A stretch of 64,000 nt of DNA from Hyphomonas neptunium ATCC 15444. Its GTDB lineage: Bacteria > Pseudomonadota > Alphaproteobacteria > Caulobacterales > Hyphomonadaceae. The stretch covers positions 1,736,001-1,800,000 of the forward strand of contig NC_008358.1 in NCBI RefSeq assembly GCF_000013025.1. Direction: 5' to 3'. Below, piece after piece: positions 1 through 64,000 of this stretch. Numbering within the stretch: position 1 is the stretch's first letter; each line of letters begins with the position of its first letter. The notes beneath the pieces were generated by a model. It saw nothing but the letters and a program-made list of their open reading frames with translations, made no database searches and had not been told where the DNA came from. Made by a program: the position numbers and the translations under genes.

Positions 1-700
1 CGCCGACTTCGCTGGACGCCGCGCGCACTGCGTCCCGGACCCGGCCGATGGGTAGGTCATAACTGCGCAGCGCGTTGGGATCGATCAGGACCTGGTATTC
101 GCGGACGAAGCCTCCTACCGATGCAATCTCGGCGACGCCTTCCACGCCGGCCAGTTCGAGCTTCAGGAACCAGTCCTGGAGGGAGCGAAGCTCGGCAAGA
201 TCAGTGCTTCCCGTCTTGTCGACCAGCGCATACTGGTAAACCCATCCCACGCCGGTCGCGTCCGGCCCGATCCGAGGGACTGCGCCATCGGGCAGAGCCG
301 AGCCCAGACGCGAGAGGGCTTCAAGGACGCGCGAGCGGGCCCAGTAAAGATCCACATCGTCCTCGAAGATCACGTAGACAAAGCTTGTCCCGAACATCGA
401 GGTGGCGCGTACGTCTTTCGTCTTCGGCAGGCCGAGCAGGTTCGTCGAGAGCGGATAGGTGACGAGGTCTTCGACGATTTGCGGGCTCTGACCTGGAAAG
501 TCGGTGCGGATGATGACCTGCGTGTCTGTGAGATCGGGTATCGCATCGAGCGGTGTGCGCTCCACCGCCAGCCAGCCAGCAACCGCCAGCGCGGCGGCGA
601 GGACGAGCACGATGAGCTGGTTCCGAACCGACCAGGAAATGAGGCCCGCAACCCAGGAACGAGACGGATCGCGGCCGGAGAGATCGTCTGGCGCGCTCAT
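1..700 (-). CDS. cusA: CusA-type heavy-metal RND efflux pump, 5' part
   Basis: Inner-membrane proton-driven pump of the HME-RND family that exports Cu(I)/Ag(I) through a CusCBA tripartite complex. Only the first 233 codons lie in the window; the gene runs off the left edge. The start ATG (698-700) overlaps the cusB stop as ATGA, which indicates translational coupling. Visible are the first membrane segment (NQLIVLVLAAALAVAGWLAV) and the porter-domain start with the family pattern TPLDAIPDLTDTQVIIRTDF, then LVTYPLSTNLLGLPKTKDVR and SMFGTSFVYVIFEDDVDLYW. These fit CusA/SilA better than CzcA. The methionine relay lies outside the window, so specificity rests on the partner CusB and on the context. 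Confidence 0.93.
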   Translation of the reverse strand, partial: MSAPDDLSGRDPSRSWVAGLISWSVRNQLIVLVLAAALAVAGWLAVERTPLDAIPDLTDTQVIIRTDFPGQSPQIVEDLVTYPLSTNLLGLPKTKDVRATSMFGTSFVYVIFEDDVDLYWARSRVLEALSRLGSALPDGAVPRIGPDATGVGWVYQYALVDKTGSTDLAELRSLQDWFLKLELAGVEGVAEIASVGGFVREYQVLIDPNALRSYDLPIGRVRDAVRAASSEVG

Positions 701-2505
701 GGCTGGGTACCCGCCATCGGGTCAGGCCAGGCGACAGGCTCTGCCTGCCCATCTGTATACGGATTGCGCGGCGTCGTGCCTTCCTGCAGCCAGAGCCGGC
801 CTGTTCCGGTCTCCTTGAACAAGGTGAGGCCCGCTTCGCGGTAATGGACAGGCGCGCCGTCGAGGAGCCAGGGTTCGAGCGCGGTCATCAGCCGGGCGAG
901 ATTATCCGCCAAGGCGGAGCCATCATCTGCCGTCTTCGCGGCGCGAAGGGCGGCCTCTGCCTCTTCGAGAACAGGCTCAAGCTTGGTCTGCGCAAAACGT
1001 GCGCGCAGCGTTTCGCCAAGGAAGAGGGCAGGGTCCACGAAGCGCGCATCGATCCGGTAGTTATCCGTCAGCGCTTCGTGGAAATAGAGCGCCATGTCCG
1101 TAAAATGATCTATATTCGCAAGTGTCGCCGCATCGACCGGCAGTTCCGACAGCGGCGTATCCGGTCCGGCCGTGACAGCGGCGGGCCCCTGCAGCTTGGC
1201 GAGACCTTCACGAAGGTTGGCCTCGCTGTCGAGCAGGAACTGGCCGCTCGCGACGACTTCGTCACCAGCGGTCAAACCCGACAGGATCTCCGTGCGGCCC
1301 TTGGCCTGGATGCCGGTCGTCACGGCCCGGCCCGTGAACCGTCCCTCTCCAAGTGCGATGATCACTTGTGTGCCACGGCTGTCCTGTAGCACGGCTTCGC
1401 TGGGCACAGACAGGTGGGACTTGCCGGGGATATCGATGGCGATGTCGGCATACGCGCCCGGACGAAGGAAACCGTCGGCATTGTCGATCTCAATGCGTAC
1501 CTGGGCAGTGCGGGTTTTCGGATCGATGGTCGGATAGATATAGTCGATCACGCCGGTACCGGGCGCCTCTGGCGCGCTGGGGAAGGACAAGCGAACCGGG
1601 AAACCGGTCTCGATCAGCGACAGGTCCGTTTCCGGAACCGCCGCCATTATCCAGACGCCCGCATAGGATTGCAGGCGCAGGATTGGCGTGCCGGGTTTGA
1701 CATAGTCGCCTTCGCGCACCTCGAGAGCCGCGACAGTCCCACCTGCTTCGGCATAGACAGGTACCCGCTCGATGACCGCACGGGTCTCGGCCACGCGGTT
1801 GATCGCGGCGTCCTGCATGCCGAGCGAGCGCAGGCGCTGGCGCACGGCGGCAATCCGCTTGTCGTTGCCGATGGCGAAGGCGTTGAGATAATCTTTCTGC
1901 GCGGCGATCAGGTCAGGGCTGTAGACGCGGTAGAGCAGAGCGCCCGGTCGGACCAGGTCGCCTTCGGCGCGCACGGTCAGAGTATCGATCCAGCCTTCGA
2001 GACGCGCGACGGAGACGTTTTCGAGACGGTCATTGGTCTCGACCGTGCCGAACGCGCGCAGCGAGCGCCCGAAGGCCGCGGTCTCTGCCCTGACCGTCCG
2101 TATCCCCATCGTCTGGATCATTTCCGGGGAAACGACAACGCCAGGTTCGGCGGCTTCATCTGCATAGACCGGTATGTAGTCCATCCCCATGAAGTCTTTC
2201 TTGGGAACCGGCGAAGTGTCCGGCTGACCCATAGGGTTCTTGTAATAGAGGATATCACCGCGCCCCGCGCTTGCGGTGGTCCCGCTGACCGGCACGAGGT
2301 CCATGCCGCAGATCGGACAGGAACCGCCTGCGTCTGTCGAGATATAATGCGGATGCATAGGACAGGTGTACGAGGCCGCCTGAGCGTCAGTTGAAGTCCC
2401 CGCGCCCGCAGAGCTGCCCTGGGAGCGCACGCCAGAGGCATCGCTGCAGGCGGCAAGCAGCGCGGCGGAAGTCGCAACGGTGAGGAGGAGAAGGCGGCGG
2501 TTCAT
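697..2505 (-). CDS. cusB: CusB-type periplasmic adaptor with heavy-metal-binding domain and C-terminal extension
   Basis: Membrane-fusion protein linking CusA to CusC. The N-terminus is a lipoprotein signal ending at LAAC (Cys20). Residues 47-73 form a heavy-metal-binding domain with CPMHP (48-52) and CPICGM (63-68). It is followed by the CusB signature region ILYYKNPMGQPDTSPVPKKD and GMDYIPVYAD. The hairpin, lipoyl and beta-barrel regions follow, up to about residue 450. At 602 residues it is longer than a plain CusB (about 400-500): the last ~140 residues form a separate helical region of the kind seen fused to some CusB proteins (DUF3347-like; my inference). It overlaps both cusC and cusA by 4 bases. 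Confidence 0.93.
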   Translation of the reverse strand: MNRRLLLLTVATSAALLAACSDASGVRSQGSSAGAGTSTDAQAASYTCPMHPHYISTDAGGSCPICGMDLVPVSGTTASAGRGDILYYKNPMGQPDTSPVPKKDFMGMDYIPVYADEAAEPGVVVSPEMIQTMGIRTVRAETAAFGRSLRAFGTVETNDRLENVSVARLEGWIDTLTVRAEGDLVRPGALLYRVYSPDLIAAQKDYLNAFAIGNDKRIAAVRQRLRSLGMQDAAINRVAETRAVIERVPVYAEAGGTVAALEVREGDYVKPGTPILRLQSYAGVWIMAAVPETDLSLIETGFPVRLSFPSAPEAPGTGVIDYIYPTIDPKTRTAQVRIEIDNADGFLRPGAYADIAIDIPGKSHLSVPSEAVLQDSRGTQVIIALGEGRFTGRAVTTGIQAKGRTEILSGLTAGDEVVASGQFLLDSEANLREGLAKLQGPAAVTAGPDTPLSELPVDAATLANIDHFTDMALYFHEALTDNYRIDARFVDPALFLGETLRARFAQTKLEPVLEEAEAALRAAKTADDGSALADNLARLMTALEPWLLDGAPVHYREAGLTLFKETGTGRLWLQEGTTPRNPYTDGQAEPVAWPDPMAGTQP

Positions 2506-3719
2506 GGTTGCACCAGAAGGGCGTTGATACGCGACGCGGCCCCCGCCCTGCGCGCCTCTTCGGCGGCGATATCCGCACGCAGTTTAAGGATCGCGATCTC
2601 GCCGTCGATGATCGGGGCATAGGTGCCGACGCCGGACTCGTAGATCGTCAATTGAGCGGCGATCTCGTCGTCCACGGCGGCGATGTTTTGCGCGAGGACC
2701 GCAATCGTTTCTTTCGCAGCCTTCCAGGCGGCTGTTTCGGCAGCGTACCGGGCGGCAGCGCTGCGGGCAGCAGCCTGATACTGCATTTCGGCGCTCGCCC
2801 GGTCGGCTTTCGCGGCCCGCAGTCGCGGCGCCTGACTGCGGCCGGACCAGAATGGAACGCTGAAGGTCACCATGCCTGAGACCCAGTCATCACCCGCAAA
2901 GTTGGCGCCCGCGTCGCGCTGCTGATAGGTCAGCTGCGCGCCCCAGTTGGGTTTCCAGGCCGCCTCTGCGCCGTCGATGGCGTAGCCTGCGACATCCATC
3001 CCGGCCTCGGCGACCCGGACGGCGTGAAAGTCGCGGGCCTCGCCGCTCCAGCTGGCAGGCTCGACCGGCGGCGCGGGGGTAGTCGGCACGAGACCTGTCA
3101 GGTCGACAAGGCGCGCATCGATTTCAGCCTCACGCTGCTTCAGGACGACGAGCTCTCGGGCGACGCGGGTGCGTTCAGCCTCGATCTCGGCGAGCCGGAA
3201 AACGGCAGGACGCCCAGCATCGATTTCGGCCGCGGCAACCTCTGTCAGTTCGTCATATTTTACGCGGCGGCTTTCTGCGAGTTCCTGCTGGCCGGCGATG
3301 CTTTGCTTCTCGTGAAGCAGTGCGACGAGTTCGCCGTGCAGCATCGCCAGCTGGGCGTCCCGCAGCCGATCGGTTTGCACAGCCATGGCGCGTGCCTCGC
3401 CGGATCGAGCCTCGCGGCCCGCACGGCTGGGAATGGCCTGGCTGACACCGACGGCCTTGTTGGTCGGGAGGAACGCGTTGAACGACGGATCGAAGATCGG
3501 GAAATTGTTGACGCCGAGCGAGACCACGGGATCGGGCAGGGCGGTCGCAGCGACGGCCCGCTCGCGGCCCGCATCAGCTCGTTGAGTGAGGGCTTCTATC
3601 GATGGATGCTGGCGCAGACGCGCATCGAGTTCTTCAAGCGATTGAGATGCGGCCGGCAGTGCGACTGCCGCGAGCGCCAGGGCTGCGAAGAGCAGCCCGT
3701 TTCTGAGTGGAGAATACAT
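2502..3719 (-). CDS. cusC: CusC/TolC-family outer-membrane efflux factor
   Basis: Outer-membrane channel of the CusCBA export complex, 405 residues with a Sec signal peptide (residues 1-25, ending LPAASQ). After it come an N-terminal helix (LEELDARLRQHPSIEALTQR), the DPVVSLGVNNFPIF stretch typical of the CusC/CzcC subgroup, and two long Ala/Glu/Arg-rich helical hairpin repeats (around residues 90-190 and 290-390), as expected for OEP-domain proteins. Its stop overlaps the cusB start as ATGA. It is the second gene of the unit that begins with the small secreted protein at 4205. Confidence 0.9.
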   Translation of the reverse strand: MYSPLRNGLLFAALALAAVALPAASQSLEELDARLRQHPSIEALTQRADAGRERAVAATALPDPVVSLGVNNFPIFDPSFNAFLPTNKAVGVSQAIPSRAGREARSGEARAMAVQTDRLRDAQLAMLHGELVALLHEKQSIAGQQELAESRRVKYDELTEVAAAEIDAGRPAVFRLAEIEAERTRVARELVVLKQREAEIDARLVDLTGLVPTTPAPPVEPASWSGEARDFHAVRVAEAGMDVAGYAIDGAEAAWKPNWGAQLTYQQRDAGANFAGDDWVSGMVTFSVPFWSGRSQAPRLRAAKADRASAEMQYQAAARSAAARYAAETAAWKAAKETIAVLAQNIAAVDDEIAAQLTIYESGVGTYAPIIDGEIAILKLRADIAAEEARRAGAASRINALLVQP

Positions 3720-3782
3720 GGGAGTAGCGCCTTGATGGTTTGAGACGAGGGGCTAGACACCGCGTTTGCGGGCCGCTCCGTC

Positions 3783-4205
3783 TCAGATCTGCAGGCGCTG
3801 CTTCAGGGAAATCGGCGTATAGAGCGGTGGCGAAAAATTTCGCGGTGGACCGGTCGAGAGGACGAGGAGACGTGGTTCGAACTCCTCAGATCGTGCTTCC
3901 GCAGCGATCAGTCCCGGATCATCAAATACGTTGGCCGTCACAAGACCCAAGTTGTCCGGGGCCGGCGCTGCTAACATCAGCATGTCGCAATCGACGCATC
4001 CCGGGCAATCAGAAGGTGCTGAGGCGTTGCCCTTGTTATCCGAAGAATCTGTCGTGCCCTCGTTCACAGCGTCGTGACAGGGCGGTTCTGCGTGCTCGAC
4101 CGTCGCCTGCGCACTTTGATGCCCGGTCAGACAGCATGCCATGACGGGCTGAGCCGCGAAAACCGCAATCATCAGGGTCATCAGGAGGCGGTAAAGCAGA
4201 CGCAT
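3783..4205 (-). CDS. Small secreted Cys-rich protein leading the cus operon
   Basis: 140 residues with an N-terminal signal segment ending VMACC. The mature part has cysteines at 24, 25, 43, 67, 70 and 73, the last three in DCPGCVDCD, between Asp/Glu/His/Ser-rich linkers. The C-terminus reads GPPRNFSPPLYTPISLKQRL. I do not know a named family. The CxxC and the GPPR...LKxRLQ tail are shared with the protein at 16050-16472, which also sits before a copper operon. It is 63 bases upstream of cusC on the same strand and is probably the first gene of the cus transcript. A periplasmic metal-binding or sensing role is an inference. Confidence 0.75.
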   Translation of the reverse strand: MRLLYRLLMTLMIAVFAAQPVMACCLTGHQSAQATVEHAEPPCHDAVNEGTTDSSDNKGNASAPSDCPGCVDCDMLMLAAPAPDNLGLVTANVFDDPGLIAAEARSEEFEPRLLVLSTGPPRNFSPPLYTPISLKQRLQI

Positions 4206-4235
4206 GAACCAACTTAGGACGATCTTTGTTAATAT

Positions 4236-4247
4236 TTCAACGTTGAA
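4236..4247. promoter_or_regulatory. 12-bp perfect palindrome before the cus operon
   Basis: TTCAACGTTGAA is a perfect palindrome 31-42 bases upstream of the small secreted protein that heads cusCBA. It lies in an AT-richer 250-base gap (4206-4456) with no other gene. Position and symmetry suit a repressor or activator site. The protein that binds it is unknown; no CueR or CusR gene is in the window. Confidence 0.35.
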
Positions 4248-4456
4248 GGCCCAACGTCACAGCAACGTGAGGCGATTTTGCGTTGACGAATACAAAGGCT
4301 TCATTGACGCGTCGGGCAACACAGCGGCGCAATTTACTACAGGCGAAACATGTCTTTTCGACTGTTCCTTGCAGTGCAGGGGTCCAGCAAACGGCGGTTC
4401 CCGACACGGCACGGCAAGCATGGGCAGTCTTGACTCCGCAACGGTTGCGCACGGCA

Positions 4457-4738
4457 TTAGCTCTGAGGCTTCGATATGTGAGCGACGCCATCGAGGACAT
4501 CAGAAGTCGCGCCTGCTTTGCCTTTTTCGCAGCAGGAACGCGTCTTCTCTTTTGCTTCAGGCGCCGACTTCATCATGTCGTCGCCGCATTTCATTGGATC
4601 TGGCTTCGCAGGCGCGGCTAGGGAGGCTGCGCGGATGGGTCGGAAATCGGGGTGACCCACCTTATGATGGGCGAAAGCGGGCATGGGCGCCATCAGTGCC
4701 AGTGTGGCAACTACGACGGCGGCGGAGAACTTTTTCAT
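4457..4738 (-). CDS. Small secreted His/Cys protein, sigma-F-type promoter
   Basis: 93 residues. I start it at 4738 (MKKFSAAVVV...) because a clear Sec signal peptide follows (cleavage after AFA, residue 23) and an AAAGGACC ribosome site precedes it; an upstream in-frame ATG adds 44 residues without protein-like composition. The mature protein begins HHKVGHPDF and has cysteines 51, 69 and 70 (MKCGDDMMK, SCCEKG), so metal binding is plausible. It diverges from the sigma-factor operon, and its promoter region contains a perfect sigma-F-type motif. The family is unknown to me. It resembles the size and style of sigma-F-controlled periplasmic metal-stress proteins but lacks the DUF2282 cysteine pattern. 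Confidence 0.75.
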   Translation of the reverse strand: MKKFSAAVVVATLALMAPMPAFAHHKVGHPDFRPIRAASLAAPAKPDPMKCGDDMMKSAPEAKEKTRSCCEKGKAGATSDVLDGVAHISKPQS

Positions 4739-4807
4739 CACAAAGGTCCTTTGATGGCAGCTTTTGGCTGGTTGGATGCAGACTGACTGCCAGTCTGTCC
4801 TTTTGAA

Positions 4808-4833
4808 TTCGAAGGACTGAGCCGATTGGTTAC
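4808..4833 (-). promoter_or_regulatory. Sigma-F-type promoter GTAACC-N16-CGAA
   Basis: On the minus strand GTAACC (4833-4828) is followed after exactly 16 bases by CGAA (4811-4808). This matches the Caulobacter crescentus sigma-F promoter motif as I know it. It sits 70-95 bases upstream of the small secreted protein's start at 4738 and is divergent from the sigma-factor gene. Confidence 0.7.
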
Positions 4834-4934
4834 ACTCTTTCTGGAAAAAGGCCCTGTATCGCTTGATCATGGCAAGCTCCGGAACAGGTACTTTTGGGTT
4901 CGCGAACCCGCGGCAAAGGTTTTGCGCCTGGCCT

Positions 4935-4959
4935 GTAACCTTTTGCTTTGAAACGCGAA
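4935..4959 (+). promoter_or_regulatory. Sigma-F-like promoter with 15-bp spacer
   Basis: GTAACC (4935-4940) and CGAA (4956-4959), separated by 15 bases, lie upstream of the sigma-factor gene at 5148. This would give autoregulation of the sigF-nrsF operon with a leader of about 180 bases. The spacer is one base shorter than in the opposing promoter, so the confidence is lower. Confidence 0.5.
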
Positions 4960-5147
4960 GGAACCTTCAAGGACGCTGGTCTGGTGAAGGGCTCGTGACT
5001 GCAATCATGCTGTTTGTGCAAGAAGGTGGAAGTTTCGACGTCCATCTTTCGCTGCGAGAGACCAGGCCGAAATGTCGGCCTGTGCCTGTTGCAACAATCA
5101 GCACTGCGATACGGTCAGAAAATCAGAGGATTGAGGCGTGCGGGCGA

Positions 5148-5699
5148 ATGAACCGATATGAACCTGAATTGCACGCACTGATGATGAAAAGCCTCGCCGG
5201 GGAAGAGTTTTCCTACAATGCGCTTCTCACCAAGTTGAGCAGCCTTTTTCGCTCGTTCTTTCGTCACAAGTTATTTGGCCACGATGAAGCAGCGGTCGAG
5301 GACCTTGTCCAGCAGACGCTGCTGGCAATTCACTTGAACAGGCACCGATATGATCCCGGTCGTCCCTTCACAGCTTGGGTCTATGCTATTGCTCGTTATA
5401 AAATGATGGATCATTTCAGGCGTCAGCCAGCTGGCCGGGTATTTGTTCCGGTGGATGATGTTGAGGGCCTCTTCTCCGCCGAGACTGCGGATCATTCAGA
5501 CTCCAGTCGCGACATCGAAACGTTGCTAACGCAACTGCCGGAGAAGCAAGGCGGAGCAATCAGGCTCGTGAAGTTGGAGCAGCTATCGGTTCAGGAGGCG
5601 TCAGAAAGAATGGGTATTTCCGAAGCGGATATCAAAGTCAGCATTCACCGTGGACTAAAGAAACTCATGTCACTTGTTTCAAAGGAAAAGTTGCCGTGA
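5148..5699 (+). CDS. sigF: ECF sigma factor, SigF-like (heavy-metal stress)
   Basis: 183-residue extracytoplasmic-function sigma factor. Region 2 is visible in DEAAVEDLVQQTLLAIHLNR and FTAWVYAIARYKMMDHFRR (about residues 45-95). Region 4 follows in LSVQEASERMGISEADIKVS then IHRGLKKLMS (about 140-175). The start is set at ATG 5148, since upstream in-frame sequence is not protein-like. It overlaps the next gene by 4 bases (GTGA), the normal arrangement of sigF with its membrane anti-sigma NrsF. In Caulobacter this pair answers chromium and cadmium stress; the same role here, within a metal island, is inferred. Confidence 0.9.
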   Translation: MNRYEPELHALMMKSLAGEEFSYNALLTKLSSLFRSFFRHKLFGHDEAAVEDLVQQTLLAIHLNRHRYDPGRPFTAWVYAIARYKMMDHFRRQPAGRVFVPVDDVEGLFSAETADHSDSSRDIETLLTQLPEKQGGAIRLVKLEQLSVQEASERMGISEADIKVSIHRGLKKLMSLVSKEKLP

Positions 5700-6331
5700 C
5701 AACCGACGATCTCGTAGCAGACCTTTCCCGCGGACTATCCGCGGTTCGCCCTTCGAGACATCGTCTGCGCCTGGCGGTGGCGGCGGTCGCAGGTTTGGCC
5801 CTATCGATGATCCTGCTTCTTCTGATTTTTGGTGTGCGCGCGGACTTTTCTCCGACTAGCGGTCCTGTTCTGTTAAAGGCTGTCTATGGTCTGACGGCTG
5901 CTGCTGCTACCGCGCCGTTCCTTCTGGAGGTGTCGCGTCCAAGCACATCGGTCGGACGAGAATTCTTGCCGATCTGGATATTTGCGGCCCTGAATGTTCT
6001 GGTGGGGATTCTTGTCATGGTGCTGACCCCGTTGGATTTGCGCATGAGCGCCTGGACAAGTGATCAGTTCCCAGAGTGCCTTTACAGGATTCCGTTACTT
6101 TCTCTTCCCATCGCTATGGCCCTGACGCTTGCCGTCCGTGGACTCGGCGCAACGCGCCTTGCGCTTGCTGGCTCTGCCATCGGAGCAGTTTCAGGCTCGC
6201 TGGCGGCCATTGTTTACGCCGGTTGCTGTCCGGCTGATTCAATTCTCTATGTTGTAAGCTGGTACCTTGCTTCAGTGTTGTTGTGTGCAGCAGCCGGTGC
6301 TGTGGTTTTGAGCAGGATGCTTAAGTGGTAG
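5696..6331 (+). CDS. nrsF: NrsF-family (DUF1109) membrane anti-sigma factor
   Basis: 211 residues with six predicted membrane helices (about 28-48, 58-78, 92-112, 133-150, 156-176 and 183-205). The start is GTG 5696, overlapping the sigma-factor stop. NrsF holds sigma-F at the membrane until metal stress. Two cysteine positions are needed for metal response in the Caulobacter protein as I recall; the likely equivalents here are Cys128 (in FPECLYR) and Cys177/178 (in YAGCCPAD), so the sensor appears intact. It lies downstream of, and is coupled to, the sigma factor. Confidence 0.88.
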   Translation: MTTDDLVADLSRGLSAVRPSRHRLRLAVAAVAGLALSMILLLLIFGVRADFSPTSGPVLLKAVYGLTAAAATAPFLLEVSRPSTSVGREFLPIWIFAALNVLVGILVMVLTPLDLRMSAWTSDQFPECLYRIPLLSLPIAMALTLAVRGLGATRLALAGSAIGAVSGSLAAIVYAGCCPADSILYVVSWYLASVLLCAAAGAVVLSRMLKW

Positions 6332-6746
6332 TGATCGAATTTGCTCGCCGTAGCAGCGGCGGCCTCAGGTGACCTGGTCGCTTACGACGCGGCCCACGAA
6401 GTCATCACGCGCAAATTGCACCTGCTAACCTCGCGGCTACCATAGTGAATCGGGGACTTTGCGATCCCAAAGCGGAAGATGCTTTGCTGATCGATCGCGG
6501 TATCAGGGATGACGAGAGACCTTGCAGGGCGCAACAGATACCTCTTCCTGGCACGGTTTCGTTCTGAGGCTGTCTGGCTGGTTCGGCTGGCAGCAAGATA
6601 ATGTCGCATCAACGCTGCCGAAGCCTTCGGCTGCAGTTGATTGATCAGTCACTCCGGAACGAGCCAACAGCTACCCAACTGTTTCGAATCCACACGATTT
6701 TCAACATTGCAGTCCGCAGGGCGAGTCTGGAAAAGCCTGGGCGATA
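6332..6746. other. Intergenic stretch, no gene recognised
   Basis: About 415 bases between nrsF and the convergent copA ATPase gene. Short open frames occur on both strands but none has a protein-like composition, a ribosome site or a recognisable motif. I saw no terminator with a clear U-tract. It could be decayed sequence at an island joint. Confidence 0.4.
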
Positions 6747-9137
6747 TCATTGTCTTGCCGATCGGCTTAAGCGCGATGCGTTAATGATAACGGAGACAGA
6801 AGAGAGAGCCATCGCGGCAGCTGCGATCATGGGAGAGAGCAGGGTGCCGGTGAGGGGGTACAGGACGCCTGCAGCAATGGGAATGCCGGCAGCGTTGTAG
6901 GCAAAAGCAAAGAAAAGGTTCTGCCGGATGTTCCGCATGGTTGCCCGCGAAATAGTCCGGGCCCGTACAATTCCGCCAAGATCTCCCTTGAGTAGGGTGA
7001 CGCCCGCGCTTTCGATGGCGACATCCGTGCCGGTTCCCATCGCGATGCCGACATCGGCGGCCGCCAGGGCGGGAGCGTCATTCACACCGTCCCCCGCCAT
7101 GGCAACGACCCTTCCCTCGGCGATCAGGCGTTTCACAATCTCGGCCTTCTGGGCGGGTAGGACTTCCGCTTCAACAGCATCGATGCCAAGCGAGCGCGCG
7201 ATTGCGTCAGCCGTCGTGCGGTTGTCCCCTGTTGCCATGACGATGTGCAGGCCTGCCGCTCGCAGCGCGCTCAGGGCAGCGGGCGTTGAAGGTTTCACAG
7301 GATCTGCAATCGAAAGCACGGCTTGTACTGCGCCTTCGACGGCCAGATAGATGGCTGTTGCGCCGTCCGTCCTGCGGCGTTCCGCAAGGGCTTGGAATTC
7401 GCCTGTGCTGATGCCGAGTTCATTCATGAACCGCTCGGCGCCAAGAGCGACCTTCTGTCCCTCGACGATCCCCACAACACCTTTGCCCGTCGGCGAATCG
7501 AAGTCTGAGGGTTCAGCGAGCGCCAGGCCCTTTGCACGGGCTGCGGCGACAATCGCCGCGGCGAGAGGATGCTCGCTGTGGCTCTCGAGACTCGCGGCAA
7601 TGCGCAGGGCAGAGGTTTCATCCGCGCCCGGCATCATGTCGATGGCAACAAGAGCCGGCTTCCCTTCCGTGAGGGTTCCGGTCTTGTCGATCAGTAACGT
7701 ATCCACTTTTTCCATACGCTCGAGCGCTTCGGCATTCCGGATCAGAACGCCAGCGCGCGCCCCGGCTCCGACACCGGTCATGATTGACATCGGCGTGGCA
7801 AGACCAAGCGCGCACGGACAAGCGATGATCAGTACCGAGACGGCGGCTATGAGACCGTAAGAGAAGGCAGGGTCCGGCCCGAATATGAGCCAGCCAAAGA
7901 AGGCTGCTATGGCGACAACGATCACTGCCGGAACAAACCAGCCCGACACTTGGTCGGCGAGGCGCTGGATAGGCGCGCGGCTGCGTTGCGCGTCGGCCAC
8001 GAGATGGACGATCTGGGAGAGCATGGTCTCGCTGCCGACCCGCTGCGCTTCAACAATCAGGCTGCCGGTCTGATTGACGGTTGCGCCAATCACGCGGTCA
8101 TTTACCGATTTGGTCACCGGCATTGATTCCCCAGTGACCATCGACTCGTCGATGGAGGAGCGCCCTTCGGTGACGACGCCGTCTACCGGTATCTTTTCCC
8201 CGGGCCGCACCCGCAGGCGATCACCAGCAACGACCGTCTCGAGCGGTACATCTTCTTCATTGCCATCCGCATTGATCCGGCGGGCCGTTTTCGGCGCAAG
8301 GTCAAGCAGCGCCCGGATCGCGCCTCCTGTCGCTTCCCGCGCCTGGAGTTCGAGCACCTGCCCGAGCAGCACCAGCGTGATGATGACCGCAGAGGCTTCA
8401 AAATAGACGGGCACGGTGCCGTGCGCCGAGCGCAATTCGGCCGGGAACAGGCCCGGCGCAATCGCGGCTATCATACTGTAGATCCAGGCCGCGCCGGTAC
8501 CGAGTGCGATCAGCGAAAACATGTTGAGGCTGCGGTTTCTGACAGATGCGGCGCCCCGCGCGAAGAAAGGCCAGCCTGCCCAGAGCACCACGGGCGTTGC
8601 CAGAGCCATCTGGATCCAGGGATTGATCGTGGGCGGAATGAACCGGTCAATACCGAAGACGTGCCCACCCATTTCGATGACCAGCAGGGGTAACGACAGC
8701 ACCACGCCGAACACAAAGCGCCGTTTCATGTCGCGCAGCTCGGGATTGGAGCCATCGCCTGCGCTGGGCGTCATCGGCTCGAGGGCCATGCCGCAAATCG
8801 GGCAAGCGCCGGGGCCGTCCCGCACGATCTCCGGGTGCATGGGGCAGGTCCACTGACTTCCTGCAGCTGCCATCTTAGCTGGTGTCGCGCTGGCATGACC
8901 GTGGCAGCCAGCCCCGTGGCCTGAGTGGTCATGCATATCCGCCTCATGCGCCGTGAAGGCATTCATGTAGGTGGCGGGATTTGCTTCAAACTTGGATTTA
9001 CAACCTGCGCTGCAGAATACGACCTCGGCACCTTCATGAATGAGCCGGTGCGGGGTGTCTGCCTTCGGGGTCATGCCGCAGACCGGGTCGCGCGTCGGTG
9101 ACGGATCCGCTGTTGTCGTAGTTTCGCTTGAGGACAT
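6747..9137 (-). CDS. copA: Copper-exporting P1B-1-type ATPase with YHS and heavy-metal-binding domains
   Basis: 796-residue ATP-driven Cu(I) exporter of the inner membrane. In place of the usual CxxC ferredoxin-like domain the N-terminus has a YHS domain (DPVCGM at 17-22, [10 protein letters not shown] at 41-50) and a His-rich linker. It is followed by a heavy-metal-binding domain with CPMHP (98-102) and CPICGM (112-117). The core shows TGES, the CPC metal site in [13 protein letters not shown] (about residue 440), [11 protein letters not shown] (about 482), the SEHPLAAAI His-Pro motif and [10 protein letters not shown] (about 682). CPC plus HP marks the copper/silver class. It stands alone with CsoR-like boxes upstream. 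Confidence 0.96.
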
Positions 9138-9173
9138 GCCGAGCTCCTGCGTGTTTTTTGCTACGTTTTCAAA

Positions 9174-9214
9174 TATACCCCTATACCGTATCGGTCAATT
9201 ACCCCGTGGGGGTA
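9174..9214. promoter_or_regulatory. CsoR-type operator boxes upstream of copA ATPase
   Basis: Two A/T-flanked C-run/G-run elements sit 37-77 bases upstream of the copA start. The first is TATACCCCTATACCGTAT from 9174. The second is the dyad TACCCC-GTG-GGGGTA (9200-9214). The elements resemble CsoR operators and share the TATACCCC core with the box next to csoR at 16506. Copper-relieved repression is inferred. Confidence 0.55.
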
Positions 9215-9236
9215 TAGTTGATCTTGCCGGCGCTCT

Positions 9237-10112
9237 TCAGCCATCGCCTAGGAACGGCCGGACGAGCTGACCTGTATAGGTTGAGGGATAGTCCGCTGCG
9301 TTTTCGATCCCAAGGTCGCCCGAGAAAAAGGGGCGATCCGCATCGAAGTGGGCCGTTCCGAGCAGCCTGTCCCAGAATGTCGTGAAGAGACCAAAGTTGA
9401 CGTTGCCCTCAGCCGAAGATTTGAGGTGATGAAACCGGTGGACGGGCGCAAGTGCGAGCACATGGCGAAGCGCGCCGATCTTCATGTCGGTGTTCGAGTG
9501 CTGGAGGAGCAGCTGGACCGCCACCGCGAATGCAAGCAGTACGGCGACGTCCAGCGGCATGCCAGCGAGAATGAGCGGCGCTGTCCCTGCCATCAGTTCG
9601 ATCGCCTGATGGACGGGATGTTTCATGAGGCCGTTGAAGCCGTACATTCGCGTAACGCTGTGATGCACCGCATGGAAGCGCCAGAGGAACTTGTTGTGAT
9701 GGCTTGCCCAGTGAATGACGGTGATACCGGCGTCGGCGACAAGTATTGCAAGCAGCAGCTGAGCCCATAGCGGCCAGCTGCCGGGCCAGATCGGAGGGAA
9801 GGGTACGATGGCAGCCATGATCGGGATGAGGAGCACCGACACGGCAATCGAACCTTCATTGACGAGCGCGTGAAGTCCATCTCTCAAAGTATCGCCCTTT
9901 GGGTGGTTCCAGTCCTCATGGTACGGAATAAACCGCTCAGCAAGAAATGACATCGCGATTGCCGCGAGCAACAGCCCCGCAAGACTAGCTTTGGGCGCAC
10001 CTGAATGCACGAGTGCGATTGCGGCGCCATTGAAGGTCAGCAGCATCAGCGGCGCATAGGTCCACTTGGTGATTTGCTTTAAAGTGGGCATGGGGATTCC
10101 GTTTGACTGCAC
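9237..10112 (-). CDS. Fatty acid hydroxylase / sterol desaturase family membrane protein
   Basis: Membrane di-iron enzyme of the fatty-acid-hydroxylase superfamily. Three histidine boxes are visible: HWASHH, HAVHHS and HRFHHL, with four or so hydrophobic segments between residues 15 and 215. Length is 291 residues from GTG 10112 or 284 from ATG 10091; the ATG form (MPTLKQITKW) looks more natural. The substrate cannot be read from sequence: sterol, carotenoid, fatty-acid or alkylglycerol hydroxylation are all possible. It follows the AraC gene on the same strand after a 63-base gap and may be the last gene of the copper operon. A membrane-lipid change under metal stress would be speculation. 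Confidence 0.82.
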   Translation of the reverse strand: MQSNGIPMPTLKQITKWTYAPLMLLTFNGAAIALVHSGAPKASLAGLLLAAIAMSFLAERFIPYHEDWNHPKGDTLRDGLHALVNEGSIAVSVLLIPIMAAIVPFPPIWPGSWPLWAQLLLAILVADAGITVIHWASHHNKFLWRFHAVHHSVTRMYGFNGLMKHPVHQAIELMAGTAPLILAGMPLDVAVLLAFAVAVQLLLQHSNTDMKIGALRHVLALAPVHRFHHLKSSAEGNVNFGLFTTFWDRLLGTAHFDADRPFFSGDLGIENAADYPSTYTGQLVRPFLGDG

Positions 10113-10175
10113 GCAGGCGAGTGTCGCCTCATCTGATCACAGGGTAACGGGCGCGGCTCAGCCGTCTTGAACGAT

Positions 10176-10913
10176 TCAACAACCTTGCCGCGTCGGGGCA
10201 ATCCGGACTTCCAGGCCAGAAAGACCTGCGCCGGGCGAAACACCGAACCAGCGGCGCATGCGGCGCGTGAAATGGGATTGATCGGAAAAGCCGCCGGCCT
10301 CAGCCGCTTGAGCCAGACTTGCGTTGCCTGAAAGTGCGCGCGCTGCGCGCTGCAACTGCCGCCACTGAAGAACGTGGGAGATGGGCGCCCCGAATGTTGC
10401 ATGTGACATCTGGCGCAGGCGACTGGGCGACACTCCAAGGTCGTGAGCAATCGAGCCTGGCGTGGCGGAGTCCGGGGCGCCATCAAGCAGCTGTGTCAGC
10501 GATCTCTCTGGCTGTGCGGATTGTTCTCCAATCGTGAAGACACCCATCAGGCTAGCCGGCGAGCCGGTTTCGTTGAACTCATCCAATGCGGCTGACAGGC
10601 GCGAACCTGCAAGGCTGAAGCCGCGTTCCTGACCCGAACCCGCTGGGGCGGCGCTTGCGCGGTCAAAGTAGATGCTCCGCAACCTTGTCTCGATTGGACC
10701 GATGGCGTGTGCACATCCCGACGGTATGATCACGTACTGCCGAGACGGGATGATCTGGAGCCTGCCGAAGCACTCGACTTCAAGCGGCCCATCGATCCCC
10801 GCAGTCAGCTGGTGAGCGAGATGGGTATGGGGCGCGTTGGCGCCCGCCACGCCTTCCAGTATCGCCCAACCGTCTCCGATGGTGAGCGAGCCACGCCAGC
10901 GCTCTGCCTGCAT
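10176..10913 (-). CDS. AraC-family transcriptional regulator
   Basis: 245 residues. The N-terminal cupin-like effector region (THLAHQLTAGI, PSRQYVIIPSGCAHAI) is followed by two C-terminal helix-turn-helix units, SIAHDLGVSPSRLRQM and SLAQAAEAGGFSDQSHFTRR, then MRRWFGVSPG, as usual for AraC. The start is ATG 10913, which overlaps the stop of the preceding gene by one base (TGATG); a TTG codon lies just before it. It is co-transcribed with the copper operon upstream and the hydroxylase-family gene downstream. The latter is the simplest candidate target, but no operator could be identified. Confidence 0.85.
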   Translation of the reverse strand: MQAERWRGSLTIGDGWAILEGVAGANAPHTHLAHQLTAGIDGPLEVECFGRLQIIPSRQYVIIPSGCAHAIGPIETRLRSIYFDRASAAPAGSGQERGFSLAGSRLSAALDEFNETGSPASLMGVFTIGEQSAQPERSLTQLLDGAPDSATPGSIAHDLGVSPSRLRQMSHATFGAPISHVLQWRQLQRAARALSGNASLAQAAEAGGFSDQSHFTRRMRRWFGVSPGAGLSGLEVRIAPTRQGC

Positions 10914-11392
10914 CAATGACTGTCACCTTCGGATATCTTGGCCGAAGACCAGTGTATGTGGACAATCTTCCAGTCTCCGTCCGTCTGTTTGAGGACCATC
11001 GTCTCCATCAGACGACTGTTGACGTCCTTGCCGCGGAACGTGCCGGTGGACACAGCTTCGGTCATGACTGTTGCAAGGCCTTCGCCTTCAAAAACGTGGC
11101 GGCTGAGGACCTTTGTCTCAACCGCTTTTGAGAACTCGATATCTGCGCCCATATGATGGGAGCGGTATTCTTCGAGAGAGCGCTCGATTCCGCCGCTCTC
11201 GGCGATCTGAATGTCTGGGGCCATCAAAGCGGACAGGGCGGCTGTATCGCCCGCATCAAGCGCCGCAGCAAAGGCATCGACGATCCCGGCAGGTGACCCT
11301 GGTGCTTCCGGGTGGGCGCTTTCATGGGCAGAGGCAGGGCCCGCAACACCCAGGAGAGCTGCGGTAAAGATGGCGATGATGTAGGTTTTCAT
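10913..11392 (-). CDS. Secreted NTF2/SnoaL-like (DUF4440-type) protein
   Basis: 159 residues from ATG 11392, with a Sec signal peptide (MKTYIIAIFTAALLGVAGPA, cleavage near SAHE). The mature part is a single NTF2-like fold domain: GIVDAFAAALDAGDTAALSA, LMAPDIQIAESGGIERSLEE and a C-terminal DWKIVHIHWSS strand. Such proteins are common at the end of cop operons in proteobacteria, but their role is not established. It follows copD after 10 bases and is coupled to the AraC gene. The exposed HxHW residues could hold a metal; this is inference. Confidence 0.8.
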   Translation of the reverse strand: MKTYIIAIFTAALLGVAGPASAHESAHPEAPGSPAGIVDAFAAALDAGDTAALSALMAPDIQIAESGGIERSLEEYRSHHMGADIEFSKAVETKVLSRHVFEGEGLATVMTEAVSTGTFRGKDVNSRLMETMVLKQTDGDWKIVHIHWSSAKISEGDSH

Positions 11393-11402
11393 TCGGGTTT
11401 CC

Positions 11403-12233
11403 TTATTCAACTGGGCCAGAAATTGTTGTCGCGGCGGCAATGATACCGAGAATCAGCACAAAGAGCACCGCATCCACCCGGAGCGTCGCCCGGAGGTTCG
11501 CCCGCCCGCTGACGGCATCAGTGGCGAGCTGGTGTGTGACACGGGTCATGTTGAGGGCGCCAAGTCCGAGGATCAGTAGTGCGGCCAGAAACTTAGTAGC
11601 AAGGAGCCGTCCGTATCCGGAGTTGAGCGCCGATGTCAGGTCGCCATTGATCCGCCAGAAAAGGTAGACGCCGGATACAAACAGCAGCGGCACGATGAAC
11701 CGGGCGACACGGCTGAACGATTCCGCGCGGGCAAGAACATCTCGGTCAGTCAGCGCAGGGGCAGGCCAGAGCGTAACGGGCGCCGCCAGCCAGAAGCCGG
11801 CGATCAGGACATGGACCGCAACGACCCAGGGGGCGAGCCCCGGCGCCTCAAGACCTGCCGTATGCCCCGTGAGGCCAAAGCCTGCGCTGATGCTGACAGC
11901 TGCGAGCATCGGAAGGATACGACCTTTCGCTATGCTTGCCGCAAAGAGGAGGACAGCGCCCGCGAACAAGGCCAGCGCAGGCCTTCCGCCGCCGGCCCAG
12001 GTCCACCCGAACTGATCAAGCGACAGCGCCGCGCCGAGGCTGCCGCCCATCTGTGCGTTGAGAATGAGCAGCCGGATCAGCGTGGTGGCAGCCACCAGGG
12101 CGGCGAGCCATGTGTAGGCGCGACGGTTGGTGTGCAGTCCGAGCGCCCCGTGAAGCGCCGCCCCGATCGCTGCGAGGCTGGCGCCATACAGCAGGATCTT
12201 GGTTGCAAGATTGGCGGCGTCCAGCAGGGGCAT
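11403..12233 (-). CDS. copD: CopD-family copper resistance membrane protein
   Basis: 276-residue inner-membrane protein with about eight hydrophobic segments, starting at ATG 12233 (MPLLDAANLATKILLYGASL). The open frame extends 203 codons further upstream, but that part lies on top of copC and is not used. GHTAGLEAPGLAPW and VHVLIAGFWLAAPVTLWP resemble the conserved CopD/PcoD core. CopD is thought to bring copper across the inner membrane together with CopC. The gene begins 11 bases after copC ends. Confidence 0.9.
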   Translation of the reverse strand: MPLLDAANLATKILLYGASLAAIGAALHGALGLHTNRRAYTWLAALVAATTLIRLLILNAQMGGSLGAALSLDQFGWTWAGGGRPALALFAGAVLLFAASIAKGRILPMLAAVSISAGFGLTGHTAGLEAPGLAPWVVAVHVLIAGFWLAAPVTLWPAPALTDRDVLARAESFSRVARFIVPLLFVSGVYLFWRINGDLTSALNSGYGRLLATKFLAALLILGLGALNMTRVTHQLATDAVSGRANLRATLRVDAVLFVLILGIIAAATTISGPVE

Positions 12234-12244
12234 ATGGGTCCGGC

Positions 12245-12598
12245 CTATTTCAGTTCGAAAGTCGATTTGCCGGTCATCGGATGACCATCCTTCGACATCG
12301 TACGCCATTCGACGGTGTAGAGACCTGGCGCGAGTTCCGGCAGCGGCACCGTGAATGTGGCTGCCGGTGCTTTTGGCGGCGTGAATCCGAGATCGACCTT
12401 TTCTCCGGCCTGTGTCTGGATAGAGAATGATATCAGACCGACCGGCTGGCTGAAGCTGAACGAGAAGTCTGCAGGAGCGGAGTCGATGACGGCCGCATTC
12501 TCGATGCTCGTCGATTTGACACTGATGTGGGCAAGCGCGGGAGCAGCTGAGAGAGCGAGCGCCAGAAGTGTTGCGGCGATTAATTTGGGCGTGTGCAT
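12245..12598 (-). CDS. copC: CopC-family periplasmic copper-binding protein
   Basis: 117 residues from ATG 12598, preceded by a good AAAGGACA ribosome site. Signal peptide ends ALA|HISV, which leaves His1 as the mature N-terminus, the residue that binds Cu(II) in CopC proteins. The conserved C-terminal pattern YTVEWRTMSKDGHPMTGKST supplies the second histidine site. The middle is a cupredoxin-like beta-barrel. The Met-rich Cu(I) loop of PcoC is not evident, so this is the Cu(II)-only type. It lies upstream of and close to copD. Confidence 0.93.
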   Translation of the reverse strand: MHTPKLIAATLLALALSAAPALAHISVKSTSIENAAVIDSAPADFSFSFSQPVGLISFSIQTQAGEKVDLGFTPPKAPAATFTVPLPELAPGLYTVEWRTMSKDGHPMTGKSTFELK

Positions 12599-12639
12599 GA
12601 GATGTCCTTTCCGGACCGAGAGTTTCAATTAGATACGCT

Positions 12640-13437
12640 TCAGAACCAGAGCCTGATGCCGGTGACGAAGGAGAGGGTTTCTGTGTCTCCTCCACGGGCC
12701 CGGACAAAGCCGGCGGTCTCGCCGGTCGAGGCTTGCCAATTGACCCCGACATAGGGCGCGAACTGACGATCGAACTCATAGCGAAGGCGCAGGCCAAGTT
12801 CCGCTGTCGATAGTCCGGCGCCGGTTTCAAGTTCGGGCACATCTTCAGCCGCGAAGTTCAGTTCCGTGCGCGGTTGAAGCACGAGACGCTGGGTCAGCAG
12901 GAATTCATACTCGGCTTCGAAGCGGGCAGAGAGATCACCTTCTTCACTAAGGAACACTGCGCCGTCGACTTCGAACCAATAAGGGGCGAGACCCTGGATT
13001 CCGGCTACCGCGTAAGTGCGGGAAGGGCCCGGCTCGAAATCATGACGCACACCTGCCTGCAGGTCGAAGTACCGCGCGACGGGCCGGGACCAAAGTGCCT
13101 GCAGTTCGGTTTCTTCAAAACTGCCAGCATCCAGATCATAGTCGATCTCGGATTTTATCCAGAGCCGGTTCTCGTCCGTACCCCACCACCCCTGACCCTC
13201 CAGAAGAAGAGCGGGAGAGCCCTCGCCTGATTGGTATTCGAACCGGTCGGCGAGGATCATGTAATTTGTCCCTCCGCCATGTTCTTTTTTCAGGGCATCC
13301 TGAGACGCCTTGAATTCATTCTTATCCCAATAGGCTTCGGCCTGCGATCCAGGTACGGGCGTCTCCTGAGCAAAGGCAGGCGCTGCTGCGAGCGGTGAAA
13401 GCAGGATAATCGTCGCAATCATCTGAGCGCGGGTCAT
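12640..13437 (-). CDS. copB: CopB-family outer-membrane copper resistance protein
   Basis: 265 residues with a signal peptide (ending PAFAQ) and an outer-membrane beta-barrel that closes with a C-terminal aromatic (RLWF). Recognisable CopB patterns are MILADRFEYQ, EGQGWWGTDENRLWIKSEID, WSRPVARYFDLQAGVRHDFE and YVGVNW. Unlike PcoB it lacks the long N-terminal Met/His-rich repeat; that function seems to have moved to the Met-rich segments in CopA and the CusF-like protein. The start codon overlaps the copA stop by one base (TAATG). Confidence 0.93.
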   Translation of the reverse strand: MTRAQMIATIILLSPLAAAPAFAQETPVPGSQAEAYWDKNEFKASQDALKKEHGGGTNYMILADRFEYQSGEGSPALLLEGQGWWGTDENRLWIKSEIDYDLDAGSFEETELQALWSRPVARYFDLQAGVRHDFEPGPSRTYAVAGIQGLAPYWFEVDGAVFLSEEGDLSARFEAEYEFLLTQRLVLQPRTELNFAAEDVPELETGAGLSTAELGLRLRYEFDRQFAPYVGVNWQASTGETAGFVRARGGDTETLSFVTGIRLWF

Positions 13438-15290
13438 TAACGGTGTCCTTCGTGGCTCATGCCCGTCATTGGGGCTTCTTTTGGCGGAGGCTCGTCCGTC
13501 GGCAGAGTAGACGAAGTCATGTGATCCCTGTGCGGAGCATCCATGCCAGCCGCCGCACTTCGTGGGAGGACGGAGACGACCTGCATCATGCCAGCATGCA
13601 TATGGAAGAGCAGGTGGCAGTGAAACGCCCAGTCTCCGACATGGTCCGCTGTCACGTCAAAGGACAGGCGCTCGGCAGGTTTGACGGTGACCGTGTGCTT
13701 GCGCGGCTTGTGATCGGTGTCCCCGACAACGAGATCGAAGAACATGCCATGCAGATGGATCGGGTGCGTCATCATCGTATCGTTAACGAGCGTCACGCGC
13801 AGGCGTTCGCCTTCATGGAAGATGATCGGACCGGTAACCTCGCTGAGCTTCACGCCGTCGAAGGACCACATGTAGCGTTCCATGTTGCCGGTGAGGTGGA
13901 TCTCTATCTCGCGGCCCGGCGCCCGTGTGTCGGGGTTGGGTGTGAGACTCCTCAGCTGTGAATACCGGAGCGCCCGGTGCGGGACTGATTCGAGGCCCAG
14001 CCCCGGCTCATCGATCCGGCTTACCTGAACCATGGCGACGTTATCCACACCGGCGCCCATCCGGTGTTCATGACCCTGCGGGACTGACACAGCCATGTCC
14101 ATCGCGCCGTGATCCATGCCGGGCATGGCGCTATGGTCCATGCCGGCCATTGAGCCGTGATCCATGGATGCCATGTCCATGCCCATGTCGCGGTGGGTCA
14201 GAACGGGCGGCTCGCGCAGGAGAGGCGCGGTGGCAACCAGGCCCGCCTCGGGCGCCAGAGTGGCGACCACCTGACCGGACCGGTCGATCGATTCCGCGAC
14301 CAGCGCAAACGGCCGCGCTCGGGTCGGACTGACAATCACGTCATAGGTCTCCGCCACCCCGATCTGGAACTCGTCGGTCTCCACCGGTTGGACATTGAGC
14401 CCGTCAGCGGCAACCACCGTCATCGGCAGTCCCGGAATCCGGAAATTGAAGATCGTCATCGCCGAGGCGTTGATGATCCGTAGCCGGATGCGTTCACCGG
14501 AATTGAAGATTGCAGTCCAGTTGTCTCGCGTCGCATGACCATTGATCAGGTAGGTATAGACCGAGGCCGTGACATCCGAGATATCGGTCGGCGACATGCG
14601 CATGGCGCCCCAGGAAGTCCGGTCGGCAAGCGCTGTGCCGAGACCGTCTTCACGGGCGTCCTTCAGGAAGTCACCAACCGTGCGCTGCTGGAAGTTATAA
14701 ACGGCCGCATCTTTCTTCAGGCGGGCAAACACCTTGTGCGGATGCTCGAACGTCCAGTCGGACAAAACAAGCACATACTCACGGTCTGCTTCGACGGGAT
14801 CGGCGCCGGCAGGATCGATGATCAGCGGGCCGTAATGGCCCAGCTGTTCCTGAAGTCCGGAATGGGAGTGATACCAGTAGGTGCCGCTCTGCGGGACCGC
14901 GAACTCATAGGTGAAGGTCGACTTCGGCTTGATGCCGGGGAACGAAACACCGGGCACACCGTCCATATGGAAGGGCACCAGAAGCCCGTGCCAGTGGATC
15001 GATGTGTCTTCGTCGAGGGTATTGTTGACCTTGAGGGTCACCTTCTCGCCCTCGCGGAACCGGATAAGCGGCCCGGGCAGTGTTCCGTTGATCGTGATGG
15101 CATGGCCGGAGCGGCCTGCTATCTTTACGGCGCTGTGGCCGATGGTCAGGTCAAACGCGTTACCGCGTGTTTCGAAGATGCCTGTGTTGCCAGCATTGGC
15201 GCTTCGCGCCCAGGCGGGCAGGAGGGACGTGGAGGCGGCGAGCACGCCGCCAGCGGCGGCCGTGCGGAGGAGACTGCGTCGTGTGAACAT
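13437..15290 (-). CDS. copA: CopA/PcoA-type periplasmic multicopper oxidase
   Basis: 617 residues from ATG 15290. It begins with a Tat signal (MFTRRSLLRTAAAGGVLAAS), as needed for export of a folded copper enzyme. The copper ligands are in IHWHG, WYHSHS, HPIHLHG and HCHLLFHMHAGM, covering the type 1 and trinuclear sites. A Met/His-rich loop around residues 375-410 repeats MDHGSMAGMDHSAMPGMDHG and should bind Cu(I). CopA oxidises Cu(I) to the less toxic Cu(II) in the periplasm. The frame is open for 106 more codons upstream, but these are antisense-like Arg-rich residues overlapping the preceding gene. Confidence 0.96.
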   Translation of the reverse strand: MFTRRSLLRTAAAGGVLAASTSLLPAWARSANAGNTGIFETRGNAFDLTIGHSAVKIAGRSGHAITINGTLPGPLIRFREGEKVTLKVNNTLDEDTSIHWHGLLVPFHMDGVPGVSFPGIKPKSTFTYEFAVPQSGTYWYHSHSGLQEQLGHYGPLIIDPAGADPVEADREYVLVLSDWTFEHPHKVFARLKKDAAVYNFQQRTVGDFLKDAREDGLGTALADRTSWGAMRMSPTDISDVTASVYTYLINGHATRDNWTAIFNSGERIRLRIINASAMTIFNFRIPGLPMTVVAADGLNVQPVETDEFQIGVAETYDVIVSPTRARPFALVAESIDRSGQVVATLAPEAGLVATAPLLREPPVLTHRDMGMDMASMDHGSMAGMDHSAMPGMDHGAMDMAVSVPQGHEHRMGAGVDNVAMVQVSRIDEPGLGLESVPHRALRYSQLRSLTPNPDTRAPGREIEIHLTGNMERYMWSFDGVKLSEVTGPIIFHEGERLRVTLVNDTMMTHPIHLHGMFFDLVVGDTDHKPRKHTVTVKPAERLSFDVTADHVGDWAFHCHLLFHMHAGMMQVVSVLPRSAAAGMDAPHRDHMTSSTLPTDEPPPKEAPMTGMSHEGHR

Positions 15291-15318
15291 GTGATTTGCC
15301 TTGTCGAAGGGGAACTGA

Positions 15319-15350
15319 GTCCCTGCGCAGGGCCGGAGCAGCGCAGGGAC
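15319..15350. repeat. Intercistronic 10-bp hairpin
   Basis: GTCCCTGCGC (15319-15328) and GCGCAGGGAC (15341-15350) are perfect inverted repeats with a 12-base loop, between the CusF-like gene and the multicopper oxidase. There is no U-tract. It may be an mRNA-stabilising or partial attenuating hairpin that raises expression of the Met-rich first gene. Confidence 0.5.
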
Positions 15351-15358
15351 CTCACCAA

Positions 15359-15937
15359 TTAGTGCTGTGAATGGTCGGCGGCTGGCTTGGCGGCATCCGT
15401 CGCGGCGGGCGCAGCTTCTGGCGCCATGCCCGGCATCTGCGAGTGGTCCATGCCTTTCATGTTGCCGTGATCCATGCCGGGCATTGTGCCGTGATCCATT
15501 CCCTCCATCGCGCATGGCTTGCCGCTGGCTTCGGCGGCCGACATGGCCGTCTCGTGCATCTTGCCCATGCAGGCGTCGTGCAGGCCCTCCGGGGCATCGA
15601 GCGAACACATCGCTTCGATCCGGTAGGATTTTGACTTTGCATCTTCCGCTAGGAGGAAGTGAACCCGGTCGCCGGCCGCAAACGCCGCAAGGTCAACGCC
15701 TTTCGCGGCCTTGAAGTCCATCGTCATGGCGTCCCAGTCCAGCGCGGCGATGGGGCCGTGGTCGATCGTGGCTTTCGAGGTTTTGACATCGAGGGCGGTC
15801 ACTGTCCCTTCGCCCACTGGAAGGCCGCAATGATCCGTGTGCTGCATCGATGCGGCTGAACTGCCGGCTTCCAGAGCAAATGCGGGGGCGGCAGAAAGTA
15901 CCATCGCAAGCGCGAGGATTGAATGAAAGAGTTTCAT
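15359..15937 (-). CDS. CusF-like periplasmic copper-binding protein with Met/His-rich tail
   Basis: 192 residues with a signal peptide ending APAFA. Residues ~40-110 form a CusF-type OB-fold: GTVTALDVKTSKATIDHGPI, DWDAMTMDFKAAKGVD, GDRVHFLL, YRIEAM. The Trp and Met of the fold's WDAMTM segment match the Cu(I)-binding tryptophan/methionine face of CusF. The C-terminal third repeats MDHGTMPGMDHGNMKGMDHS and ends DHSQH, a strong copper-binding tail. It precedes the multicopper oxidase and probably delivers or buffers periplasmic copper. Confidence 0.88.
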   Translation of the reverse strand: MKLFHSILALAMVLSAAPAFALEAGSSAASMQHTDHCGLPVGEGTVTALDVKTSKATIDHGPIAALDWDAMTMDFKAAKGVDLAAFAAGDRVHFLLAEDAKSKSYRIEAMCSLDAPEGLHDACMGKMHETAMSAAEASGKPCAMEGMDHGTMPGMDHGNMKGMDHSQMPGMAPEAAPAATDAAKPAADHSQH

Positions 15938-15986
15938 GGGTAGATATCCTGTGATTGATCAGCTTGAGCAGAGAGCGCCAAGAGCG

Positions 15987-16005
15987 CTCACTTCAGTTGA
16001 GTGAG
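15987..16005. promoter_or_regulatory. Dyad upstream of the CusF-like gene
   Basis: CTCACT-N7-AGTGAG lies 50-68 bases upstream of the CusF-like start, in the 112-base gap after the small secreted protein gene. A second dyad, AGCGC-N5-GCGCT, adjoins it. They could form an operator or an mRNA hairpin; no function is known. Confidence 0.3.
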
Positions 16006-16049
16006 ACCAGTCGCGCCGACCAGAGGCTGGCGCACCGATCATCTCAGGA

Positions 16050-16472
16050 TCAATTCTGCAGGCGTATTTTCAGAGTTACGAGCGAAGGGCTCGGCCGAGG
16101 CGGGCCTCGGGTTGGTTCAATTCTCAAGTCAGCGAGTTGGAACACTCCGAGTGTCTCAGTGACGGGCTTCGCGGGTAGAATAGCGACGTCGGCCGGAAAC
16201 GGGCTGACCGACTTGGTTAGGGAATCGGCCGGTAGGGCAACTGCTTCGCACCCGGTGCAGTCATGACCCTGATTTTCGGACTCTCGGTCACAATGGTCAA
16301 CGTCTGGCACCTCAACAGCGACCGTGTGACCGGCGTGCCCAGTCGTTTCGGCCACTGCGACTTCTGGCCCGGTGAGCGCTTGTGCGACGGAAGCGCATGC
16401 ACACGCGGCGTGGCAGCCGCCCAACACGAGCAGGGTGAGGGCAACTATCGCGCTACGGATCGAATCGACCAT
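16050..16472 (-). CDS. Small Cys-rich predicted lipoprotein leading the cop operon
   Basis: 140 residues. The hydrophobic N-terminus ends LVLGGC (Cys20), a possible lipobox. Further cysteines are at 24, 26, 61, 72 and 75, the last two in HDCTGCE, with His/Asp/Glu-rich linkers (TTGHAGHT, PDVDHCDRESENQGHD). The C-terminus is RGPPRPSPSLVTLKIRLQ, which matches the tail of the cus-leading protein at 3783-4205. It is divergent from csoR and shares its promoter region with the CsoR box. It is probably the first gene of the copper operon. The function is unknown; a periplasmic copper-binding or sensing role is inferred. Confidence 0.75.
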   Translation of the reverse strand: MVDSIRSAIVALTLLVLGGCHAACACASVAQALTGPEVAVAETTGHAGHTVAVEVPDVDHCDRESENQGHDCTGCEAVALPADSLTKSVSPFPADVAILPAKPVTETLGVFQLADLRIEPTRGPPRPSPSLVTLKIRLQN

Positions 16473-16505
16473 GATGCGTTGACCAGCCTTTATCTTCTCG
16501 TTATG

Positions 16506-16524
16506 TATACCCCCAAGAGGTATA
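16506..16524. promoter_or_regulatory. CsoR operator in the csoR/cop divergent promoter
   Basis: TATACCCCCAAGAGGTATA has 6-base inverted arms (TATACC and GGTATA) around a 7-base centre. It lies between the start of csoR (16531) and the start of the lipoprotein that heads the cop operon (16472), so one site could repress both directions. The sequence resembles characterised CsoR operators. Confidence 0.7.
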
Positions 16525-16530
16525 TGTCAA

Positions 16531-16806
16531 ATGCAACACGCGCCGCCTAAATCAGTTGTAACCCGGTTAAAGAGGATTGAAGGCCAGGTACGCGGCGTGT
16601 CCGGAATGGTCGAGGATGGCCGGTATTGCATCGATATCCTGACCCAAGTCCAGGCAATCAAGGCTGCACTTGGGAAGGTCGAAGATGAGCTCCTGAAGAA
16701 CCACGCGGCTCACTGTGTGGAAGAGGCCATCCGGGAGGGCGATGCCGAGAGCCAGAGGCAGAAGTTTTCTGAGCTTGTGGATTTGTTCGGCAGGTATCGA
16801 AGCTGA
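16531..16806 (+). CDS. csoR: CsoR-family copper-sensing repressor
   Basis: 91-residue all-helical repressor of the CsoR/RcnR/FrmR family. The N-terminal VTRLKRIEGQVRGVSGMVED is the family signature. The metal ligands Cys33, His58 and Cys62 have the spacing 25 and 4 that defines the copper-sensing CsoR fingerprint, which separates it from RcnR (nickel/cobalt) and FrmR (formaldehyde). On binding Cu(I) it should leave its operator. It is the only copper sensor in the window that looks complete, and it is transcribed away from the cop operon. A weak ribosome site precedes the ATG and its promoter overlaps the operator. Confidence 0.93.
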   Translation: MQHAPPKSVVTRLKRIEGQVRGVSGMVEDGRYCIDILTQVQAIKAALGKVEDELLKNHAAHCVEEAIREGDAESQRQKFSELVDLFGRYRS

Positions 16807-16844
16807 TTGAACGGTCCATACATGCGCTGGCTATCCGGCAAAGA

Positions 16845-17260
16845 TCAGAAAGCGCGTGAAATCACAATGACGCCGATCAGGGCTGCCAGAAGAAAGCTCA
16901 GCTGACGTATCATATCCGGCTTTGGAACCAGACCTGAAAGCGACGTGGGAACCGGCATGGGTTTGAGTGCCGATACATTGGCGCCGCCAGTATTTCCCAA
17001 GGGGACCCAGCCCGCAATGAATCCGGGCACAGTGGCGGCCAGCCGCGTGATCTGGCCCAGGATCTCGCGCCTATCCTGCCTTTTTTTGCGGCAACACGAA
17101 GCATCCAGGCGTGAACCGTTATGTGCGGCAGCAAAAACTGCTGGCCAAGGACGTGCGCGATCTCAAGGTGGGAGAAAGCGGCGTCATGATTTCCGGCTCG
17201 GTAACTGGACTTCGCCGCGTTAAGATTTTGCGTGTAAGCGGCGCGAAGCTCGGGGTTCAT
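16845..17260 (-). pseudogene. DUF3703-family gene split by a -1 frameshift at an A7 run
   Basis: DUF3703 proteins are small and accompany metal-efflux operons; their function is unknown. The N-terminal half (NPELRAAYTQNLNAAKSSYR, HLEIAHVLGQQFLLPHITVH) is read from ATG 17260. The C-terminal half (GWVPLGNTGGANVSALKPMP, then a membrane helix SFLLAALIGVIVI) is in the -1 frame. The frames meet at seven A residues on the minus strand (T7 at 17081-17087): a -1 slip there gives AAKKRQDRREILGQ and a continuous 138-residue protein. It may be a pseudogene, a sequencing error in the homopolymer, or programmed frameshifting. The start overlaps the lipoprotein stop by 4 bases. Confidence 0.8.
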
Positions 17261-17484
17261 TGCGGGTCCTCTTCTGCACTGAGCGCTGCATTTTCACGCG
17301 CCTTGCAAGCCCGGTAAAGCACGAGCCGAGCCGAACGGTGAGACCTCATCCGGCCGGCAGGCCGGGGCCCGCAGGAGGCTTGCGCGTCAACGGTCGGAGC
17401 GTGTGTTTCAGGCTGCTGCGGTATCGTGGTGGTCGCGCACGCGCTCAGCGCAAGGAGCGCCGCTGACGACAGGATTGCTTTCAT
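17257..17484 (-). CDS. Small predicted lipoprotein
   Basis: 75 residues with a lipoprotein signal (MKAILSSAALLALSAC, lipobox LSAC, Cys16) and an AGAGGG ribosome site. The mature part has one further pair of cysteines (38 and 60) and a basic centre (RPAGRMRSHRSARLVLYRAC). I do not recognise a family. Its stop overlaps the DUF3703 start as ATGA, so the two are coupled. It is the gene after the P1B-4 ATPase in the czc operon. Confidence 0.6.
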   Translation of the reverse strand: MKAILSSAALLALSACATTTIPQQPETHAPTVDAQASCGPRPAGRMRSHRSARLVLYRACKARENAALSAEEDPQ

Positions 17485-17587
17485 TGAAAAACCCTCTGCT
17501 TAGAAAATCCGAAATGGCCGGCGATGCGTTGCGCGTCTTCCGGAAGAGATTTGGTGAGCACTGTCGTCGTCATTTCAGCGGCCTCCA

Positions 17588-19579
17588 TCAGACGTGAGCA
17601 GGGCTCTGTTCATCGCGATAGGCCAGCAGCCTGAGGGCGTTGCCAACGACGATCAGCGTTGAACCTTCGTGCAGAAGAATGGCAGGGCCGATGCCGACGC
17701 CGAAGAGCGTCGCTGGAACAAGAACGGCCACGACACCAAGACTGACCCAGAGGTTCTGGCGAATGTTCCGGCTGGTCGCGCGGCTCAGCCCAACAGCAAA
17801 TGGTAGTGTGTCGAGATTGTCCGCCATCAGGGCGATGTCGGCGGTTTCCAGAGCGACGTCAGAGCCCGCCGCGCCCATTGCAATTCCGACATTCGCGTTC
17901 GTCATTGCCGGGGCATCGTTGACGCCGTCGCCAACCATCGCGACACCGCCTTGCTGTTTCAGTTCCTTGATCTTTGCGACCTTGTCGTCCGGCATCAGGT
18001 CTCCGAACGCCTCGTCCAGTCCGAGATCGCGGGCGATGGCGTTGGCGACACGGTGATTGTCGCCGGAGATCATCATCATCCGCGTGATGCCCAGCTTTCG
18101 TATCTGCGCGATCACGCGTTTGGTGGCGGGACGGGGCGTGTCCATCAGGCCGATGGCGCCCAGGAAGCGGCCGCCCTGCGCGACCACCATCATCGTGCGG
18201 CCCGTGTCGAAAAGCGTGTCCACTTCCCGCGCGAGCGTTTCGGGCATGGCAGGACCGCTTTCGCCGTCGAACATCGCAGGCTTGCCGATCAGGACGAGTT
18301 CGCCCCCGACCATCGCGCTGACGCCCTTGCCGGTGAGGCTTTGGAACTCTGCCGCCTCCGGACCTTTCGGAAGATCCTTCTCGCGTGCCGCCGCTACGAT
18401 AGCACGCGCAAGGGGATGATCGCTGAAGGCCTCCACAGCGGCGGCGGTCGCCAGCAGCGCGCGCCCGTCGGCTCCTTCGAAGGCAACGATATCGACGACC
18501 TTGGGCTCACCGATGGTCAGCGTGCCGGTCTTGTCGAATGCGATTGCGTTCAACCCGCCAAGCGCCTCCAGCGGCGCACCGCCCTTGATCAGTACACCGC
18601 CATTTGCTGCCCGGGCGATACCGCTGAGGATCGCGCTCGGCGTGGCAATCGCCAACGCGCAGGGGCTTGCTGCAACCAGAACGGCCATCGCGCGATAGAA
18701 GCTTTCGGAGGGTGCCTCGTCCAGGAAAAGCCATGAAAACCCCGTCAGCACCGCGAGGGCGATGACCAGCGGCACAAAGATCTTCTCGAAGCGCTTGATG
18801 AACGTCTGTGTCGGGGACTGTCGTGTTTCGGCTTCAGAAACGAGTTTGACAACGCGGGCGAGCGCAGACTCAGACGAGAGCCGCGTGACGTAAATGTCGA
18901 GACTGCCGCTCCCGTTGATTGATCCCGCGAAGACCTTGTGCTGCGGCCCGGCTGCCTCGATCTCGGCAACCGATGTGCCGGGCAGGGGGCGTTTGTCGAC
19001 CGGCGCGCTTTCGCCGGTGATCGGCGCCTGGTTGACGCTGCTTTCGCCGGCAGTCACGACCCCGTCCACCGGCAGCCGCTCGTTGGACCGCACGACAACG
19101 ATGTCGCCAAGCTGAATGTTTTCGATGCGCATCTCGACGGTCTCGCCATTGCGCCTGACGAGGGCGGAGTCAGGGGCGAGCTCTGCCAGCGCCTGGATGG
19201 CCCGCGTCGCGCGGCCCATTGCATAGTGTTCGAGCGCGTGTCCCAGGCTGAATAGAAAGAGCAATAGCGCTCCTTCGGCCCAGGCGCCGAGGATGGCGGC
19301 GCCGGCAGCGGCGACGAGCATCAGGAAGTCGATCTCGAACTTTGCGTCCGCGACTTTCTCAATTGCTTCTTTCAGTGCGAAGAAGCCGCCAAAGATGTAA
19401 GCGCCGACGAGCAGGAGGATGGAAAGCCAGCCAGGGACAATGCCGAGCTTTGGCCCCAGCCACCCAACGACCAGCAAGGCGCCGCAGGTCAGGGAAAATA
19501 TCAGCTCGAGATTGTCGGATTTGCCGTGATCGTGCTTGTCGGGCGCATTCGGTTGATGTGTGGCAGGTTCAATTGACAT
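17588..19579 (-). CDS. P1B-4-type heavy-metal ATPase (Co/Zn/Cd class)
   Basis: 663-residue P-type metal exporter with only a short His-containing N-terminal tail and no CxxC domain. The metal site in the sixth membrane helix is SPC (ASPCALAIATPSA, about residue 304) and the last helix has HEGST (about 636). These two motifs define the P1B-4 group that moves Co, Zn or Cd (CzcP/CoaT). TGES, DKTGTLTIGEP (about 349), SDHPLARAI and [10 protein letters not shown] complete the catalytic core. It follows czcA in the same direction and should supply cytosolic export next to the CzcCBA pump. Confidence 0.94.
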   Translation of the reverse strand: MSIEPATHQPNAPDKHDHGKSDNLELIFSLTCGALLVVGWLGPKLGIVPGWLSILLLVGAYIFGGFFALKEAIEKVADAKFEIDFLMLVAAAGAAILGAWAEGALLLFLFSLGHALEHYAMGRATRAIQALAELAPDSALVRRNGETVEMRIENIQLGDIVVVRSNERLPVDGVVTAGESSVNQAPITGESAPVDKRPLPGTSVAEIEAAGPQHKVFAGSINGSGSLDIYVTRLSSESALARVVKLVSEAETRQSPTQTFIKRFEKIFVPLVIALAVLTGFSWLFLDEAPSESFYRAMAVLVAASPCALAIATPSAILSGIARAANGGVLIKGGAPLEALGGLNAIAFDKTGTLTIGEPKVVDIVAFEGADGRALLATAAAVEAFSDHPLARAIVAAAREKDLPKGPEAAEFQSLTGKGVSAMVGGELVLIGKPAMFDGESGPAMPETLAREVDTLFDTGRTMMVVAQGGRFLGAIGLMDTPRPATKRVIAQIRKLGITRMMMISGDNHRVANAIARDLGLDEAFGDLMPDDKVAKIKELKQQGGVAMVGDGVNDAPAMTNANVGIAMGAAGSDVALETADIALMADNLDTLPFAVGLSRATSRNIRQNLWVSLGVVAVLVPATLFGVGIGPAILLHEGSTLIVVGNALRLLAYRDEQSPAHV

Positions 19580-19620
19580 GGTCGCAAATCCTGACGGGCT
19601 GATCCCCTGGCTTGTGAACA

Positions 19621-19647
19621 GGGGCGGCGCTGGTTGGGCGCCGCCCC
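19621..19647. terminator. Strong intercistronic hairpin between czcA and the P1B-4 ATPase
   Basis: GGGGCGGCGC (19621-19630) and GCGCCGCCCC (19638-19647) form a perfect 10-base, all-G/C stem with a 7-base loop, 8 bases after the czcA stop on the minus strand. There is no U-run, so it may be a partial terminator or an mRNA-processing or stabilising hairpin rather than a full stop. Confidence 0.5.
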
Positions 19648-19654
19648 TCTGATG

Positions 19655-22600
19655 CTATTCCGCCGGTATGGCGGGGCGCTCATGTTTGCCCTCGACCAGC
19701 GAGTGGTGCCCGTCCGGTTTGGGGGCAAACCAGCGATGGAGCGCCGGCACCACCAGCAACGTCAGCAAGGTCGATGAGACGAGGCCGCCGATCACCACAG
19801 TGGCGAGCGGGCGCTGCACTTCGGCGCCCACGCCGGTGGCGAAGAGCAGCGGGGCGAGGCCGAGCGCCGTTGTTGCCGCCGTCATCAACACCGGAAGTGC
19901 CCGCAGACCCGCAGCTTCGATGGCGAGGTCCTCGAGATTGCGTCCGGCCCTTGCAAAGTCATCCATGAAGCTGACCAGCACCATGCCGTTTCCAAGGGCG
20001 ATGCCGAACAGGGCGATGAACCCCACCGTGGCAGGCACAGAGACAGGCAACCCGGCAATCCAGAGCGCCAGTGCCCCTCCGGTCAACGCCAACGGAATGT
20101 TCAGCAGGATAAGCACCGCCGACATCAGCCGCCCGAACGTCAGGAGGAGGATCAGGAAAACGATGCCGAGCGTAATCGGGATCACGACCGCAAAGCGCGC
20201 ATTGGCTTGCTGTTGCAGTTCGTACTGTCCACCCCACTCCACACGATATCCGGCAGGCAGGTCCAGACCCGCCGTCACGGCCGCCTGAGCTTCCTCAACA
20301 TAGCTTCCGATGTCACGGTCCCGCACATTGAGCTGCACGGTGATGAACCGCTCGCCATTCTCCCGGGTTATCTGGCGAGGCCCAACGATCTCCCGGATAT
20401 CAGCAATGCTCTCCAGGGGAATGCGTGCACCGCTGGAAGACTCCAGGATAATGCGCCCGATGGCTGCCGGCGTGTTGCGGCCGGCTTCGTCGTAACGCAC
20501 CACCACCGGAAATTGCCGGACACCCTCGAAGACGACGCCCGCTTCGGCGCCGCCGACGCCTGACCGCAAGGCCTCAAGCGCTTCTTCGATGCTGAGGCCG
20601 TAGCGGCCAAGCGCAACCCGGTCGAGCGAGACGACAAGCTGCGGCGCGCCGGTAATCTGGTCGGCCTGGACATCGCTGGCACCAGGAACCTCCTGAAGAA
20701 GGGATTGAAGGGCTTGCGAGCTTTCGAGAAGCACTTCGGAATCAGGTCCGAAAATCTTCACGGCAAGTTGTGCTTTGGTACCGGTCAGTAGCTCATCGAT
20801 GGACATGGCGATCGGCTGGCCGATATTGACCCTCACCCCGGGGAATGCGCTGAGATTGTCTGAAATCGCTTCACGCAACTCTTCCGGATTGAGCCCCTTG
20901 CGCCATTCCTTTCTGGGTTTCAGCGCAACAAATGCTTCGATACTGTTGACGGGGTCGGCATGGGCGCCAACTTCGCCCCGCCCGATCCGGCTGACGATGG
21001 AATCGATTTCGGGAAACGCTTCCATAAGCCGTTTCTCGATCCGGGTTGATGTGGCGCTGGCTTCCGTTAGCGAAATGGAGGGCGCCATGGCGACCCTCAG
21101 CAGGATGTCACCCTCTTCAAGCGCCGGTGTGAACTCCGACCCCAGGCGTGTCGCCGCAAGGCCGCCAGCGACCAGCAGGACGCCTGCCAGGGCAAGAGCA
21201 GCAATCCGTTGGCGGACGAAAAATGCGGCGAACGGTTTGATGATCCTGGTGAGCCGGCTGTCGCCCGCAGTCTGGGCCGATCGCGACGGCCGCATGAGGC
21301 CAAGGGCCATTGCCGGCGCAATCAACGCTGCGTAGATCAGCGATCCGGTCATTGCGAGCGCGGCCGAGGCCGCCAGCGGCCGGAAGGTTTTGCCCTCGGT
21401 GCCTTGCAACGAAAATAGCGGCAGGAACACGATGATGACCACCGCTACGGCCGCGATCAGCGGTGCAATCACTTCTGCGCTCGACCGTGCGACCGTCATT
21501 CGGTTGTCCTCACCCTCCGGTCTTTCACGGAAACCGCGCGCAACGTTCTCCGCGATCACGATGGCCCCATCGACCATCATACCGATGGCAATGGCGACCC
21601 CTCCGAGCGTCATCAGATTGGCGCCGATGCCGAAAACGTTCATCGCGATGAACGCAAATCCGACCGAGAAGGGGATCGAAAACACGACGACCAGGCTTGG
21701 GCGCCAGCCGCCAAGCAGCAGGAACACGACAATCGCAACGAGCAGGCCGCCTTGCCACAGTGCTGTCGTCACCGTTGCAGCGGCTTTTTCCACAAGGGTA
21801 CCCTGGTCATAGTAGGGTATTGCGCGCACGCCGTCGGGCAGGGAGGCGTTGATTTCATCAAAGCGCGCCTTGGCGTTCTCGATGACATCGGACGTGTTGC
21901 TGCCATAGAGTTTGAGGACGAGACCGGCAACCACCTCGCCTTCGCCGTTCGCCGTGGCCATACCCTGGCGAACGGCGCCGCCGATTTCGACCTCTCCCAG
22001 ATCGCCAACCCGGACGGTGCGTCCGTCGACTGTCTTGACCGGCGTTTCCACGAGATCGGCGATCGTTGTCGCCAGACCAACGCCGCGGACCGTGTATTGC
22101 TCGGCGCCCAGCTCGATGAACTGCGCACCTGCCGTTCTGTTGGCGCTCTTCAGGGCGTCGATCACTTCACTGATCTGAATGTCCTGCGCGAGCAGTGAAT
22201 CCGGATCGAGGTTGACCTGGTACTGCTTCTCATAGCCGCCAAGCGCCAGGACTTCGGTAATGCCTTCGACCGACTGGAGCGGGTACTTGATCATCCAGTC
22301 AGCGATTTCGCGCATTTCAACCAGCGACCGGGTGCCGGAGTCATCAACGAGCCGGAAATACATGATGATGCCGAGGCCGGTCGAAATCGGTCCCATCTTC
22401 GGCGTACCAAAGCCTTCGGGAATAGCCTCGGCAGCTTCTCCGAGACGCTCGCCCACAACCTGGCGGGCAAAATAGACGTCTGTGCCGTCCTCGAAATAGA
22501 TGTTGAGTACGGATAATCCGAAGTTCGATGTCGAGCGCATTTCCCGGACCTTGGGCAGGCCGGACATGGCGGTCTCGATCGGAAAGGTCACATACCGCTC

Positions 22601-22780
22601 GACCTCCTCCGGGGAGAGGCCTTCGGTCTCGGTGAAGATCTGGACAAGCGCGGGAGACGGATCCGGAAAAGCGTCAACCGGCAGACTGCGGAAGGCAAAA
22701 AGTCCGCCCAGGGTCATTGCGATGACAGCAATCGCTGCCAGCAGGCGTCCGCCTGCAATTCTGTGCATGAGGTTCAGCAT
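19655..22780 (-). CDS. czcA: CzcA-type heavy-metal RND efflux pump
   Basis: 1041-residue proton antiporter of the HME-RND family, with the expected 12 membrane helices and two large periplasmic loops. Family patterns include VDAFPDPSPALVQIFTETEG at the first porter loop and, in helix 4, AIAIGMMVDGAIVIAENVAR (about residue 400) with the Asp of the proton relay. The GMMVDG version differs from CusA-type helix 4 and is closer to divalent-cation pumps, but I cannot give the exact metal. It is in an operon with czcB (14-base gap) and czcC. Confidence 0.94.
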   Translation of the reverse strand: MLNLMHRIAGGRLLAAIAVIAMTLGGLFAFRSLPVDAFPDPSPALVQIFTETEGLSPEEVERYVTFPIETAMSGLPKVREMRSTSNFGLSVLNIYFEDGTDVYFARQVVGERLGEAAEAIPEGFGTPKMGPISTGLGIIMYFRLVDDSGTRSLVEMREIADWMIKYPLQSVEGITEVLALGGYEKQYQVNLDPDSLLAQDIQISEVIDALKSANRTAGAQFIELGAEQYTVRGVGLATTIADLVETPVKTVDGRTVRVGDLGEVEIGGAVRQGMATANGEGEVVAGLVLKLYGSNTSDVIENAKARFDEINASLPDGVRAIPYYDQGTLVEKAAATVTTALWQGGLLVAIVVFLLLGGWRPSLVVVFSIPFSVGFAFIAMNVFGIGANLMTLGGVAIAIGMMVDGAIVIAENVARGFRERPEGEDNRMTVARSSAEVIAPLIAAVAVVIIVFLPLFSLQGTEGKTFRPLAASAALAMTGSLIYAALIAPAMALGLMRPSRSAQTAGDSRLTRIIKPFAAFFVRQRIAALALAGVLLVAGGLAATRLGSEFTPALEEGDILLRVAMAPSISLTEASATSTRIEKRLMEAFPEIDSIVSRIGRGEVGAHADPVNSIEAFVALKPRKEWRKGLNPEELREAISDNLSAFPGVRVNIGQPIAMSIDELLTGTKAQLAVKIFGPDSEVLLESSQALQSLLQEVPGASDVQADQITGAPQLVVSLDRVALGRYGLSIEEALEALRSGVGGAEAGVVFEGVRQFPVVVRYDEAGRNTPAAIGRIILESSSGARIPLESIADIREIVGPRQITRENGERFITVQLNVRDRDIGSYVEEAQAAVTAGLDLPAGYRVEWGGQYELQQQANARFAVVIPITLGIVFLILLLTFGRLMSAVLILLNIPLALTGGALALWIAGLPVSVPATVGFIALFGIALGNGMVLVSFMDDFARAGRNLEDLAIEAAGLRALPVLMTAATTALGLAPLLFATGVGAEVQRPLATVVIGGLVSSTLLTLLVVPALHRWFAPKPDGHHSLVEGKHERPAIPAE

Positions 22781-22794
22781 GGGGTGGGGTGTCC

Positions 22795-24099
22795 TTAGTG
22801 GGCGTGGCCGTCGCCGAAAGCGTCTTTTTCAAGCTGCGCTTTCAGGGTGAAGGCACCGGCCGAGACAAAGCGCTCGCCTTGCTCCAGCCCGTCGAGGATT
22901 TCTGTGAGACCCGCGCTGGCGCGGCCCGGCTTTACTGGTCGCGGCGCAAATCCACCTTCGACGGGGACAAAAACTGACGGTTTGTCCTCGACAACCACGA
23001 TCGCATCGGACGGAACATGCAGCGTGCGGCCGGATTCGCCGACCGAGATTTCGGCGGTAACGAACTGGCCCGGGCGGAGGCGGCTTTCCGGGTTGTCTAC
23101 GATCACGCGCGCCGTGCTGGTGCGGGTCGTTTCGCTGATAACGGGGAGTATCAGCGCAATCTTGCCGCGGGCGGCTTCCGCGCCATCCCGCGTTCGCAGG
23201 ATGACTGGCTGGCCAGTTTCAATTGCGCTGGCATCATCCTTGTAGACCGCGATGTCTGCCCAGAGTTGGCTGTCATCCACAATGATGAACAGCGCCTCGC
23301 CACCTGCTTCAACGCTTGAACCAATCGAAACACTCCGGGAAATGACCGTGCCGCCGAGAGGGGCAATGAGGGCTGCGTTGGCCAGGGAGCCATCCGGTGC
23401 TTGGCCGAGCCGCTCAAGCACGCTATCGCTGATTCCGACGGCGTGGAGCTTGTTCTCCATCGCTTCCCGTTCGGCGCGGGCGCTGATCAGGGCGGCTTGG
23501 GCGGCATCCAGTTCAGCCTGCGACGTAATCTTGTCGGCAAACAGACGCTCTTCACGGGCAAACTGCGAGGCCGCAAGGCTTTCTGCGGATTTCGCTGTCA
23601 GGAAGTCCGCCTTCAGACCGGCGAGTTCGCGGCTGGACAAGACAGCAAGGCGTTCGCCGCGCTTGACCTTGTCGCCTTCGCCCTTGTCCAGTCTCGAGAC
23701 CAGGCCGCTGACGGGCGCAGCAACCTGCGCCACCCGGTCGGCATCAAAACGAAGCTCTGCTGGCAAAGAGAGCGTTTCACTGAGCGGTCCGGTCTCCGCC
23801 GGTGACAGGGCGATCCCGGCTTCAGCTGCGGCAGCCTTGTCGAGCAGAACAACGTCACCGTTCGCTTCGTCGCCATGATCGTCATGATCGTCATGACCTT
23901 CTTCTTCGCCGTCGGCATGGCCTTCCTCTTCAGAATGCCCGTCTTCTTCTTCGGCGTGATCGTCATGATCCGCGTGCTCGTCGGTTGTCGCTCCGGCGAC
24001 CGCTGCAGCATCTGCGCGGGCCGTGTCACCGGAACCGCCGCAGCCGGCGAGCGTCATGGCCAGCACCAGTGCCAGCCCAGTCAGTTTGGGGTCGATCAT
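22795..24099 (-). CDS. czcB: CzcB-type periplasmic adaptor with His/Asp/Glu-rich N-terminal region
   Basis: 434-residue membrane-fusion protein. The signal ends in a lipobox (LAGC, Cys20). Residues ~40-82 are an acidic His-rich stretch (HADHDDHAEEEDGHSEEEGH, then further HDDHDDHGDE) suited to bind divalent cations, as in CzcB. Hairpin and barrel-sandwich domains follow (PVSGLVSRLDKGEGDKVKRG, APLGGTVISRSVSIGSSVEA). The C-terminal membrane-proximal domain ends FGDGHAH. It overlaps czcC by 4 bases. Confidence 0.93.
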   Translation of the reverse strand: MIDPKLTGLALVLAMTLAGCGGSGDTARADAAAVAGATTDEHADHDDHAEEEDGHSEEEGHADGEEEGHDDHDDHGDEANGDVVLLDKAAAAEAGIALSPAETGPLSETLSLPAELRFDADRVAQVAAPVSGLVSRLDKGEGDKVKRGERLAVLSSRELAGLKADFLTAKSAESLAASQFAREERLFADKITSQAELDAAQAALISARAEREAMENKLHAVGISDSVLERLGQAPDGSLANAALIAPLGGTVISRSVSIGSSVEAGGEALFIIVDDSQLWADIAVYKDDASAIETGQPVILRTRDGAEAARGKIALILPVISETTRTSTARVIVDNPESRLRPGQFVTAEISVGESGRTLHVPSDAIVVVEDKPSVFVPVEGGFAPRPVKPGRASAGLTEILDGLEQGERFVSAGAFTLKAQLEKDAFGDGHAH

Positions 24100-25391
24100 T
24101 GTGTGTCTCCGTCAAAGGGGGCCGCGCCGATCAGGCTGCGGAGCAAAAGGTCTGCCGCGCGCGCATCCCGGCGGGCGGCAATGGTGGCCTGGCGCACGTC
24201 GATCAGGGCCGCGCGCGCCTGGAGGGTGGTGGTGAGGTCGAAACGGCCGATCGCGTAACCCTGGTCAGCGGCTTCGAATGCGGCTTCTGCCTCTGGCAGC
24301 GCCTCTTTGGTGAGAATTGATAGCCTCGTGTTCGCCGCGCGGGCGGTAGCGGTGGCTGCCGCCTGTTCGGCCCTGAGCCGCGCCTCGACCGCTTCGGCAG
24401 AAACCTTTGCGGCGTCGCCGCGAAGACGGGTCGCCCGAACGGTATCGCTGCCGCGGTCAAACAGCGGCAGAGGCAAGCTCAGCCCGGCAACGAAAGCGCT
24501 ATCGCCTGTCGCTTCGAACCGGCGGACCCCACCTGAAAGTGTGACGTCCGGAATAGCTTCAGCCCGGGCGCGCTTGAGTTCGGCCTCTCTGGCGTCCACC
24601 GCAGCCTTGGCGGCAGCCAGGTTCGGATGAGGCGCCGTACCCGATTGGGCGGCGGCAATGATCTGGAACTCTGAGGGAACGGCAAAACGCAGATCGGCTT
24701 CGCCCCAGAGACTTGCGAGCGCATACGCCCTCGCCTCGACTTCGCCCCGGGCCAACGCCGCTTCGGCACGTAGGCTCGCGGCGTCTGCGCGGGCGCGGGC
24801 AAGCTCAGGAGGCGCCGCAGCGCCCGCCTCCACCCTTTTGCTGACGGTTTCTGCCAGGGTTGAGCTGAGGTTTGATGCCTCATCGGCGAGCCTTGCCGCT
24901 TCGGACGCGGCGACCAGGTCGGCATACGCAAGCGCTGCCTCGCGTTCGGATTCGCGAAGGATGACAGCGCATTCAGCAGTCCCCAGCGCCGCCCGGGCGC
25001 GGGCTGCGCGTTCTTCCAGGCCCCGCTTATTGCCCAGCCGGAAGGTCTGTTCGACCCCGAATGTTGTCTCGGACTGGTCGAAGCCGGACAGGGCGCCGCC
25101 GCCGGAGAAGTTCTCGAAATCTGCGGTGAGCGTTGGATTGAGCCACCTGCCGGCCTGGTCCGCATCTGCATTGAGCGCGCGGGCTTCAAGTCCGGCGGCC
25201 CGTATATCCGGAGATGTTCGGCGGATTTCATTGAGCGCCGCCTCAAGCGTCAGGGGCACATCTGGAGAGAGCGCGCTCGGCGCGGCAACATGGTCTGGCA
25301 TGCAAGGGCTTGCAGAGGCGCTGCCTGCCGCGACGAATGCGGCGAGGGCGAACGCCGGGGCGGCAAGCGCGCCCCGATAAAGGAATGTCAT
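24096..25391 (-). CDS. czcC: CzcC-type outer-membrane efflux factor
   Basis: 431-residue TolC/OEP-family protein with signal peptide (AAGSASA). It shows the two OEP repeats, each a long Ala/Arg/Glu-rich helical hairpin, and the CzcC-like GRWLNPTLTADFENFSGGG strand and FGVEQTFRLGNKRGLEERAA. It provides the outer-membrane duct for CzcA/CzcB. The stop overlaps the czcB start. The gene follows the small secreted protein at 25813 after 77 bases. Confidence 0.9.
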   Translation of the reverse strand: MTFLYRGALAAPAFALAAFVAAGSASASPCMPDHVAAPSALSPDVPLTLEAALNEIRRTSPDIRAAGLEARALNADADQAGRWLNPTLTADFENFSGGGALSGFDQSETTFGVEQTFRLGNKRGLEERAARARAALGTAECAVILRESEREAALAYADLVAASEAARLADEASNLSSTLAETVSKRVEAGAAAPPELARARADAASLRAEAALARGEVEARAYALASLWGEADLRFAVPSEFQIIAAAQSGTAPHPNLAAAKAAVDAREAELKRARAEAIPDVTLSGGVRRFEATGDSAFVAGLSLPLPLFDRGSDTVRATRLRGDAAKVSAEAVEARLRAEQAAATATARAANTRLSILTKEALPEAEAAFEAADQGYAIGRFDLTTTLQARAALIDVRQATIAARRDARAADLLLRSLIGAAPFDGDTQ

Positions 25392-25468
25392 GGAAAGATT
25401 TGATCCTCAGGCTGATGTCTCGGCAGGCACCGGACGCGAAGGACGCATCCGGAAACGGTTGCAGAGGA

Positions 25469-25813
25469 TCAGGCCCGAGGCGGACGCAGCAGTTCGTAGG
25501 GCGGGGCTTTCAACACAGCAGTGTCGGGCTTCAACGAAAAACGTGGGCTCGTTGTAATCAGGTCAAAGGTGACGCCTTCGTTGGCACGCCAGATGGGATG
25601 ATGGCAGGCGCCGCAGGTGTGCACAGCGTGCTCGTGCCCGCCGGATGGGTCGGAATCTTCCGGCGCCGCCGTATCAGCCGTGTGATCGACATAGCAGATC
25701 GTTGACCGCTCGGCGGCGTGCGCATCTTCCGCCAAAGGTCCGGCAACGAAGGCCAGCGCAACAAGCGCGGCCATTAAAAACCGGAACCAGGAAGACGCGA
25801 CTGTCAGCACCAT
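25469..25813 (-). CDS. Small secreted CxxC protein leading the czc operon
   Basis: 114 residues from ATG 25813, with a signal peptide (about residues 1-33, ending DAHA). The mature part holds Cys40, then an acidic/His stretch (DHTADTAAPEDSDPSGGHEH) and HTCGACHH (Cys67, Cys70), and ends PPYELLRPPRA. Signal peptide, acidic linker and CxxC at residue ~70 match the proteins that lead the cus and cop operons, though the tail differs. No established function; periplasmic zinc/cobalt/cadmium binding is inferred. Confidence 0.7.
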   Translation of the reverse strand: MVLTVASSWFRFLMAALVALAFVAGPLAEDAHAAERSTICYVDHTADTAAPEDSDPSGGHEHAVHTCGACHHPIWRANEGVTFDLITTSPRFSLKPDTAVLKAPPYELLRPPRA

Positions 25814-26405
25814 AATGCCCAGATAGCATCGAATAGTTGTGTTTGCATGAAAAATTTGCGGCAAGCCGTTTTGCCGCACGCGCTGGGTCAGCTTGCGAGA
25901 TGTAGGCCGCACGGGCGCATTTCTGCGGCTTGCAACACTATTACACACCGACAGCTGTAATAAAGTATCGTAGCGTTGGCTTGGTTGGCGCATGTTTGCC
26001 TATCTTCGACATCACTGCAGTGCAGCGCCTCGCGCAATTGTTATGGCTGGCTTCGACCCGGACGCTTCCGGAATGAACCCGGCAACATTTTTTGCAATAG
26101 CGGCGGTCTAGCGAAATAACGAAACGGCCTTCAGTTAACCATGTCGCAAGGGATAGACCGTTGTGAAAGACCCTCGGCCGCGCGGTCCATCGCGGGTAGC
26201 CTTCCCCCGGTCAAATAGGGCCCAGATTTGATCTGGCTACGGCCCATATCGGCGCGACGTTAAACGGGACCAAAGCGAGTGGATCCTGGCCATTGCGCCC
26301 AATCCTTTGTCGCTTTGACCAAGGCGTTTGCCTCAGTCGCAACTGAGCATGCTACGGGCGATTCAGCCCGCGCTGCAAGGCAAACAAGTGCGGACCGCCC
26401 GCGCA
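25814..26405. other. Non-coding stretch between the czc operon and the element module
   Basis: About 590 bases with no convincing gene. It contains the two dyads described at 25857-25962, which probably belong to the czc promoter. From 26000 to 26405 I see short frames only, without ribosome sites. It marks the change from the metal island to the conjugative-element genes. Confidence 0.45.
25857..25962. promoter_or_regulatory. Two dyads upstream of the czc operon
   Basis: TGCGGCAA-N6-TTGCCGCA (25857-25878) has 8-base perfect arms about 45 bases upstream of the small secreted protein's start. TATTACA-N10-TGTAATA (25939-25962) has 7-base perfect arms about 130 bases upstream. The second resembles two-component or repressor sites in spacing. 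The cognate regulators are unknown. Confidence 0.45.
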
Positions 26406-26699
26406 TTACCTTCGCGCTGTGCTCAGAACGGCTCGCATATAGCTCTCGACTTCGTTCTCAACCCAAACGCTCCGACGGCCAATGTGAATGGGCGCCGGGA
26501 AGGGCTGGACCGGATCCTTGATCAGTTCGTAGAGAAGCGACCGGCTGATTGTCAGCCTGTCAAGAACATCGCGAAGTGACAGAAAGCGCAAACCCATCTC
26601 ACTTTCCCGCTCATTCGAGTGGGTCAGTGTCGGCGGTCGTTCTGACGCTTCGCGTTCAGCTGCCATGCGAATAAACGCGCGTGGGGGGAACTGGCTCAT
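26406..26699 (-). CDS. AlpA-family DNA-binding regulator (excisionase-like)
   Basis: 97 residues with a MerR-like winged-helix unit: FLSLRDVLDRLTISRSLLYE, then PAPIHIGRRSVWVENEVESY. AlpA proteins control integrase and excision genes in P4-type islands. The start at 26699 overlaps the DUF736 stop by 4 bases; an internal Met at residue 35 (MGLRFLSL) gives a shorter form that covers the whole domain. It is the last gene of the remaining element backbone and a candidate for binding the repeats near the integrase. Confidence 0.85.
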   Translation of the reverse strand: MSQFPPRAFIRMAAEREASERPPTLTHSNERESEMGLRFLSLRDVLDRLTISRSLLYELIKDPVQPFPAPIHIGRRSVWVENEVESYMRAVLSTARR

Positions 26700-27001
26700 T
26701 TGGGACGGTTCCAGACAAGGACGCCGGTGCCTTCTTTTTCGTTTTCGAAGAAGGCGGCGCGCATCGGCTGGGCGAAGCTCGGATCATCGAGTTTCACAGC
26801 GAGATAAGGCGTTTCGCCATCCTTTGAGTCCTCGCGCCAGGCGGCGCCAAGCTCTGCGCCGCCGGCATAGAGCCGGAAATCCGGCGCGCCTTGTGTCTTG
26901 TCCTTGTTAGGAACAAGCTGGGCTTTGACATTGATGGTTAGTGTACGGAGGGTTCCGGTCCAGGTTCCGTCCTTCAGGGTGAATGCGCCGATCTGTGCCA
27001 T
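26696..27001 (-). CDS. DUF736-family protein
   Basis: 101 residues. MAQIGAFTLKDGTWTGTLRT and WREDSKDGETPYLAVKLDDP are the DUF736 pattern. The function of these proteins is not known, but they are constant companions of conjugative elements and plasmids in Alphaproteobacteria. It lies 3 bases after the DUF2274 gene and is coupled to alpA. Confidence 0.9.
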   Translation of the reverse strand: MAQIGAFTLKDGTWTGTLRTLTINVKAQLVPNKDKTQGAPDFRLYAGGAELGAAWREDSKDGETPYLAVKLDDPSFAQPMRAAFFENEKEGTGVLVWNRPK

Positions 27002-27004
27002 GGG

Positions 27005-27241
27005 TCAGTCTCCTTTGCTGGCAGGTTTGGGCAGGGCTTTGCGGGCCCGTCTGAACCCGGCATCTGAGGCCAGGAACATGTCGATCATGGCCGCGGCGAG
27101 CGTTTCTACGCGTTCGCCTTCGCCATAAGTCTCCTGATAGAGCGCCGCATAATCCTGCAGCGCGGCCGCGGTATCCGGATCGAGCGCCAGGGTGAGCTTC
27201 ACCGGCGTGCGGTCAGGGAGTTTTGCAAGGCGCAGGTTCAC
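27005..27241 (-). CDS. DUF2274-family protein, coupled to trbI
   Basis: 78 residues. The start is GTG 27241, which overlaps the trbI stop (GTGA); the frame is open upstream only as trbI antiphase. The pattern NLRLAKLPDRTPVKLTLALD and DYAALYQETYGEGERVETLA matches DUF2274, which nearly always follows trbI in integrative elements. A role in regulation or assembly of the mating apparatus is presumed, without evidence here. Confidence 0.85.
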   Translation of the reverse strand: MNLRLAKLPDRTPVKLTLALDPDTAAALQDYAALYQETYGEGERVETLAAAMIDMFLASDAGFRRARKALPKPASKGD

Positions 27242-28482
27242 GGGGCTGTCTCCGGATAGGGACGCAGGACGAGGTCCTTTGTCACGAGGACGCGGACGGG
27301 CCAGCCCGGACGGATGGTGATCGAAGGCTGGACCCCGAGGCTGCGATCGACCGCGCGCTGGCCGGCTTCGTTGATTGTATCGGTGGTGCCCCGGCGGATC
27401 GCGCGCTCGATATCTCCGTCTTCGCTGGGGCCGAGCTCGGCGCCGATGCCGAGCATCGTGGCGAGACCAGCGGCAGCAAAGACCCTGTCCCAATGATGAT
27501 CGGTCCGGTCTTTGAGGCCCGCATATCCTGCGGTATCGCTGCCCGGCTCCGAGATCGTGATCGAGCTGCCATCGGGCATCAGGATCCGGTCCCAGACGAC
27601 CAGCGCCCGGTCCTGGCCGAACGAGACTTCCGACTGGTAGCGCCCGATCAGGCGGCTGCCCTGGGGGATCAGGCGGTGCTGGCCGCGAACGGTGTCATAA
27701 ACGTTCTGCGTGACCTGGGCGATGACCGCGCCGGGAAGATCGGAGTTGATCCCGGTGATCAGGCTGGCCGGGATCAGGGAGCCCGCCATCAGCTGGTAGG
27801 GCGAAAGCGGATCCTGAACCCGGTCGGGATTGTAGATGGGGCCCCCTGCACGGTCGCTGGCAAAGGCGGCCTTCCGGGCCTGGAGGTTTGGATCGGGCGG
27901 GGGGCTCGCTCCGGCGTTCGGGGATGGCCGCGCCAGGGCGAGGAGTTCCGAAGAGAGATCAAAGCTGGCGTCTGTGGGGCGTGCCGGAGCGGGGCCAGGC
28001 GCGGCCGCATTGCCGAGCCGGAACAGGAGCGGCGCGCGGGCCGCCTCTTCGGCCAGGGCGGCGGCTTCCAGCCGCGCGGTGCGGGCCGCTTCCTCTTCCG
28101 GCCGTGGCCGGAAGTCGGTGCGGTACTCGGTCTGGAAGTCCGGTTCGATGCCATAAGCCTCCTCAGCGGCCCGGATGGTCGCGCCGAGATCCCCAGAGAC
28201 GGGCGTCCCGAGCACGGGCACGTCCCCGAGCGCGGTATAGTCGGCCGGGAGCGCCGAAAACCCATCGGGCTTGCGCTTGCCCGCCACGAGCAGCTCATCC
28301 TGCGGGGCGGGCTCTGGGGGCCGGGGCGGGGCCAGCGCAAAGGTGGCGGCGGCGAAGAGGCCGAGCGCGCCGAGGCCCGCGCCAGCGAGCAGCAGTTTGC
28401 GGTTGATCCGGGTGGCGGGCTTCGGCTTTGAGCGGATCTCCAGCTGGCGGGCGGTTTCCTTGAGAGGCGGCGGCTGGGTCAT
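27238..28482 (-). CDS. trbI: TrbI, VirB10-like conjugal transfer protein
   Basis: 414 residues from ATG 28482, 4 bases after trbG. One N-terminal membrane helix (KLLLAGAGLGALGLFAAATF, about 29-48) is followed by a Pro-rich periplasmic linker. The C-terminal TrbI/VirB10 domain has AGSLIPASLITGINSDLPGA, IPQGSRLIGRYQSEVSFGQD and WDRILMPDGSS. It spans the envelope in a type IV secretion channel. The other channel genes except trbG are missing from this locus. Confidence 0.94.
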   Translation of the reverse strand: MTQPPPLKETARQLEIRSKPKPATRINRKLLLAGAGLGALGLFAAATFALAPPRPPEPAPQDELLVAGKRKPDGFSALPADYTALGDVPVLGTPVSGDLGATIRAAEEAYGIEPDFQTEYRTDFRPRPEEEAARTARLEAAALAEEAARAPLLFRLGNAAAPGPAPARPTDASFDLSSELLALARPSPNAGASPPPDPNLQARKAAFASDRAGGPIYNPDRVQDPLSPYQLMAGSLIPASLITGINSDLPGAVIAQVTQNVYDTVRGQHRLIPQGSRLIGRYQSEVSFGQDRALVVWDRILMPDGSSITISEPGSDTAGYAGLKDRTDHHWDRVFAAAGLATMLGIGAELGPSEDGDIERAIRRGTTDTINEAGQRAVDRSLGVQPSITIRPGWPVRVLVTKDLVLRPYPETAP

Positions 28483-28486
28483 GGGC

Positions 28487-29446
28487 TCAACCTCTCCGCC
28501 AGCGGGACCTGGGCTCCGCGCTTGCTTTTGATATGCGCACGACCGTCTGAGGCTTTGTCCCGTGCCGCAGCTCGGCGGCGGTGAACAGGCGGTCGACGAT
28601 GTAGTAGGTCCCCCGGACCCGGTAGTTGACGAGTTCGGCCGTGCCCCCGGATGACAGCACAAAGAGGGGCGGCATTTCGGAGGCAGCTACGCCCGCTGGC
28701 ATCTGGATGAAGACCTGGCGGCCGTCATCGAACACGCGGACGGGTGTCCAGTCCGGGCTGTCGCCGGTGATGCGGTAATCGAAGGAGAGGGTCTCGAGGC
28801 TCAGGCCGCGTTCGACGGGAACGGCTTCCTGTGCTGCGGCGTTCGCATTGCGGGCGGTGAGGCCGGCGAGTTCATCCTGCGGATAGCGCCAGGAAAGGGC
28901 GGCCATGTAGGTGGCAGGCGTCGATTCCAGGTCGAGGTGATAGGTCCGCCGGTCGGTGGCGATCATCAGGTTTGTCTGAAGGCCCGCGGCGACGGGCTTG
29001 ACCAGGATATGCGCCCGGGCCGCGCTGCCAGAACCCGACGCCGTGTCCCCGACAATCCAGCGGACGGTGTCGCCCGCCGACACCGAGACCAGCGTCTCCC
29101 CGGGCTGGAGCGCAATATCCGTGACCTGGCCGGGGCTCGCATAGAGACGGTAGAGCGCCCCTTCCGTATAAGGATAGACCTGGACGGCATTGAGGAACCC
29201 CTCCGGGGAGGGTTCGATCACCGCGCCGGCGCGGCCTGCCTCAATGGCCCCTTCGGGGCTCAGGGCGGGCTTTTTTGCAGGCTCAGGATCAAGGGATTTT
29301 AGCTGGCCAGGCAGCGGCAGCGGGATCGCTGTTTCCACGATTTCGACGCGCTCGGGTTTCGGGTCTTCTGTGGGGCGGGCCTCCACGAACCGGGCAGGAT
29401 CGAACAGGGGCTCGGGCGGGGGCGGTGTACCGAACTGGTCGACCAC
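28487..29446 (-). CDS. trbG: TrbG, VirB9-like conjugal transfer protein, probably shortened at the N-terminus
   Basis: 319 residues from GTG 29446. VirB9-type patterns are seen in YPYTEGALYRLYASPGQVTD, LQPGETLVSVSAGDTVRWIV and PRVFDDGRQVFIQMP-like VRVFDDGRQVFIQMPAG. A secretion signal is expected but absent. The frame continues upstream without a start into the nuclease gene on the other strand, only 39 bases away, so the 5' end seems cut off by insertion of the nuclease-helicase cassette. Without a signal peptide the product is probably not functional. Confidence 0.85.
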   Translation of the reverse strand: MVDQFGTPPPPEPLFDPARFVEARPTEDPKPERVEIVETAIPLPLPGQLKSLDPEPAKKPALSPEGAIEAGRAGAVIEPSPEGFLNAVQVYPYTEGALYRLYASPGQVTDIALQPGETLVSVSAGDTVRWIVGDTASGSGSAARAHILVKPVAAGLQTNLMIATDRRTYHLDLESTPATYMAALSWRYPQDELAGLTARNANAAAQEAVPVERGLSLETLSFDYRITGDSPDWTPVRVFDDGRQVFIQMPAGVAASEMPPLFVLSSGGTAELVNYRVRGTYYIVDRLFTAAELRHGTKPQTVVRISKASAEPRSRWRRG

Positions 29447-29485
29447 GGCGCTCGATGTGAAGCTGAAACACAGCCGCTGGTTTCT

Positions 29486-30685
29486 ATGAGCGGCGTGATC
29501 GAAAGCCCGCTCGCCGCGATTCTGGCGGAAACGCGGCGGCAGCTGGGTCAGGACTATGCATGGCCGGATCCTTCAAGCGGGTTAGCGTATCTTCTGCTAA
29601 AACGTCATCAAAAGTCCTTGAAAGGTGTTATGGCGTCAACGCCGCCATCGGTTGATGCGCAGTTATTGCGCCGATCGCCAGTGCTTGCGGCATATGGATA
29701 CCTTGCTGATCAGTTGAGCGATGGCGACCAAAGCAGTTGGATGGAAGCCGTAGAGCATCTGCGCGGGCGAGATCCGTACCCGGCCAATCGCGATTCCTTC
29801 GTGCACAATCCAATCGAAGTGCTAGGCCTTGCTCATGGATTGACGATCCTCAGAGACGATCAGGCAGGGCATCGCTCTTGGCTGTCTTCGGTTTTGAGAC
29901 GGGGGTTGAACAAGAATGAACTTGAGACCGCGTCTACGCGCTGCGCCGCCAATCTGGCCATCGCGCAGCTAGAGGGCGCACCAGCTGAACCGAATGCCAC
30001 CCCGGATTATCAAACGCTCCCCATGCCGGATCTCATTTTGCTCTCAGCATTGGCGTTGGCTTTTCCTTCAGAGGGTGTACTGGAGATTCACGACATTGAG
30101 GCCGCCCTGCAAACCAAGCTTCTGCGTGAAGCGATCTCAATCAGCGATGTGGCTTCGGCAGCTGCACTCAGCGTGTTTGCTGAACGGCTGATTGATCGGT
30201 TTTCCCTTGGCCCTCAATCCTCCACGACCCTTGAAAAAGTCGAGGCACTATGTCGGCGCTTTCCTCTGCTCTCCCATGCGCTGCAAAGACGTTATGCCGG
30301 TCGCCCTAGTTTTGAGATCAATGATGAATATGATGTACAAGATCTTTTTGGCGCGATCCTCCATCTTCATTTTGATGATGTTCGCTCGGAAGAGGTAACG
30401 CCCTCATATGCGGGGAATAGCTCCCGGGTTGATTTCTACTTACCTGAGGCGCGGATGATTGTTGAGGTCAAAATGACCCGAAAAAGTCTGGGTCAAAAAG
30501 AGGTCGTAAACCAGCTTATAGAGGACGCCGCCCGGTACGCTGCTATGGACCATGTTGATACACTAGTATGTTTGGTCTTTGACCCTCATAGATACTGTAA
30601 GAACCCAGCCGCGATCGAGGCGGATGTAGCAGAAAGCGGACGGCGCCTGCGCGTGGTACCAATCGTTTGTCCCAAAGGCCTATGA
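29486..30685 (+). CDS. PD-(D/E)XK nuclease-domain protein, DpnII/MboI-like
   Basis: 399 residues. The C-terminal third is a nuclease of the DpnII/MboI-like group: INDEYDVQDLFGAILHLHFD, EEVTPSYAGNSSRVDFYLPE and IVEVKMTRKSLGQKE. The catalytic set is Asp316, Glu327 and Lys329, and all are present. The N-terminal ~270 residues are helical and unfamiliar. Such domains are found as stand-alone effectors in defence loci rather than in restriction-modification pairs; no methylase is nearby. It is the first of four coupled genes, and its stop overlaps the next start (ATGA). The base composition is lower in G+C than the flanking trb genes, which suggests separate transfer. Confidence 0.8.
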   Translation: MSGVIESPLAAILAETRRQLGQDYAWPDPSSGLAYLLLKRHQKSLKGVMASTPPSVDAQLLRRSPVLAAYGYLADQLSDGDQSSWMEAVEHLRGRDPYPANRDSFVHNPIEVLGLAHGLTILRDDQAGHRSWLSSVLRRGLNKNELETASTRCAANLAIAQLEGAPAEPNATPDYQTLPMPDLILLSALALAFPSEGVLEIHDIEAALQTKLLREAISISDVASAAALSVFAERLIDRFSLGPQSSTTLEKVEALCRRFPLLSHALQRRYAGRPSFEINDEYDVQDLFGAILHLHFDDVRSEEVTPSYAGNSSRVDFYLPEARMIVEVKMTRKSLGQKEVVNQLIEDAARYAAMDHVDTLVCLVFDPHRYCKNPAAIEADVAESGRRLRVVPIVCPKGL

Positions 30686-31047
30686 AAACGCCCTCCACTC
30701 TGCGGACCCTATTTCAGAAGGGAGAGCCTTTTCTCATGCATCCGCGAGACCTCAACCGCATTGGGCAAGCTGATCATGCGGCCCTCGAGCGACGCATCGG
30801 CGAAAAGCTGATCTTGGTCACGGCCAATGCAATCGGATTCAGAAAGCCGGTCGAGTGCGGCTATATTGATCCCAGTCTGATCATTATCCCAGGCCTCGCC
30901 GCTGCCGATAGCGAAACATTTATTCAGGCATCGATCGATCTCCCGGAAGCTCAAGGTGATCCCATGGATGTCATGGTCAACCATGTGCTTGAAATGGGCG
31001 TCGATCGTCCGCCGGGGCTCTATCCGCTGCCGGGTGAGGCGCGATAG
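30682..31047 (+). CDS. Unknown 121-residue protein in the nuclease-helicase cassette
   Basis: Starts at ATG 30682, overlapping the nuclease stop. I recognise no domain. It has no signal peptide or membrane segment. The central part IGEKLILVTANAIGFRKPVE and PSLIIIPGLAAADSETFIQA suggests a small alpha/beta fold, and the C-terminus is Pro-rich (GVDRPPGLYPLPGE). The gene is fixed between two nuclease genes with a 2-base gap on its right, so it is likely a partner or immunity/regulatory subunit. This is inference from position only. Confidence 0.65.
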   Translation: MKTPSTLRTLFQKGEPFLMHPRDLNRIGQADHAALERRIGEKLILVTANAIGFRKPVECGYIDPSLIIIPGLAAADSETFIQASIDLPEAQGDPMDVMVNHVLEMGVDRPPGLYPLPGEAR

Positions 31048-31049
31048 CC

Positions 31050-31850
31050 ATGCCAATGTCCTTCACTCCGATTTCCCATGAACAGCGGTGGACCGGATCA
31101 ACGTGGTCCGTTGATGATGAAGACACGTTAGCTGAGCTCATCGCTCGCATAGCGCTCGGTCAAGCGCAGACGGTTCAGTCAATCCTGCATGAGCTTGGCA
31201 ACAAGCCTGTATCGCCCACTGCCGGGTTTGAAGGCGCCAAGGCGACGCTGACGGCGGCCACCGAGGACGAGATCTTCCATCGAGACGGCTGGGTCTTTCA
31301 AGTCATGGCCTGGATTGCCGCGCATCAGCAGGACGATACGGCGCTTATCCATGCGCCGCATATTCGGCTTGCTGACAAAGGGACGGATGGTTTGATCATC
31401 GAATTCCAAGATCGCGGTATCGCTCGTGTGGTGATCTGCGAAGAAAAGGCCACGGAGCACCCCCGCGACCGAGTGCGTGACAGCGTTTGGCCTGAATTCA
31501 AAACCTTTGAGTCGGGCCGCCGCGACAATGAGTTGATCGCGGCGGTGAGCGACATGCTTTCCAAGAATGGCGTTGGGGACGCCGATGCGACCGTGGCGAG
31601 CATCTTTTGGAATAAGCAGCGGGCTTATCGCATCTCTACAATCGTAGGCGCGACGCATGCGACAGAGGCTGGCCGCAAGCGTCTGTTCAAAGACTATGAA
31701 AAGACGGTTCTTGGGGACTTGACGCGGCGTCGAGCAGAAACGCTTCATTTAGCCGATATCAGACCGTGGCTCGCCGAGCTTTCAAACAAAGCGATTGGAT
31801 GGATAGAAGACGCAGAAGCGGTGCACGATTTGGAGGCAAAAGATGTATGA
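31050..31850 (+). CDS. Second PD-(D/E)XK-like protein, HamA/DUF1837-like candidate
   Basis: 266 residues. A putative nuclease core runs HIRLADKGTDGLIIEF, VVICEEKATEHPRDRVRDSV, giving Asp113, Glu131 and Lys133 as a D-X17-ExK site. Adjacent Arg/Lys-rich helices follow. It lies directly before a Ski2-like helicase and overlaps it by 8 bases. A small PD-(D/E)XK protein before a helicase is the layout of the Hachiman (HamA-HamB) and AbpAB defence systems. I could not confirm membership in DUF1837 by eye, so the family name is tentative. A different defence type is possible. Confidence 0.65.
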   Translation: MPMSFTPISHEQRWTGSTWSVDDEDTLAELIARIALGQAQTVQSILHELGNKPVSPTAGFEGAKATLTAATEDEIFHRDGWVFQVMAWIAAHQQDDTALIHAPHIRLADKGTDGLIIEFQDRGIARVVICEEKATEHPRDRVRDSVWPEFKTFESGRRDNELIAAVSDMLSKNGVGDADATVASIFWNKQRAYRISTIVGATHATEAGRKRLFKDYEKTVLGDLTRRRAETLHLADIRPWLAELSNKAIGWIEDAEAVHDLEAKDV

Positions 31851-33844
31851 CCCTCAAACCGCAGCGCTTATTCGTCAGACACCAGAGCTACCAGGATTAG
31901 ACCGCGAAGATTTGCCAGATGTGCTTTCAAGAGCGTATGCGGAGATCGCGTCAGCGCGGGTGATGCTTCGTGACGGGCAGCCAAGTTTAGAACAGCTCTC
32001 AGAGACCATTGGTTTTGCTCAGAGGCTTGCGCGCACGAATGAGGCGCTGATTCTGGCTTCGCCAGACCGCGATGACAAAGCGGCGGCTGCTTTTGTGGCG
32101 GCAACGGCCTACCAGCTGGTGCGCCAAGCCGAAGCCATTCGTAAGGATACGGCCGGAGCGGCTTACCTGCGCGGAGATGCGATCAGTCCCGAGATCTCGG
32201 CCATGCTCTTGTTTCTAGCCGCTGAGGCGTCGGCGGACGCGGCAGAAGTGTCACGTCATATCAACTTCCCAGAAGACGAACCGCTCCAAGCCAATTTGAT
32301 CTGGACCTTGATCCGTCTGGCCCGAGGTCAAGTCGGCGCAATAACCGACAGTCGCAGCCTGGGACGTCGGCGAGTTGTCGTGGGTACTGACTATCAGCAA
32401 GCTGTCGCTGCGTTGTACTATCAATTGCTTCGCGGCGTGAGAGCCCTAGCCTTTCGTCTCCAAGGGCGTCGCATCACCGATATGGCTGATCCCATCGCCG
32501 TATTCGAAAGGGTGAAAAGCCTAGCATCACCGACGGCCACGGATGCCTTAGGCGATCTGAACGCGCAGGCCCTCGTCGCTTTCTCAGGTCCGTTTCATTT
32601 GGCGAGCCTGCTCATCATTCTTGGGCGCTCATTATTGGACGGTGCGGTCGTCAATTTGCCGGCACCGGATGCGACCGATCCTGCTAGATGGCGCAAAGCG
32701 ATGCAGGGCGTTGCGGCAAACCGACGCGAACAAGCGCGCGATCGATGCGATGCTTTGTATCTTGATGATCGCGCGGATCGCCCCGAGTGCCGACTTTCTC
32801 CTGCTTTCGGCCATGATGAAAAACACCGAGGAGCTTGCTGGATGGATTGAGGAGCTAACAGGCCGACCATCACTCTCGTTCGACGATAGCTGGAAGCCAA
32901 CCCGTCAGATACGAGGGTGTGTTGTTTATGATTTGGCCCAGTTGAGAGCGCTCCAGAAAACCCTCACCACCGCCAAAACCACAGCAACAAGTGGCGTTCC
33001 TAAACGCCTCAAAGATCAAATTTCGGCCCCAGTGTTTGGTTTTTTCAGTGTGCAGCAGACTTGGGCGACTACCGAGCGAGAGCGCTACGTTCTTTTGCCT
33101 TTTCACCGCGATCCTCTGCCGCTGGCGACAAACAAGTTTTGGAAACTGACCCCAAATGCCGGAGAGGTCGCATCGGCTCTCGCGGCTGACGCGGCGCGCG
33201 CCCACATTCGAACTTTGGTCTTTGCCACAACCATTCCCAATGCCTCATCCATCGCGAATAGAGCAGCGGAAGCACTAGGCCCATGTAGCGTCGATCTGAA
33301 TGAAGCTGAACAACGTTTGCTAGATACGATAATCGACGAAGTCGGGCATGTTCGGCACCTCTATCTTCCGCTCAAAGACGGAAAACTCATTGGTCGCGCA
33401 GCGTGCCATCATGGGCAATTGTTGCCGGAGGAGCGCCAATTAGTCGAACGTCTTTATCGACGAAACGGCGCGATTTCTGTGCTTGCAGCCACGTCAACCT
33501 TGGCGCAGGGGATGAATCTACCGGCGGAATTGGTTATCCTTTCAAGCGACAGCGAGTTTCAGCCGGATACTGGCAAGCAAAGCATTCTGAAAGCAGAAGA
33601 TCTCTTAAACGCCGCCGGCCGTGCCGGACGGGCTGGAGAGAACGCGACCGGGATGGTCTTGATCATTCCGAGCAAAGTGACAGGCATTGATGATCAAGAA
33701 AACCTGATCGGCACGCAGTGGAGAAAGCTTCAAGAGATTTTTTCGCAAGCGGATCAATGCCTCATCATCGACGATCCATTGATGGCGGTGATGGACCGCA
33801 TCCATATCGAGACGGATGCTGTGTCTCGCGCACCAAACCCCTGA
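31843..33844 (+). pseudogene. Ski2-like DExH helicase gene with internal deletion and cut 3' end
   Basis: The N-terminal ~290 residues (frame from ATG 31843) are an alpha-helical region ending RWRKAMQGVAANR. From about 32720 homology continues in another frame: RAIDAMLCIL, PSADFLLLSAMMKNTEELAG (motif III), VLAATSTLAQGMNLPAELVI (motif V) and LNAAGRAGRAGENATGMVLI (motif VI). The segment between, which must carry Walker A (motif I) and the DEAH box (motif II), is gone. The 3' end is also broken: after IHIETDAV the sequence becomes a traG fragment. The helicase cannot hydrolyse ATP in this form. Its four-gene operon was probably once a defence system. Confidence 0.85.
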
Positions 33845-34126
33845 TGCGGCTTGTTCTCAACCAGATTGCGCGCCGGCTGACCGAGCAGGAGCCCGATCCC
33901 TCGCGGCGGAAGCTGCTCCTGATGCTGGACGAGTTCCCGGCCCTGGGGCGGATCGATTTCTTCGAGACGGCGCTCGCGTTCATGGCGGGGTATGGGGTCC
34001 GGGCGTTCCTGGTTGCCCAGTCGCTGAACCAGATCGAGAAGGCGTATGGTCCCAACAATGCTATTCTGGACAATTGCCATGTGCGCGTGGCCTTTGCGAC
34101 CAATGATGAGCGCACGGCCAAGCGGA
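33822..34126 (+). pseudogene. traG: traG (VirD4-like coupling protein) internal fragment
   Basis: About 100 codons of TraG are recognisable: SRTKPLMRLVLNQIARRLTE, KLLLMLDEFPALGRIDFFET (Walker B), GVRAFLVAQSLNQIEKAYGP and NCHVRVAFATNDERTAKRI. Both ends are missing. The left end abuts the helicase at about 33820 and the right end meets a merR fragment at about 34127. It is on the strand opposite to trbG/trbI, so the conjugation module was rearranged as well as deleted. Confidence 0.88.
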
Positions 34127-34410
34127 TTCACGATTTGAAGATTGTCCTGTGCGATTGTTCGCGCATCCTCGCACGTGCTCGCGGGCCTGCTGGAGAGGTC
34201 AAGAAGTGCGCGGATCTGGTCGAGACCGAAACCAAGCTGCCTGGCGTTCTGAATAAATGCGAGCCGGGAGATCTCGGTCTCGCCGTAAACGCGTCGCCCG
34301 TTTGGAGCCCGCTGCGGAGCTGGCAGCAGACCGATCTCCTCATAAAAACGTATGGTGGGAATCTTGAGTTTCGTGCGGCGCGCCACCTCGCCGATAGGGA
34401 GATGCAACAT
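34127..34410 (-). pseudogene. Truncated MerR-family metal regulator
   Basis: From ATG 34410 about 94 residues match the DNA-binding half of CadR/ZntR/PbrR-type regulators: PIGEVARRTKLKIPTIRFYE, EIGLLPAPQR, GRRVYGETEISRLAFIQNAR and LGFGLDQIRALLDLS. The conserved Cys at position ~79 (ASTCEDARTIA) is present. The dimerisation helix and the C-terminal metal-binding loop are lost where the traG fragment begins. The frame stays open through antisense traG to 33754, so a 218-residue hybrid could be made. DNA binding might persist, metal response should not. Confidence 0.85.
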
Positions 34411-34415
34411 TGAGC

Positions 34416-34446
34416 TTGATCCTCTAGTTACTTGAGGATGTACCAG
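34416..34446 (+). promoter_or_regulatory. MerR-type promoter/operator of the CDF gene
   Basis: TTGATC (34416-34421) and a -10-like TACCAG (34441-34446) are separated by 19 bases, the lengthened spacer that MerR activators correct. A dyad ATCCTC-N9-GAGGAT (34419-34439) lies in the spacer. A GGAGG ribosome site precedes the CDF start at 34472. The operator is intact although its merR is truncated. Confidence 0.75.
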
Positions 34447-34471
34447 TAAAACTGAACTGGAGGAATACACC

Positions 34472-35098
34472 ATGAGCGGATGCGAAGATGGATGCGGAGC
34501 GAAGGCAGTCGAAGCGGCGACCACGCCCGCTTATGTGCGCACGTTATGGCTCGTCGTCTTCCTGAATGCGGGCATGTTCCTGATCGGTTTGATTATCACT
34601 GTTACCGGCGGGTCGGTGTCCGTCCGTGCGGATTTGCTGGATTTTCTAGGCGATGCGCTCGCAACCGGCATTGGCCTGCTGCTGGTGGGCCGTTCACGCC
34701 GCGTGCGCTCGCTGGCCAGCCTTTGGCAAGGGTTTGCCCTCGGTGCATTGGGACTGTTCGTGCTGGGCACTGCGTTGTCCCGAATGGCGGGCGGCGTTGC
34801 GCCTGAACCATTCGGAATGAGCGTCTACGGGGTGCTCGGGCTTTGCGTAAACATCGGTGCCGCCTTGTTGCTGCTGAAGCACCGCAATGGCGACGCAAGC
34901 GTGCGCGCCGTCTGGTTGTATAGCCGCAATGACGCGATCGGTAACTTGATTGTCTTGGCTGCTGCGGCACTCGTGGTTGTTTCGGGGTCGTATTGGCCCG
35001 ACCTTATCGCGGGCGCAGCCATTGCATTCCTTTTCCTGCACTCGTCGCTGCAGATCATCCGGGATTCGCGCCGTGAACTCCGTGAGGTGGTGGAATGA
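34472..35098 (+). CDS. Cation diffusion facilitator-family transporter
   Basis: 208 residues with about six membrane helices and a Cys-containing N-terminus (MSGCEDGCG). The CDF metal-site pattern is SVRADLLDFLGDALATGIGL in helix 2 and WLYSRNDAIGNLIVLAAAAL in helix 5, that is DxxxD and NDxxxN in place of the canonical HxxxD. This form occurs in compact CDF proteins linked to merR and lspA. It lacks the usual C-terminal cytosolic domain. Export of lead, zinc or cadmium is likely, the metal unproven. It is coupled to lspA by a 4-base overlap. Confidence 0.85.
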   Translation: MSGCEDGCGAKAVEAATTPAYVRTLWLVVFLNAGMFLIGLIITVTGGSVSVRADLLDFLGDALATGIGLLLVGRSRRVRSLASLWQGFALGALGLFVLGTALSRMAGGVAPEPFGMSVYGVLGLCVNIGAALLLLKHRNGDASVRAVWLYSRNDAIGNLIVLAAAALVVVSGSYWPDLIAGAAIAFLFLHSSLQIIRDSRRELREVVE

Positions 35099-35559
35099 AC
35101 AGGCTATTGGGCGCAACTGCATTGCTCGCCGTTCCGGCACTCGACCTCGGGACGAAGGCTTGGGCGCGATCGCGCTTGCACGAAGCACAACCGTTGGAGT
35201 TGCTGCCATTTTTCGACCTGACACTAAGCTTTAATCGCGGCGTATCTTTCGGGCTCTTCGGAACGGCATCGAGCGCTTGGCCTGTCATTGTCATCACAGC
35301 GGCAATCACGGTGGCTTTGGCATTTTGGTTCTGGCGCACGACGCGATCAGGTGAGCAGCTTGCGTTGGCGCTAATCGTCGGCGGCGCATTAGGGAACCTA
35401 ATCGACCGGGTGCACCGCGGCGCTGTGACGGACTTTCTCGACTTCCATGCCGCCGGTTGGCATTGGCCGGCTTTTAACCTGGCCGACACCGCAATCGTGT
35501 GTGGTGCGGTCTTGCTTCTTTGCCATTCACTTAGCCCGCGCAATCAGACTTCCACTTAA
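35095..35559 (+). CDS. lspA: Lipoprotein signal peptidase II, metal-operon copy
   Basis: 154 residues and four membrane helices. LspA family patterns NRGVSFGLFG, GGALGNLIDRVHRGAVTDFL and HWPAFNLADTAIV carry the two catalytic aspartates (in AVTDFLDF and NLADTAI). It is an accessory copy typical of merR-CDF-lspA modules and comparable to PbrC next to PbrB in lead resistance, where it was proposed to aid metal or phosphate sequestration. The housekeeping copy is not in the window. It overlaps the CDF gene. Confidence 0.93.
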   Translation: MNRLLGATALLAVPALDLGTKAWARSRLHEAQPLELLPFFDLTLSFNRGVSFGLFGTASSAWPVIVITAAITVALAFWFWRTTRSGEQLALALIVGGALGNLIDRVHRGAVTDFLDFHAAGWHWPAFNLADTAIVCGAVLLLCHSLSPRNQTST

Positions 35560-35922
35560 CAACCTCAGTGGTACGTGCCCCGCCTGCTACGGGACAGATT
35601 TCAGGCTTCAACGAAGGAATAATCTCTCGCTCGGGTCCCCGCATCCTGAACGACCGCTGGAAGCATCCGATGAGGAGCGCCAAGTATATCTTGTGCGAGT
35701 GCCCTCAGTAGACAGCGTCAGCACCCTGGAAAGCTCGATAATGGACGAGGTTTAAGCGACCCATCCTGTATATTGCGGACTCACGAATATGGAGCGGGTA
35801 GAAGGTCTGCATCGACCCCGTTTTTGACGCGAGCATCCGCATTAAATTTTTGGCGACCGACTTGTTGTGTGCGCGCGCGCCAGTCAGTTCGCTAAACGGT
35901 CTTGATGGGGGTGTTTACGTTT
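35560..35922. other. Non-coding gap between lspA and the integrase
   Basis: About 360 bases. Neither strand has an open frame with protein-like composition, and I saw no inverted repeat of an insertion sequence. It may hold decayed element DNA. Confidence 0.4.
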
Positions 35923-37140
35923 TCATGGAGCTGCAAATCTCATCACTTCTGCCGCCCACCATTCCGCCATGCGGACGCGTTCGTCCCAGTAGGTTGCTCG
36001 GTGATAGGCCTTGCGCACATGATTGTCGCCGACATGGGCGAGCTCGGCTTCGATGGCGTCAGGGTGCCATTTCCCACTCTCATTGAGGAGGCTTGAAGCG
36101 CTGGCCCGGAACCCGTGGCACGTATGGACGTCTGCTTGGATATCGAGCCGGCGCAGCGCGTAGTTCATGGTGTTCTCGCTGAGGGGCCGTCCGTCCGACA
36201 TCTGAGACGGAAGGACGAGCGAACCTTTGCCTGTGAACCGCTTCAGATCCTTCAGGATCTCAATGGCGGGTCCGGGCAGGGGCTTTGTGTGCAGTTTGCG
36301 CGTTTTGGTCCGGTCGGCCGGGATGGTCCACATCCGCTCTTCAAAGTCGAACTCGCTCCAGTGGGACAGGCGTAGTTCGCCAGGACGGGGATAGAGCAGC
36401 GCCAGCAGCTTCAAGGCAGCCTGGGCTTCGATCGTGCCCTCATACGACCAGACGGTCCTGATCAGCTTCGCAAACCCCTTGCGGTCGGTCACGGCGGCCC
36501 TGTGCTGGACCTTGGGCGCGATAAGCGCCCCCTTCAGCGCCACGGTCGGGTCACCGTCCGCCCGGGTCGTTGCGATCGCGTAGCGGAAGATCTGACCGAT
36601 CAGGGCACGAAGCCGGCGTGCTGATTCGTAGTTTCCCTCTTTCTCGACCCTTCGAAGGGTCGCGAGGATTTCGGGTGCCTTGATATCCCGAATGGGCTTC
36701 GGGCCAAGGTCTTCGCATGCAAGGCGCGCGAGCCAGCGTTTCTTCTTGAGCGTGGCCGGGGCGAGTCCCTCGATCTCCTCCTTCTGGAGCAGCTCATCAG
36801 CGATCCGGGCGAAGGTATCTTCGATTTCAGCGCGCCGCGCTTCCTGGTCAGCCTTTTTGGTAGCCGAAGGGTCAACGCCTTCGAAAAGCATCGTCCGAGC
36901 TTCTAGGCGCCGCTCTCTGGCCCGCCCAAGGGAGATCTCGGGGTAGGGGCCGAACGACAAGGTCTTCTGCTTGCCCTCAAAGCGGTAAGCCATCTTCCAG
37001 AGCTTTGACCCCCCAGTTGTTACCTCCAGATAGAGGCCGTAGCCGTCACTATAGCGCTTCGTGCGGCTGTCCGGTTTGAGGCCGCGGATTCGTGTGTCTG
37101 TCAGGGGCATTTTGTTGGCATCGTCAAAAAGTGTTGGCAT
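35923..37140 (-). CDS. int: P4-type tyrosine integrase of the tRNA-Phe element
   Basis: 405 residues from ATG 37140 or 395 from ATG 37110 (MPLTDTRIRGLKP), where the N-terminal DUF4102 domain begins. The active-site residues are visible: Arg in LLYPRPGELRLSHW, HxxR in CHGFRASASSLL, and the nucleophile Tyr in HRATYWDERVRMAEWW, with the box II His of HVG just before. P4-type integrases insert into tRNA 3' ends, and the gene starts 174 bases from the 3' end of tRNA-Phe. It therefore defines the right boundary of the integrated element. Confidence 0.95.
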   Translation of the reverse strand: MPTLFDDANKMPLTDTRIRGLKPDSRTKRYSDGYGLYLEVTTGGSKLWKMAYRFEGKQKTLSFGPYPEISLGRARERRLEARTMLFEGVDPSATKKADQEARRAEIEDTFARIADELLQKEEIEGLAPATLKKKRWLARLACEDLGPKPIRDIKAPEILATLRRVEKEGNYESARRLRALIGQIFRYAIATTRADGDPTVALKGALIAPKVQHRAAVTDRKGFAKLIRTVWSYEGTIEAQAALKLLALLYPRPGELRLSHWSEFDFEERMWTIPADRTKTRKLHTKPLPGPAIEILKDLKRFTGKGSLVLPSQMSDGRPLSENTMNYALRRLDIQADVHTCHGFRASASSLLNESGKWHPDAIEAELAHVGDNHVRKAYHRATYWDERVRMAEWWAAEVMRFAAP

Positions 37141-37191
37141 TTTCCGGCCGTTGCGATTCCGGGCCGTCTCGATGCCAACAAAATGCCAACA
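37106..37191. repeat. 18-bp inverted repeat and four 9-mer boxes at the integrase promoter
   Basis: GGCATTTTGTTGGCATCG (37106-37123) recurs inverted at 37170-37187. The core TGTTGGCAT is present four times: 37113-37121 and 37132-37140 in one direction, 37172-37180 and 37183-37191 in the other. They cover the integrase start and upstream region next to the attachment site. They fit integrase arm-type sites or AlpA/excisionase sites. Confidence 0.7.
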
Positions 37192-37313
37192 AAAAAAATT
37201 TCTTCCAACGATTTTGGGTGGACGTTGGCGGACGAAGACGCTGGTGGCGCCGTCCTAAGTCCTTGTTTTTATGGATACTGGTGGAGGCCCGCGGACGTCG
37301 CTGGAAGCCTGAA

Positions 37314-37388
37314 TGGTGCCCGGGGGCGGAATCGAACCACCGACACGCGGATTTTCAATCCGCTGCTCTACCCCTGAGCTACCCGGGC
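37314..37388 (-). tRNA. tRNA-Phe (GAA), element attachment site
   Basis: 75 bases with CCA encoded. The acceptor GCCCGGG pairs with CCCGGGC before ACCA. The anticodon stem GCGGA/TCCGC holds the loop TTGAAAA with anticodon GAA, and GGTTCGATTCC is the T arm. The 3' end faces the integrase, as in tRNA-targeted elements. I found no second copy of the tRNA 3' end to the left in the window, so the other boundary is either outside it or has been lost. Confidence 0.95.
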
Positions 37389-37445
37389 GGGCCGAACGGG
37401 GAAGCGGCTACTTAACGAAGGCGGCGGGGCTTGTCTACGCCCAAA

Positions 37446-37667
37446 TCAGTGGGAATCTGTGTCATCCTCAGCGGCGCCCGGACCTGCCGTGTCATCGGCC
37501 TGTTCGGCGGCGGCGCCTGGGATCACATAACCGCCTTTGAGCCACTGGCCGAGATCGGCGTCAGCGCAGCGCTTGGAACAGAAGGGGCGATACTCGGCGG
37601 CGACCGCCTGCTTGCGGCAGCGCGCGCAGAGCGGGGTTCTCTGGCTTGGGTTCACAGGTTTGCTCAT
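37446..37667 (-). CDS. yacG: YacG-family zinc-binding DNA gyrase inhibitor
   Basis: 73 residues. Four zinc-ligand cysteines lie in CARCRKQ and PFCSKRCADADLGQWL, the YacG pattern, with GGYVIPG after it. The acidic tail is low-complexity. YacG inhibits gyrase and is a usual neighbour of the rng/maf genes. Here it overlaps the RNase gene by 4 bases, on the chromosomal side of tRNA-Phe. Confidence 0.93.
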   Translation of the reverse strand: MSKPVNPSQRTPLCARCRKQAVAAEYRPFCSKRCADADLGQWLKGGYVIPGAAAEQADDTAGPGAAEDDTDSH

Positions 37668-38734
37668 CCTTCGGGGGATACCTCAGGGGCCGCCCTGGCG
37701 TGAACCCCGATTGTCAGCCGCGCGCCATATTTTGAGGCGAGCTGCGCCTCTGCGTCCATGCCGCTGGCGGTTAGCCAGGCGAACGCCGCTTGGGGCAGGG
37801 ACAGCTTCAGCCGCCCCATCCGGGTCTGGCGTGCCTCGGCTTCCAGCAGGCGCAGCCCTGCAAGTGCCAGCGTCTCCGCCGTCGGCAGGCCCGCCATATC
37901 CAGCAGCATCTCGTTCAACGGCGTAATCCGCCACTCGGTCGACAGCTCCATCAGCCCCAGCGCCGAAGGCGCCAACACCCGCGCCGGGCGCGCCGTCATG
38001 CCATCCCACGCTGCCAGGAACGCCTCGCGCAGCTTTGTGGAGGTCTCCTTGGTCAGCGGGCTCACACAGTCGAGCACGAACAGCCCGCCCAGCCCCCGAA
38101 TGAGGATCTGCCGGGCCAGCGCCTCGGCCGCCTCCTTGTTGAGCGAAAGCGCCCGCGCTGCGGCGCTGCCCTTCATCGCCCGGCCCGCCGAATCGATGTC
38201 GGCCGCCGTCAGCGCGCGCGTCCGTTCAATCCGCAGCCGCCCGCCGCCGGGCAAGGTGACGTCCGGGCTTAGCGCGTCCTCAAATGCAGCGGCCATCCGG
38301 CTGTCACCGGCGGGCACGTCTTCAATCGGTGTTGTGGGGCTGGCTCTCAGTGCGGCCCGCCAGGCATTGGCGCCGGAGGGGGCAGGGTGGCTGCCGGGGG
38401 GCGCGAGCTTGACGCGCGGCAGCTTTCCGGCGCGCCCTTCTGCCACCACGTCCACCGTGACGAGACTGCCCTCGCTTGGTAGCAAAGTGTCCTGATTTGT
38501 CCCGGATTGTCCCGGATTTGTCCTGAGAAAGGCGCCCGACTGTCCTGGAATATCTATAAAAGTCCCGCCTGCGCCGGGCTCTGTCTTGCCGATGCGGGCC
38601 TCAAGACGGGCGCCGAGCACCACCGGTTTTGTGGGGCGTTCAATATAGAGCGCGAGCGGCCTGTCCTGCAAATCGAGCGCCGCCCAACGGGTCTCGCCCA
38701 GCGTGGCTTCTCGCAAGAACCGGGCAACTGTCAT
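37664..38734 (-). CDS. Ribonuclease E/G-family protein
   Basis: 356 residues of the short alphaproteobacterial RNase G-like type found next to yacG. Recognisable parts are the S1-like start (GTFIDIPGQSGAFL), IERTRALTAADIDSAGR with the first catalytic Asp, ILIRGLGGLFVLDCVSPLTK with the second, and WRITPLNEMLLDM. The canonical zinc-link CPxCxG region is missing, as usual for this short form. Around residues 70-80 the sequence PGQSGAFLRTNPGQSGTNQD looks like a repeat-derived insertion (see the repeat at 38488). The function in RNA turnover is inferred from the family. Confidence 0.85.
   Translation of the reverse strand: MTVARFLREATLGETRWAALDLQDRPLALYIERPTKPVVLGARLEARIGKTEPGAGGTFIDIPGQSGAFLRTNPGQSGTNQDTLLPSEGSLVTVDVVAEGRAGKLPRVKLAPPGSHPAPSGANAWRAALRASPTTPIEDVPAGDSRMAAAFEDALSPDVTLPGGGRLRIERTRALTAADIDSAGRAMKGSAAARALSLNKEAAEALARQILIRGLGGLFVLDCVSPLTKETSTKLREAFLAAWDGMTARPARVLAPSALGLMELSTEWRITPLNEMLLDMAGLPTAETLALAGLRLLEAEARQTRMGRLKLSLPQAAFAWLTASGMDAEAQLASKYGARLTIGVHARAAPEVSPEG
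38488..38544 (+). repeat. Helically phased TGTC repeat cluster inside the RNase gene
   Basis: TGTC begins at 38488, 38498, 38508, 38519 and 38541 on the plus strand, mostly as ATTTGTCC or ATTGTCCCGG. Spacings are 10, 10, 11 and 22 bases, one or two helix turns. A similar cluster is in nuoG at 56925. It is antisense to the RNase gene and adds a repeated PGQSG to the protein. Confidence 0.6.
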
Positions 38735-38738
38735 CCGC

Positions 38739-40289
38739 TCAGAAAATCTGCTTGAGCAGCGCAGCCGTTACAGGATCGGCGGCAATCTCAGGGGTTTTCA
38801 ACACCGCCTTGATGCGCCCGGCCATCGTCTTGCCACGCTCCACGCCCCACTGGTCGAAGGGGTTGAGGCCCCACAGCTGTCCCGCAAAATATGTGCGGTG
38901 TTCATACAGCGCCACCAGCGCGCCAAACGCCTCAGGACCGAAACTGGCGTGGGAAAAGAGGGTGGAAGGCCGCCCGCCGGCATGCACTTTCTGCGGGGCG
39001 ACCGCGTCGCTTATCCCCGGCTCCTCAGCGCGTACTTCCGCGATGCTACGGCCGTTCGCGAGCACTTCGGCTTGTGCCAATGCATGGGCGGTCAGCGCGT
39101 CGAGCCCCTCAGAATCTCTGTTGTAGTCAGGCGCCAGGATGAACTCGCAGGGCACATCCTGCGACCCTTGATGCAGCCACTGGTGATAGGAGTGCTGACC
39201 CACAGATCCTTCGCCGCCCCAGAGGGCTGGCGCCGTAGGCGGAGCCACCGAATTGCCTTGGGAATCAACGGACTTTCCGTTCGATTCCATCTCCAGCTGT
39301 TGCAGATATGTCGGCAGCAGCCGCAGGCGGTTGGCGTAGGCCAGCAACACCCGCATCGGCTTCTCGCGGATCGAGGTATTCCAGAAATCGAGCAGCGCCA
39401 GCCGCATCGCGGCATTCTGCGCCAGCGGCGCCGTACGTACATGTTCATCCATCTCATTGGCGCCATTGAGAATGCTCCGGAAATTCTCAGGCCCCAGATA
39501 AATCATGCAGGCCAGCGACGCCGCCGACCAGAGCGAAAATCGCCCTCCGACGGAGATTGGCATGTCGAAGGTGTAGGCCGCGCGCCCGCCAAGCCAGGCT
39601 TTGGCCTTGTCCGGATTGGCCGTCACTAAGGCCAGATGCTTGCTGGCATCATCTCCCAGCTTTTCCTCCAGCCACCGGCGCGCACGCCCCAGATTATAAA
39701 GGGTTTCTTCGGTGCCGAAGGATTTGGAAACGCCTACCACCAGCGTGTTCTCGGGTTTCAGCCCCGCCATGGCGCGGTCGAGATCATAAGGGTCTACGTT
39801 CGCCGCAAAGCGCAGCTTGATGGCGGGGTGGGCGAGGTCTTCGAAGGCATCCGCAATCAGCCGTGGCCCGAAATCCGATCCGCCAATGCCGATGTGCAAG
39901 ACTGCGGTGAAGGCTTCGCCGCCGGCCGTGCGCACTTCGCCGGTTTGAACTTTCCCTGCAAATTCAAGCGCGTCGATGACGCTCTGCCGGACACTTTCTG
40001 CTTCGCCCATCAGGCGGGCGGGCGCGCGCAATGCCCAGTGCAGGGCCGGGCGGCCCTCAGACGGGTTCACAATGGCTTCGCCAAAGAGGGCCTCTGCGGC
40101 CTTTGTCAGCCGGGCCTCGGCGCCAAAGTCGAGCAGGCTTTGCTCCGCTTCAGTGTCGAGGAAATGCCGCGCCAGGCTGATTTTCCAGCCCGCTGCGGAC
40201 AGGGGCTCGGTGCCGGCACGCGCGGCTGAAAGAGCCTTCAGGGGCTGCCGACTCAGGCGGGCGGCGTGCACTTTGAGTTCGTTACGCAT
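38739..40289 (-). CDS. pgi: Glucose-6-phosphate isomerase
   Basis: 516 residues, interconverts glucose-6-phosphate and fructose-6-phosphate in the cytoplasm. Family signatures are HIGIGGSDFGPRLIADAFED, VVGVSKSFGTEETLYNLGRA, LEMESNGKSVDSQGN and GGEGSVGQHSYHQWLHQGSQ, and GLNPFDQWGVERGK with the catalytic Lys region near the C-terminus. It is divergent from tuf across a 216-base gap. With zwf-pgl-edd nearby it can recycle fructose-6-phosphate into the Entner-Doudoroff route. Confidence 0.97.
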   Translation of the reverse strand: MRNELKVHAARLSRQPLKALSAARAGTEPLSAAGWKISLARHFLDTEAEQSLLDFGAEARLTKAAEALFGEAIVNPSEGRPALHWALRAPARLMGEAESVRQSVIDALEFAGKVQTGEVRTAGGEAFTAVLHIGIGGSDFGPRLIADAFEDLAHPAIKLRFAANVDPYDLDRAMAGLKPENTLVVGVSKSFGTEETLYNLGRARRWLEEKLGDDASKHLALVTANPDKAKAWLGGRAAYTFDMPISVGGRFSLWSAASLACMIYLGPENFRSILNGANEMDEHVRTAPLAQNAAMRLALLDFWNTSIREKPMRVLLAYANRLRLLPTYLQQLEMESNGKSVDSQGNSVAPPTAPALWGGEGSVGQHSYHQWLHQGSQDVPCEFILAPDYNRDSEGLDALTAHALAQAEVLANGRSIAEVRAEEPGISDAVAPQKVHAGGRPSTLFSHASFGPEAFGALVALYEHRTYFAGQLWGLNPFDQWGVERGKTMAGRIKAVLKTPEIAADPVTAALLKQIF

Positions 40290-40505
40290 TCGGTCCTCAA
40301 TTCCCTAAAGGCAGACCGGCTGCTTATCGGCTGCGTCGTTTGGCTTCGCAAGGCCTGCAGAGGCGGAGCTTTCCCCCGCAAAACCCCGCTTGAAACCCTT
40401 GTCACACATGGCTATTAGGCGCCGCTTGAAGGCTGTATGGCCCGAGATCAATCTAGGTTGAACCTGTCCGGCGGGCCGGACGAACCCAAATATAGGAGAG
40501 GCCCG

Positions 40506-41696
<1,191 letters not shown>

Positions 41697-41722
41697 GCTT
41701 CTCGCTCCGGCGAAAAGTGAAG

Positions 41723-41755
41723 CGGGCGGCAGGCAACTGCCGCCCGTTTTCTTTT
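41723..41755 (+). terminator. Rho-independent terminator of tuf
   Basis: CGGGCGGCAG (41723-41732), loop GCAA, CTGCCGCCCG (41737-41746), then TTTTCTTTT. Perfect 10-base stem and U-tract, 26 bases after the tuf stop. Confidence 0.93.
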
Positions 41756-41763
41756 GTAGCTAA

Positions 41764-42312
41764 CTAAGCGCGGTCCACGATGGCCGTGCCCTTTGGCCCG
41801 CCTTCTTCGATGTCGACACCGAAGGTTTCGAGAAAACGGCAGACCATCATGTAATAGCCGATCAGCAGGACGAGTTCCTCCAGCCCGGCGAGACCGAAAT
41901 GGCCCTTGGCCGCCTCAACCTGCGCATCAGAAGGGTGGGGGTGGGCGACGAGATGATCGGTGAAGCTGAGCGCGATCCGTTGTTCCTCGGTCAGCCCCTT
42001 GGCGTCAGGGCCTTCCTTAACCGCTTCGATCAGCGCCGGTGTCATGCCGACGGCCAGCCCGATGGCTTCATGCTGCGTCGTTTCGTAGAGCGCGCCCGAA
42101 AGATAGCCCACGCGCAGCACCACGCATTCGCGCGTTACCGGGTCCATCTTGCCCTTGATGAGGAAGGCTGTGCCCATCGAAACAAAGGGTTTGAGCATGT
42201 GCGGGGCATGCGCCAGCATTTTAAAAACGTTCAGCGGGGCGAGATTGCTGAGCAGTTTATCGCCGCCGGGGGCGAACATGCTGAGGTCTTCGGGGTAAGG
42301 CAGGCGTGGCAT
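41764..42312 (-). CDS. Carboxymuconolactone decarboxylase (AhpD-like) family protein
   Basis: 182 residues from ATG 42312. The family core MDPVTRECVVLRVGYLSGAL, YETTQHEAIGLAVGMTP and DHLVAHPHPSDAQVEAAKGH, ending GLEELVLLIGYYMMVCRFLE, matches the alpha-helical CMD fold. It has the conserved Glu and His but not the AhpD CxxC pair, so it is probably a decarboxylase/hydrolase-like member rather than a peroxidase. The substrate is unknown. It is convergent with tuf. Confidence 0.85.
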   Translation of the reverse strand: MPRLPYPEDLSMFAPGGDKLLSNLAPLNVFKMLAHAPHMLKPFVSMGTAFLIKGKMDPVTRECVVLRVGYLSGALYETTQHEAIGLAVGMTPALIEAVKEGPDAKGLTEEQRIALSFTDHLVAHPHPSDAQVEAAKGHFGLAGLEELVLLIGYYMMVCRFLETFGVDIEEGGPKGTAIVDRA

Positions 42313-42391
42313 GGTATGGAAACTCCCTTGTGACTTTATCAGGCACAGGCTTGCAGCAATCACAGAGTTGGGGCAAATGCCTTCCAGCCTT

Positions 42392-42467
<76 letters not shown>

Positions 42468-42582
42468 GGCCTAATTCCAGATTTTTCAAGACGGTGGCCT
42501 GGTGCTTTTCAGCACCTGGGCCCCCTTGTCATTCGTGACGCAGCGGCAGAGACCTTGAGGGAAGCAATCTGCGGAGTTTCCC

Positions 42583-44199
42583 ATGAGCCCTGAGACGCAA
42601 CCCTGGTGGCGCGGCGCTGTGATCTACCAGATTTATCCGCGCTCTTATCAGGACTCCAATTCGGACGGGGTGGGCGATCTGCCGGGTATTACCCGCCGGC
42701 TGGATCACATCGCTTCCCTTGGCGTCTCCGCGATCTGGATTTCGCCGTTCTTCAAGTCGCCGATGAAGGATTTCGGCTACGATGTATCGGACTATTGCGA
42801 TGTCGATCCGGCGTTCGGGACGCTGGCGGATTTCGATACGCTCATGGAGCGAGCGCGCAGCCTTGGCCTGAAGGTCATTATTGATCAGGTGTATGCTCAC
42901 ACATCTGACGCGCATGCCTGGTTTGCTGAAAGCCGGGCATCGCGGGCAAATCCCAAAGCTGACTGGTTTGTCTGGCGCGATGCAAAGCCTGATGGAACGC
43001 CGCCCAATAACTGGCAGTCCGTTTTCGGCGGTCCGGCCTGGACCTGGGACGCGCGGCGCGGCCAGTATTTCATGCACAACTTCCTTTCCAGCCAGCCTCA
43101 GCTGAATGTCCATAATCCGGAGGTTCAGGACGCGTTGCTAAGCGTGGCAAAGTTCTGGCTGGACCGGGGCGTGGACGGTTTCCGGCTCGATGCGATCAAC
43201 TTCGCCATGTTCGATCCCGAATTTCGGGACAACCCACCCTGGCCTGCGGAAGGGCGCACGATCACCCGGCCGTTTGACCTTCAGCATCACATTCACAACC
43301 AGTCCCATCCTGATATTCCGGTATTCATGGAACGGGTGCGCGCCCTGGCCGACACCTATGGGGATATTTATACCGTAGCAGAGGTGCCGGGCCCCGATCC
43401 GCTGCCGGAAATGCGGGCGTTCACGTCCGAGGGCCGGCTAAGCTCTGCCTACAGTTTTGATTTTCTTTACGCCAAATCGCTTTCGCCGCGGCGCGTAAAA
43501 GCTTCCCAGATGAACTGGGCGGGGCCGTTGAGTGAAGGCTGGGCGGCATGGGCCTTTTCCAATCATGACGCGCCGCGCTGCATCAGCCGTTGGTGTCCGC
43601 CCGGCGGTGATCTTGAAGCGTATGCCAAGATGACCAATGCGTTGCTGCTGTGCCTGCGCGGCAACCCGATCCTCTATCAGGGAGAGGAGCTGGGTCTCAC
43701 CCAGGCAGAGATTGCTTTTGAGGATTTGCAAGACCCCGAAGCCATCGCCAACTGGCCGCTGACACTGGGCCGGGACGGTGCGCGCACGCCGATGCCCTGG
43801 ATCAACGACAACAGCTATGCCGGGTTCTCCGAAGTCAAACCCTGGTTGCCGGTGGGCGCGGGCCACGCCTTGCGGGCGGCAATGGCCCAGTATGGGCAGC
43901 CATTTTCCGTGCTCGAATTTACCAGGCTCGTAATCTCACTGCGCAGCAGTTCCGACATTCTGAAGTTCGGAAGCGTCAGCTTTCCAGAAACTCAGGGCGA
44001 CCTGCTGGCCATTGAGCGTCGCCTCGGAGAGGACCGTCTCCTCTGCCTCTTCAATCTGGGGATCAAAGCTGTGTCAGTGGACGTCGCCCTGCCAAGGTTC
44101 GCCACGACACTGCTGTCTTCGGATGGGCGACTTGAGGGGCCTGAAAATCTGCCTCCATTTGGAGTCTGGATTGGAACTGTCGGGCCGCACTCCGACTGA
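42583..44199 (+). CDS. Glycoside hydrolase family 13 alpha-glucosidase
   Basis: 538-residue cytoplasmic GH13 enzyme releasing glucose from alpha-glucosides. Conserved regions: AVIYQIYPRSYQDSNSDGVG (N-terminal beta-strand), DQVYAHTSDAHAWF, GVDGFRLDAINF with the nucleophile Asp, TVAEVPG with the acid/base Glu, and AFSNHDAPRC with the third carboxylate. No signal peptide. It is close to the oligo-1,6-glucosidase/alpha-glucosidase subfamily of Proteobacteria. The products would feed glucokinase and zwf downstream. Confidence 0.93.
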   Translation: MSPETQPWWRGAVIYQIYPRSYQDSNSDGVGDLPGITRRLDHIASLGVSAIWISPFFKSPMKDFGYDVSDYCDVDPAFGTLADFDTLMERARSLGLKVIIDQVYAHTSDAHAWFAESRASRANPKADWFVWRDAKPDGTPPNNWQSVFGGPAWTWDARRGQYFMHNFLSSQPQLNVHNPEVQDALLSVAKFWLDRGVDGFRLDAINFAMFDPEFRDNPPWPAEGRTITRPFDLQHHIHNQSHPDIPVFMERVRALADTYGDIYTVAEVPGPDPLPEMRAFTSEGRLSSAYSFDFLYAKSLSPRRVKASQMNWAGPLSEGWAAWAFSNHDAPRCISRWCPPGGDLEAYAKMTNALLLCLRGNPILYQGEELGLTQAEIAFEDLQDPEAIANWPLTLGRDGARTPMPWINDNSYAGFSEVKPWLPVGAGHALRAAMAQYGQPFSVLEFTRLVISLRSSSDILKFGSVSFPETQGDLLAIERRLGEDRLLCLFNLGIKAVSVDVALPRFATTLLSSDGRLEGPENLPPFGVWIGTVGPHSD

Positions 44200-44288
44200 C
44201 CAACGTTGTCATTTTGATCCAAAGCGACTTATAAGACCTGGAACGGCTTCGGGTATCCCGAAGCCCCCTCAGAAAGGAAGCGCCCACG

Positions 44289-45758
44289 GTGGCAAAGTTC
44301 GTTCCTGTTGAAGCCTTCGACATCGTCATCTTTGGCGGCACGGGCGATCTGTCCCGCCGCAAGCTGCTTCCTGCGCTCTATCACCGCTGGGTGGATGGCC
44401 AGATTCCGGAAAACTCGACGATCGTCGGAACGGCTCGCTCCGAGCTGGATGCGCAGGCTTATCGGGACCTTGCGCGGGAAGCTTGCGAGAAAGCCTCAGG
44501 CAAATCGTGGGACGCTGACGCTTGGGAGAAGTTTGCTCAGATCCTCCATTATGTCGCGATCGATGCGACCGATCCGGAAGGGGATTGGGAGGGGCTCAAG
44601 GCCAGGCTGAAGGCAGAAGATGGCCGTCCACGGATATTCTATCTGGCAACGTCGCCTCACCTTTATGTCGATATCTCCCGCGCGCTGGGAAAGGTCGGCC
44701 TTGTGGACGGCATGTGCAGGGTCGTGCTGGAAAAGCCCATCGGTACGGACCTTGCATCCGCGCAGGCGATCAATGACGGCGTCGGCGAGGTGTTCACCGA
44801 ACGGCAGGTATTCCGTATTGACCACTATCTGGGCAAGGAAACCGTCCAGAACCTGATGGTTTTGCGCTTTGCCAATATCCTGTTCGAACCGCTCTGGTCG
44901 CAGAATTATATCGATCACGTTCAGATCACTGTCGCTGAAGATCTCGGCCTTGAAGGGCGGGCCGACTATTACGACCGGTCCGGCGCGCTGCGCGACATGG
45001 TCCAGAACCACCTGTTGCAGCTCCTGTGCCTCACGGCGATGGAGCCCCCCAACGACATGGATGACGACGATATACGCACAGAAAAGATCAAGGTTCTGAA
45101 GGCCCTGCGGCCGGTATCGTCTCAGGATGCAAAGCGGCTGACCGTGCGCGGGCAATACGCGGCAGGCATGCATGCGGGCAAACCGGCTAAAGGCTATGTC
45201 GAGGAGCTCTCCGAAACCGGGGGCAGCAAGACCGAAACATTTGTGGCCATCAAGGCAGAGATCAACAACTGGCGCTGGACGGGCGTGCCATTCTATCTGC
45301 GCACCGGAAAACGCATGTCGTCGCGCCATTCCGACATCGTGATCCAGTTCAAGCAGGCGCCCCACAATCTGTTCGGTGAGCAATCGGGAAATGTAAACCA
45401 GCTTGTAATCCGTCTGCAGCCGGATGAAGCGGTTCGCCTGTATGTTCAGATCAAGGAACCCGGCCCTGGTGGCCTGCGCGTCAAATCGCTCCCACTCAAC
45501 CTTTCCTATGCGGAAAGTTTCACCCTACGCTATCCCGACGCCTATGAGCGGCTGTTGATGGATGTCGTTCGCGGAAACCTTTCCCTGTTCATGCGCCGGG
45601 ACGAGGTTGAGGCCGCCTGGCGCTGGGTTGATGGCCTGATCGATGCGTGGGACACCAGCGGCTATCAGCCTGAAGCCTATCCGGCGGGTACGGATGGCCC
45701 GATGTCGGCCGCGATGCTGATGGACCGTGACAATCGTAGTTGGTGGAAAGAAAGCTGA
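44289..45758 (+). CDS. zwf: Glucose-6-phosphate 1-dehydrogenase
   Basis: 489 residues, oxidises glucose-6-phosphate to 6-phosphogluconolactone. NAD(P) motif [16 protein letters not shown] at the N-terminus, active-site [20 protein letters not shown] in the middle with the catalytic His. The start is GTG 44289 ([10 protein letters not shown]) after AGAAAGGAAG. It begins the Entner-Doudoroff operon zwf-pgl-edd-glk, with 4-base gaps between the genes. Confidence 0.97.
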
Positions 45759-45762
45759 AGCC

Positions 45763-46473
45763 ATGGAATCCAGACTGATCGTTCTTGATGACCGGGAGGC
45801 TGCGTCTGTCCTCGCGGCGGAGCTCGCCTCTCTTCACCTGTCCCGCGCAATTGCGAAAGATGGTCATGCCAGTTTCATGGTATCGGGTGGATCTTCGCCC
45901 GCCCGTATGCTCAGCCTGCTGTCGCAGGACGCTTTGGACTGGGCCAGCGTCACGGTAGGTCTGGTTGATGAGCGCTGGGTGTCCCCCGATCATCCGGGAT
46001 CAAACGAAAAGGGTGTGCGCGAAAAACTGCTGAAAGGCCCAGCTGCCGCCGCCCGGTTTATCCCGATGAAGACAGATGATGCCGATCCGGCCAGCGCCGT
46101 TGCCGATCGGGCCGCCGCCTATGCGCCGCATGTCTTGCCGATCTCCTGCATTCTGTTGGGAATTGGCCCGGACGCGCACACGGCGAGCTGGTATCCCGGA
46201 TCGATGGGGCTGGATCAGGCGATGTATCCCGAAGAGGGCGCCATCATAGCGGCCGTCGATGCGGGAAACACGCCCGTCTCCGGAGACTTTCATCAGCGCA
46301 TGACGCTCACCGCCGGTCCGATTTGCAGCGCAGCCTCCGCCATCCTGCTGATGTTCGGCGAAGACAAGCGATCCGCTCTCGAACAATCTCTCAAGGGCGA
46401 TGAAAAACAGTTCCCGGTGCGCCGCGCCATTGAGGGTCTGGGTAGACGTCTCTCCATCATCTGGGCACCCTGA
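45763..46473 (+). CDS. pgl: 6-phosphogluconolactonase
   Basis: 236 residues from ATG 45763, hydrolyses the zwf product to 6-phosphogluconate. [38 protein letters not shown] and [20 protein letters not shown] are the DevB/SOL-type lactonase signatures. It starts 4 bases after zwf ends; 12 earlier in-frame codons overlap zwf and were not counted. Confidence 0.95.
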
Positions 46474-46475
46474 TC

Positions 46476-48308
46476 ATGACCCCACTTCATCCGGTAATCG
46501 CAGACGTCACGCAGCGGATAGAGGCCCGCTCCAGAGACTCGCGCGCCGCCTATCTCGAGATGATCCGGTCGCGCAGGCCCAAGACCTTCGCGCGCACACG
46601 GCTGCACGAAGGCAATATTGCCCATGCCTCCGCAGGCTGCGCAGTCATCGAAAAGTCTCAGGTCCTCGGCGCAGGCTGGCCAGTCATCGGCATCATCACC
46701 TCCTACAACGACATGCTCTCGGCCCATGCGCCGTTTGAGAATTTCCCGCAGATCATCCGTGAGGCGGCGCGCGAAGTGAACGCAGTCGCGCAGGTGGCAG
46801 GCGGGGTGCCGGCGATGTGTGACGGCGTCACGCAAGGGCAGGAGGGCATGGAACTGTCGCTGTTCTCGCGCGACATCATCGCCATGGCATCGGCCATCGG
46901 CCTCTCGCACGATTCTTTTGACGCGGCGCTGCATCTGGGTGTCTGCGACAAGATCGTGCCGGGGCTCGTGATCGCGGCCCTGCGCTTTGGTTGGCTCCCG
47001 TCGATCTTCGTCCCCGCCGGTCCGATGCCTTCCGGCCTGCCCAATCCGGAGAAAGTCCGTATCCGGCAATTGTTCGCCGAAGGCAAAGTAGACCGCAGCG
47101 CTTTGTTGAAGGCCGAGGCGGAAAGCTACCACTCGCAAGGCACCTGCACGTTTTACGGCACAGCAAACTCAAACCAGATGATGATGGAGGTGATGGGCCT
47201 GCATCTTCCTGGCGCGGCCTTCACCAATCCCGGTACACCCCTGCGCGCCGCGCTCACCCGCGCCGCCACGCAGCGCGCCGCCGCCATTACAGCGCAAGGG
47301 GATGACTACCGCCCCGCTGGCGAAATGATCGATGCCCGCTCCATCGTCAACGCCATCGTTGGCCTGATGGCCACGGGTGGCTCCACCAACCACGCTCTGC
47401 ACATCCCCGCGATGGCCGCAGCTGCGGGGCTTGATGTAACGCTTGAGGATTTCGCAGACATCTCGCATGTCACCCCGCTGCTCGCGCGGATCTATCCCAA
47501 TGGCGGCGCCGACGTGAACCACTTCCACGCGGCGGGCGGGATGGGCTTTCTCGTGCGCGAACTGCTCGACGTTGGCCTTTTGCACGGTGATGCGCCGGCT
47601 GTTTCAGGCACGATCGCTGATTATGGTCAGGAACCCTTCTTGAAGGATGGCGATCTGGCCTGGCGTCCTGCGCCGGAAACGAGCGGAGACCTGGACGTGC
47701 TTCGCCCGGCAAGCGATCCGTTTTCGGCCGATGGCGGCCTTCGGCTGATGGATGGCCCGCTTGGGCGGGGCGTTTCCAAGGTGTCCGCCGTCAAGCCGGA
47801 AAACCGCATCGTTGAGGCGCCAGCCATCGTGTTCGACACGCAGGAAGCTCTGCGGGAAGCGTTCGATGCGGGGCGTCTTGATCGGGATTTTGTTGCGGTG
47901 GTCCGCTTTCAGGGGCCAGCGGCAAACGGAATGCCGGAATTGCATGGGCTGTCGCCCGTGCTCGGCGTGCTCCAGGACCGGGGCTTCAAGGTTGCCCTCG
48001 TCACCGATGGGCGGATGTCCGGCGCCAGCGGGAAGATAACGGCTGCCATTCATGTGGCGCCCGAAGCGGCGCGGGGCGGCCCGCTGGCGCGGGTTCAGGA
48101 TGGCGACATCATTAGGGTGGACGGAGAATCAGGCCGGCTGGAGCTCAAAGTGGATCAATCAGAATTTGCGGGCAGGGCGCCGGCTGAATTCCGCCCCAAC
48201 CGGCCCGCAATGGGGCTCGGTCGTGAAATGTTCGATCTTTTCAGGCAGTTCGCCAGCACAGCCGATTCCGGCGCCAGCCCTTTCCGCTTCCTCGGTCAGG
48301 AAACCTGA
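46476..48308 (+). CDS. edd: Phosphogluconate dehydratase
   Basis: 610 residues, IlvD/Edd family, dehydrates 6-phosphogluconate to KDPG. It carries the iron-sulfur ligand cysteines seen in [30 protein letters not shown] and [40 protein letters not shown] is the C-terminal signature. Gap to pgl is 2 bases. The aldolase eda that splits KDPG is not in the window. Confidence 0.97.
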
Positions 48309-48311
48309 AGG

Positions 48312-49280
48312 ATGGAAGGTTCCGTCCTGGTCGGAGATGTCGGCGGCACAAATGTGCGCTTTGCCCTCGCGGCGCGCCGGAACGGCGCTCTGAGTATCGA
48401 GCATTTTCAGAAGTTTCAGGGAGATGATTTCGAGTCGTTTGAGGATGCTCTGAAGCAGTATCTGGACAAGACAGGCGTGAGGGCAACTGTAGCCTGCTTT
48501 GCGATGGCTGGCCCTGTAAGGGATCAGAAAGTCACGCTGACAAACCGGGCAAAATGGCAAGTTTCATCGACGGGATTGGAGGCGCGATTCGGCTTTGAGG
48601 CCGTGCGCCTCATCAATGATTTCCAGGCAATGGCCCGCTCGGTGCCAGAATTCTCCGTCTCGTCATTTGAGGAAATCCTTCCGGGAACGTCCCAGACAGG
48701 CGCGCCGATGCTGGTGGCGGGGCCGGGCACAGGATTCGGCGTGGCAACGCTGCTGGCAGGCGCGAACGGTCAGTGGAGCGTCGTATCGGGCGAAGGTGGC
48801 CATATGGCCTACGCGCCGCGCACAGACATCGAGCATGATCTGGCGCGGCTGTTGGCGCGCGATCATGGCTATGTGTCGAATGAGTTGGTCGCCTCCGGCA
48901 GCGGTCTTGAAGAGGTTCATCGGGCATTTTGTGAGATATTTGATCGCGATTGTCTCAATTTGTCTCCGGAAACGATGCGTCAACGGGCGGATGACGGCGA
49001 TGAGATGTTCCAAACGCTCATTGAAGTGCGGGCACTCGCTGTCATGGGCGCGGCAGGTGATCTCGTGCTGGCAAATGGCGCCCTGGGCGGGGTCGTGCTG
49101 GCGGGCGGGGTCAGTGAGCGTATTTCTGAGTTCCTGAAAACGCCCCTCGCGCGGCAACGCTTCACCTCTCGTGGCCCCATGAGTGACTACCTTGAGACTT
49201 GCCCGGTGTGGCTGATGCGCGATGCATCCGCGCCCCTGATTGGCGCCGCAGCCTACTTTGAACAGCCTTCCCGAATCTAG
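48312..49280 (+). CDS. glk: Glucokinase
   Basis: 322 residues, phosphorylates glucose to glucose-6-phosphate, the substrate of zwf. ATP motif LVGDVGGTNVRFALAARR at the N-terminus, VRLINDFQAMARSVPEF with the catalytic Asp, GPGTGFGVATLLAG, GEGGHMAYAP and the C-terminal LANGALGGVVLAGGVSERI. It is the ordinary bacterial Glk type. Last gene of the ED operon, 3 bases after edd. Confidence 0.95.
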   Translation: MEGSVLVGDVGGTNVRFALAARRNGALSIEHFQKFQGDDFESFEDALKQYLDKTGVRATVACFAMAGPVRDQKVTLTNRAKWQVSSTGLEARFGFEAVRLINDFQAMARSVPEFSVSSFEEILPGTSQTGAPMLVAGPGTGFGVATLLAGANGQWSVVSGEGGHMAYAPRTDIEHDLARLLARDHGYVSNELVASGSGLEEVHRAFCEIFDRDCLNLSPETMRQRADDGDEMFQTLIEVRALAVMGAAGDLVLANGALGGVVLAGGVSERISEFLKTPLARQRFTSRGPMSDYLETCPVWLMRDASAPLIGAAAYFEQPSRI

Positions 49281-49297
49281 TTGCGAATTAATCGCAA
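49281..49297. promoter_or_regulatory. Palindrome just after glk
   Basis: TTGCGA-N5-TCGCAA directly follows the glk stop. It lies in the 185-base gap before nuoA, which also holds a -10-like TATACT near 49370. It might be a regulator site for the nuo promoter or a weak terminator stem without a U-tract. Confidence 0.3.
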
Positions 49298-49465
49298 ATT
49301 CAGGGGCTTCCTGCGCGCTCCGTGACCGACAGCCGCACTTGGTGACCCGTGAAATTGCGTTTCAGCAGGATATACTGCGAGGCGCTGTGATTACAGTTGA
49401 GCGTCAGTTGCGCCGGGCGGGAAACCGTCCTAATCGGGCGGCAACGCAATGGGAGCAAATGCGCT

Positions 49466-49840
49466 ATGACGGATGTTGAACGGCTCGCCCTCGACTATCT
49501 ACCGGTCATCATCTTTCTGGTGATCGGTGCAGCGATTTCCGGTCTTTTCGTGATCGGAAACGTGCTCCTGGCGCCCTCTAAGCCGGACCCGGAAAAGAAT
49601 TCGGCCTATGAGTGCGGTTTCCCGGCTTTCGATGATGCGCGCATGAAATTCGACGTGCGATTCTATCTCGTCGCCATTCTCTTCATCATTTTCGACCTCG
49701 AAGTCGCTTTCCTGTTCCCGTGGGCCGTCAGCCTCGGTGAGATCGGTATTCTCGGTTTCTGGTCTATGGTGGGTTTCCTGGGCGTCCTGACGGTCGGCTT
49801 TATCTATGAATGGCGCCGTGGCGCGCTGGAGTGGGAATAA
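49466..49840 (+). CDS. nuoA: NADH-quinone oxidoreductase subunit A
   Basis: 124 residues and three membrane helices, with the family patterns [20 protein letters not shown] and [20 protein letters not shown]. Start ATG 49466 ([10 protein letters not shown]). NuoA is part of the junction between the peripheral and membrane arms of complex I. It is the first gene of the nuo operon, its stop overlapping the nuoB start by one base. Confidence 0.97.
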
Positions 49841-50412
49841 TGTCTGACAACTCCTACAAGCCCTATGCGCTCGGTGCAGCGCGGGCAGGGGTCGATGGCG
49901 GGTTCAAGCCCGGCAATGACGATCCGTTTTATTCGGGTCTCTCCGACCAGCTGGCTGACAAAGGCTATTTCACCGCTGCCGCAGATGACCTGATCAGCTG
50001 GGCACGCACCGGCTCGCTGATGTGGATGACCTTTGGTCTCGCCTGTTGCGCCGTTGAAATGATGCATGCCGGCAACCCACGCTACGATCTTGAGCGCTTC
50101 GGCATGGCCCCGCGCGGGTCGCCGCGGCAGTCGGACGTGATGATCGTCGCCGGTACGCTCACCAACAAGATGGCGCCCGCCCTCCGCAAGGTCTACGACC
50201 AGATGCCGGAGCCACGTTATGTGATCTCGATGGGCAGCTGCGCCAATGGCGGCGGGTATTACCATTACAGCTACAGCGTCGTTCGCGGCTGTGACCGGAT
50301 CGTTCCTGTGGATATCTACATCCCAGGCTGCCCGCCCACCGCTGAGGCGCTCGTCTACGGCTTCCTTCAGCTGCAGAAGAAGATCCGCCGCGAAGGTTCG
50401 ATCGAACGCTGA
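49840..50412 (+). CDS. nuoB: NADH-quinone oxidoreductase subunit B
   Basis: 190 residues. The four ligands of Fe-S cluster N2, which reduces quinone, are in [22 protein letters not shown] and [11 protein letters not shown]. Start ATG 49840 overlaps the nuoA stop (TAATG). Confidence 0.97.
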
Positions 50413-51032
50413 TGGTGACGATGATGGATACTCAGGCGCTTTCCGATCTTGCCGCCCATATCGAAGGGCGCATGCCCGATGCTGTGCGTAGTTGGCAGAT
50501 CCATGTCGGCGAACTCACGCTGCTCGCCGAGCGGGACCATATTGTCCCGCTGCTTCGCTTCCTGCGCGACGATCAGCAATGTAACTTTGAAACCTTCATC
50601 GATGTCTGCGGCGTGGATTATCCCGAGCGCTCGGAGCGTTTCGAGGTGGTCTACCACCTGCTGTCGATGCGCATGAACCACCGCATCCGCGTGCGTATCC
50701 GCACCGATGAGGAAACTGCGGTGCCCAGCGTCGTGTCCCTCTGGCCGGCCGCCAACTGGTTCGAGCGCGAAGCGTTCGACATGTATGGCATCCAGTTTGC
50801 CGACCATCCCGACCTGCGCCGCATTCTGACTGACTATGGCTTCGAAGGCTGGCCGCTCCGCAAGGACTTCCCGCTGACGGGCCATTACGAGGTGCGCTAT
50901 GACGACCTCGAGAAGCGCGTGATCTACGAGCCGGTGAAGCTCGCCCAAGAATACCGCAATTTCGATTTCCTCTCGCCCTGGGAAGGCATGACGACCGTCA
51001 TCCCCGGCGACGAGAAAGCGAAGGAAGGCTGA
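50412..51032 (+). CDS. nuoC: NADH-quinone oxidoreductase subunit C
   Basis: 206 residues of the 30-kDa subunit in the connecting module. [40 protein letters not shown] and [19 protein letters not shown] are the family signature. It is a separate gene, not fused to nuoD as in E. coli. The start overlaps the nuoB stop; two more Met codons follow within 12 bases. Confidence 0.96.
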
Positions 51033-51036
51033 TCAG

Positions 51037-52242
51037 ATGGCCGACACCGTGCACATCGCAGACATGGACGACCGCAAGTTCACGCTGAACTTCGGCCCTC
51101 AGCACCCCGCCGCTCACGGCGTGCTCCGCATGATCCTCGATCTCGACGGCGAGATCGTTACCCGCGTGGACAGCCATATAGGCCTTCTCCACCGCGGCAC
51201 GGAAAAGCTGCTCGAATACAAGACCTACCTGCAGGGCATGCCGTATTTCGACCGGCTCGATTACTGCGCGCCGATGAACCAGGAGCATGCCTGGTGCCTC
51301 GCCATCGAGAAGCTTCTCGGTGTCGAAGTGCCCCGCCGCGCCAGCATCATCCGCGTCATGTACTCGGAAATCGGCCGCATCATGTCCCACCTCCTCAACG
51401 TCGGCACCGGCGTGATGGACGTCGGTGCCCTGACGCCCATTACCTGGTGCTTCGAGGAGCGCGAGAAGCTCTGCGTCTTCTACGAGCGCGCCTCTGGCAG
51501 CCGGATGCACGCGGCCTATTTTCGTCCCGGCGGCGTCCACCAGGACCTGCCCCAGCGCCTGATCGACGACATTGCGACCTGGTGTGACCAGTTCCCCGGC
51601 AAGCTCGACCAGATCGAAGGCCTCGTCACCGAGAACCGTATCTTCAAGCAGCGCAACGTGGACATTGGCGTAGTCGACCAGCGCACGATCCTCGATTGGG
51701 GGTTCAGCGGCGTCATGGTGCGTGGTTCGGGCCTCGCCTGGGATCTGCGCCGTTCGCAGCCTTACGAGTGCTACAGCGAACTCGATTTCAAAGTCCCGGT
51801 CGGCCGCCACGGCGACAATTACGACCGTTATGTCTGCCGCATGGATGAGATGCGCGAGTCCGTGAAGATCATCCTCCAGTGTATCGACCTGATGGCCAAG
51901 GACGGCCCCGGTCCAGTCCTGCTGGCAGGCTCCAAGCTTTCCCCGCCACGCCGGGCTGACATGAAGAATTCGATGGAAGCGCTGATCCATCACTTCAAGC
52001 TGTACACGGAAGGTTTCCACGTTCCGGAAGGCGAATGCTACGCTGCCGTCGAAGCGCCCAAGGGCGAGTTCGGCGTGTATCTGGTGGCCGACGGCACAAA
52101 CCGTCCCTACCGCGCCAAAATCCGTGCGCCGGGCTATCCCCACCTCCAGGCCATGGACTATCTCTGCAAAGGCCACCAGCTGGCCGACGTCTCGGCCGTT
52201 CTCGGAACGCTCGACATCGTGTTCGGGGAGATTGACCGTTGA
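51037..52242 (+). CDS. nuoD: NADH-quinone oxidoreductase subunit D
   Basis: 401 residues, 49-kDa subunit forming the quinone pocket with Nuo[21 protein letters not shown] near the N-terminus holds the quinone-site His, and [20 protein letters not shown] and DIVFGEIDR at the end are typical. It is complete. Confidence 0.97.
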
Positions 52243-52586
52243 CCGCGTCTTTCGACCTCATCCAGCGCCAGCTTGACGCCTACAATGCGCAGGACATCAA
52301 CGCCTTCCTCGCCTGTTATGCTGACGACGCAGAGCTCGCGACCCTCAATGGTGGCGTGAACCAGAAGGGCCTCGACGCCATCCGCAAGCGCCACGAAGAC
52401 CTCTTCGCCCAGTTCCCACAGAACCGCGCAAAGCTCGTCAACCGCATCGATCTGGGCACAACCGTGATCGACCATGAAGCGGTCGAGCGCTCGCCCGGCG
52501 GTGAAACCTTTGATGTGGCCGCCGTCTACACTCTCCGGGATGGCAAGATTGCCCGTGTGGACTTTGCGAGGGCAGGGGCGGTCTGA
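52239..52586 (+). CDS. NTF2/SnoaL-like protein within the nuo operon
   Basis: 115 residues. The start is TTG 52239, overlapping the nuoD stop by 4 bases; a ribosome site is not obvious, which suggests coupling. [40 protein letters not shown] and [20 protein letters not shown] describe a SnoaL-like fold. Related cytosolic proteins are ketosteroid-isomerase-like enzymes or small-ligand binders; no function in complex I is known. Its stop overlaps the next start. Confidence 0.8.
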
Positions 52587-53038
52587 TGGGCGTTCTGCCG
52601 GAACAGCGTGTATCGGTCATCACCGTCGGGGTCCGTGACCTCGCCGGCATGATCCGTTTTTACACGGAAGTTTTGGGTTTCGAGGATCGCGGCGTCAAAG
52701 GCGAGGTCGCTTTCTTCAATGCAGGCGGCCTGGTGATCGGGCTCTGGGACGAGACCAAGCTCGCCGCCGACGCCGGCGTTGCAGACGACCGTAAAGGCGC
52801 CTTCAAAGGCTTTGCCTTAGCATTCAATGCGCGGTCTACGGATGAAGTAGACGAGATTTTTCAGCGGCTGGAGCGCGCAGGCGCGCAAATATCCAAGCCG
52901 CCGCACAAGACATACTGGGGCGGATATTCCGGCTACTTTGCGGACCCTGAAGGGAATGCCTGGGAAGTGGCTCACAATCCGTTCTGGCCAATTGACGAAG
53001 CGGGCCGCGTCAGCATCCCGCTTGCGAAGGAGCAGTAG
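52586..53038 (+). CDS. VOC-family (glyoxalase-like) protein within the nuo operon
   Basis: 150 residues with the two beta-alpha-beta-beta-beta repeats of the vicinal oxygen chelate fold: VSVITVGVRDLAGMIRFYTE, VLGFEDRGVKGEVAFFNAGG and YFADPEGNAWEVAHNPFWPI. The C-terminal metal-site Glu (WEVAHNP) is present. It is coupled to its neighbours: ATG overlaps the previous stop and nuoE starts directly after its own stop. Role unknown. Confidence 0.85.
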   Translation: MGVLPEQRVSVITVGVRDLAGMIRFYTEVLGFEDRGVKGEVAFFNAGGLVIGLWDETKLAADAGVADDRKGAFKGFALAFNARSTDEVDEIFQRLERAGAQISKPPHKTYWGGYSGYFADPEGNAWEVAHNPFWPIDEAGRVSIPLAKEQ

Positions 53039-53812
53039 ATGGCATTGCGCCGGTTTGATCTCGAGGCGGGGGGCGACAGCTTCTCGTTCAAGTCCGAGAC
53101 GGAAGAGAAGATCACATTCTGGCGGGCAAAATACCCGGCAGACAAGCAGCGTTCGGCTGTCATCCCGATGCTGTGGCTGGCGCAGAAAGACAATAATGGC
53201 TGGCTATCCGAGCCTGCCATGCGCGAAGTCGCAGACCGTCTGGAAATGCCCTATATGCGGGTCTACGAGGTCGCGACTTTCTACACGATGTTCCGCCTGC
53301 AGCCGGTCGGTAAATTCCACGTCCAGCTCTGCGGTACTACGCCTTGCCAGCTTCGCGGCGCCGAAAACCTCAAGGAAGTCTGCACCCGCGAGATCGGCAA
53401 GCAGATGTATGTGACCGACGATAAACGTCTGTCCTGGGAAGAAGTCGAGTGCCTGGGCGCTTGCGTGAATGCGCCGATGGTTCAGATCAATGACGACTAT
53501 TACGAAGACCTCACGCCGGACTCGCTGGCCCAGATCATCGGCCGTCTGAAGAATGGCGTGGAAGTTACGCCCGGCCCGCAGATCGACCGCGTGAACAGCG
53601 CGCCCGAAGGGGGCAACGCAACACTGACTGAACCTGCCCTGTTCGATGGCAGCCGCAATTCCGTCAGTACGCTTCCAAACCTTCCGGAGCCCCCGGCGCC
53701 CGAGCCGGCGCCCAAGCCAGAAGCGACGGCAGAAGCTACCGGCCAGCCAGAAAAATCTGCGCCGACGAATACCGATCGCGAAGAGCCCTCCAGCAAGGAC
53801 ATCAAGGAATAG
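53039..53812 (+). CDS. nuoE: NADH-quinone oxidoreductase subunit E with disordered C-terminal extension
   Basis: 257 residues, 24-kDa subunit of the NADH-dehydrogenase module. The thioredoxin-like domain binds the 2Fe-2S cluster N1a by CGTTPCQLRGA and ECLGACVNAPM. After residue ~175 follows a Pro/Ala/Glu-rich tail (LPEPPAPEPAPKPEATAEAT) of about 80 residues, an extension frequent in Alphaproteobacteria. Confidence 0.96.
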   Translation: MALRRFDLEAGGDSFSFKSETEEKITFWRAKYPADKQRSAVIPMLWLAQKDNNGWLSEPAMREVADRLEMPYMRVYEVATFYTMFRLQPVGKFHVQLCGTTPCQLRGAENLKEVCTREIGKQMYVTDDKRLSWEEVECLGACVNAPMVQINDDYYEDLTPDSLAQIIGRLKNGVEVTPGPQIDRVNSAPEGGNATLTEPALFDGSRNSVSTLPNLPEPPAPEPAPKPEATAEATGQPEKSAPTNTDREEPSSKDIKE

Positions 53813-53815
53813 GCC

Positions 53816-55123
53816 ATGTTGCAGGACAAGGACCGCATTTTCACAAACCTTTACGGCCTTCATTCGCCGGACCTCGAAGCTGCGAAGAAGCGCGGCGCGT
53901 GGCATCTGACACGCGAGATGCTGGAGCAGGGGCCGGACTGGATCTGCAACCAGATCAAGGCGTCCGGCTTGCGCGGCCGCGGCGGCGCCGGCTTCCCGAC
54001 GGGCCTTAAGTGGACCTTCATGCCCAAGGAAGTGCGCGATCGCCCGCACTATCTCGTGGTGAATGCCGACGAGTCCGAACCCGGCACCTGCAAGGACCGC
54101 GAAATCCTGCGCCACGATCCGCATCTGTTGATCGAAGGCTGCATGGTCGCCAGCCGCGCCATGCGCGCGCACGCCTGCTACGTCTATATCCGGGGCGAAT
54201 ATATCAACGAGCGCCACGCGCTGGAGAAAGCCGTCAAGGAAGCCTATGAGGCAAAGCTGATCGGCAAGGACAATGTGAATGGCTGGGATTTCGATCTCTA
54301 CGTCCATCACGGCGCCGGCGCCTATATCTGCGGCGAAGAAACTGCGCTGCTCGAAAGCCTTGAGGGCAAGAAGGGCCAGCCACGCCTGAAGCCGCCATTC
54401 CCGGCGAACGCGGGCCTCTATGGCTGCCCCACCACGGTGAACAACGTTGAGTCTATCGCCGTTGCGCCCACCATCCTGCGGCGCGGCGCGCAATGGTTTG
54501 CCGGCTTTGGCCGCCCGAACAATGCAGGCACCAAACTGTTCTGCATTTCCGGCCATGTGAACACGCCGTGCAATGTCGAAGAAGAAATGTCGATCACCTT
54601 CCGTGATCTGATTGAAACCCATTGTGGCGGCATTCGTGGCGGCTGGGAAAATCTGAAAGCGGTCATTCCGGGCGGTTCGTCGGTTCCTATGGTTCCGGCT
54701 GAGCAGATTATGGACGCCCACATGGATTTCGACACGCTCCGGGATCTGAAATCGGGCCTGGGCACAGCGGCCGTGATCGTCATGGACAAGCAGACAGACC
54801 TTATCCGTGCCATCGCGCGCCTGGCTTACTTCTACAAGCATGAGAGCTGTGGCCAGTGCACGCCGTGCCGGGAAGGCACCGGCTGGATGTGGCGCGTGCT
54901 GGAACGTATGGCACGCGGCGAGGCCGAGCATGACGAGATCGACACGCTGCTGGATGTGACCAAACAGGTCGAAGGCCACACGATCTGCGCCCTTGGCGAT
55001 GCAGCTGCCTGGCCAATTCAGGGCCTCATCCGCCACTTCCGCCATGAAATCGAAGACCGCATCACCCAGTACCGTCTGCCGCGCGCGATGGTGCAGGGCG
55101 CCGTGGTCACGGCAGCAGAATAG
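53816..55123 (+). CDS. nuoF: NADH-quinone oxidoreductase subunit F
   Basis: 435 residues, NADH- and FMN-binding 51-kDa subunit. [19 protein letters not shown] binds nucleotide/[17 protein letters not shown] follows, and [15 protein letters not shown] with [17 protein letters not shown] binds cluster N3. It begins 3 bases after nuoE. Confidence 0.97.
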
Positions 55124-55136
55124 AGAAAGGCGGCAC

Positions 55137-55535
55137 GTGAGCCTCACCCGCGCCATCCTGATCGTGTCCTGGTGCCTCTCGCTGGCTACCATTCACGCGG
55201 TCGTGGCCTTCATTCTGGGCTATCTGATGCCCCGGAATGGAGGGATCGCGGAGCATATGCGTCTCTATGTGATGATCGTTGCGGGGGCGTCTGCGCTGTC
55301 AGCGGTCCTGGCCCTTCTGGCGATCATCTATGTGAAGGCCCTCTGGGGCGTGATGGCGCTTTCCTTCATCAGCGCCGGACTCTTTCTCTATGGCATGCTG
55401 GAGTATGCAGTGCCGCTTAATCTGCTGGTCATCGGTGTGCTGATTGGTCAGTTCCTGTTCTCTCGCTTCGCCATTGGCCTCAATGCCATCGACAATCCCG
55501 GCAAGCCCCGCATCAATCCTTCCGAAGAGTTCTGA
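55137..55535 (+). CDS. Small four-helix membrane protein between nuoF and nuoG
   Basis: 132 residues from GTG 55137, preceded by GAAAGG. Four hydrophobic segments (about 5-28, 43-65, 69-88 and 90-110) and a polar C-terminus (NPGKPRINPSEEF). I recognise no family. It is embedded in the nuo operon with gaps of 13 and 6 bases, so it is co-expressed with complex I. It may be an accessory or assembly factor, or a passenger gene. Confidence 0.75.
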   Translation: MSLTRAILIVSWCLSLATIHAVVAFILGYLMPRNGGIAEHMRLYVMIVAGASALSAVLALLAIIYVKALWGVMALSFISAGLFLYGMLEYAVPLNLLVIGVLIGQFLFSRFAIGLNAIDNPGKPRINPSEEF

Positions 55536-55541
55536 AGTCCC

Positions 55542-57641
55542 ATGTCCGACACTTTCAAGCTGAACATCGACGGCCAGGAAATCGAAGTGCCCAAGCATTA
55601 CACGCTCATGCAGGCGTGTGAGGAAGCAGGCGCCGAGATCCCGCGCTTCTGTTACCATGAGCGTCTGTCGGTGGCGGGTAACTGCCGTATGTGCCTGGTT
55701 GAATGGCAGGGCGCGCCCAAGCCGATCGCCTCCTGCGCCCAGATCGTCGGCGATATGCGCCCGAACCAGGATGGCTCTGCGCCCATCGTGCGCACCGGCG
55801 GCGCCTATGTCGAAAAAGCCCGCAATGGCGTGATGGAGTTCCTGCTTATCAATCACCCGCTCGATTGCCCGATCTGCGATCAGGGCGGCGAGTGCGATCT
55901 TCAGGATCAGGCTGTCGCCTATGGCCGCTCGAACTCCCGCTTTGAGGAAAACAAGCGTGCCGTCGAAGACAAATACATGGGCCCGCTGGTCAAGACGATC
56001 ATGACACGCTGCATCCAGTGCACGCGCTGCGTCCGCTTCGTCGCCGAAGTGGCGGGTGTCGAAGAGATGGGCATGATCAGCCGCGGCGAGAATGCCGAGA
56101 TCACCACCTATCTCGAAAAGTCGCTGACCTCCGAGCTTTCCGGTAACGTCATCGACCTGTGCCCGGTCGGTGCCCTGACCTCGAAGCCTTACGCCTTCAA
56201 CGCGCGCCCCTGGGAGCTGCGCAAGACCTCCTCCATCGACGTGATGGACGCCATGGGCGCCGCCATCCGGATCGACGCCAAAGGCGACGCCGTGATGCGC
56301 ATTCTGCCGGAGCTGAACGAAGAGGTGAACGAGGAGTGGCTTTCGGACAAGTCCCGCTTCGTCTGGGACGGTCTCGGCCGCCAGCGTCTAGACCGGCCCT
56401 ACATTCGCGAGAATGGCAAGCTCCGCGCCGCCACTTGGGGCGAAGCCTTCGAAGCCGTGAAAGCTGCCCTCGCGGTCGGCCCCGACAAGACCGGCATTGT
56501 AGCCGGCGACCTGATCGAGGTTGAGCAGGCCAAAGCCGCTCTGGACCTCTTTCGCAGCCTCGGTGTGAAGAACACCGACTGCCGCCCTGCCGGCGCCGGT
56601 TACGGCACCTCCGGCGTGCGTGAGCATTACATCCTCAACCCCACCCTGATGGGCGTGGAAGAGGCTGATGCTCTCCTGCTGATCGGCACAAACCCGCGCG
56701 TTGAAGCCGCTGTCTGGAATGCTCGCATCCGCAAGTCATGGCTCTGGGGCAACCTGAAGGTCGGCCTGGTGGGCGAGGCGGTCGATCTCACCTATCCGTA
56801 TGAACATCTGGGCACCGGCCCTACCGACCTCGGCAAGCTTGCCTCGAGTGATTTCTACAAGGTGCTCAAGGACGCCAAGCGGCCGATGATTGTGGTCGGC
56901 GAGCGTGCGCTTGTTGGCCCGGATTGTCACGATTTGTCCAATTTTGTCCGGAAATTGTCTCAGGATGTCGGCGTTGTGACCGAGGGGTGGGCCGGTTTTG
57001 GCGTCCTGCATGCGGCAGCTGGCCGCGTCGGCGCGCTCGATGTGGGCTTCGTTCCGGCCGAAGGTGGTCTGGCGACGGCAGACATTCTCGGCGGCGGTCT
57101 TTCCACAGTTATCCTGCTGGGCGCCGATGAGATCGATCTCTCAAAGCTCGGAAATGCCAAGGTTATTTATGTTGGCTCCCATGGGGATGCCGGCGCCAGC
57201 CGCGCAGACATCGTCCTGCCCAGCGCCGCCTACACCGAAATGACTGCCACATACGTCAACACCGAAGGCCGGGTCCAGATGACCACACGCGCCACCCAGC
57301 CCAAAGGTGAGGCTCGCGAGGGCTGGGCAATTTTCCGTGCCCTTTCAGAGGTTTGCGGAAAACCGCTGCCCTATGACACAGCCGATCAACTGCGCGCGCT
57401 GCTGCGCGGCAAGGAAGGCGAAAATACCGTCTTCTCGGGCCGCGGATATGCGCCAGGCGCTCGCGGTGTCACGGCGCTCTCGGAGCCGGTTCCCGAAGTA
57501 TCAAGCTCACTCTCAAGTGCGTCTTTTGCTGCTCCGGCTGTGGATTTCTACCTCACCAACCCCATTGCACGGGCATCCAAGACAATGGCCGAGTGTTCTG
57601 CGCTGGCAAGCCGCCTAGACACTCCGGTAGCGGCAGAGTAG
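55542..57641 (+). CDS. nuoG: NADH-quinone oxidoreductase subunit G
   Basis: 699 residues, 75-kDa iron-sulfur subunit. Cluster ligands: RFCYHERLSVAGNCRMCLVE (2Fe-2S), HPLDCPICDQGGECDLQDQA (N5 region) and CIQCTRCVRF (N4). The molybdopterin-oxidoreductase-like domain follows from residue ~220. The short length is the usual alphaproteobacterial form without the extra N7 cluster. Bases 56925-56969 contain the phased TGTC cluster without changing the expected protein length. Confidence 0.97.
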   Translation: MSDTFKLNIDGQEIEVPKHYTLMQACEEAGAEIPRFCYHERLSVAGNCRMCLVEWQGAPKPIASCAQIVGDMRPNQDGSAPIVRTGGAYVEKARNGVMEFLLINHPLDCPICDQGGECDLQDQAVAYGRSNSRFEENKRAVEDKYMGPLVKTIMTRCIQCTRCVRFVAEVAGVEEMGMISRGENAEITTYLEKSLTSELSGNVIDLCPVGALTSKPYAFNARPWELRKTSSIDVMDAMGAAIRIDAKGDAVMRILPELNEEVNEEWLSDKSRFVWDGLGRQRLDRPYIRENGKLRAATWGEAFEAVKAALAVGPDKTGIVAGDLIEVEQAKAALDLFRSLGVKNTDCRPAGAGYGTSGVREHYILNPTLMGVEEADALLLIGTNPRVEAAVWNARIRKSWLWGNLKVGLVGEAVDLTYPYEHLGTGPTDLGKLASSDFYKVLKDAKRPMIVVGERALVGPDCHDLSNFVRKLSQDVGVVTEGWAGFGVLHAAAGRVGALDVGFVPAEGGLATADILGGGLSTVILLGADEIDLSKLGNAKVIYVGSHGDAGASRADIVLPSAAYTEMTATYVNTEGRVQMTTRATQPKGEAREGWAIFRALSEVCGKPLPYDTADQLRALLRGKEGENTVFSGRGYAPGARGVTALSEPVPEVSSSLSSASFAAPAVDFYLTNPIARASKTMAECSALASRLDTPVAAE
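56925..56969 (+). repeat. Helically phased TGTC repeat cluster inside nuoG
   Basis: TGTC begins at 56925, 56935, 56945, 56956 and 56966 with spacings 10, 10, 11 and 10, mostly as ATTTGTCC or GGATTGTC. The first four copies follow the same 10-10-11 pattern as the cluster at 38488 in the RNase gene. Confidence 0.6.
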
Positions 57642-57650
57642 GGCGGCGCC

Positions 57651-58745
57651 ATGAGCAACGCGATCGAGTCTCTTGGCAGCCTCTGGGGCCCGCTGCTGGT
57701 GCTGGGCCAGATAGGCCTGTTCACCCTGGTGCTCTTGTTGTCGATTGCCTTCCTTCTGCTGCTGGACCGCAAGGTCTGGGCAGGGGTGATGATGCGCAAA
57801 GGGCCAAACGTTGTCGGCCCCTTTGGTCTGCTTCAGTCCTTTGCCGACTTTGGAAAATTCCTTCTGAAGGAAATCGTCATTCCGGCGGGCGCCAACAAGG
57901 CGGTGTTCATTCTCGCGCCGATCCTGACCTGTACGCTGGCTTTCGTGACATGGGCGGCCATTCCGGTGGCGCCAGGCACGGCAACCGGGACAAGTTGGGT
58001 CATCGCCAACCTGAATGTTGGCGTCCTCTACCTGTTCGCCATCTCTTCCCTGGGTGTCTATGGCATCATCATGGGCGGCTGGGCCTCAAACTCGAAATAC
58101 CCGTTCCTGGGCGCCCTACGTTCGGCGGCACAGATGGTCTCCTATGAGGTATCCATCGGCTTCGTGATCGTCACGGTGATCCTGCTGGTAGGGTCGATGA
58201 ACCTGACCACCATCGTGAACAACCAGGACGGCGGCATCCAGAACTGGCACGTGTTCAGCTTTCAGTATTTCCCGCTGATTGTCGTCATGGTGCCGATGTT
58301 CGTGATTTTCTTTATCTCGGCGTTGGCAGAAACCAACCGGCCACCTTTCGATCTGCCTGAAGCGGAGTCCGAACTCGTGGCGGGCTATCAGGTCGAATAT
58401 GGTTCGACGCCGTATCTCCTCTTTATGCTCGGGGAATATCTCAACATTGTGCTCATGTGCGCGATGATGACGATCCTTTTCCTGGGGGGATGGCATGGCC
58501 CGATCTCGCTAGGACCGGAATTGACGGCAAATCTGCCGCCGTTGCTTCTCAGTCTTTCCGGGCTAGCCTGGTTCATGGGCAAGGTGCTGTTCTGCTTCTT
58601 CCTGTTCGCACTGGTGAAGGCCATCGTGCCGCGCTACCGCTATGATCAACTGATGCGTCTAGGCTGGAAAATCTTCCTGCCGACATCGCTGGCGGCGGTC
58701 ATCATCGTGGCAGGTTATGTGACATTCGTGGGAGGTCTCTCATGA
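57651..58745 (+). CDS. nuoH: NADH-quinone oxidoreductase subunit H
   Basis: 364 residues and eight membrane helices. [20 protein letters not shown] and [20 protein letters not shown] form the acidic loop of the quinone entry. The stop overlaps the nuoI start by 4 bases. Confidence 0.97.
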
Positions 58746-59227
58746 GCCTTGCGCAGACACTTCGCGGCGCGCTGCTGACAGATTTCATGGGCGCAGCCTG
58801 GATTGCGGTGCGGGAAATGTTCCGGCGCAAGGCGACCGTGAATTACCCGTTTGAGAAAAACCCGCTTTCGCCGCGGTTCCGGGGCGAACATGTTCTGCGC
58901 CGCTATCCGAGTGGCGAAGAGCGCTGCATTGCGTGCAAACTCTGCGAGGCGATCTGCCCCGCACAAGCGATTACGATTGAGGCTGAGCCTCGCGAAGACG
59001 GGGCGCGCCGGACGACGCGGTACGACATTGACATGGTGAAATGCATCTATTGCGGCTTCTGTCAGGAAGCCTGCCCGGTGGACGCCATCGTTGAAGGGCC
59101 AAACTTCGAGTTTGCAACAGAAACACGGGAGGAGCTGTTTTATGACAAGGAGCGCCTCCTCGCGAATGGCGACCGCTGGGAACGGCTGATTGCCAAGAAT
59201 CTGGAATTGGATGCGCCGTACCGCTAA
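58742..59227 (+). CDS. nuoI: NADH-quinone oxidoreductase subunit I
   Basis: 161 residues, carries two 4Fe-4S clusters (N6a and N6b) by [16 protein letters not shown] and [36 protein letters not shown] is the family pattern. Overlaps nuoH. Confidence 0.97.
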
Positions 59228-59298
59228 GGGCGGCGCTGGGTTGAAGCAGGGCCAGCCCAATCGGGTTATGGCGTTTATCAGGAAGGGGCGGACAGGCC

Positions 59299-59892
59299 GT
59301 GGCGTTGATCGCTTTCTCATTGATTGCGGCGATTGTCGTGCTTGCAGCGATGTTTGTCATCGCGGCGCGCAATCCCGTGCATTCCGTGCTCTGGCTAATC
59401 CTGACGTTCTTTTCGGCGGCAGGGCTCCTCGTCCTGATCGGCGCAGAGTTTCTCGCGATGCTGCTGGTTGTTGTCTATGTGGGCGCCGTCGCGGTGCTTT
59501 TCCTGTTTGTCGTGATGATGCTGGACGTGGACTTCGTGGAACTGAAGCAGGGCACCCTTCGCTATTGGCCCTTCGCGCTGCTGGTCGGCGTCATTCTCCT
59601 CGCGGAACTTGCGCTGGTGTCTGTTGCCGGCGACGCGATACCGGAGGGCAACATGAATGCCTCGCCGAACGCGCCGACAAATGCCGAAGCGATCGGATAT
59701 GTAATGTACACAGACTACCTTCTGCTGTTCCAGCTGTCGGGTATTGTGTTGTTGATCGCCATGGTGGGGGCAATCGTTCTCACGCTGCGCCACCGCCCGC
59801 ATATCAAGCGCCAGGATATTGCCAAGCAGACCGGCCGCCGGCGCGTGGACGCTGTTGACCTAAAAGACCCAACACCTGGGCAGGGGATCTGA
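59299..59892 (+). CDS. nuoJ: NADH-quinone oxidoreductase subunit J
   Basis: 197 residues, five membrane helices. NPVHSVLWLILTFFSAAGLL and VVYVGAVAVLFLFVVMMLDV, the latter with the pi-bulge helix of subunit J. The start is GTG 59299; 71 bases separate it from nuoI, the largest gap in the operon, without another gene. Confidence 0.95.
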   Translation: MALIAFSLIAAIVVLAAMFVIAARNPVHSVLWLILTFFSAAGLLVLIGAEFLAMLLVVVYVGAVAVLFLFVVMMLDVDFVELKQGTLRYWPFALLVGVILLAELALVSVAGDAIPEGNMNASPNAPTNAEAIGYVMYTDYLLLFQLSGIVLLIAMVGAIVLTLRHRPHIKRQDIAKQTGRRRVDAVDLKDPTPGQGI

Positions 59893-59895
59893 CGG

Positions 59896-60204
59896 ATGGA
59901 ACTCGGCCTACCTCATTATCTAGCCGTCTCGGCAGCGCTGTTCACGATTGGTGTCGTTGGCATCTTTGTGAACCGCAAGAACATCATCGTCATCTTGATG
60001 GCGATCGAACTGATCCTTTTGTCTGTGAACATCAATCTCGTTGCGTTTTCCGTCTTCAGCGGAACCATTGAGGGACAGATATTCGCAATGCTTGTGCTGA
60101 CCGTTGCGGCCGCTGAAGCCGCGGTCGGGCTTGCCATCCTCGTCGTATATTTCCGTAACCGTCGCGACATCTCGGTTGAGAATGTCGACCTGATGAAGGG
60201 CTGA
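59896..60204 (+). CDS. nuoK: NADH-quinone oxidoreductase subunit K
   Basis: 102 residues and three membrane helices. [20 protein letters not shown] and [20 protein letters not shown] hold the two Glu residues of the antiporter-like channel. 3-base gap to nuoJ. Confidence 0.97.
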
Positions 60205-60211
60205 TAAGGGT

Positions 60212-62362
60212 ATGCTTCCTGATAGCCTTCTTCTTTTTATTGTTCTGGCGCCGGGCATCGCCGCTCTTTTTGGCTTGTTCCACAAGGTAGTCGGCGATCG
60301 CACTGTGATGCTTGTCACCACGGGAACCGTCCTGACGGCCGGTGCCCTTTCCCTGTTTCAACTGTTCGCTTATGTAGCCGGACTTGGGCATGTTGGGGCG
60401 CCGGAAGCGCATGCCGCCGTAGACGCCTATCTGACCGCCGGGCCCGCGCACAGCACGCAGGAGCTGAAGCAGCATATCATTACACTCATGCCCTGGATTG
60501 AAGTCGGGAACTTCAAGGCTAACTGGGCAATCCGGGTTGATGCGCTGTCGATTGTCATGATGGCGGTGATTACGGGCGTTTCTGGTCTCGTTCACCTCTA
60601 TTCCTGGGGCTATATGAGCGAGGAGCCGCACAAGTCGCGCTTTTTTGCCTACCTTTCACTCTTCACCTTCATGATGCTCATGCTGGTGGTGGCCGACAAC
60701 TTCATCCAGCTGTTCTTCGGCTGGGAAGGCGTGGGGCTCGCCTCCTATTTGCTGATCGGTTTCTGGTACACCAAGAAGGCGCCTAACGACGCGTCCATCA
60801 AGGCATTCGTTACCAACCGCGTCGGAGATTTCGGGCTGGCGCTCGGTATCATGGCTGTGTTCTTCGTGTTTGGCAGTGTCGAATTTGGTCCCGTCCTGGA
60901 TGCGATCCGCACCAATGCCATCGTCACGCCGGTTGCTTTTGCAGAAGCCGCTCCCGCGCGGGAAGCGGTGATCATGTTCCTTGGGCAGCGCGTCTATGCG
61001 CTGGAGCTGATCGGCATCCTTCTGTTCATTGGTGCTATGGGCAAATCGGCTCAGTTCTTCCTGCATGTCTGGCTCCCAGACGCCATGGAAGGTCCGACCC
61101 CTGTATCCGCGCTCATTCATGCGGCAACGATGGTGACGGCGGGCGTGTATCTCGTCTGCCTCGTCTCACCGATTTACGAATACACGTTCTATGCAGCTGG
61201 CATGATCGCCCTGGTGGGGGCAGTCACGGCGCTCTACGCCGCCACCGTCGGCATGGCGCAGAACGACATCAAACGCGTGATTGCGTATTCGACCTGTTCG
61301 CAGCTTGGCTACATGTTCTTTGCCGCCGGTGTCGGCGCTTATGAAGCCGCGATGTTCCATCTTTTTACTCACGCCTTCTTCAAGGCGCTGCTGTTCCTCG
61401 GGGCCGGCTCGGTCATCCACGGTATGCACCATGAACAGGACATGCGCCGCATGGGCGGGCTCGCGAAGTTCATGCCGCTGACCTATGCGGCGATGATGAT
61501 CGGCACGATCGCCATCATCGGCCTCGGCATTCCGCACACGAAGTTGGGCTTTTCAGGCTTTTTCTCAAAGGACGCCATTCTCGAAAGCGCCTTCGCTGGT
61601 GGCACAGCGCAAGTCATGTTCGGCCAAATGGCATTTTGGTTTGGTCTGCTAGCGGCGTTTCTGACCAGCTTCTATTCCTGGCGCCTCATTTACATGACCT
61701 TCCATGGACCGCGGGTTGTACTCGAAGATCATGGCCACGATCATGCGCACGCGGATGAGCACGCTGAGGATGACCATCACGGTCACGATCACACGCCGCA
61801 CGAAAGCCCGATGGTGATGCTTATCCCATTGGCGCTCTTGAGCCTCGGGGCAGTTTTTGCGGGGTTCTATTTCTACGACGCATTTGTCGAGGCCAATAAC
61901 GAAGCCTTCTGGGCGGGCGCGATCTATCGCGCTACGGAAAACCACGTACTGCACGATCGCCACAATGTGCCGGAATGGGTTCTATGGGCGCCGCTTGTCG
62001 TAACGATCGCCGGCTTCGCTCTGGCGAGCATGACTTACTTCTTCAATCGCGGTGTTGGTGCGCGCATCGCCGCAAGTGGTGGCCCGCTCCACTCGCTTTT
62101 CTCCAATAAATGGTATTTCGACGAGATCTACCAAGCCACGCTGGTTCGCGGGTCAGCTTTCCTCGGCAATATATTCTGGAAAGCAGACAAGAAGATCATT
62201 GATGGTGCCGGCCCTGACGGAATGGCTGCGCTTGCAGGCATTGGCGCCCGGCGTCTGGCAAAAATGCACACGGGTTATCTGTATCACTATGCCTTCGTGA
62301 TCATCGGGGCGGCCATCGTATTTGGCGCGATCCTGTGGTTGCGGGCAGGAGGGGCCAACTGA
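60212..62362 (+). CDS. nuoL: NADH-quinone oxidoreductase subunit L
   Basis: 716 residues, MrpA-like proton channel with the lateral helix at the C-terminus. [20 protein letters not shown] contains the functional Glu, and [20 protein letters not shown] the central Lys/His region. A His/Asp-rich loop ([20 protein letters not shown], about residues 508-530) is characteristic of alphaproteobacterial NuoL. Confidence 0.97.
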
Positions 62363-63864
62363 TGGGCGGTTTCCCCATTCTTACCGCGATGACGTTCCTG
62401 CCGTTGATCGGCGCGTTGCTCATCGTTCTCGTCCGCGCGGCCACTGCAGGAAGCCGCGCTGCGGCGGATGATGGTCGTCAAAACCGTGCCATCCTCATGG
62501 CTTCGCTGATTATTTCAGCAGCGACTTTCGTGCTGTCTGTTGCGGCGTTTCTGTCGTTCGATCCAGGGCAGATGGGTTATCAGCTGGTCGAACAGCACGC
62601 GTGGTATGGTCCGATAAGCTATAAGCTCGGTATCGACGGGCTTTCCATGTCGCTGATCCTGCTCACGACGTTTCTGACGCCGATCTGCCTTCTGGCGAGC
62701 TGGAATTCCATCGACAAGCGCGTGACTGAATATGTCGTCGCATTTCTGGTGCTCGAGACATTCATGATTGGTGTCTTTACGGCGCTCGATCTGGTGCTGT
62801 TCTACATATTCTTCGAGGCTGGCCTGATCCCGATGTTCCTCATCATCGGTATCTGGGGTGGGAAAGACCGTATCTATGCCTCGTTCAAGTTCTTCCTCTA
62901 CACGCTGATCGGCTCACTGCTGCTTCTGGTGGCCGCGATCTACATGATCCAGGTGGCCGGTTCAGCCGACTTCGAAGTGCTCGAGCAGTTTGCGTTTGAT
63001 CCGGGCGTTCAGACCTGGCTCTGGCTTGCCTTCTTGGCGTCGTTTGCCGTCAAGCTGCCGATGTGGCCGGTTCACACATGGTTGCCGGATGCGCACGTTC
63101 AGGCGCCAACGGCCGGGTCGGTTGTCCTCGCCGGTGTCCTGCTGAAAATGGGCGGCTACGGCATGCTGCGCTTTTCATTGCCGATGTTTCCCGATGCCAG
63201 CGCATACTTCCAACCGATGATGTTTGCCCTTGCGGTCATCGCGATCATTTACACGTCGCTTGTCGCCTGGCGTCAGACGGACATGAAAAAACTCATCGCC
63301 TATTCGTCGGTCGCGCATATGGGCTTTGTTACGCTCGGTATTTTTGCCTTCAATGAAACGGGGATACAGGGCGCCATCTTTCAGATGCTGAGCCACGGCC
63401 TGATTTCCGGCGCGCTGTTCCTGATCGTGGGTGTCGTCTACGACCGCATGCACACTCGCGAGATTGCAGCCTATGGCGGCCTGGTTGGCCGCATGCCGAT
63501 CTATGCCGGCTTCTTCATGTTGTTCACCATGGCCAACGTAGGTTTGCCCGGAACAAGCGGGTTCGTAGGAGAAATTCTTACGATGATAGGTGGCTTCCAG
63601 GCAGCAACATGGGCAGCCTTTGGCGCGGCATTCGGTGTGATCTTTTCTGCCGTCTACATGCTGACGCTTTATCGCCGCACCGTCTTCGGTGAGATAACCA
63701 ATCCACTGCTTGAAGACATCAAGGACATGAACCGGATCGAATGGGTCTGCATTGCACCGCTTGCAGTCCTCACAGTTCTTTTTGGTGTTGCCCCCAACCT
63801 CATTTTCGCCGTCACCAATGGTGCTACAGGGCGCATTATCGCGCTCATGGCGGGAGGCCAGTAA
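62362..63864 (+). CDS. nuoM: NADH-quinone oxidoreductase subunit M
   Basis: 500 residues from ATG 62362, which overlaps the nuoL stop by one base. [20 protein letters not shown] carries the channel Glu and [20 protein letters not shown] the antiporter signature. Complete. Confidence 0.97.
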
Positions 63865-63868
63865 GCCG

Positions 63869-64000
63869 ATGCTTGATACTCAATCCATCATACAGGCCAT
63901 GGCTCCAGAGCTTTGGCTCGCCGCATCCGGTCTCATGCTGGTGCTCGTGGGGGCAATCGTTGGAGAGCGCTTCAACAGCCTTTCCTATAAAGTCGGCGCA
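63869..64000 (+). CDS. nuoN: NADH-quinone oxidoreductase subunit N, 5' part
   Basis: First 44 codons from ATG 63869, 4 bases after nuo[21 protein letters not shown] and [15 protein letters not shown] fit the first membrane helix of NuoN. The gene continues past the right edge. Confidence 0.85.

Follow-up and report, generated by a model that had tools for sequence, protein, structure and literature searches.

BPAN systems place a full-length long-B Argonaute (pAgo) in an operon with a bAgaN-type PD-(D/E)XK nuclease. For EcBPAN, guide-RNA-directed activation and DNA degradation are described in PMC10620215. Hachiman (HamAB) is a two-gene system, in which a small nuclease gene of the HamA family (DUF1837, PF08878) precedes a gene for a Ski2-like helicase, HamB. 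In E. coli the two proteins form a HamA-HamB complex, and DNA degradation is triggered by DNA damage, as stated in PMC12278908. Further points of comparison are AbpAB of E. coli K-12, the PADLOC phage defence candidate PDC-M23 and the toxin-antitoxin-like DUF433-DUF5615 pair.

The window analysed here is a stretch of 64,000 nucleotides from Hyphomonas neptunium ATCC 15444, to which all positions refer. The locus within it, four consecutive genes (g1 to g4), is best read, with a probability of about 0.7, as the degenerate remains of a composite defence island carried by a conjugative element, made up of a BPAN-type pair, a DUF5615 relic and a Hachiman-like g3-g4 pair.

Organization of the locus

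The four plus-strand frames are closely spaced, as in the sequence-only reading of the window: g1 and g2 overlap by 4 bases, 2 bases separate g2 from g3, and the g3 stop and the g4 start overlap by 8 bases (Table 1). The mobile-element setting that it described also holds. Remnants of TrbI, TrbG and TraG surround the locus, and an integrase adjoins a tRNA-Phe, which is likely the integration target of the element; a search for a second copy of the tRNA-Phe 3' end found none. In the traG fragment, the T4SS-DNA_transf match spans the first ~95 residues and the right end was set by eye. The lower G+C claimed for the cassette stands on the left side, where it is 0.67-0.70 at 27-29 kb and falls to 0.53-0.58 over 30-34 kb. 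On the other side, the flank at 34-36 kb has a G+C of 0.57-0.59 and therefore the cassette is not lower than its right flank.

Table 1. Features of the locus and of the surrounding element, in window positions.
Feature	Positions	Strand	Basis
trbG (CagX) of the conjugative element	28487..29446	-	Pfam CagX, E 1.7e-70
Tail of long-B pAgo gene (last ~20 codons and stop)	29424..29489	+	Identical to the end of L024 frame 106-1575
g1, bAgaN-type PD-(D/E)XK nuclease, predicted; 399 aa, open frame	29486..30685	+	PF18742, E 6.6e-43
g2, relic of DUF5615 PIN-like toxin; 121 aa from ATG	30682..31047	+	Sequence comparison with plasmid DUF5615 proteins
g3, PD-(D/E)XK nuclease of the Hachiman-like pair; 266 aa, open frame	31050..31850	+	Alignment A2; AF2 model
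g4, 5' part (N-terminal helical region)	31843..32719	+	Residues 1-292 of the 1102-aa L024 helicase
g4, second part, shifted frame, ending at residue 790/1102	32717..33823	+	100% to L024 5192-6298; Helicase_C domain
traG fragment (coupling protein), after the helicase remnant	33824..34131	+	Pfam T4SS-DNA_transf, E 2.6e-21
Tyrosine integrase of the element	35923..37140	-	Pfam Phage_integrase, Phage_int_M, Arm-DNA-bind_3
tRNA-Phe	37314..37388	-	ARAGORN

A near-identical copy and the breaks in the window

Another Hyphomonas genome (G349) carries a copy of the locus, L024, that aligns with the window at 99.94% over 3,296 bases and at 100% over 1,107 bases. The g1, g2 and g3 proteins are identical in the two copies. 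Directly upstream of g1, L024 contains the C-terminal part of an RsAgo-like protein: its frame 106-1575 encodes the C-terminal 489 residues and matches RsAgo residues 272-758 (E 7e-197). This Argonaute starts at the contig edge and is itself incomplete, therefore a whole Argonaute 5' of this g1 is not seen. In the window, the alignment to L024 places a junction near 29424, where the pAgo gene is cut and the 5' end of trbG is missing; the cassette is incomplete on its 5' side. The pAgo tail that remains overlaps the g1 start by 4 bases.

The helicase of L024 is a single frame of 1102 aa. Compared with it, the window has lost 389 bases, corresponding to residues 293-422 and including ATPase motifs I and II, and the frame is therefore shifted. 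Similarity between the two copies stops at residue 790 of 1102, where the traG fragment starts. The description of gene 4 as a helicase gene is thus correct for the sequence from 31843 onwards, and fails for an intact gene, given the deletion, the frame shift and the missing C-terminal end. Neither sensor is intact in the window, since the Argonaute is reduced to its tail, and the helicase lacks the ATP-binding motifs as well as the C-terminal end. With both sensors broken, and in spite of the two open nuclease frames, no working system is expected in the window.

The Argonaute-associated nuclease

The residues D316, E327 and K329 noticed earlier in the DpnII-MboI domain of g1 are present. The protein matches the PADLOC model Aga_Helical-REase (E 3.1e-60) and, over residues 268-355, EcbAgaN (23wq; E 1e-5). 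Matches to g1 occur in 16 of 398 genomes of the order searched, and a full-length pAgo adjoins the g1 relative in 7 of these 16. The pAgo_II model has no match in 7 of the 16, which match the nuclease domain only, nor in the window's own genome (G000). From these sequence comparisons, g1 is a bAgaN-type nuclease partner of a long-B Argonaute and is explained by the named BPAN systems. A role as the extra nuclease of a Hachiman or AbpAB system is rejected, since g1 tracks with pAgo.

The toxin relic

The 121-residue protein had been regarded as unknown. It shares 33-42% identity with plasmid DUF5615 proteins, nine of the plasmid records being annotated as DUF5615, and among 13 loci inspected that contain its relatives, 12 have a DUF433 gene directly upstream. 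No DUF433 partner is found beside g2 in the window or in L024. The acidic residues conserved in the PIN-like fold, which we take to be catalytic, are replaced in g2: the initial FIDE is substituted, and VTEN..DF has become VTAN..GF in the window. By its sequence, g2 is a dead DUF5615 PIN-toxin relic. The degenerate state of this DUF5615 protein led to its rejection as a new partner in a defence system.

The nuclease-helicase pair

The residues D113, E131 and K133 pointed out earlier in g3 are indeed present, and the triad is invariant in 39 of 39 sequences of alignment A2. The AF2 model of g3 (pLDDT 94.5) has as its best PDB match the Hachiman-class protein AbpA (8zue_A) with a TM of 0.47, the matched half of AbpA being unspecified, followed by EcoO109I; HamA (8vx9_A) is absent from the 50 best structural matches listed. 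Sequence searches gave little. Neither Pfam nor the PADLOC HamA models match any of 19 sequences (g3 and 18 aligned relatives), the PDC-M23 models have no match in the same set at E 0.1, and one g3 relative matches PADLOC PDC-S39 (E 0.011). PF08878 (DUF1837) gives no match in G000, a genome that contains g3. Comparison by hhalign is not significant with PF08878 members (E 0.014 with a probability of 3%; E 0.72) or with AbpA (E 0.14). A PDB profile search with g3 returned a single match, a dipeptidase (E 0.19), and the phage collection contains no g3 match. The family carries no label in Pfam, PADLOC 2023 or NCBIfam, the latter searched with the window protein.

The helicase shows a clearer relationship. 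When the model of the intact 1102-aa protein is compared with PDB, HamB takes ranks 1-3, above Hel308 (E 1.1e-25 to 4.1e-23, TM 0.59-0.61), in alignments of 1171-1254 columns over the 1102-residue model. Similarity of the helicase core is common to Hel308, Pol theta and PDC-M23B. Residues 1-292 are helical almost throughout and form an N-terminal bundle, the sequence of which has no significant hhalign match to five HamB sequences (best E 0.016). Among the PADLOC models, PDC-M23B is first (E 2.7e-36, residues 307-756) and HamB1 slightly behind (4.5e-33). The same helicase core is present in AbpB (hhalign, E 2.9e-11). The defence nature of the cassette and its resemblance to Hachiman or AbpAB, both suggested earlier, consequently stand for genes 3 and 4 at the level of folds (HamB for the helicase, AbpA for the nuclease), and a HamA sequence match is lacking.

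One scan of one genome collection confirmed 156 g3-g4 loci, 80 of which were viewed. A helicase match adjoins the g3 relative in 79 of these 80 listed loci, with the 8-base overlap in 63 of the 79. The loci are mostly from Pseudomonadota, and also from contigs labelled Acidobacteria, Planctomycetota, Corallococcus, Curtobacterium, Prevotella and cyanobacterium. A literature search found no paper on PDC-M23; with Hachiman-like terms it found only Tuck et al., in two versions, and no name for the g3-g4 pair.

Neighbouring ORFs in 40 of the 80 loci were also scanned with PADLOC (122 of 151 ORFs listed, 29 omitted). Defence models matched among them include Drt8 (first member), PtuA and AriA (three members each), and a type III methyltransferase and RmrA (two members each). 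The scan has no control group and no total of matching ORFs, therefore no enrichment of defence genes is claimed.

Interpretation of the locus

The sequence-only reading proposed one unnamed four-gene defence system, to be checked by counting how often homologues of all four genes lie side by side. This count gives the outcome that the reading itself named as refuting the proposal. Among the 398 genomes, g1 has matches in 16, g2 in 9 and g3 in 12, and g1 or g2 occurs together with g3 only in G000 and in G349, at the same locus; a conserved four-gene set was rejected on this ground. In the 80 listed loci, g1, g2 or pAgo lies near the g3 relative once, on the same Hyphomonas contig. As g1 tracks with pAgo, g2 with DUF433 and g3 with the helicase, the four genes are not one system. 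A single functional operon, in which Argonaute and helicase would act as sensors and the two nucleases as effectors, jointly with g2, would account for the 2-8-base overlaps and gaps, including the Argonaute-g1 overlap, that are kept throughout in L024. This is very improbable, with the same pairs found apart elsewhere and g2 deprived of its conserved acidic residues. Least probable is that the g1 and g3 frames are kept in the window for their own use after the loss of the sensors, for instance as effectors of other sensors. The identity of the g1, g2 and g3 proteins to those of G349, despite both sensors being broken, would suit such a use. On the other hand, the two copies have hardly diverged, therefore the open frames may reflect recent decay only, and G000 has no pAgo_II match.

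The descent of the g3-g4 pair requires more discussion. An independent association of a restriction-type nuclease with a Ski2/Hel308-like helicase, sensing something other than DNA damage, agrees with the failure of g3 to match either HamA or AbpA significantly in sequence, with EcoO109I as second structural match and with a helicase core shared by several families. It is unlikely, given that HamB precedes Hel308 in the first three structural ranks, that AbpA is the first match of g3, and that Hachiman has the same gene order and likewise an N-terminal helical bundle. The balance tips slightly towards g3-g4 being a widespread, unnamed Hachiman-class system, in which the helicase has the HamB fold and the position of HamA is taken by a nuclease missed by current HamA models; Hachiman-like immunity would then be undercounted.

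In the decayed composite island, gene content, breaks, conserved partners and folds are read from the comparisons above, and the activities are modelled on studied relatives. By analogy, the catalytically inactive long-B Argonaute of the BPAN-type pair would recognise invader DNA by means of small RNA guides and activate the PD-(D/E)XK DNase g1, leading to DNA degradation and cell death. The Ski2/HamB-like helicase, with its N-terminal helical bundle, may restrain the g3 nuclease and, sensing damaged or phage DNA, activate it.

On this analysis the four-gene system is a false one, and a common nuclease-helicase pair with an unlabelled nuclease comes to light. If the pair works like Hachiman, a large group escapes surveys based on HamA models, and g3 would reveal the parts of HamA required for docking on a HamB-type helicase.

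Comparison with known systems

The locus shares with EcBPAN, and with RsAgo and its neighbour, a nuclease of the bAgaN kind, and the Argonaute-g1 gene order is that given for RsAgo in PMC10620215. It differs in the Argonaute, of which the window keeps only the last ~20 codons. The g2 protein resembles the plasmid DUF5615 proteins of the DUF433-DUF5615 pair, whereas it has neither a DUF433 neighbour nor the conserved acidic residues. PDC-M23 has in common with the pair that PDC-M23B is the top PADLOC model for the helicase; it differs in the nuclease, g3 having no PDC-M23 model match. With AbpAB, the pair shares AbpA as best structural match of g3 and the AbpB helicase core, whereas AbpA has 538 residues and an added N-terminal nuclease domain (PMC12278908) against 266 residues in g3. 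Hachiman differs in its HamA-family nuclease, since g3 is missed by PF08878 and by the PADLOC HamA models. The g3-g4 pair shares with Hachiman the two-gene order of small nuclease and Ski2-like helicase, the D-E(X)K active site as given in PMC12278908, and, by fold, a HamB-type helicase with an N-terminal helical bundle.

Gene organization and the surrounding element

The four plus-strand frames described by the sequence-only reading are present. They are now read as a bAgaN-type nuclease (g1), a DUF5615-related protein (g2), a PD-(D/E)XK nuclease (g3) and a broken Ski2/HamB-like helicase (g4). From g1 to g4, consecutive genes overlap by 4 bases, stand 2 bases apart and overlap by 8 bases, and the active-site residues named for g1 and g3 are found in both proteins. 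The G+C content claimed to be lower than in the flanks is so on the left (0.53-0.58 at 30-34 kb vs. 0.67-0.70 at 27-29 kb) but not on the right, where 34-36 kb has 0.57-0.59.

Features and their coordinates
Sequence	Feature	Coordinates	Strand
Window	Frames resembling metal efflux and resistance genes	697-25391	
Window	Tandem copies, first set	14106-14179	
Window	Tandem copies, second set	15416-15537	
Window	Aligned to L024 at 99.94%	29424-32719	
Window	g1	29486-30685	plus
Window	g2	30682-31047	plus
Window	g3	31050-31850	plus
Window	Helicase sequence (g4)	from 31843	plus
Window	Aligned to L024 at 100%	32717-33823	
Window	MerR-type-looking frame	33754-34524	minus
Window	traG fragment beside the composite island	33824-34131	
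L037	TerB N-terminal, ATP-binding and DEAD/DEAH helicase annotations	7509-14351	
L019	SMEK-domain, small and DUF2326 genes	1341-4240	

The cassette is placed between trbI and trbG on the left (minus strand) and a plus-strand traG fragment, cation-efflux and lspA-like genes, an integrase and tRNA-Phe on the right. The element is rearranged, since trbG and traG have opposite orientations and the window has no further trb gene between them. A second copy of the tRNA-Phe end was not found in the window (up to 3 mismatches) or in the genome (up to 1 mismatch). By eye, the C-terminal side of the MerR-type-looking regulator frame appears to be fused to antisense sequence from the traG fragment, which would make it another rearrangement junction. 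Other frames of the element, two of them profile-tested, resemble copper and heavy-metal efflux and resistance genes (P-type ATPases, multicopper oxidase, CusB/HlyD and outer-membrane efflux proteins). The multicopper-oxidase-like frame contains tandem copies with 24-base spacing, encoding Met/His/Gly/Asp-rich repeats.

A less damaged copy of the locus

Locus L024 (identical with L080) is contig C521 of a second genome, G349 (Hyphomonas sp. 34-62-18). Its helicase is one frame of 1102 residues. The window lacks 389 bases of this frame, corresponding to residues 293-422 with FPTGAGKST and DECH, and is therefore frame-shifted. The similarity ends at residue 790, directly before a stretch matching the middle of TraG; downstream of its helicase, L024 has an HTH-like frame and then the beginning of traG. 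On the 5' side of g1, L024 has a frame of 489 residues sharing 4 bases with g1. Of this frame the window retains the last ~20 codons, which are joined to a trbG that lacks its 5' end. The first 85 bases of the L024 contig occur once in G349 and are absent from the window's own genome (G000); their reverse presumably resembles the start of an IS3-type transposase.

The Argonaute-associated nuclease and g2

The 489-residue protein is the C-terminal portion of an Argonaute of the long-B type: it matches RsAgo residues 272-758 (E 7e-197) and EcAgo (E 6e-67) and covers positions 262-724 of 724 of the PADLOC model pAgo_II. g1 itself matches DpnII-MboI, Aga_Helical-REase and EcbAgaN. Such Argonaute-nuclease pairs were named BPAN/bAgaN by Song et al. 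2023 (PMC10620215). That paper mentions a predicted nuclease encoded downstream of RsAgo and describes, for BPAN sensing an invading plasmid, activation directed by guide RNA together with collateral DNA degradation and cell death; plaquing of T5, T7 and lambda-vir was not lowered.

g1 is matched in 16 of the 398 searched genomes of the order, all of which were searched for pAgo_II. A full-length Argonaute adjoins the g1 relative in seven, judged from neighbouring frames in G006, G299 and G325 and from coordinates in G051, G050, G113 and G079. G006 alone of these matches g1 over nearly the whole length (43%); the other six reach about 25-34%, several in the nuclease domain only. The Argonaute of G349 is truncated, and none was detectable in G000. 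Seven further genomes (G112, G339, G290, G210, G106, G307 and G168), in which pAgo_II was not found, match only the C-terminal nuclease domain (38-43%), so this domain is common to other proteins.

Plasmid relatives of g2 are annotated as DUF5615 PIN-like (9 records); both relatives tested match PF18480 and the single upstream neighbour tested matches DUF433. A DUF433 gene lies directly upstream in 12 of 13 loci, with broken frames in one (L039). These loci represent 6 plasmids and 7 genomes; three more plasmid records, including two near-copies of loci already counted, were left out. The locus without DUF433 is in G086; its match scores 22.7 bits within a longer frame, and it is probably unrelated. 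No DUF433 match was found in the window or L024. Compared with its relatives, g2 has its FIDE start replaced and VTEN..DF changed to VTAN..GF. The most plausible reading of g2 is the relic of a dead toxin gene. On Roseobacter denitrificans pTB1 (L037), the DUF433-DUF5615 pair is followed by the annotations listed in the table, with a SAVED-domain gene just past them, a possible further defence cluster.

The g3-helicase pair

g3 is matched in 12 of the 398 genomes. It shares a genome with g1 or with g2 only in G000 and G349; g1 and g2 are both present in G050 too, but 1.46 Mb apart. A helicase sequence lies beside g3 in 21 of 22 loci (11 plasmid records, 11 genome loci), the exception being L021 with a truncated g3. 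A scan of genome contigs gave 204 candidate stretches, of which 156 were confirmed; in the 80 of these on which the counts rest, a same-strand helicase match adjoins g3 in 79, and the remaining locus (L097) ends at a contig edge. In 75 of the 80, a frame longer than 600 codons begins close to the end of g3, and g1, g2 or Argonaute is matched in L080 only. The 8-base overlap of ATG/GTG with the g3 stop (63/79 loci) suggests translational coupling. Residues D113, E131, K133 and R78-D79-G80 of g3 are invariant in 39 aligned sequences.

Plasmids L017, L018 and L023 carry a split or partial helicase. In such copies the nuclease has often kept its frame, as in the window. Near the pair on a Rhizobium sp. 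ZX09 plasmid (L019) are SMEK-domain, small and DUF2326 genes, which we take to resemble an ABC-three-component defence system.

Of 99 loci searched, 10 contain a traG-like sequence, or 7 after three duplicates are removed. Directly upstream of traG lies the g3-g4 pair in L113 and L115; an Argonaute-nuclease pair facing away from traG lies beside it in L078, and the composite island in L024 and the window. This stretch may be an insertion hotspot for different defence modules, which would account for unrelated modules sitting together in the window.

Proposed mechanism and comparison with known systems

By analogy with BPAN, the Argonaute would activate g1 upon guided recognition of invading DNA. 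By analogy with Hachiman (HamA nuclease, HamB helicase), a g4-type helicase would keep g3 in check until it meets aberrant DNA, whereupon DNA degradation by g3 would be set off. Both nuclease frames of the window are open and both sensing proteins, Argonaute and helicase, are broken; neither system should therefore work there as such.

BPAN and DUF433/DUF5615 are already known. Neither Pfam and PADLOC 2023 (19 sequences) nor NCBIfam (window protein only) labels the g3 nuclease, and no pair recognised as g3-g4 was found in the open-licence PMC papers searched; judged from these sources, the pair may be unnamed so far.

The confident g3 model (pLDDT 94.5) has as top PDB match 8zue_A, titled Hachiman (E 2.7e-3, probability 1.00, TM 0.47), followed by EcoO109I (E 0.019); none of the matches falls below E 0.001, and HamA (8vx9_A) is absent among the best 50 matches listed. 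8zue_A is AbpA of E. coli, proposed as a Hachiman variant by Tuck et al. (PMC12278908). For the intact helicase model (pLDDT 84.4), the top three matches are all HamB (E 1.1e-25 to 4.1e-23, 1171-1254 alignment columns); Hel308 and Pol theta rank lower. The model's residues 1-292 are almost all helical, and the same paper places the HamA-binding NAH bundle of HamB at the corresponding N-terminal position. By sequence, all comparisons run of g3 with HamA or AbpA failed, the N-terminal bundle gave nothing significant against HamB (best E 0.016), and PADLOC ranked PDC-M23B just above HamB for the helicase. Since the folds come closest to HamB and AbpA but these sequence tests and this ranking do not follow, g3-g4 is called Hachiman-like in architecture and fold rather than placed in the HamA family.
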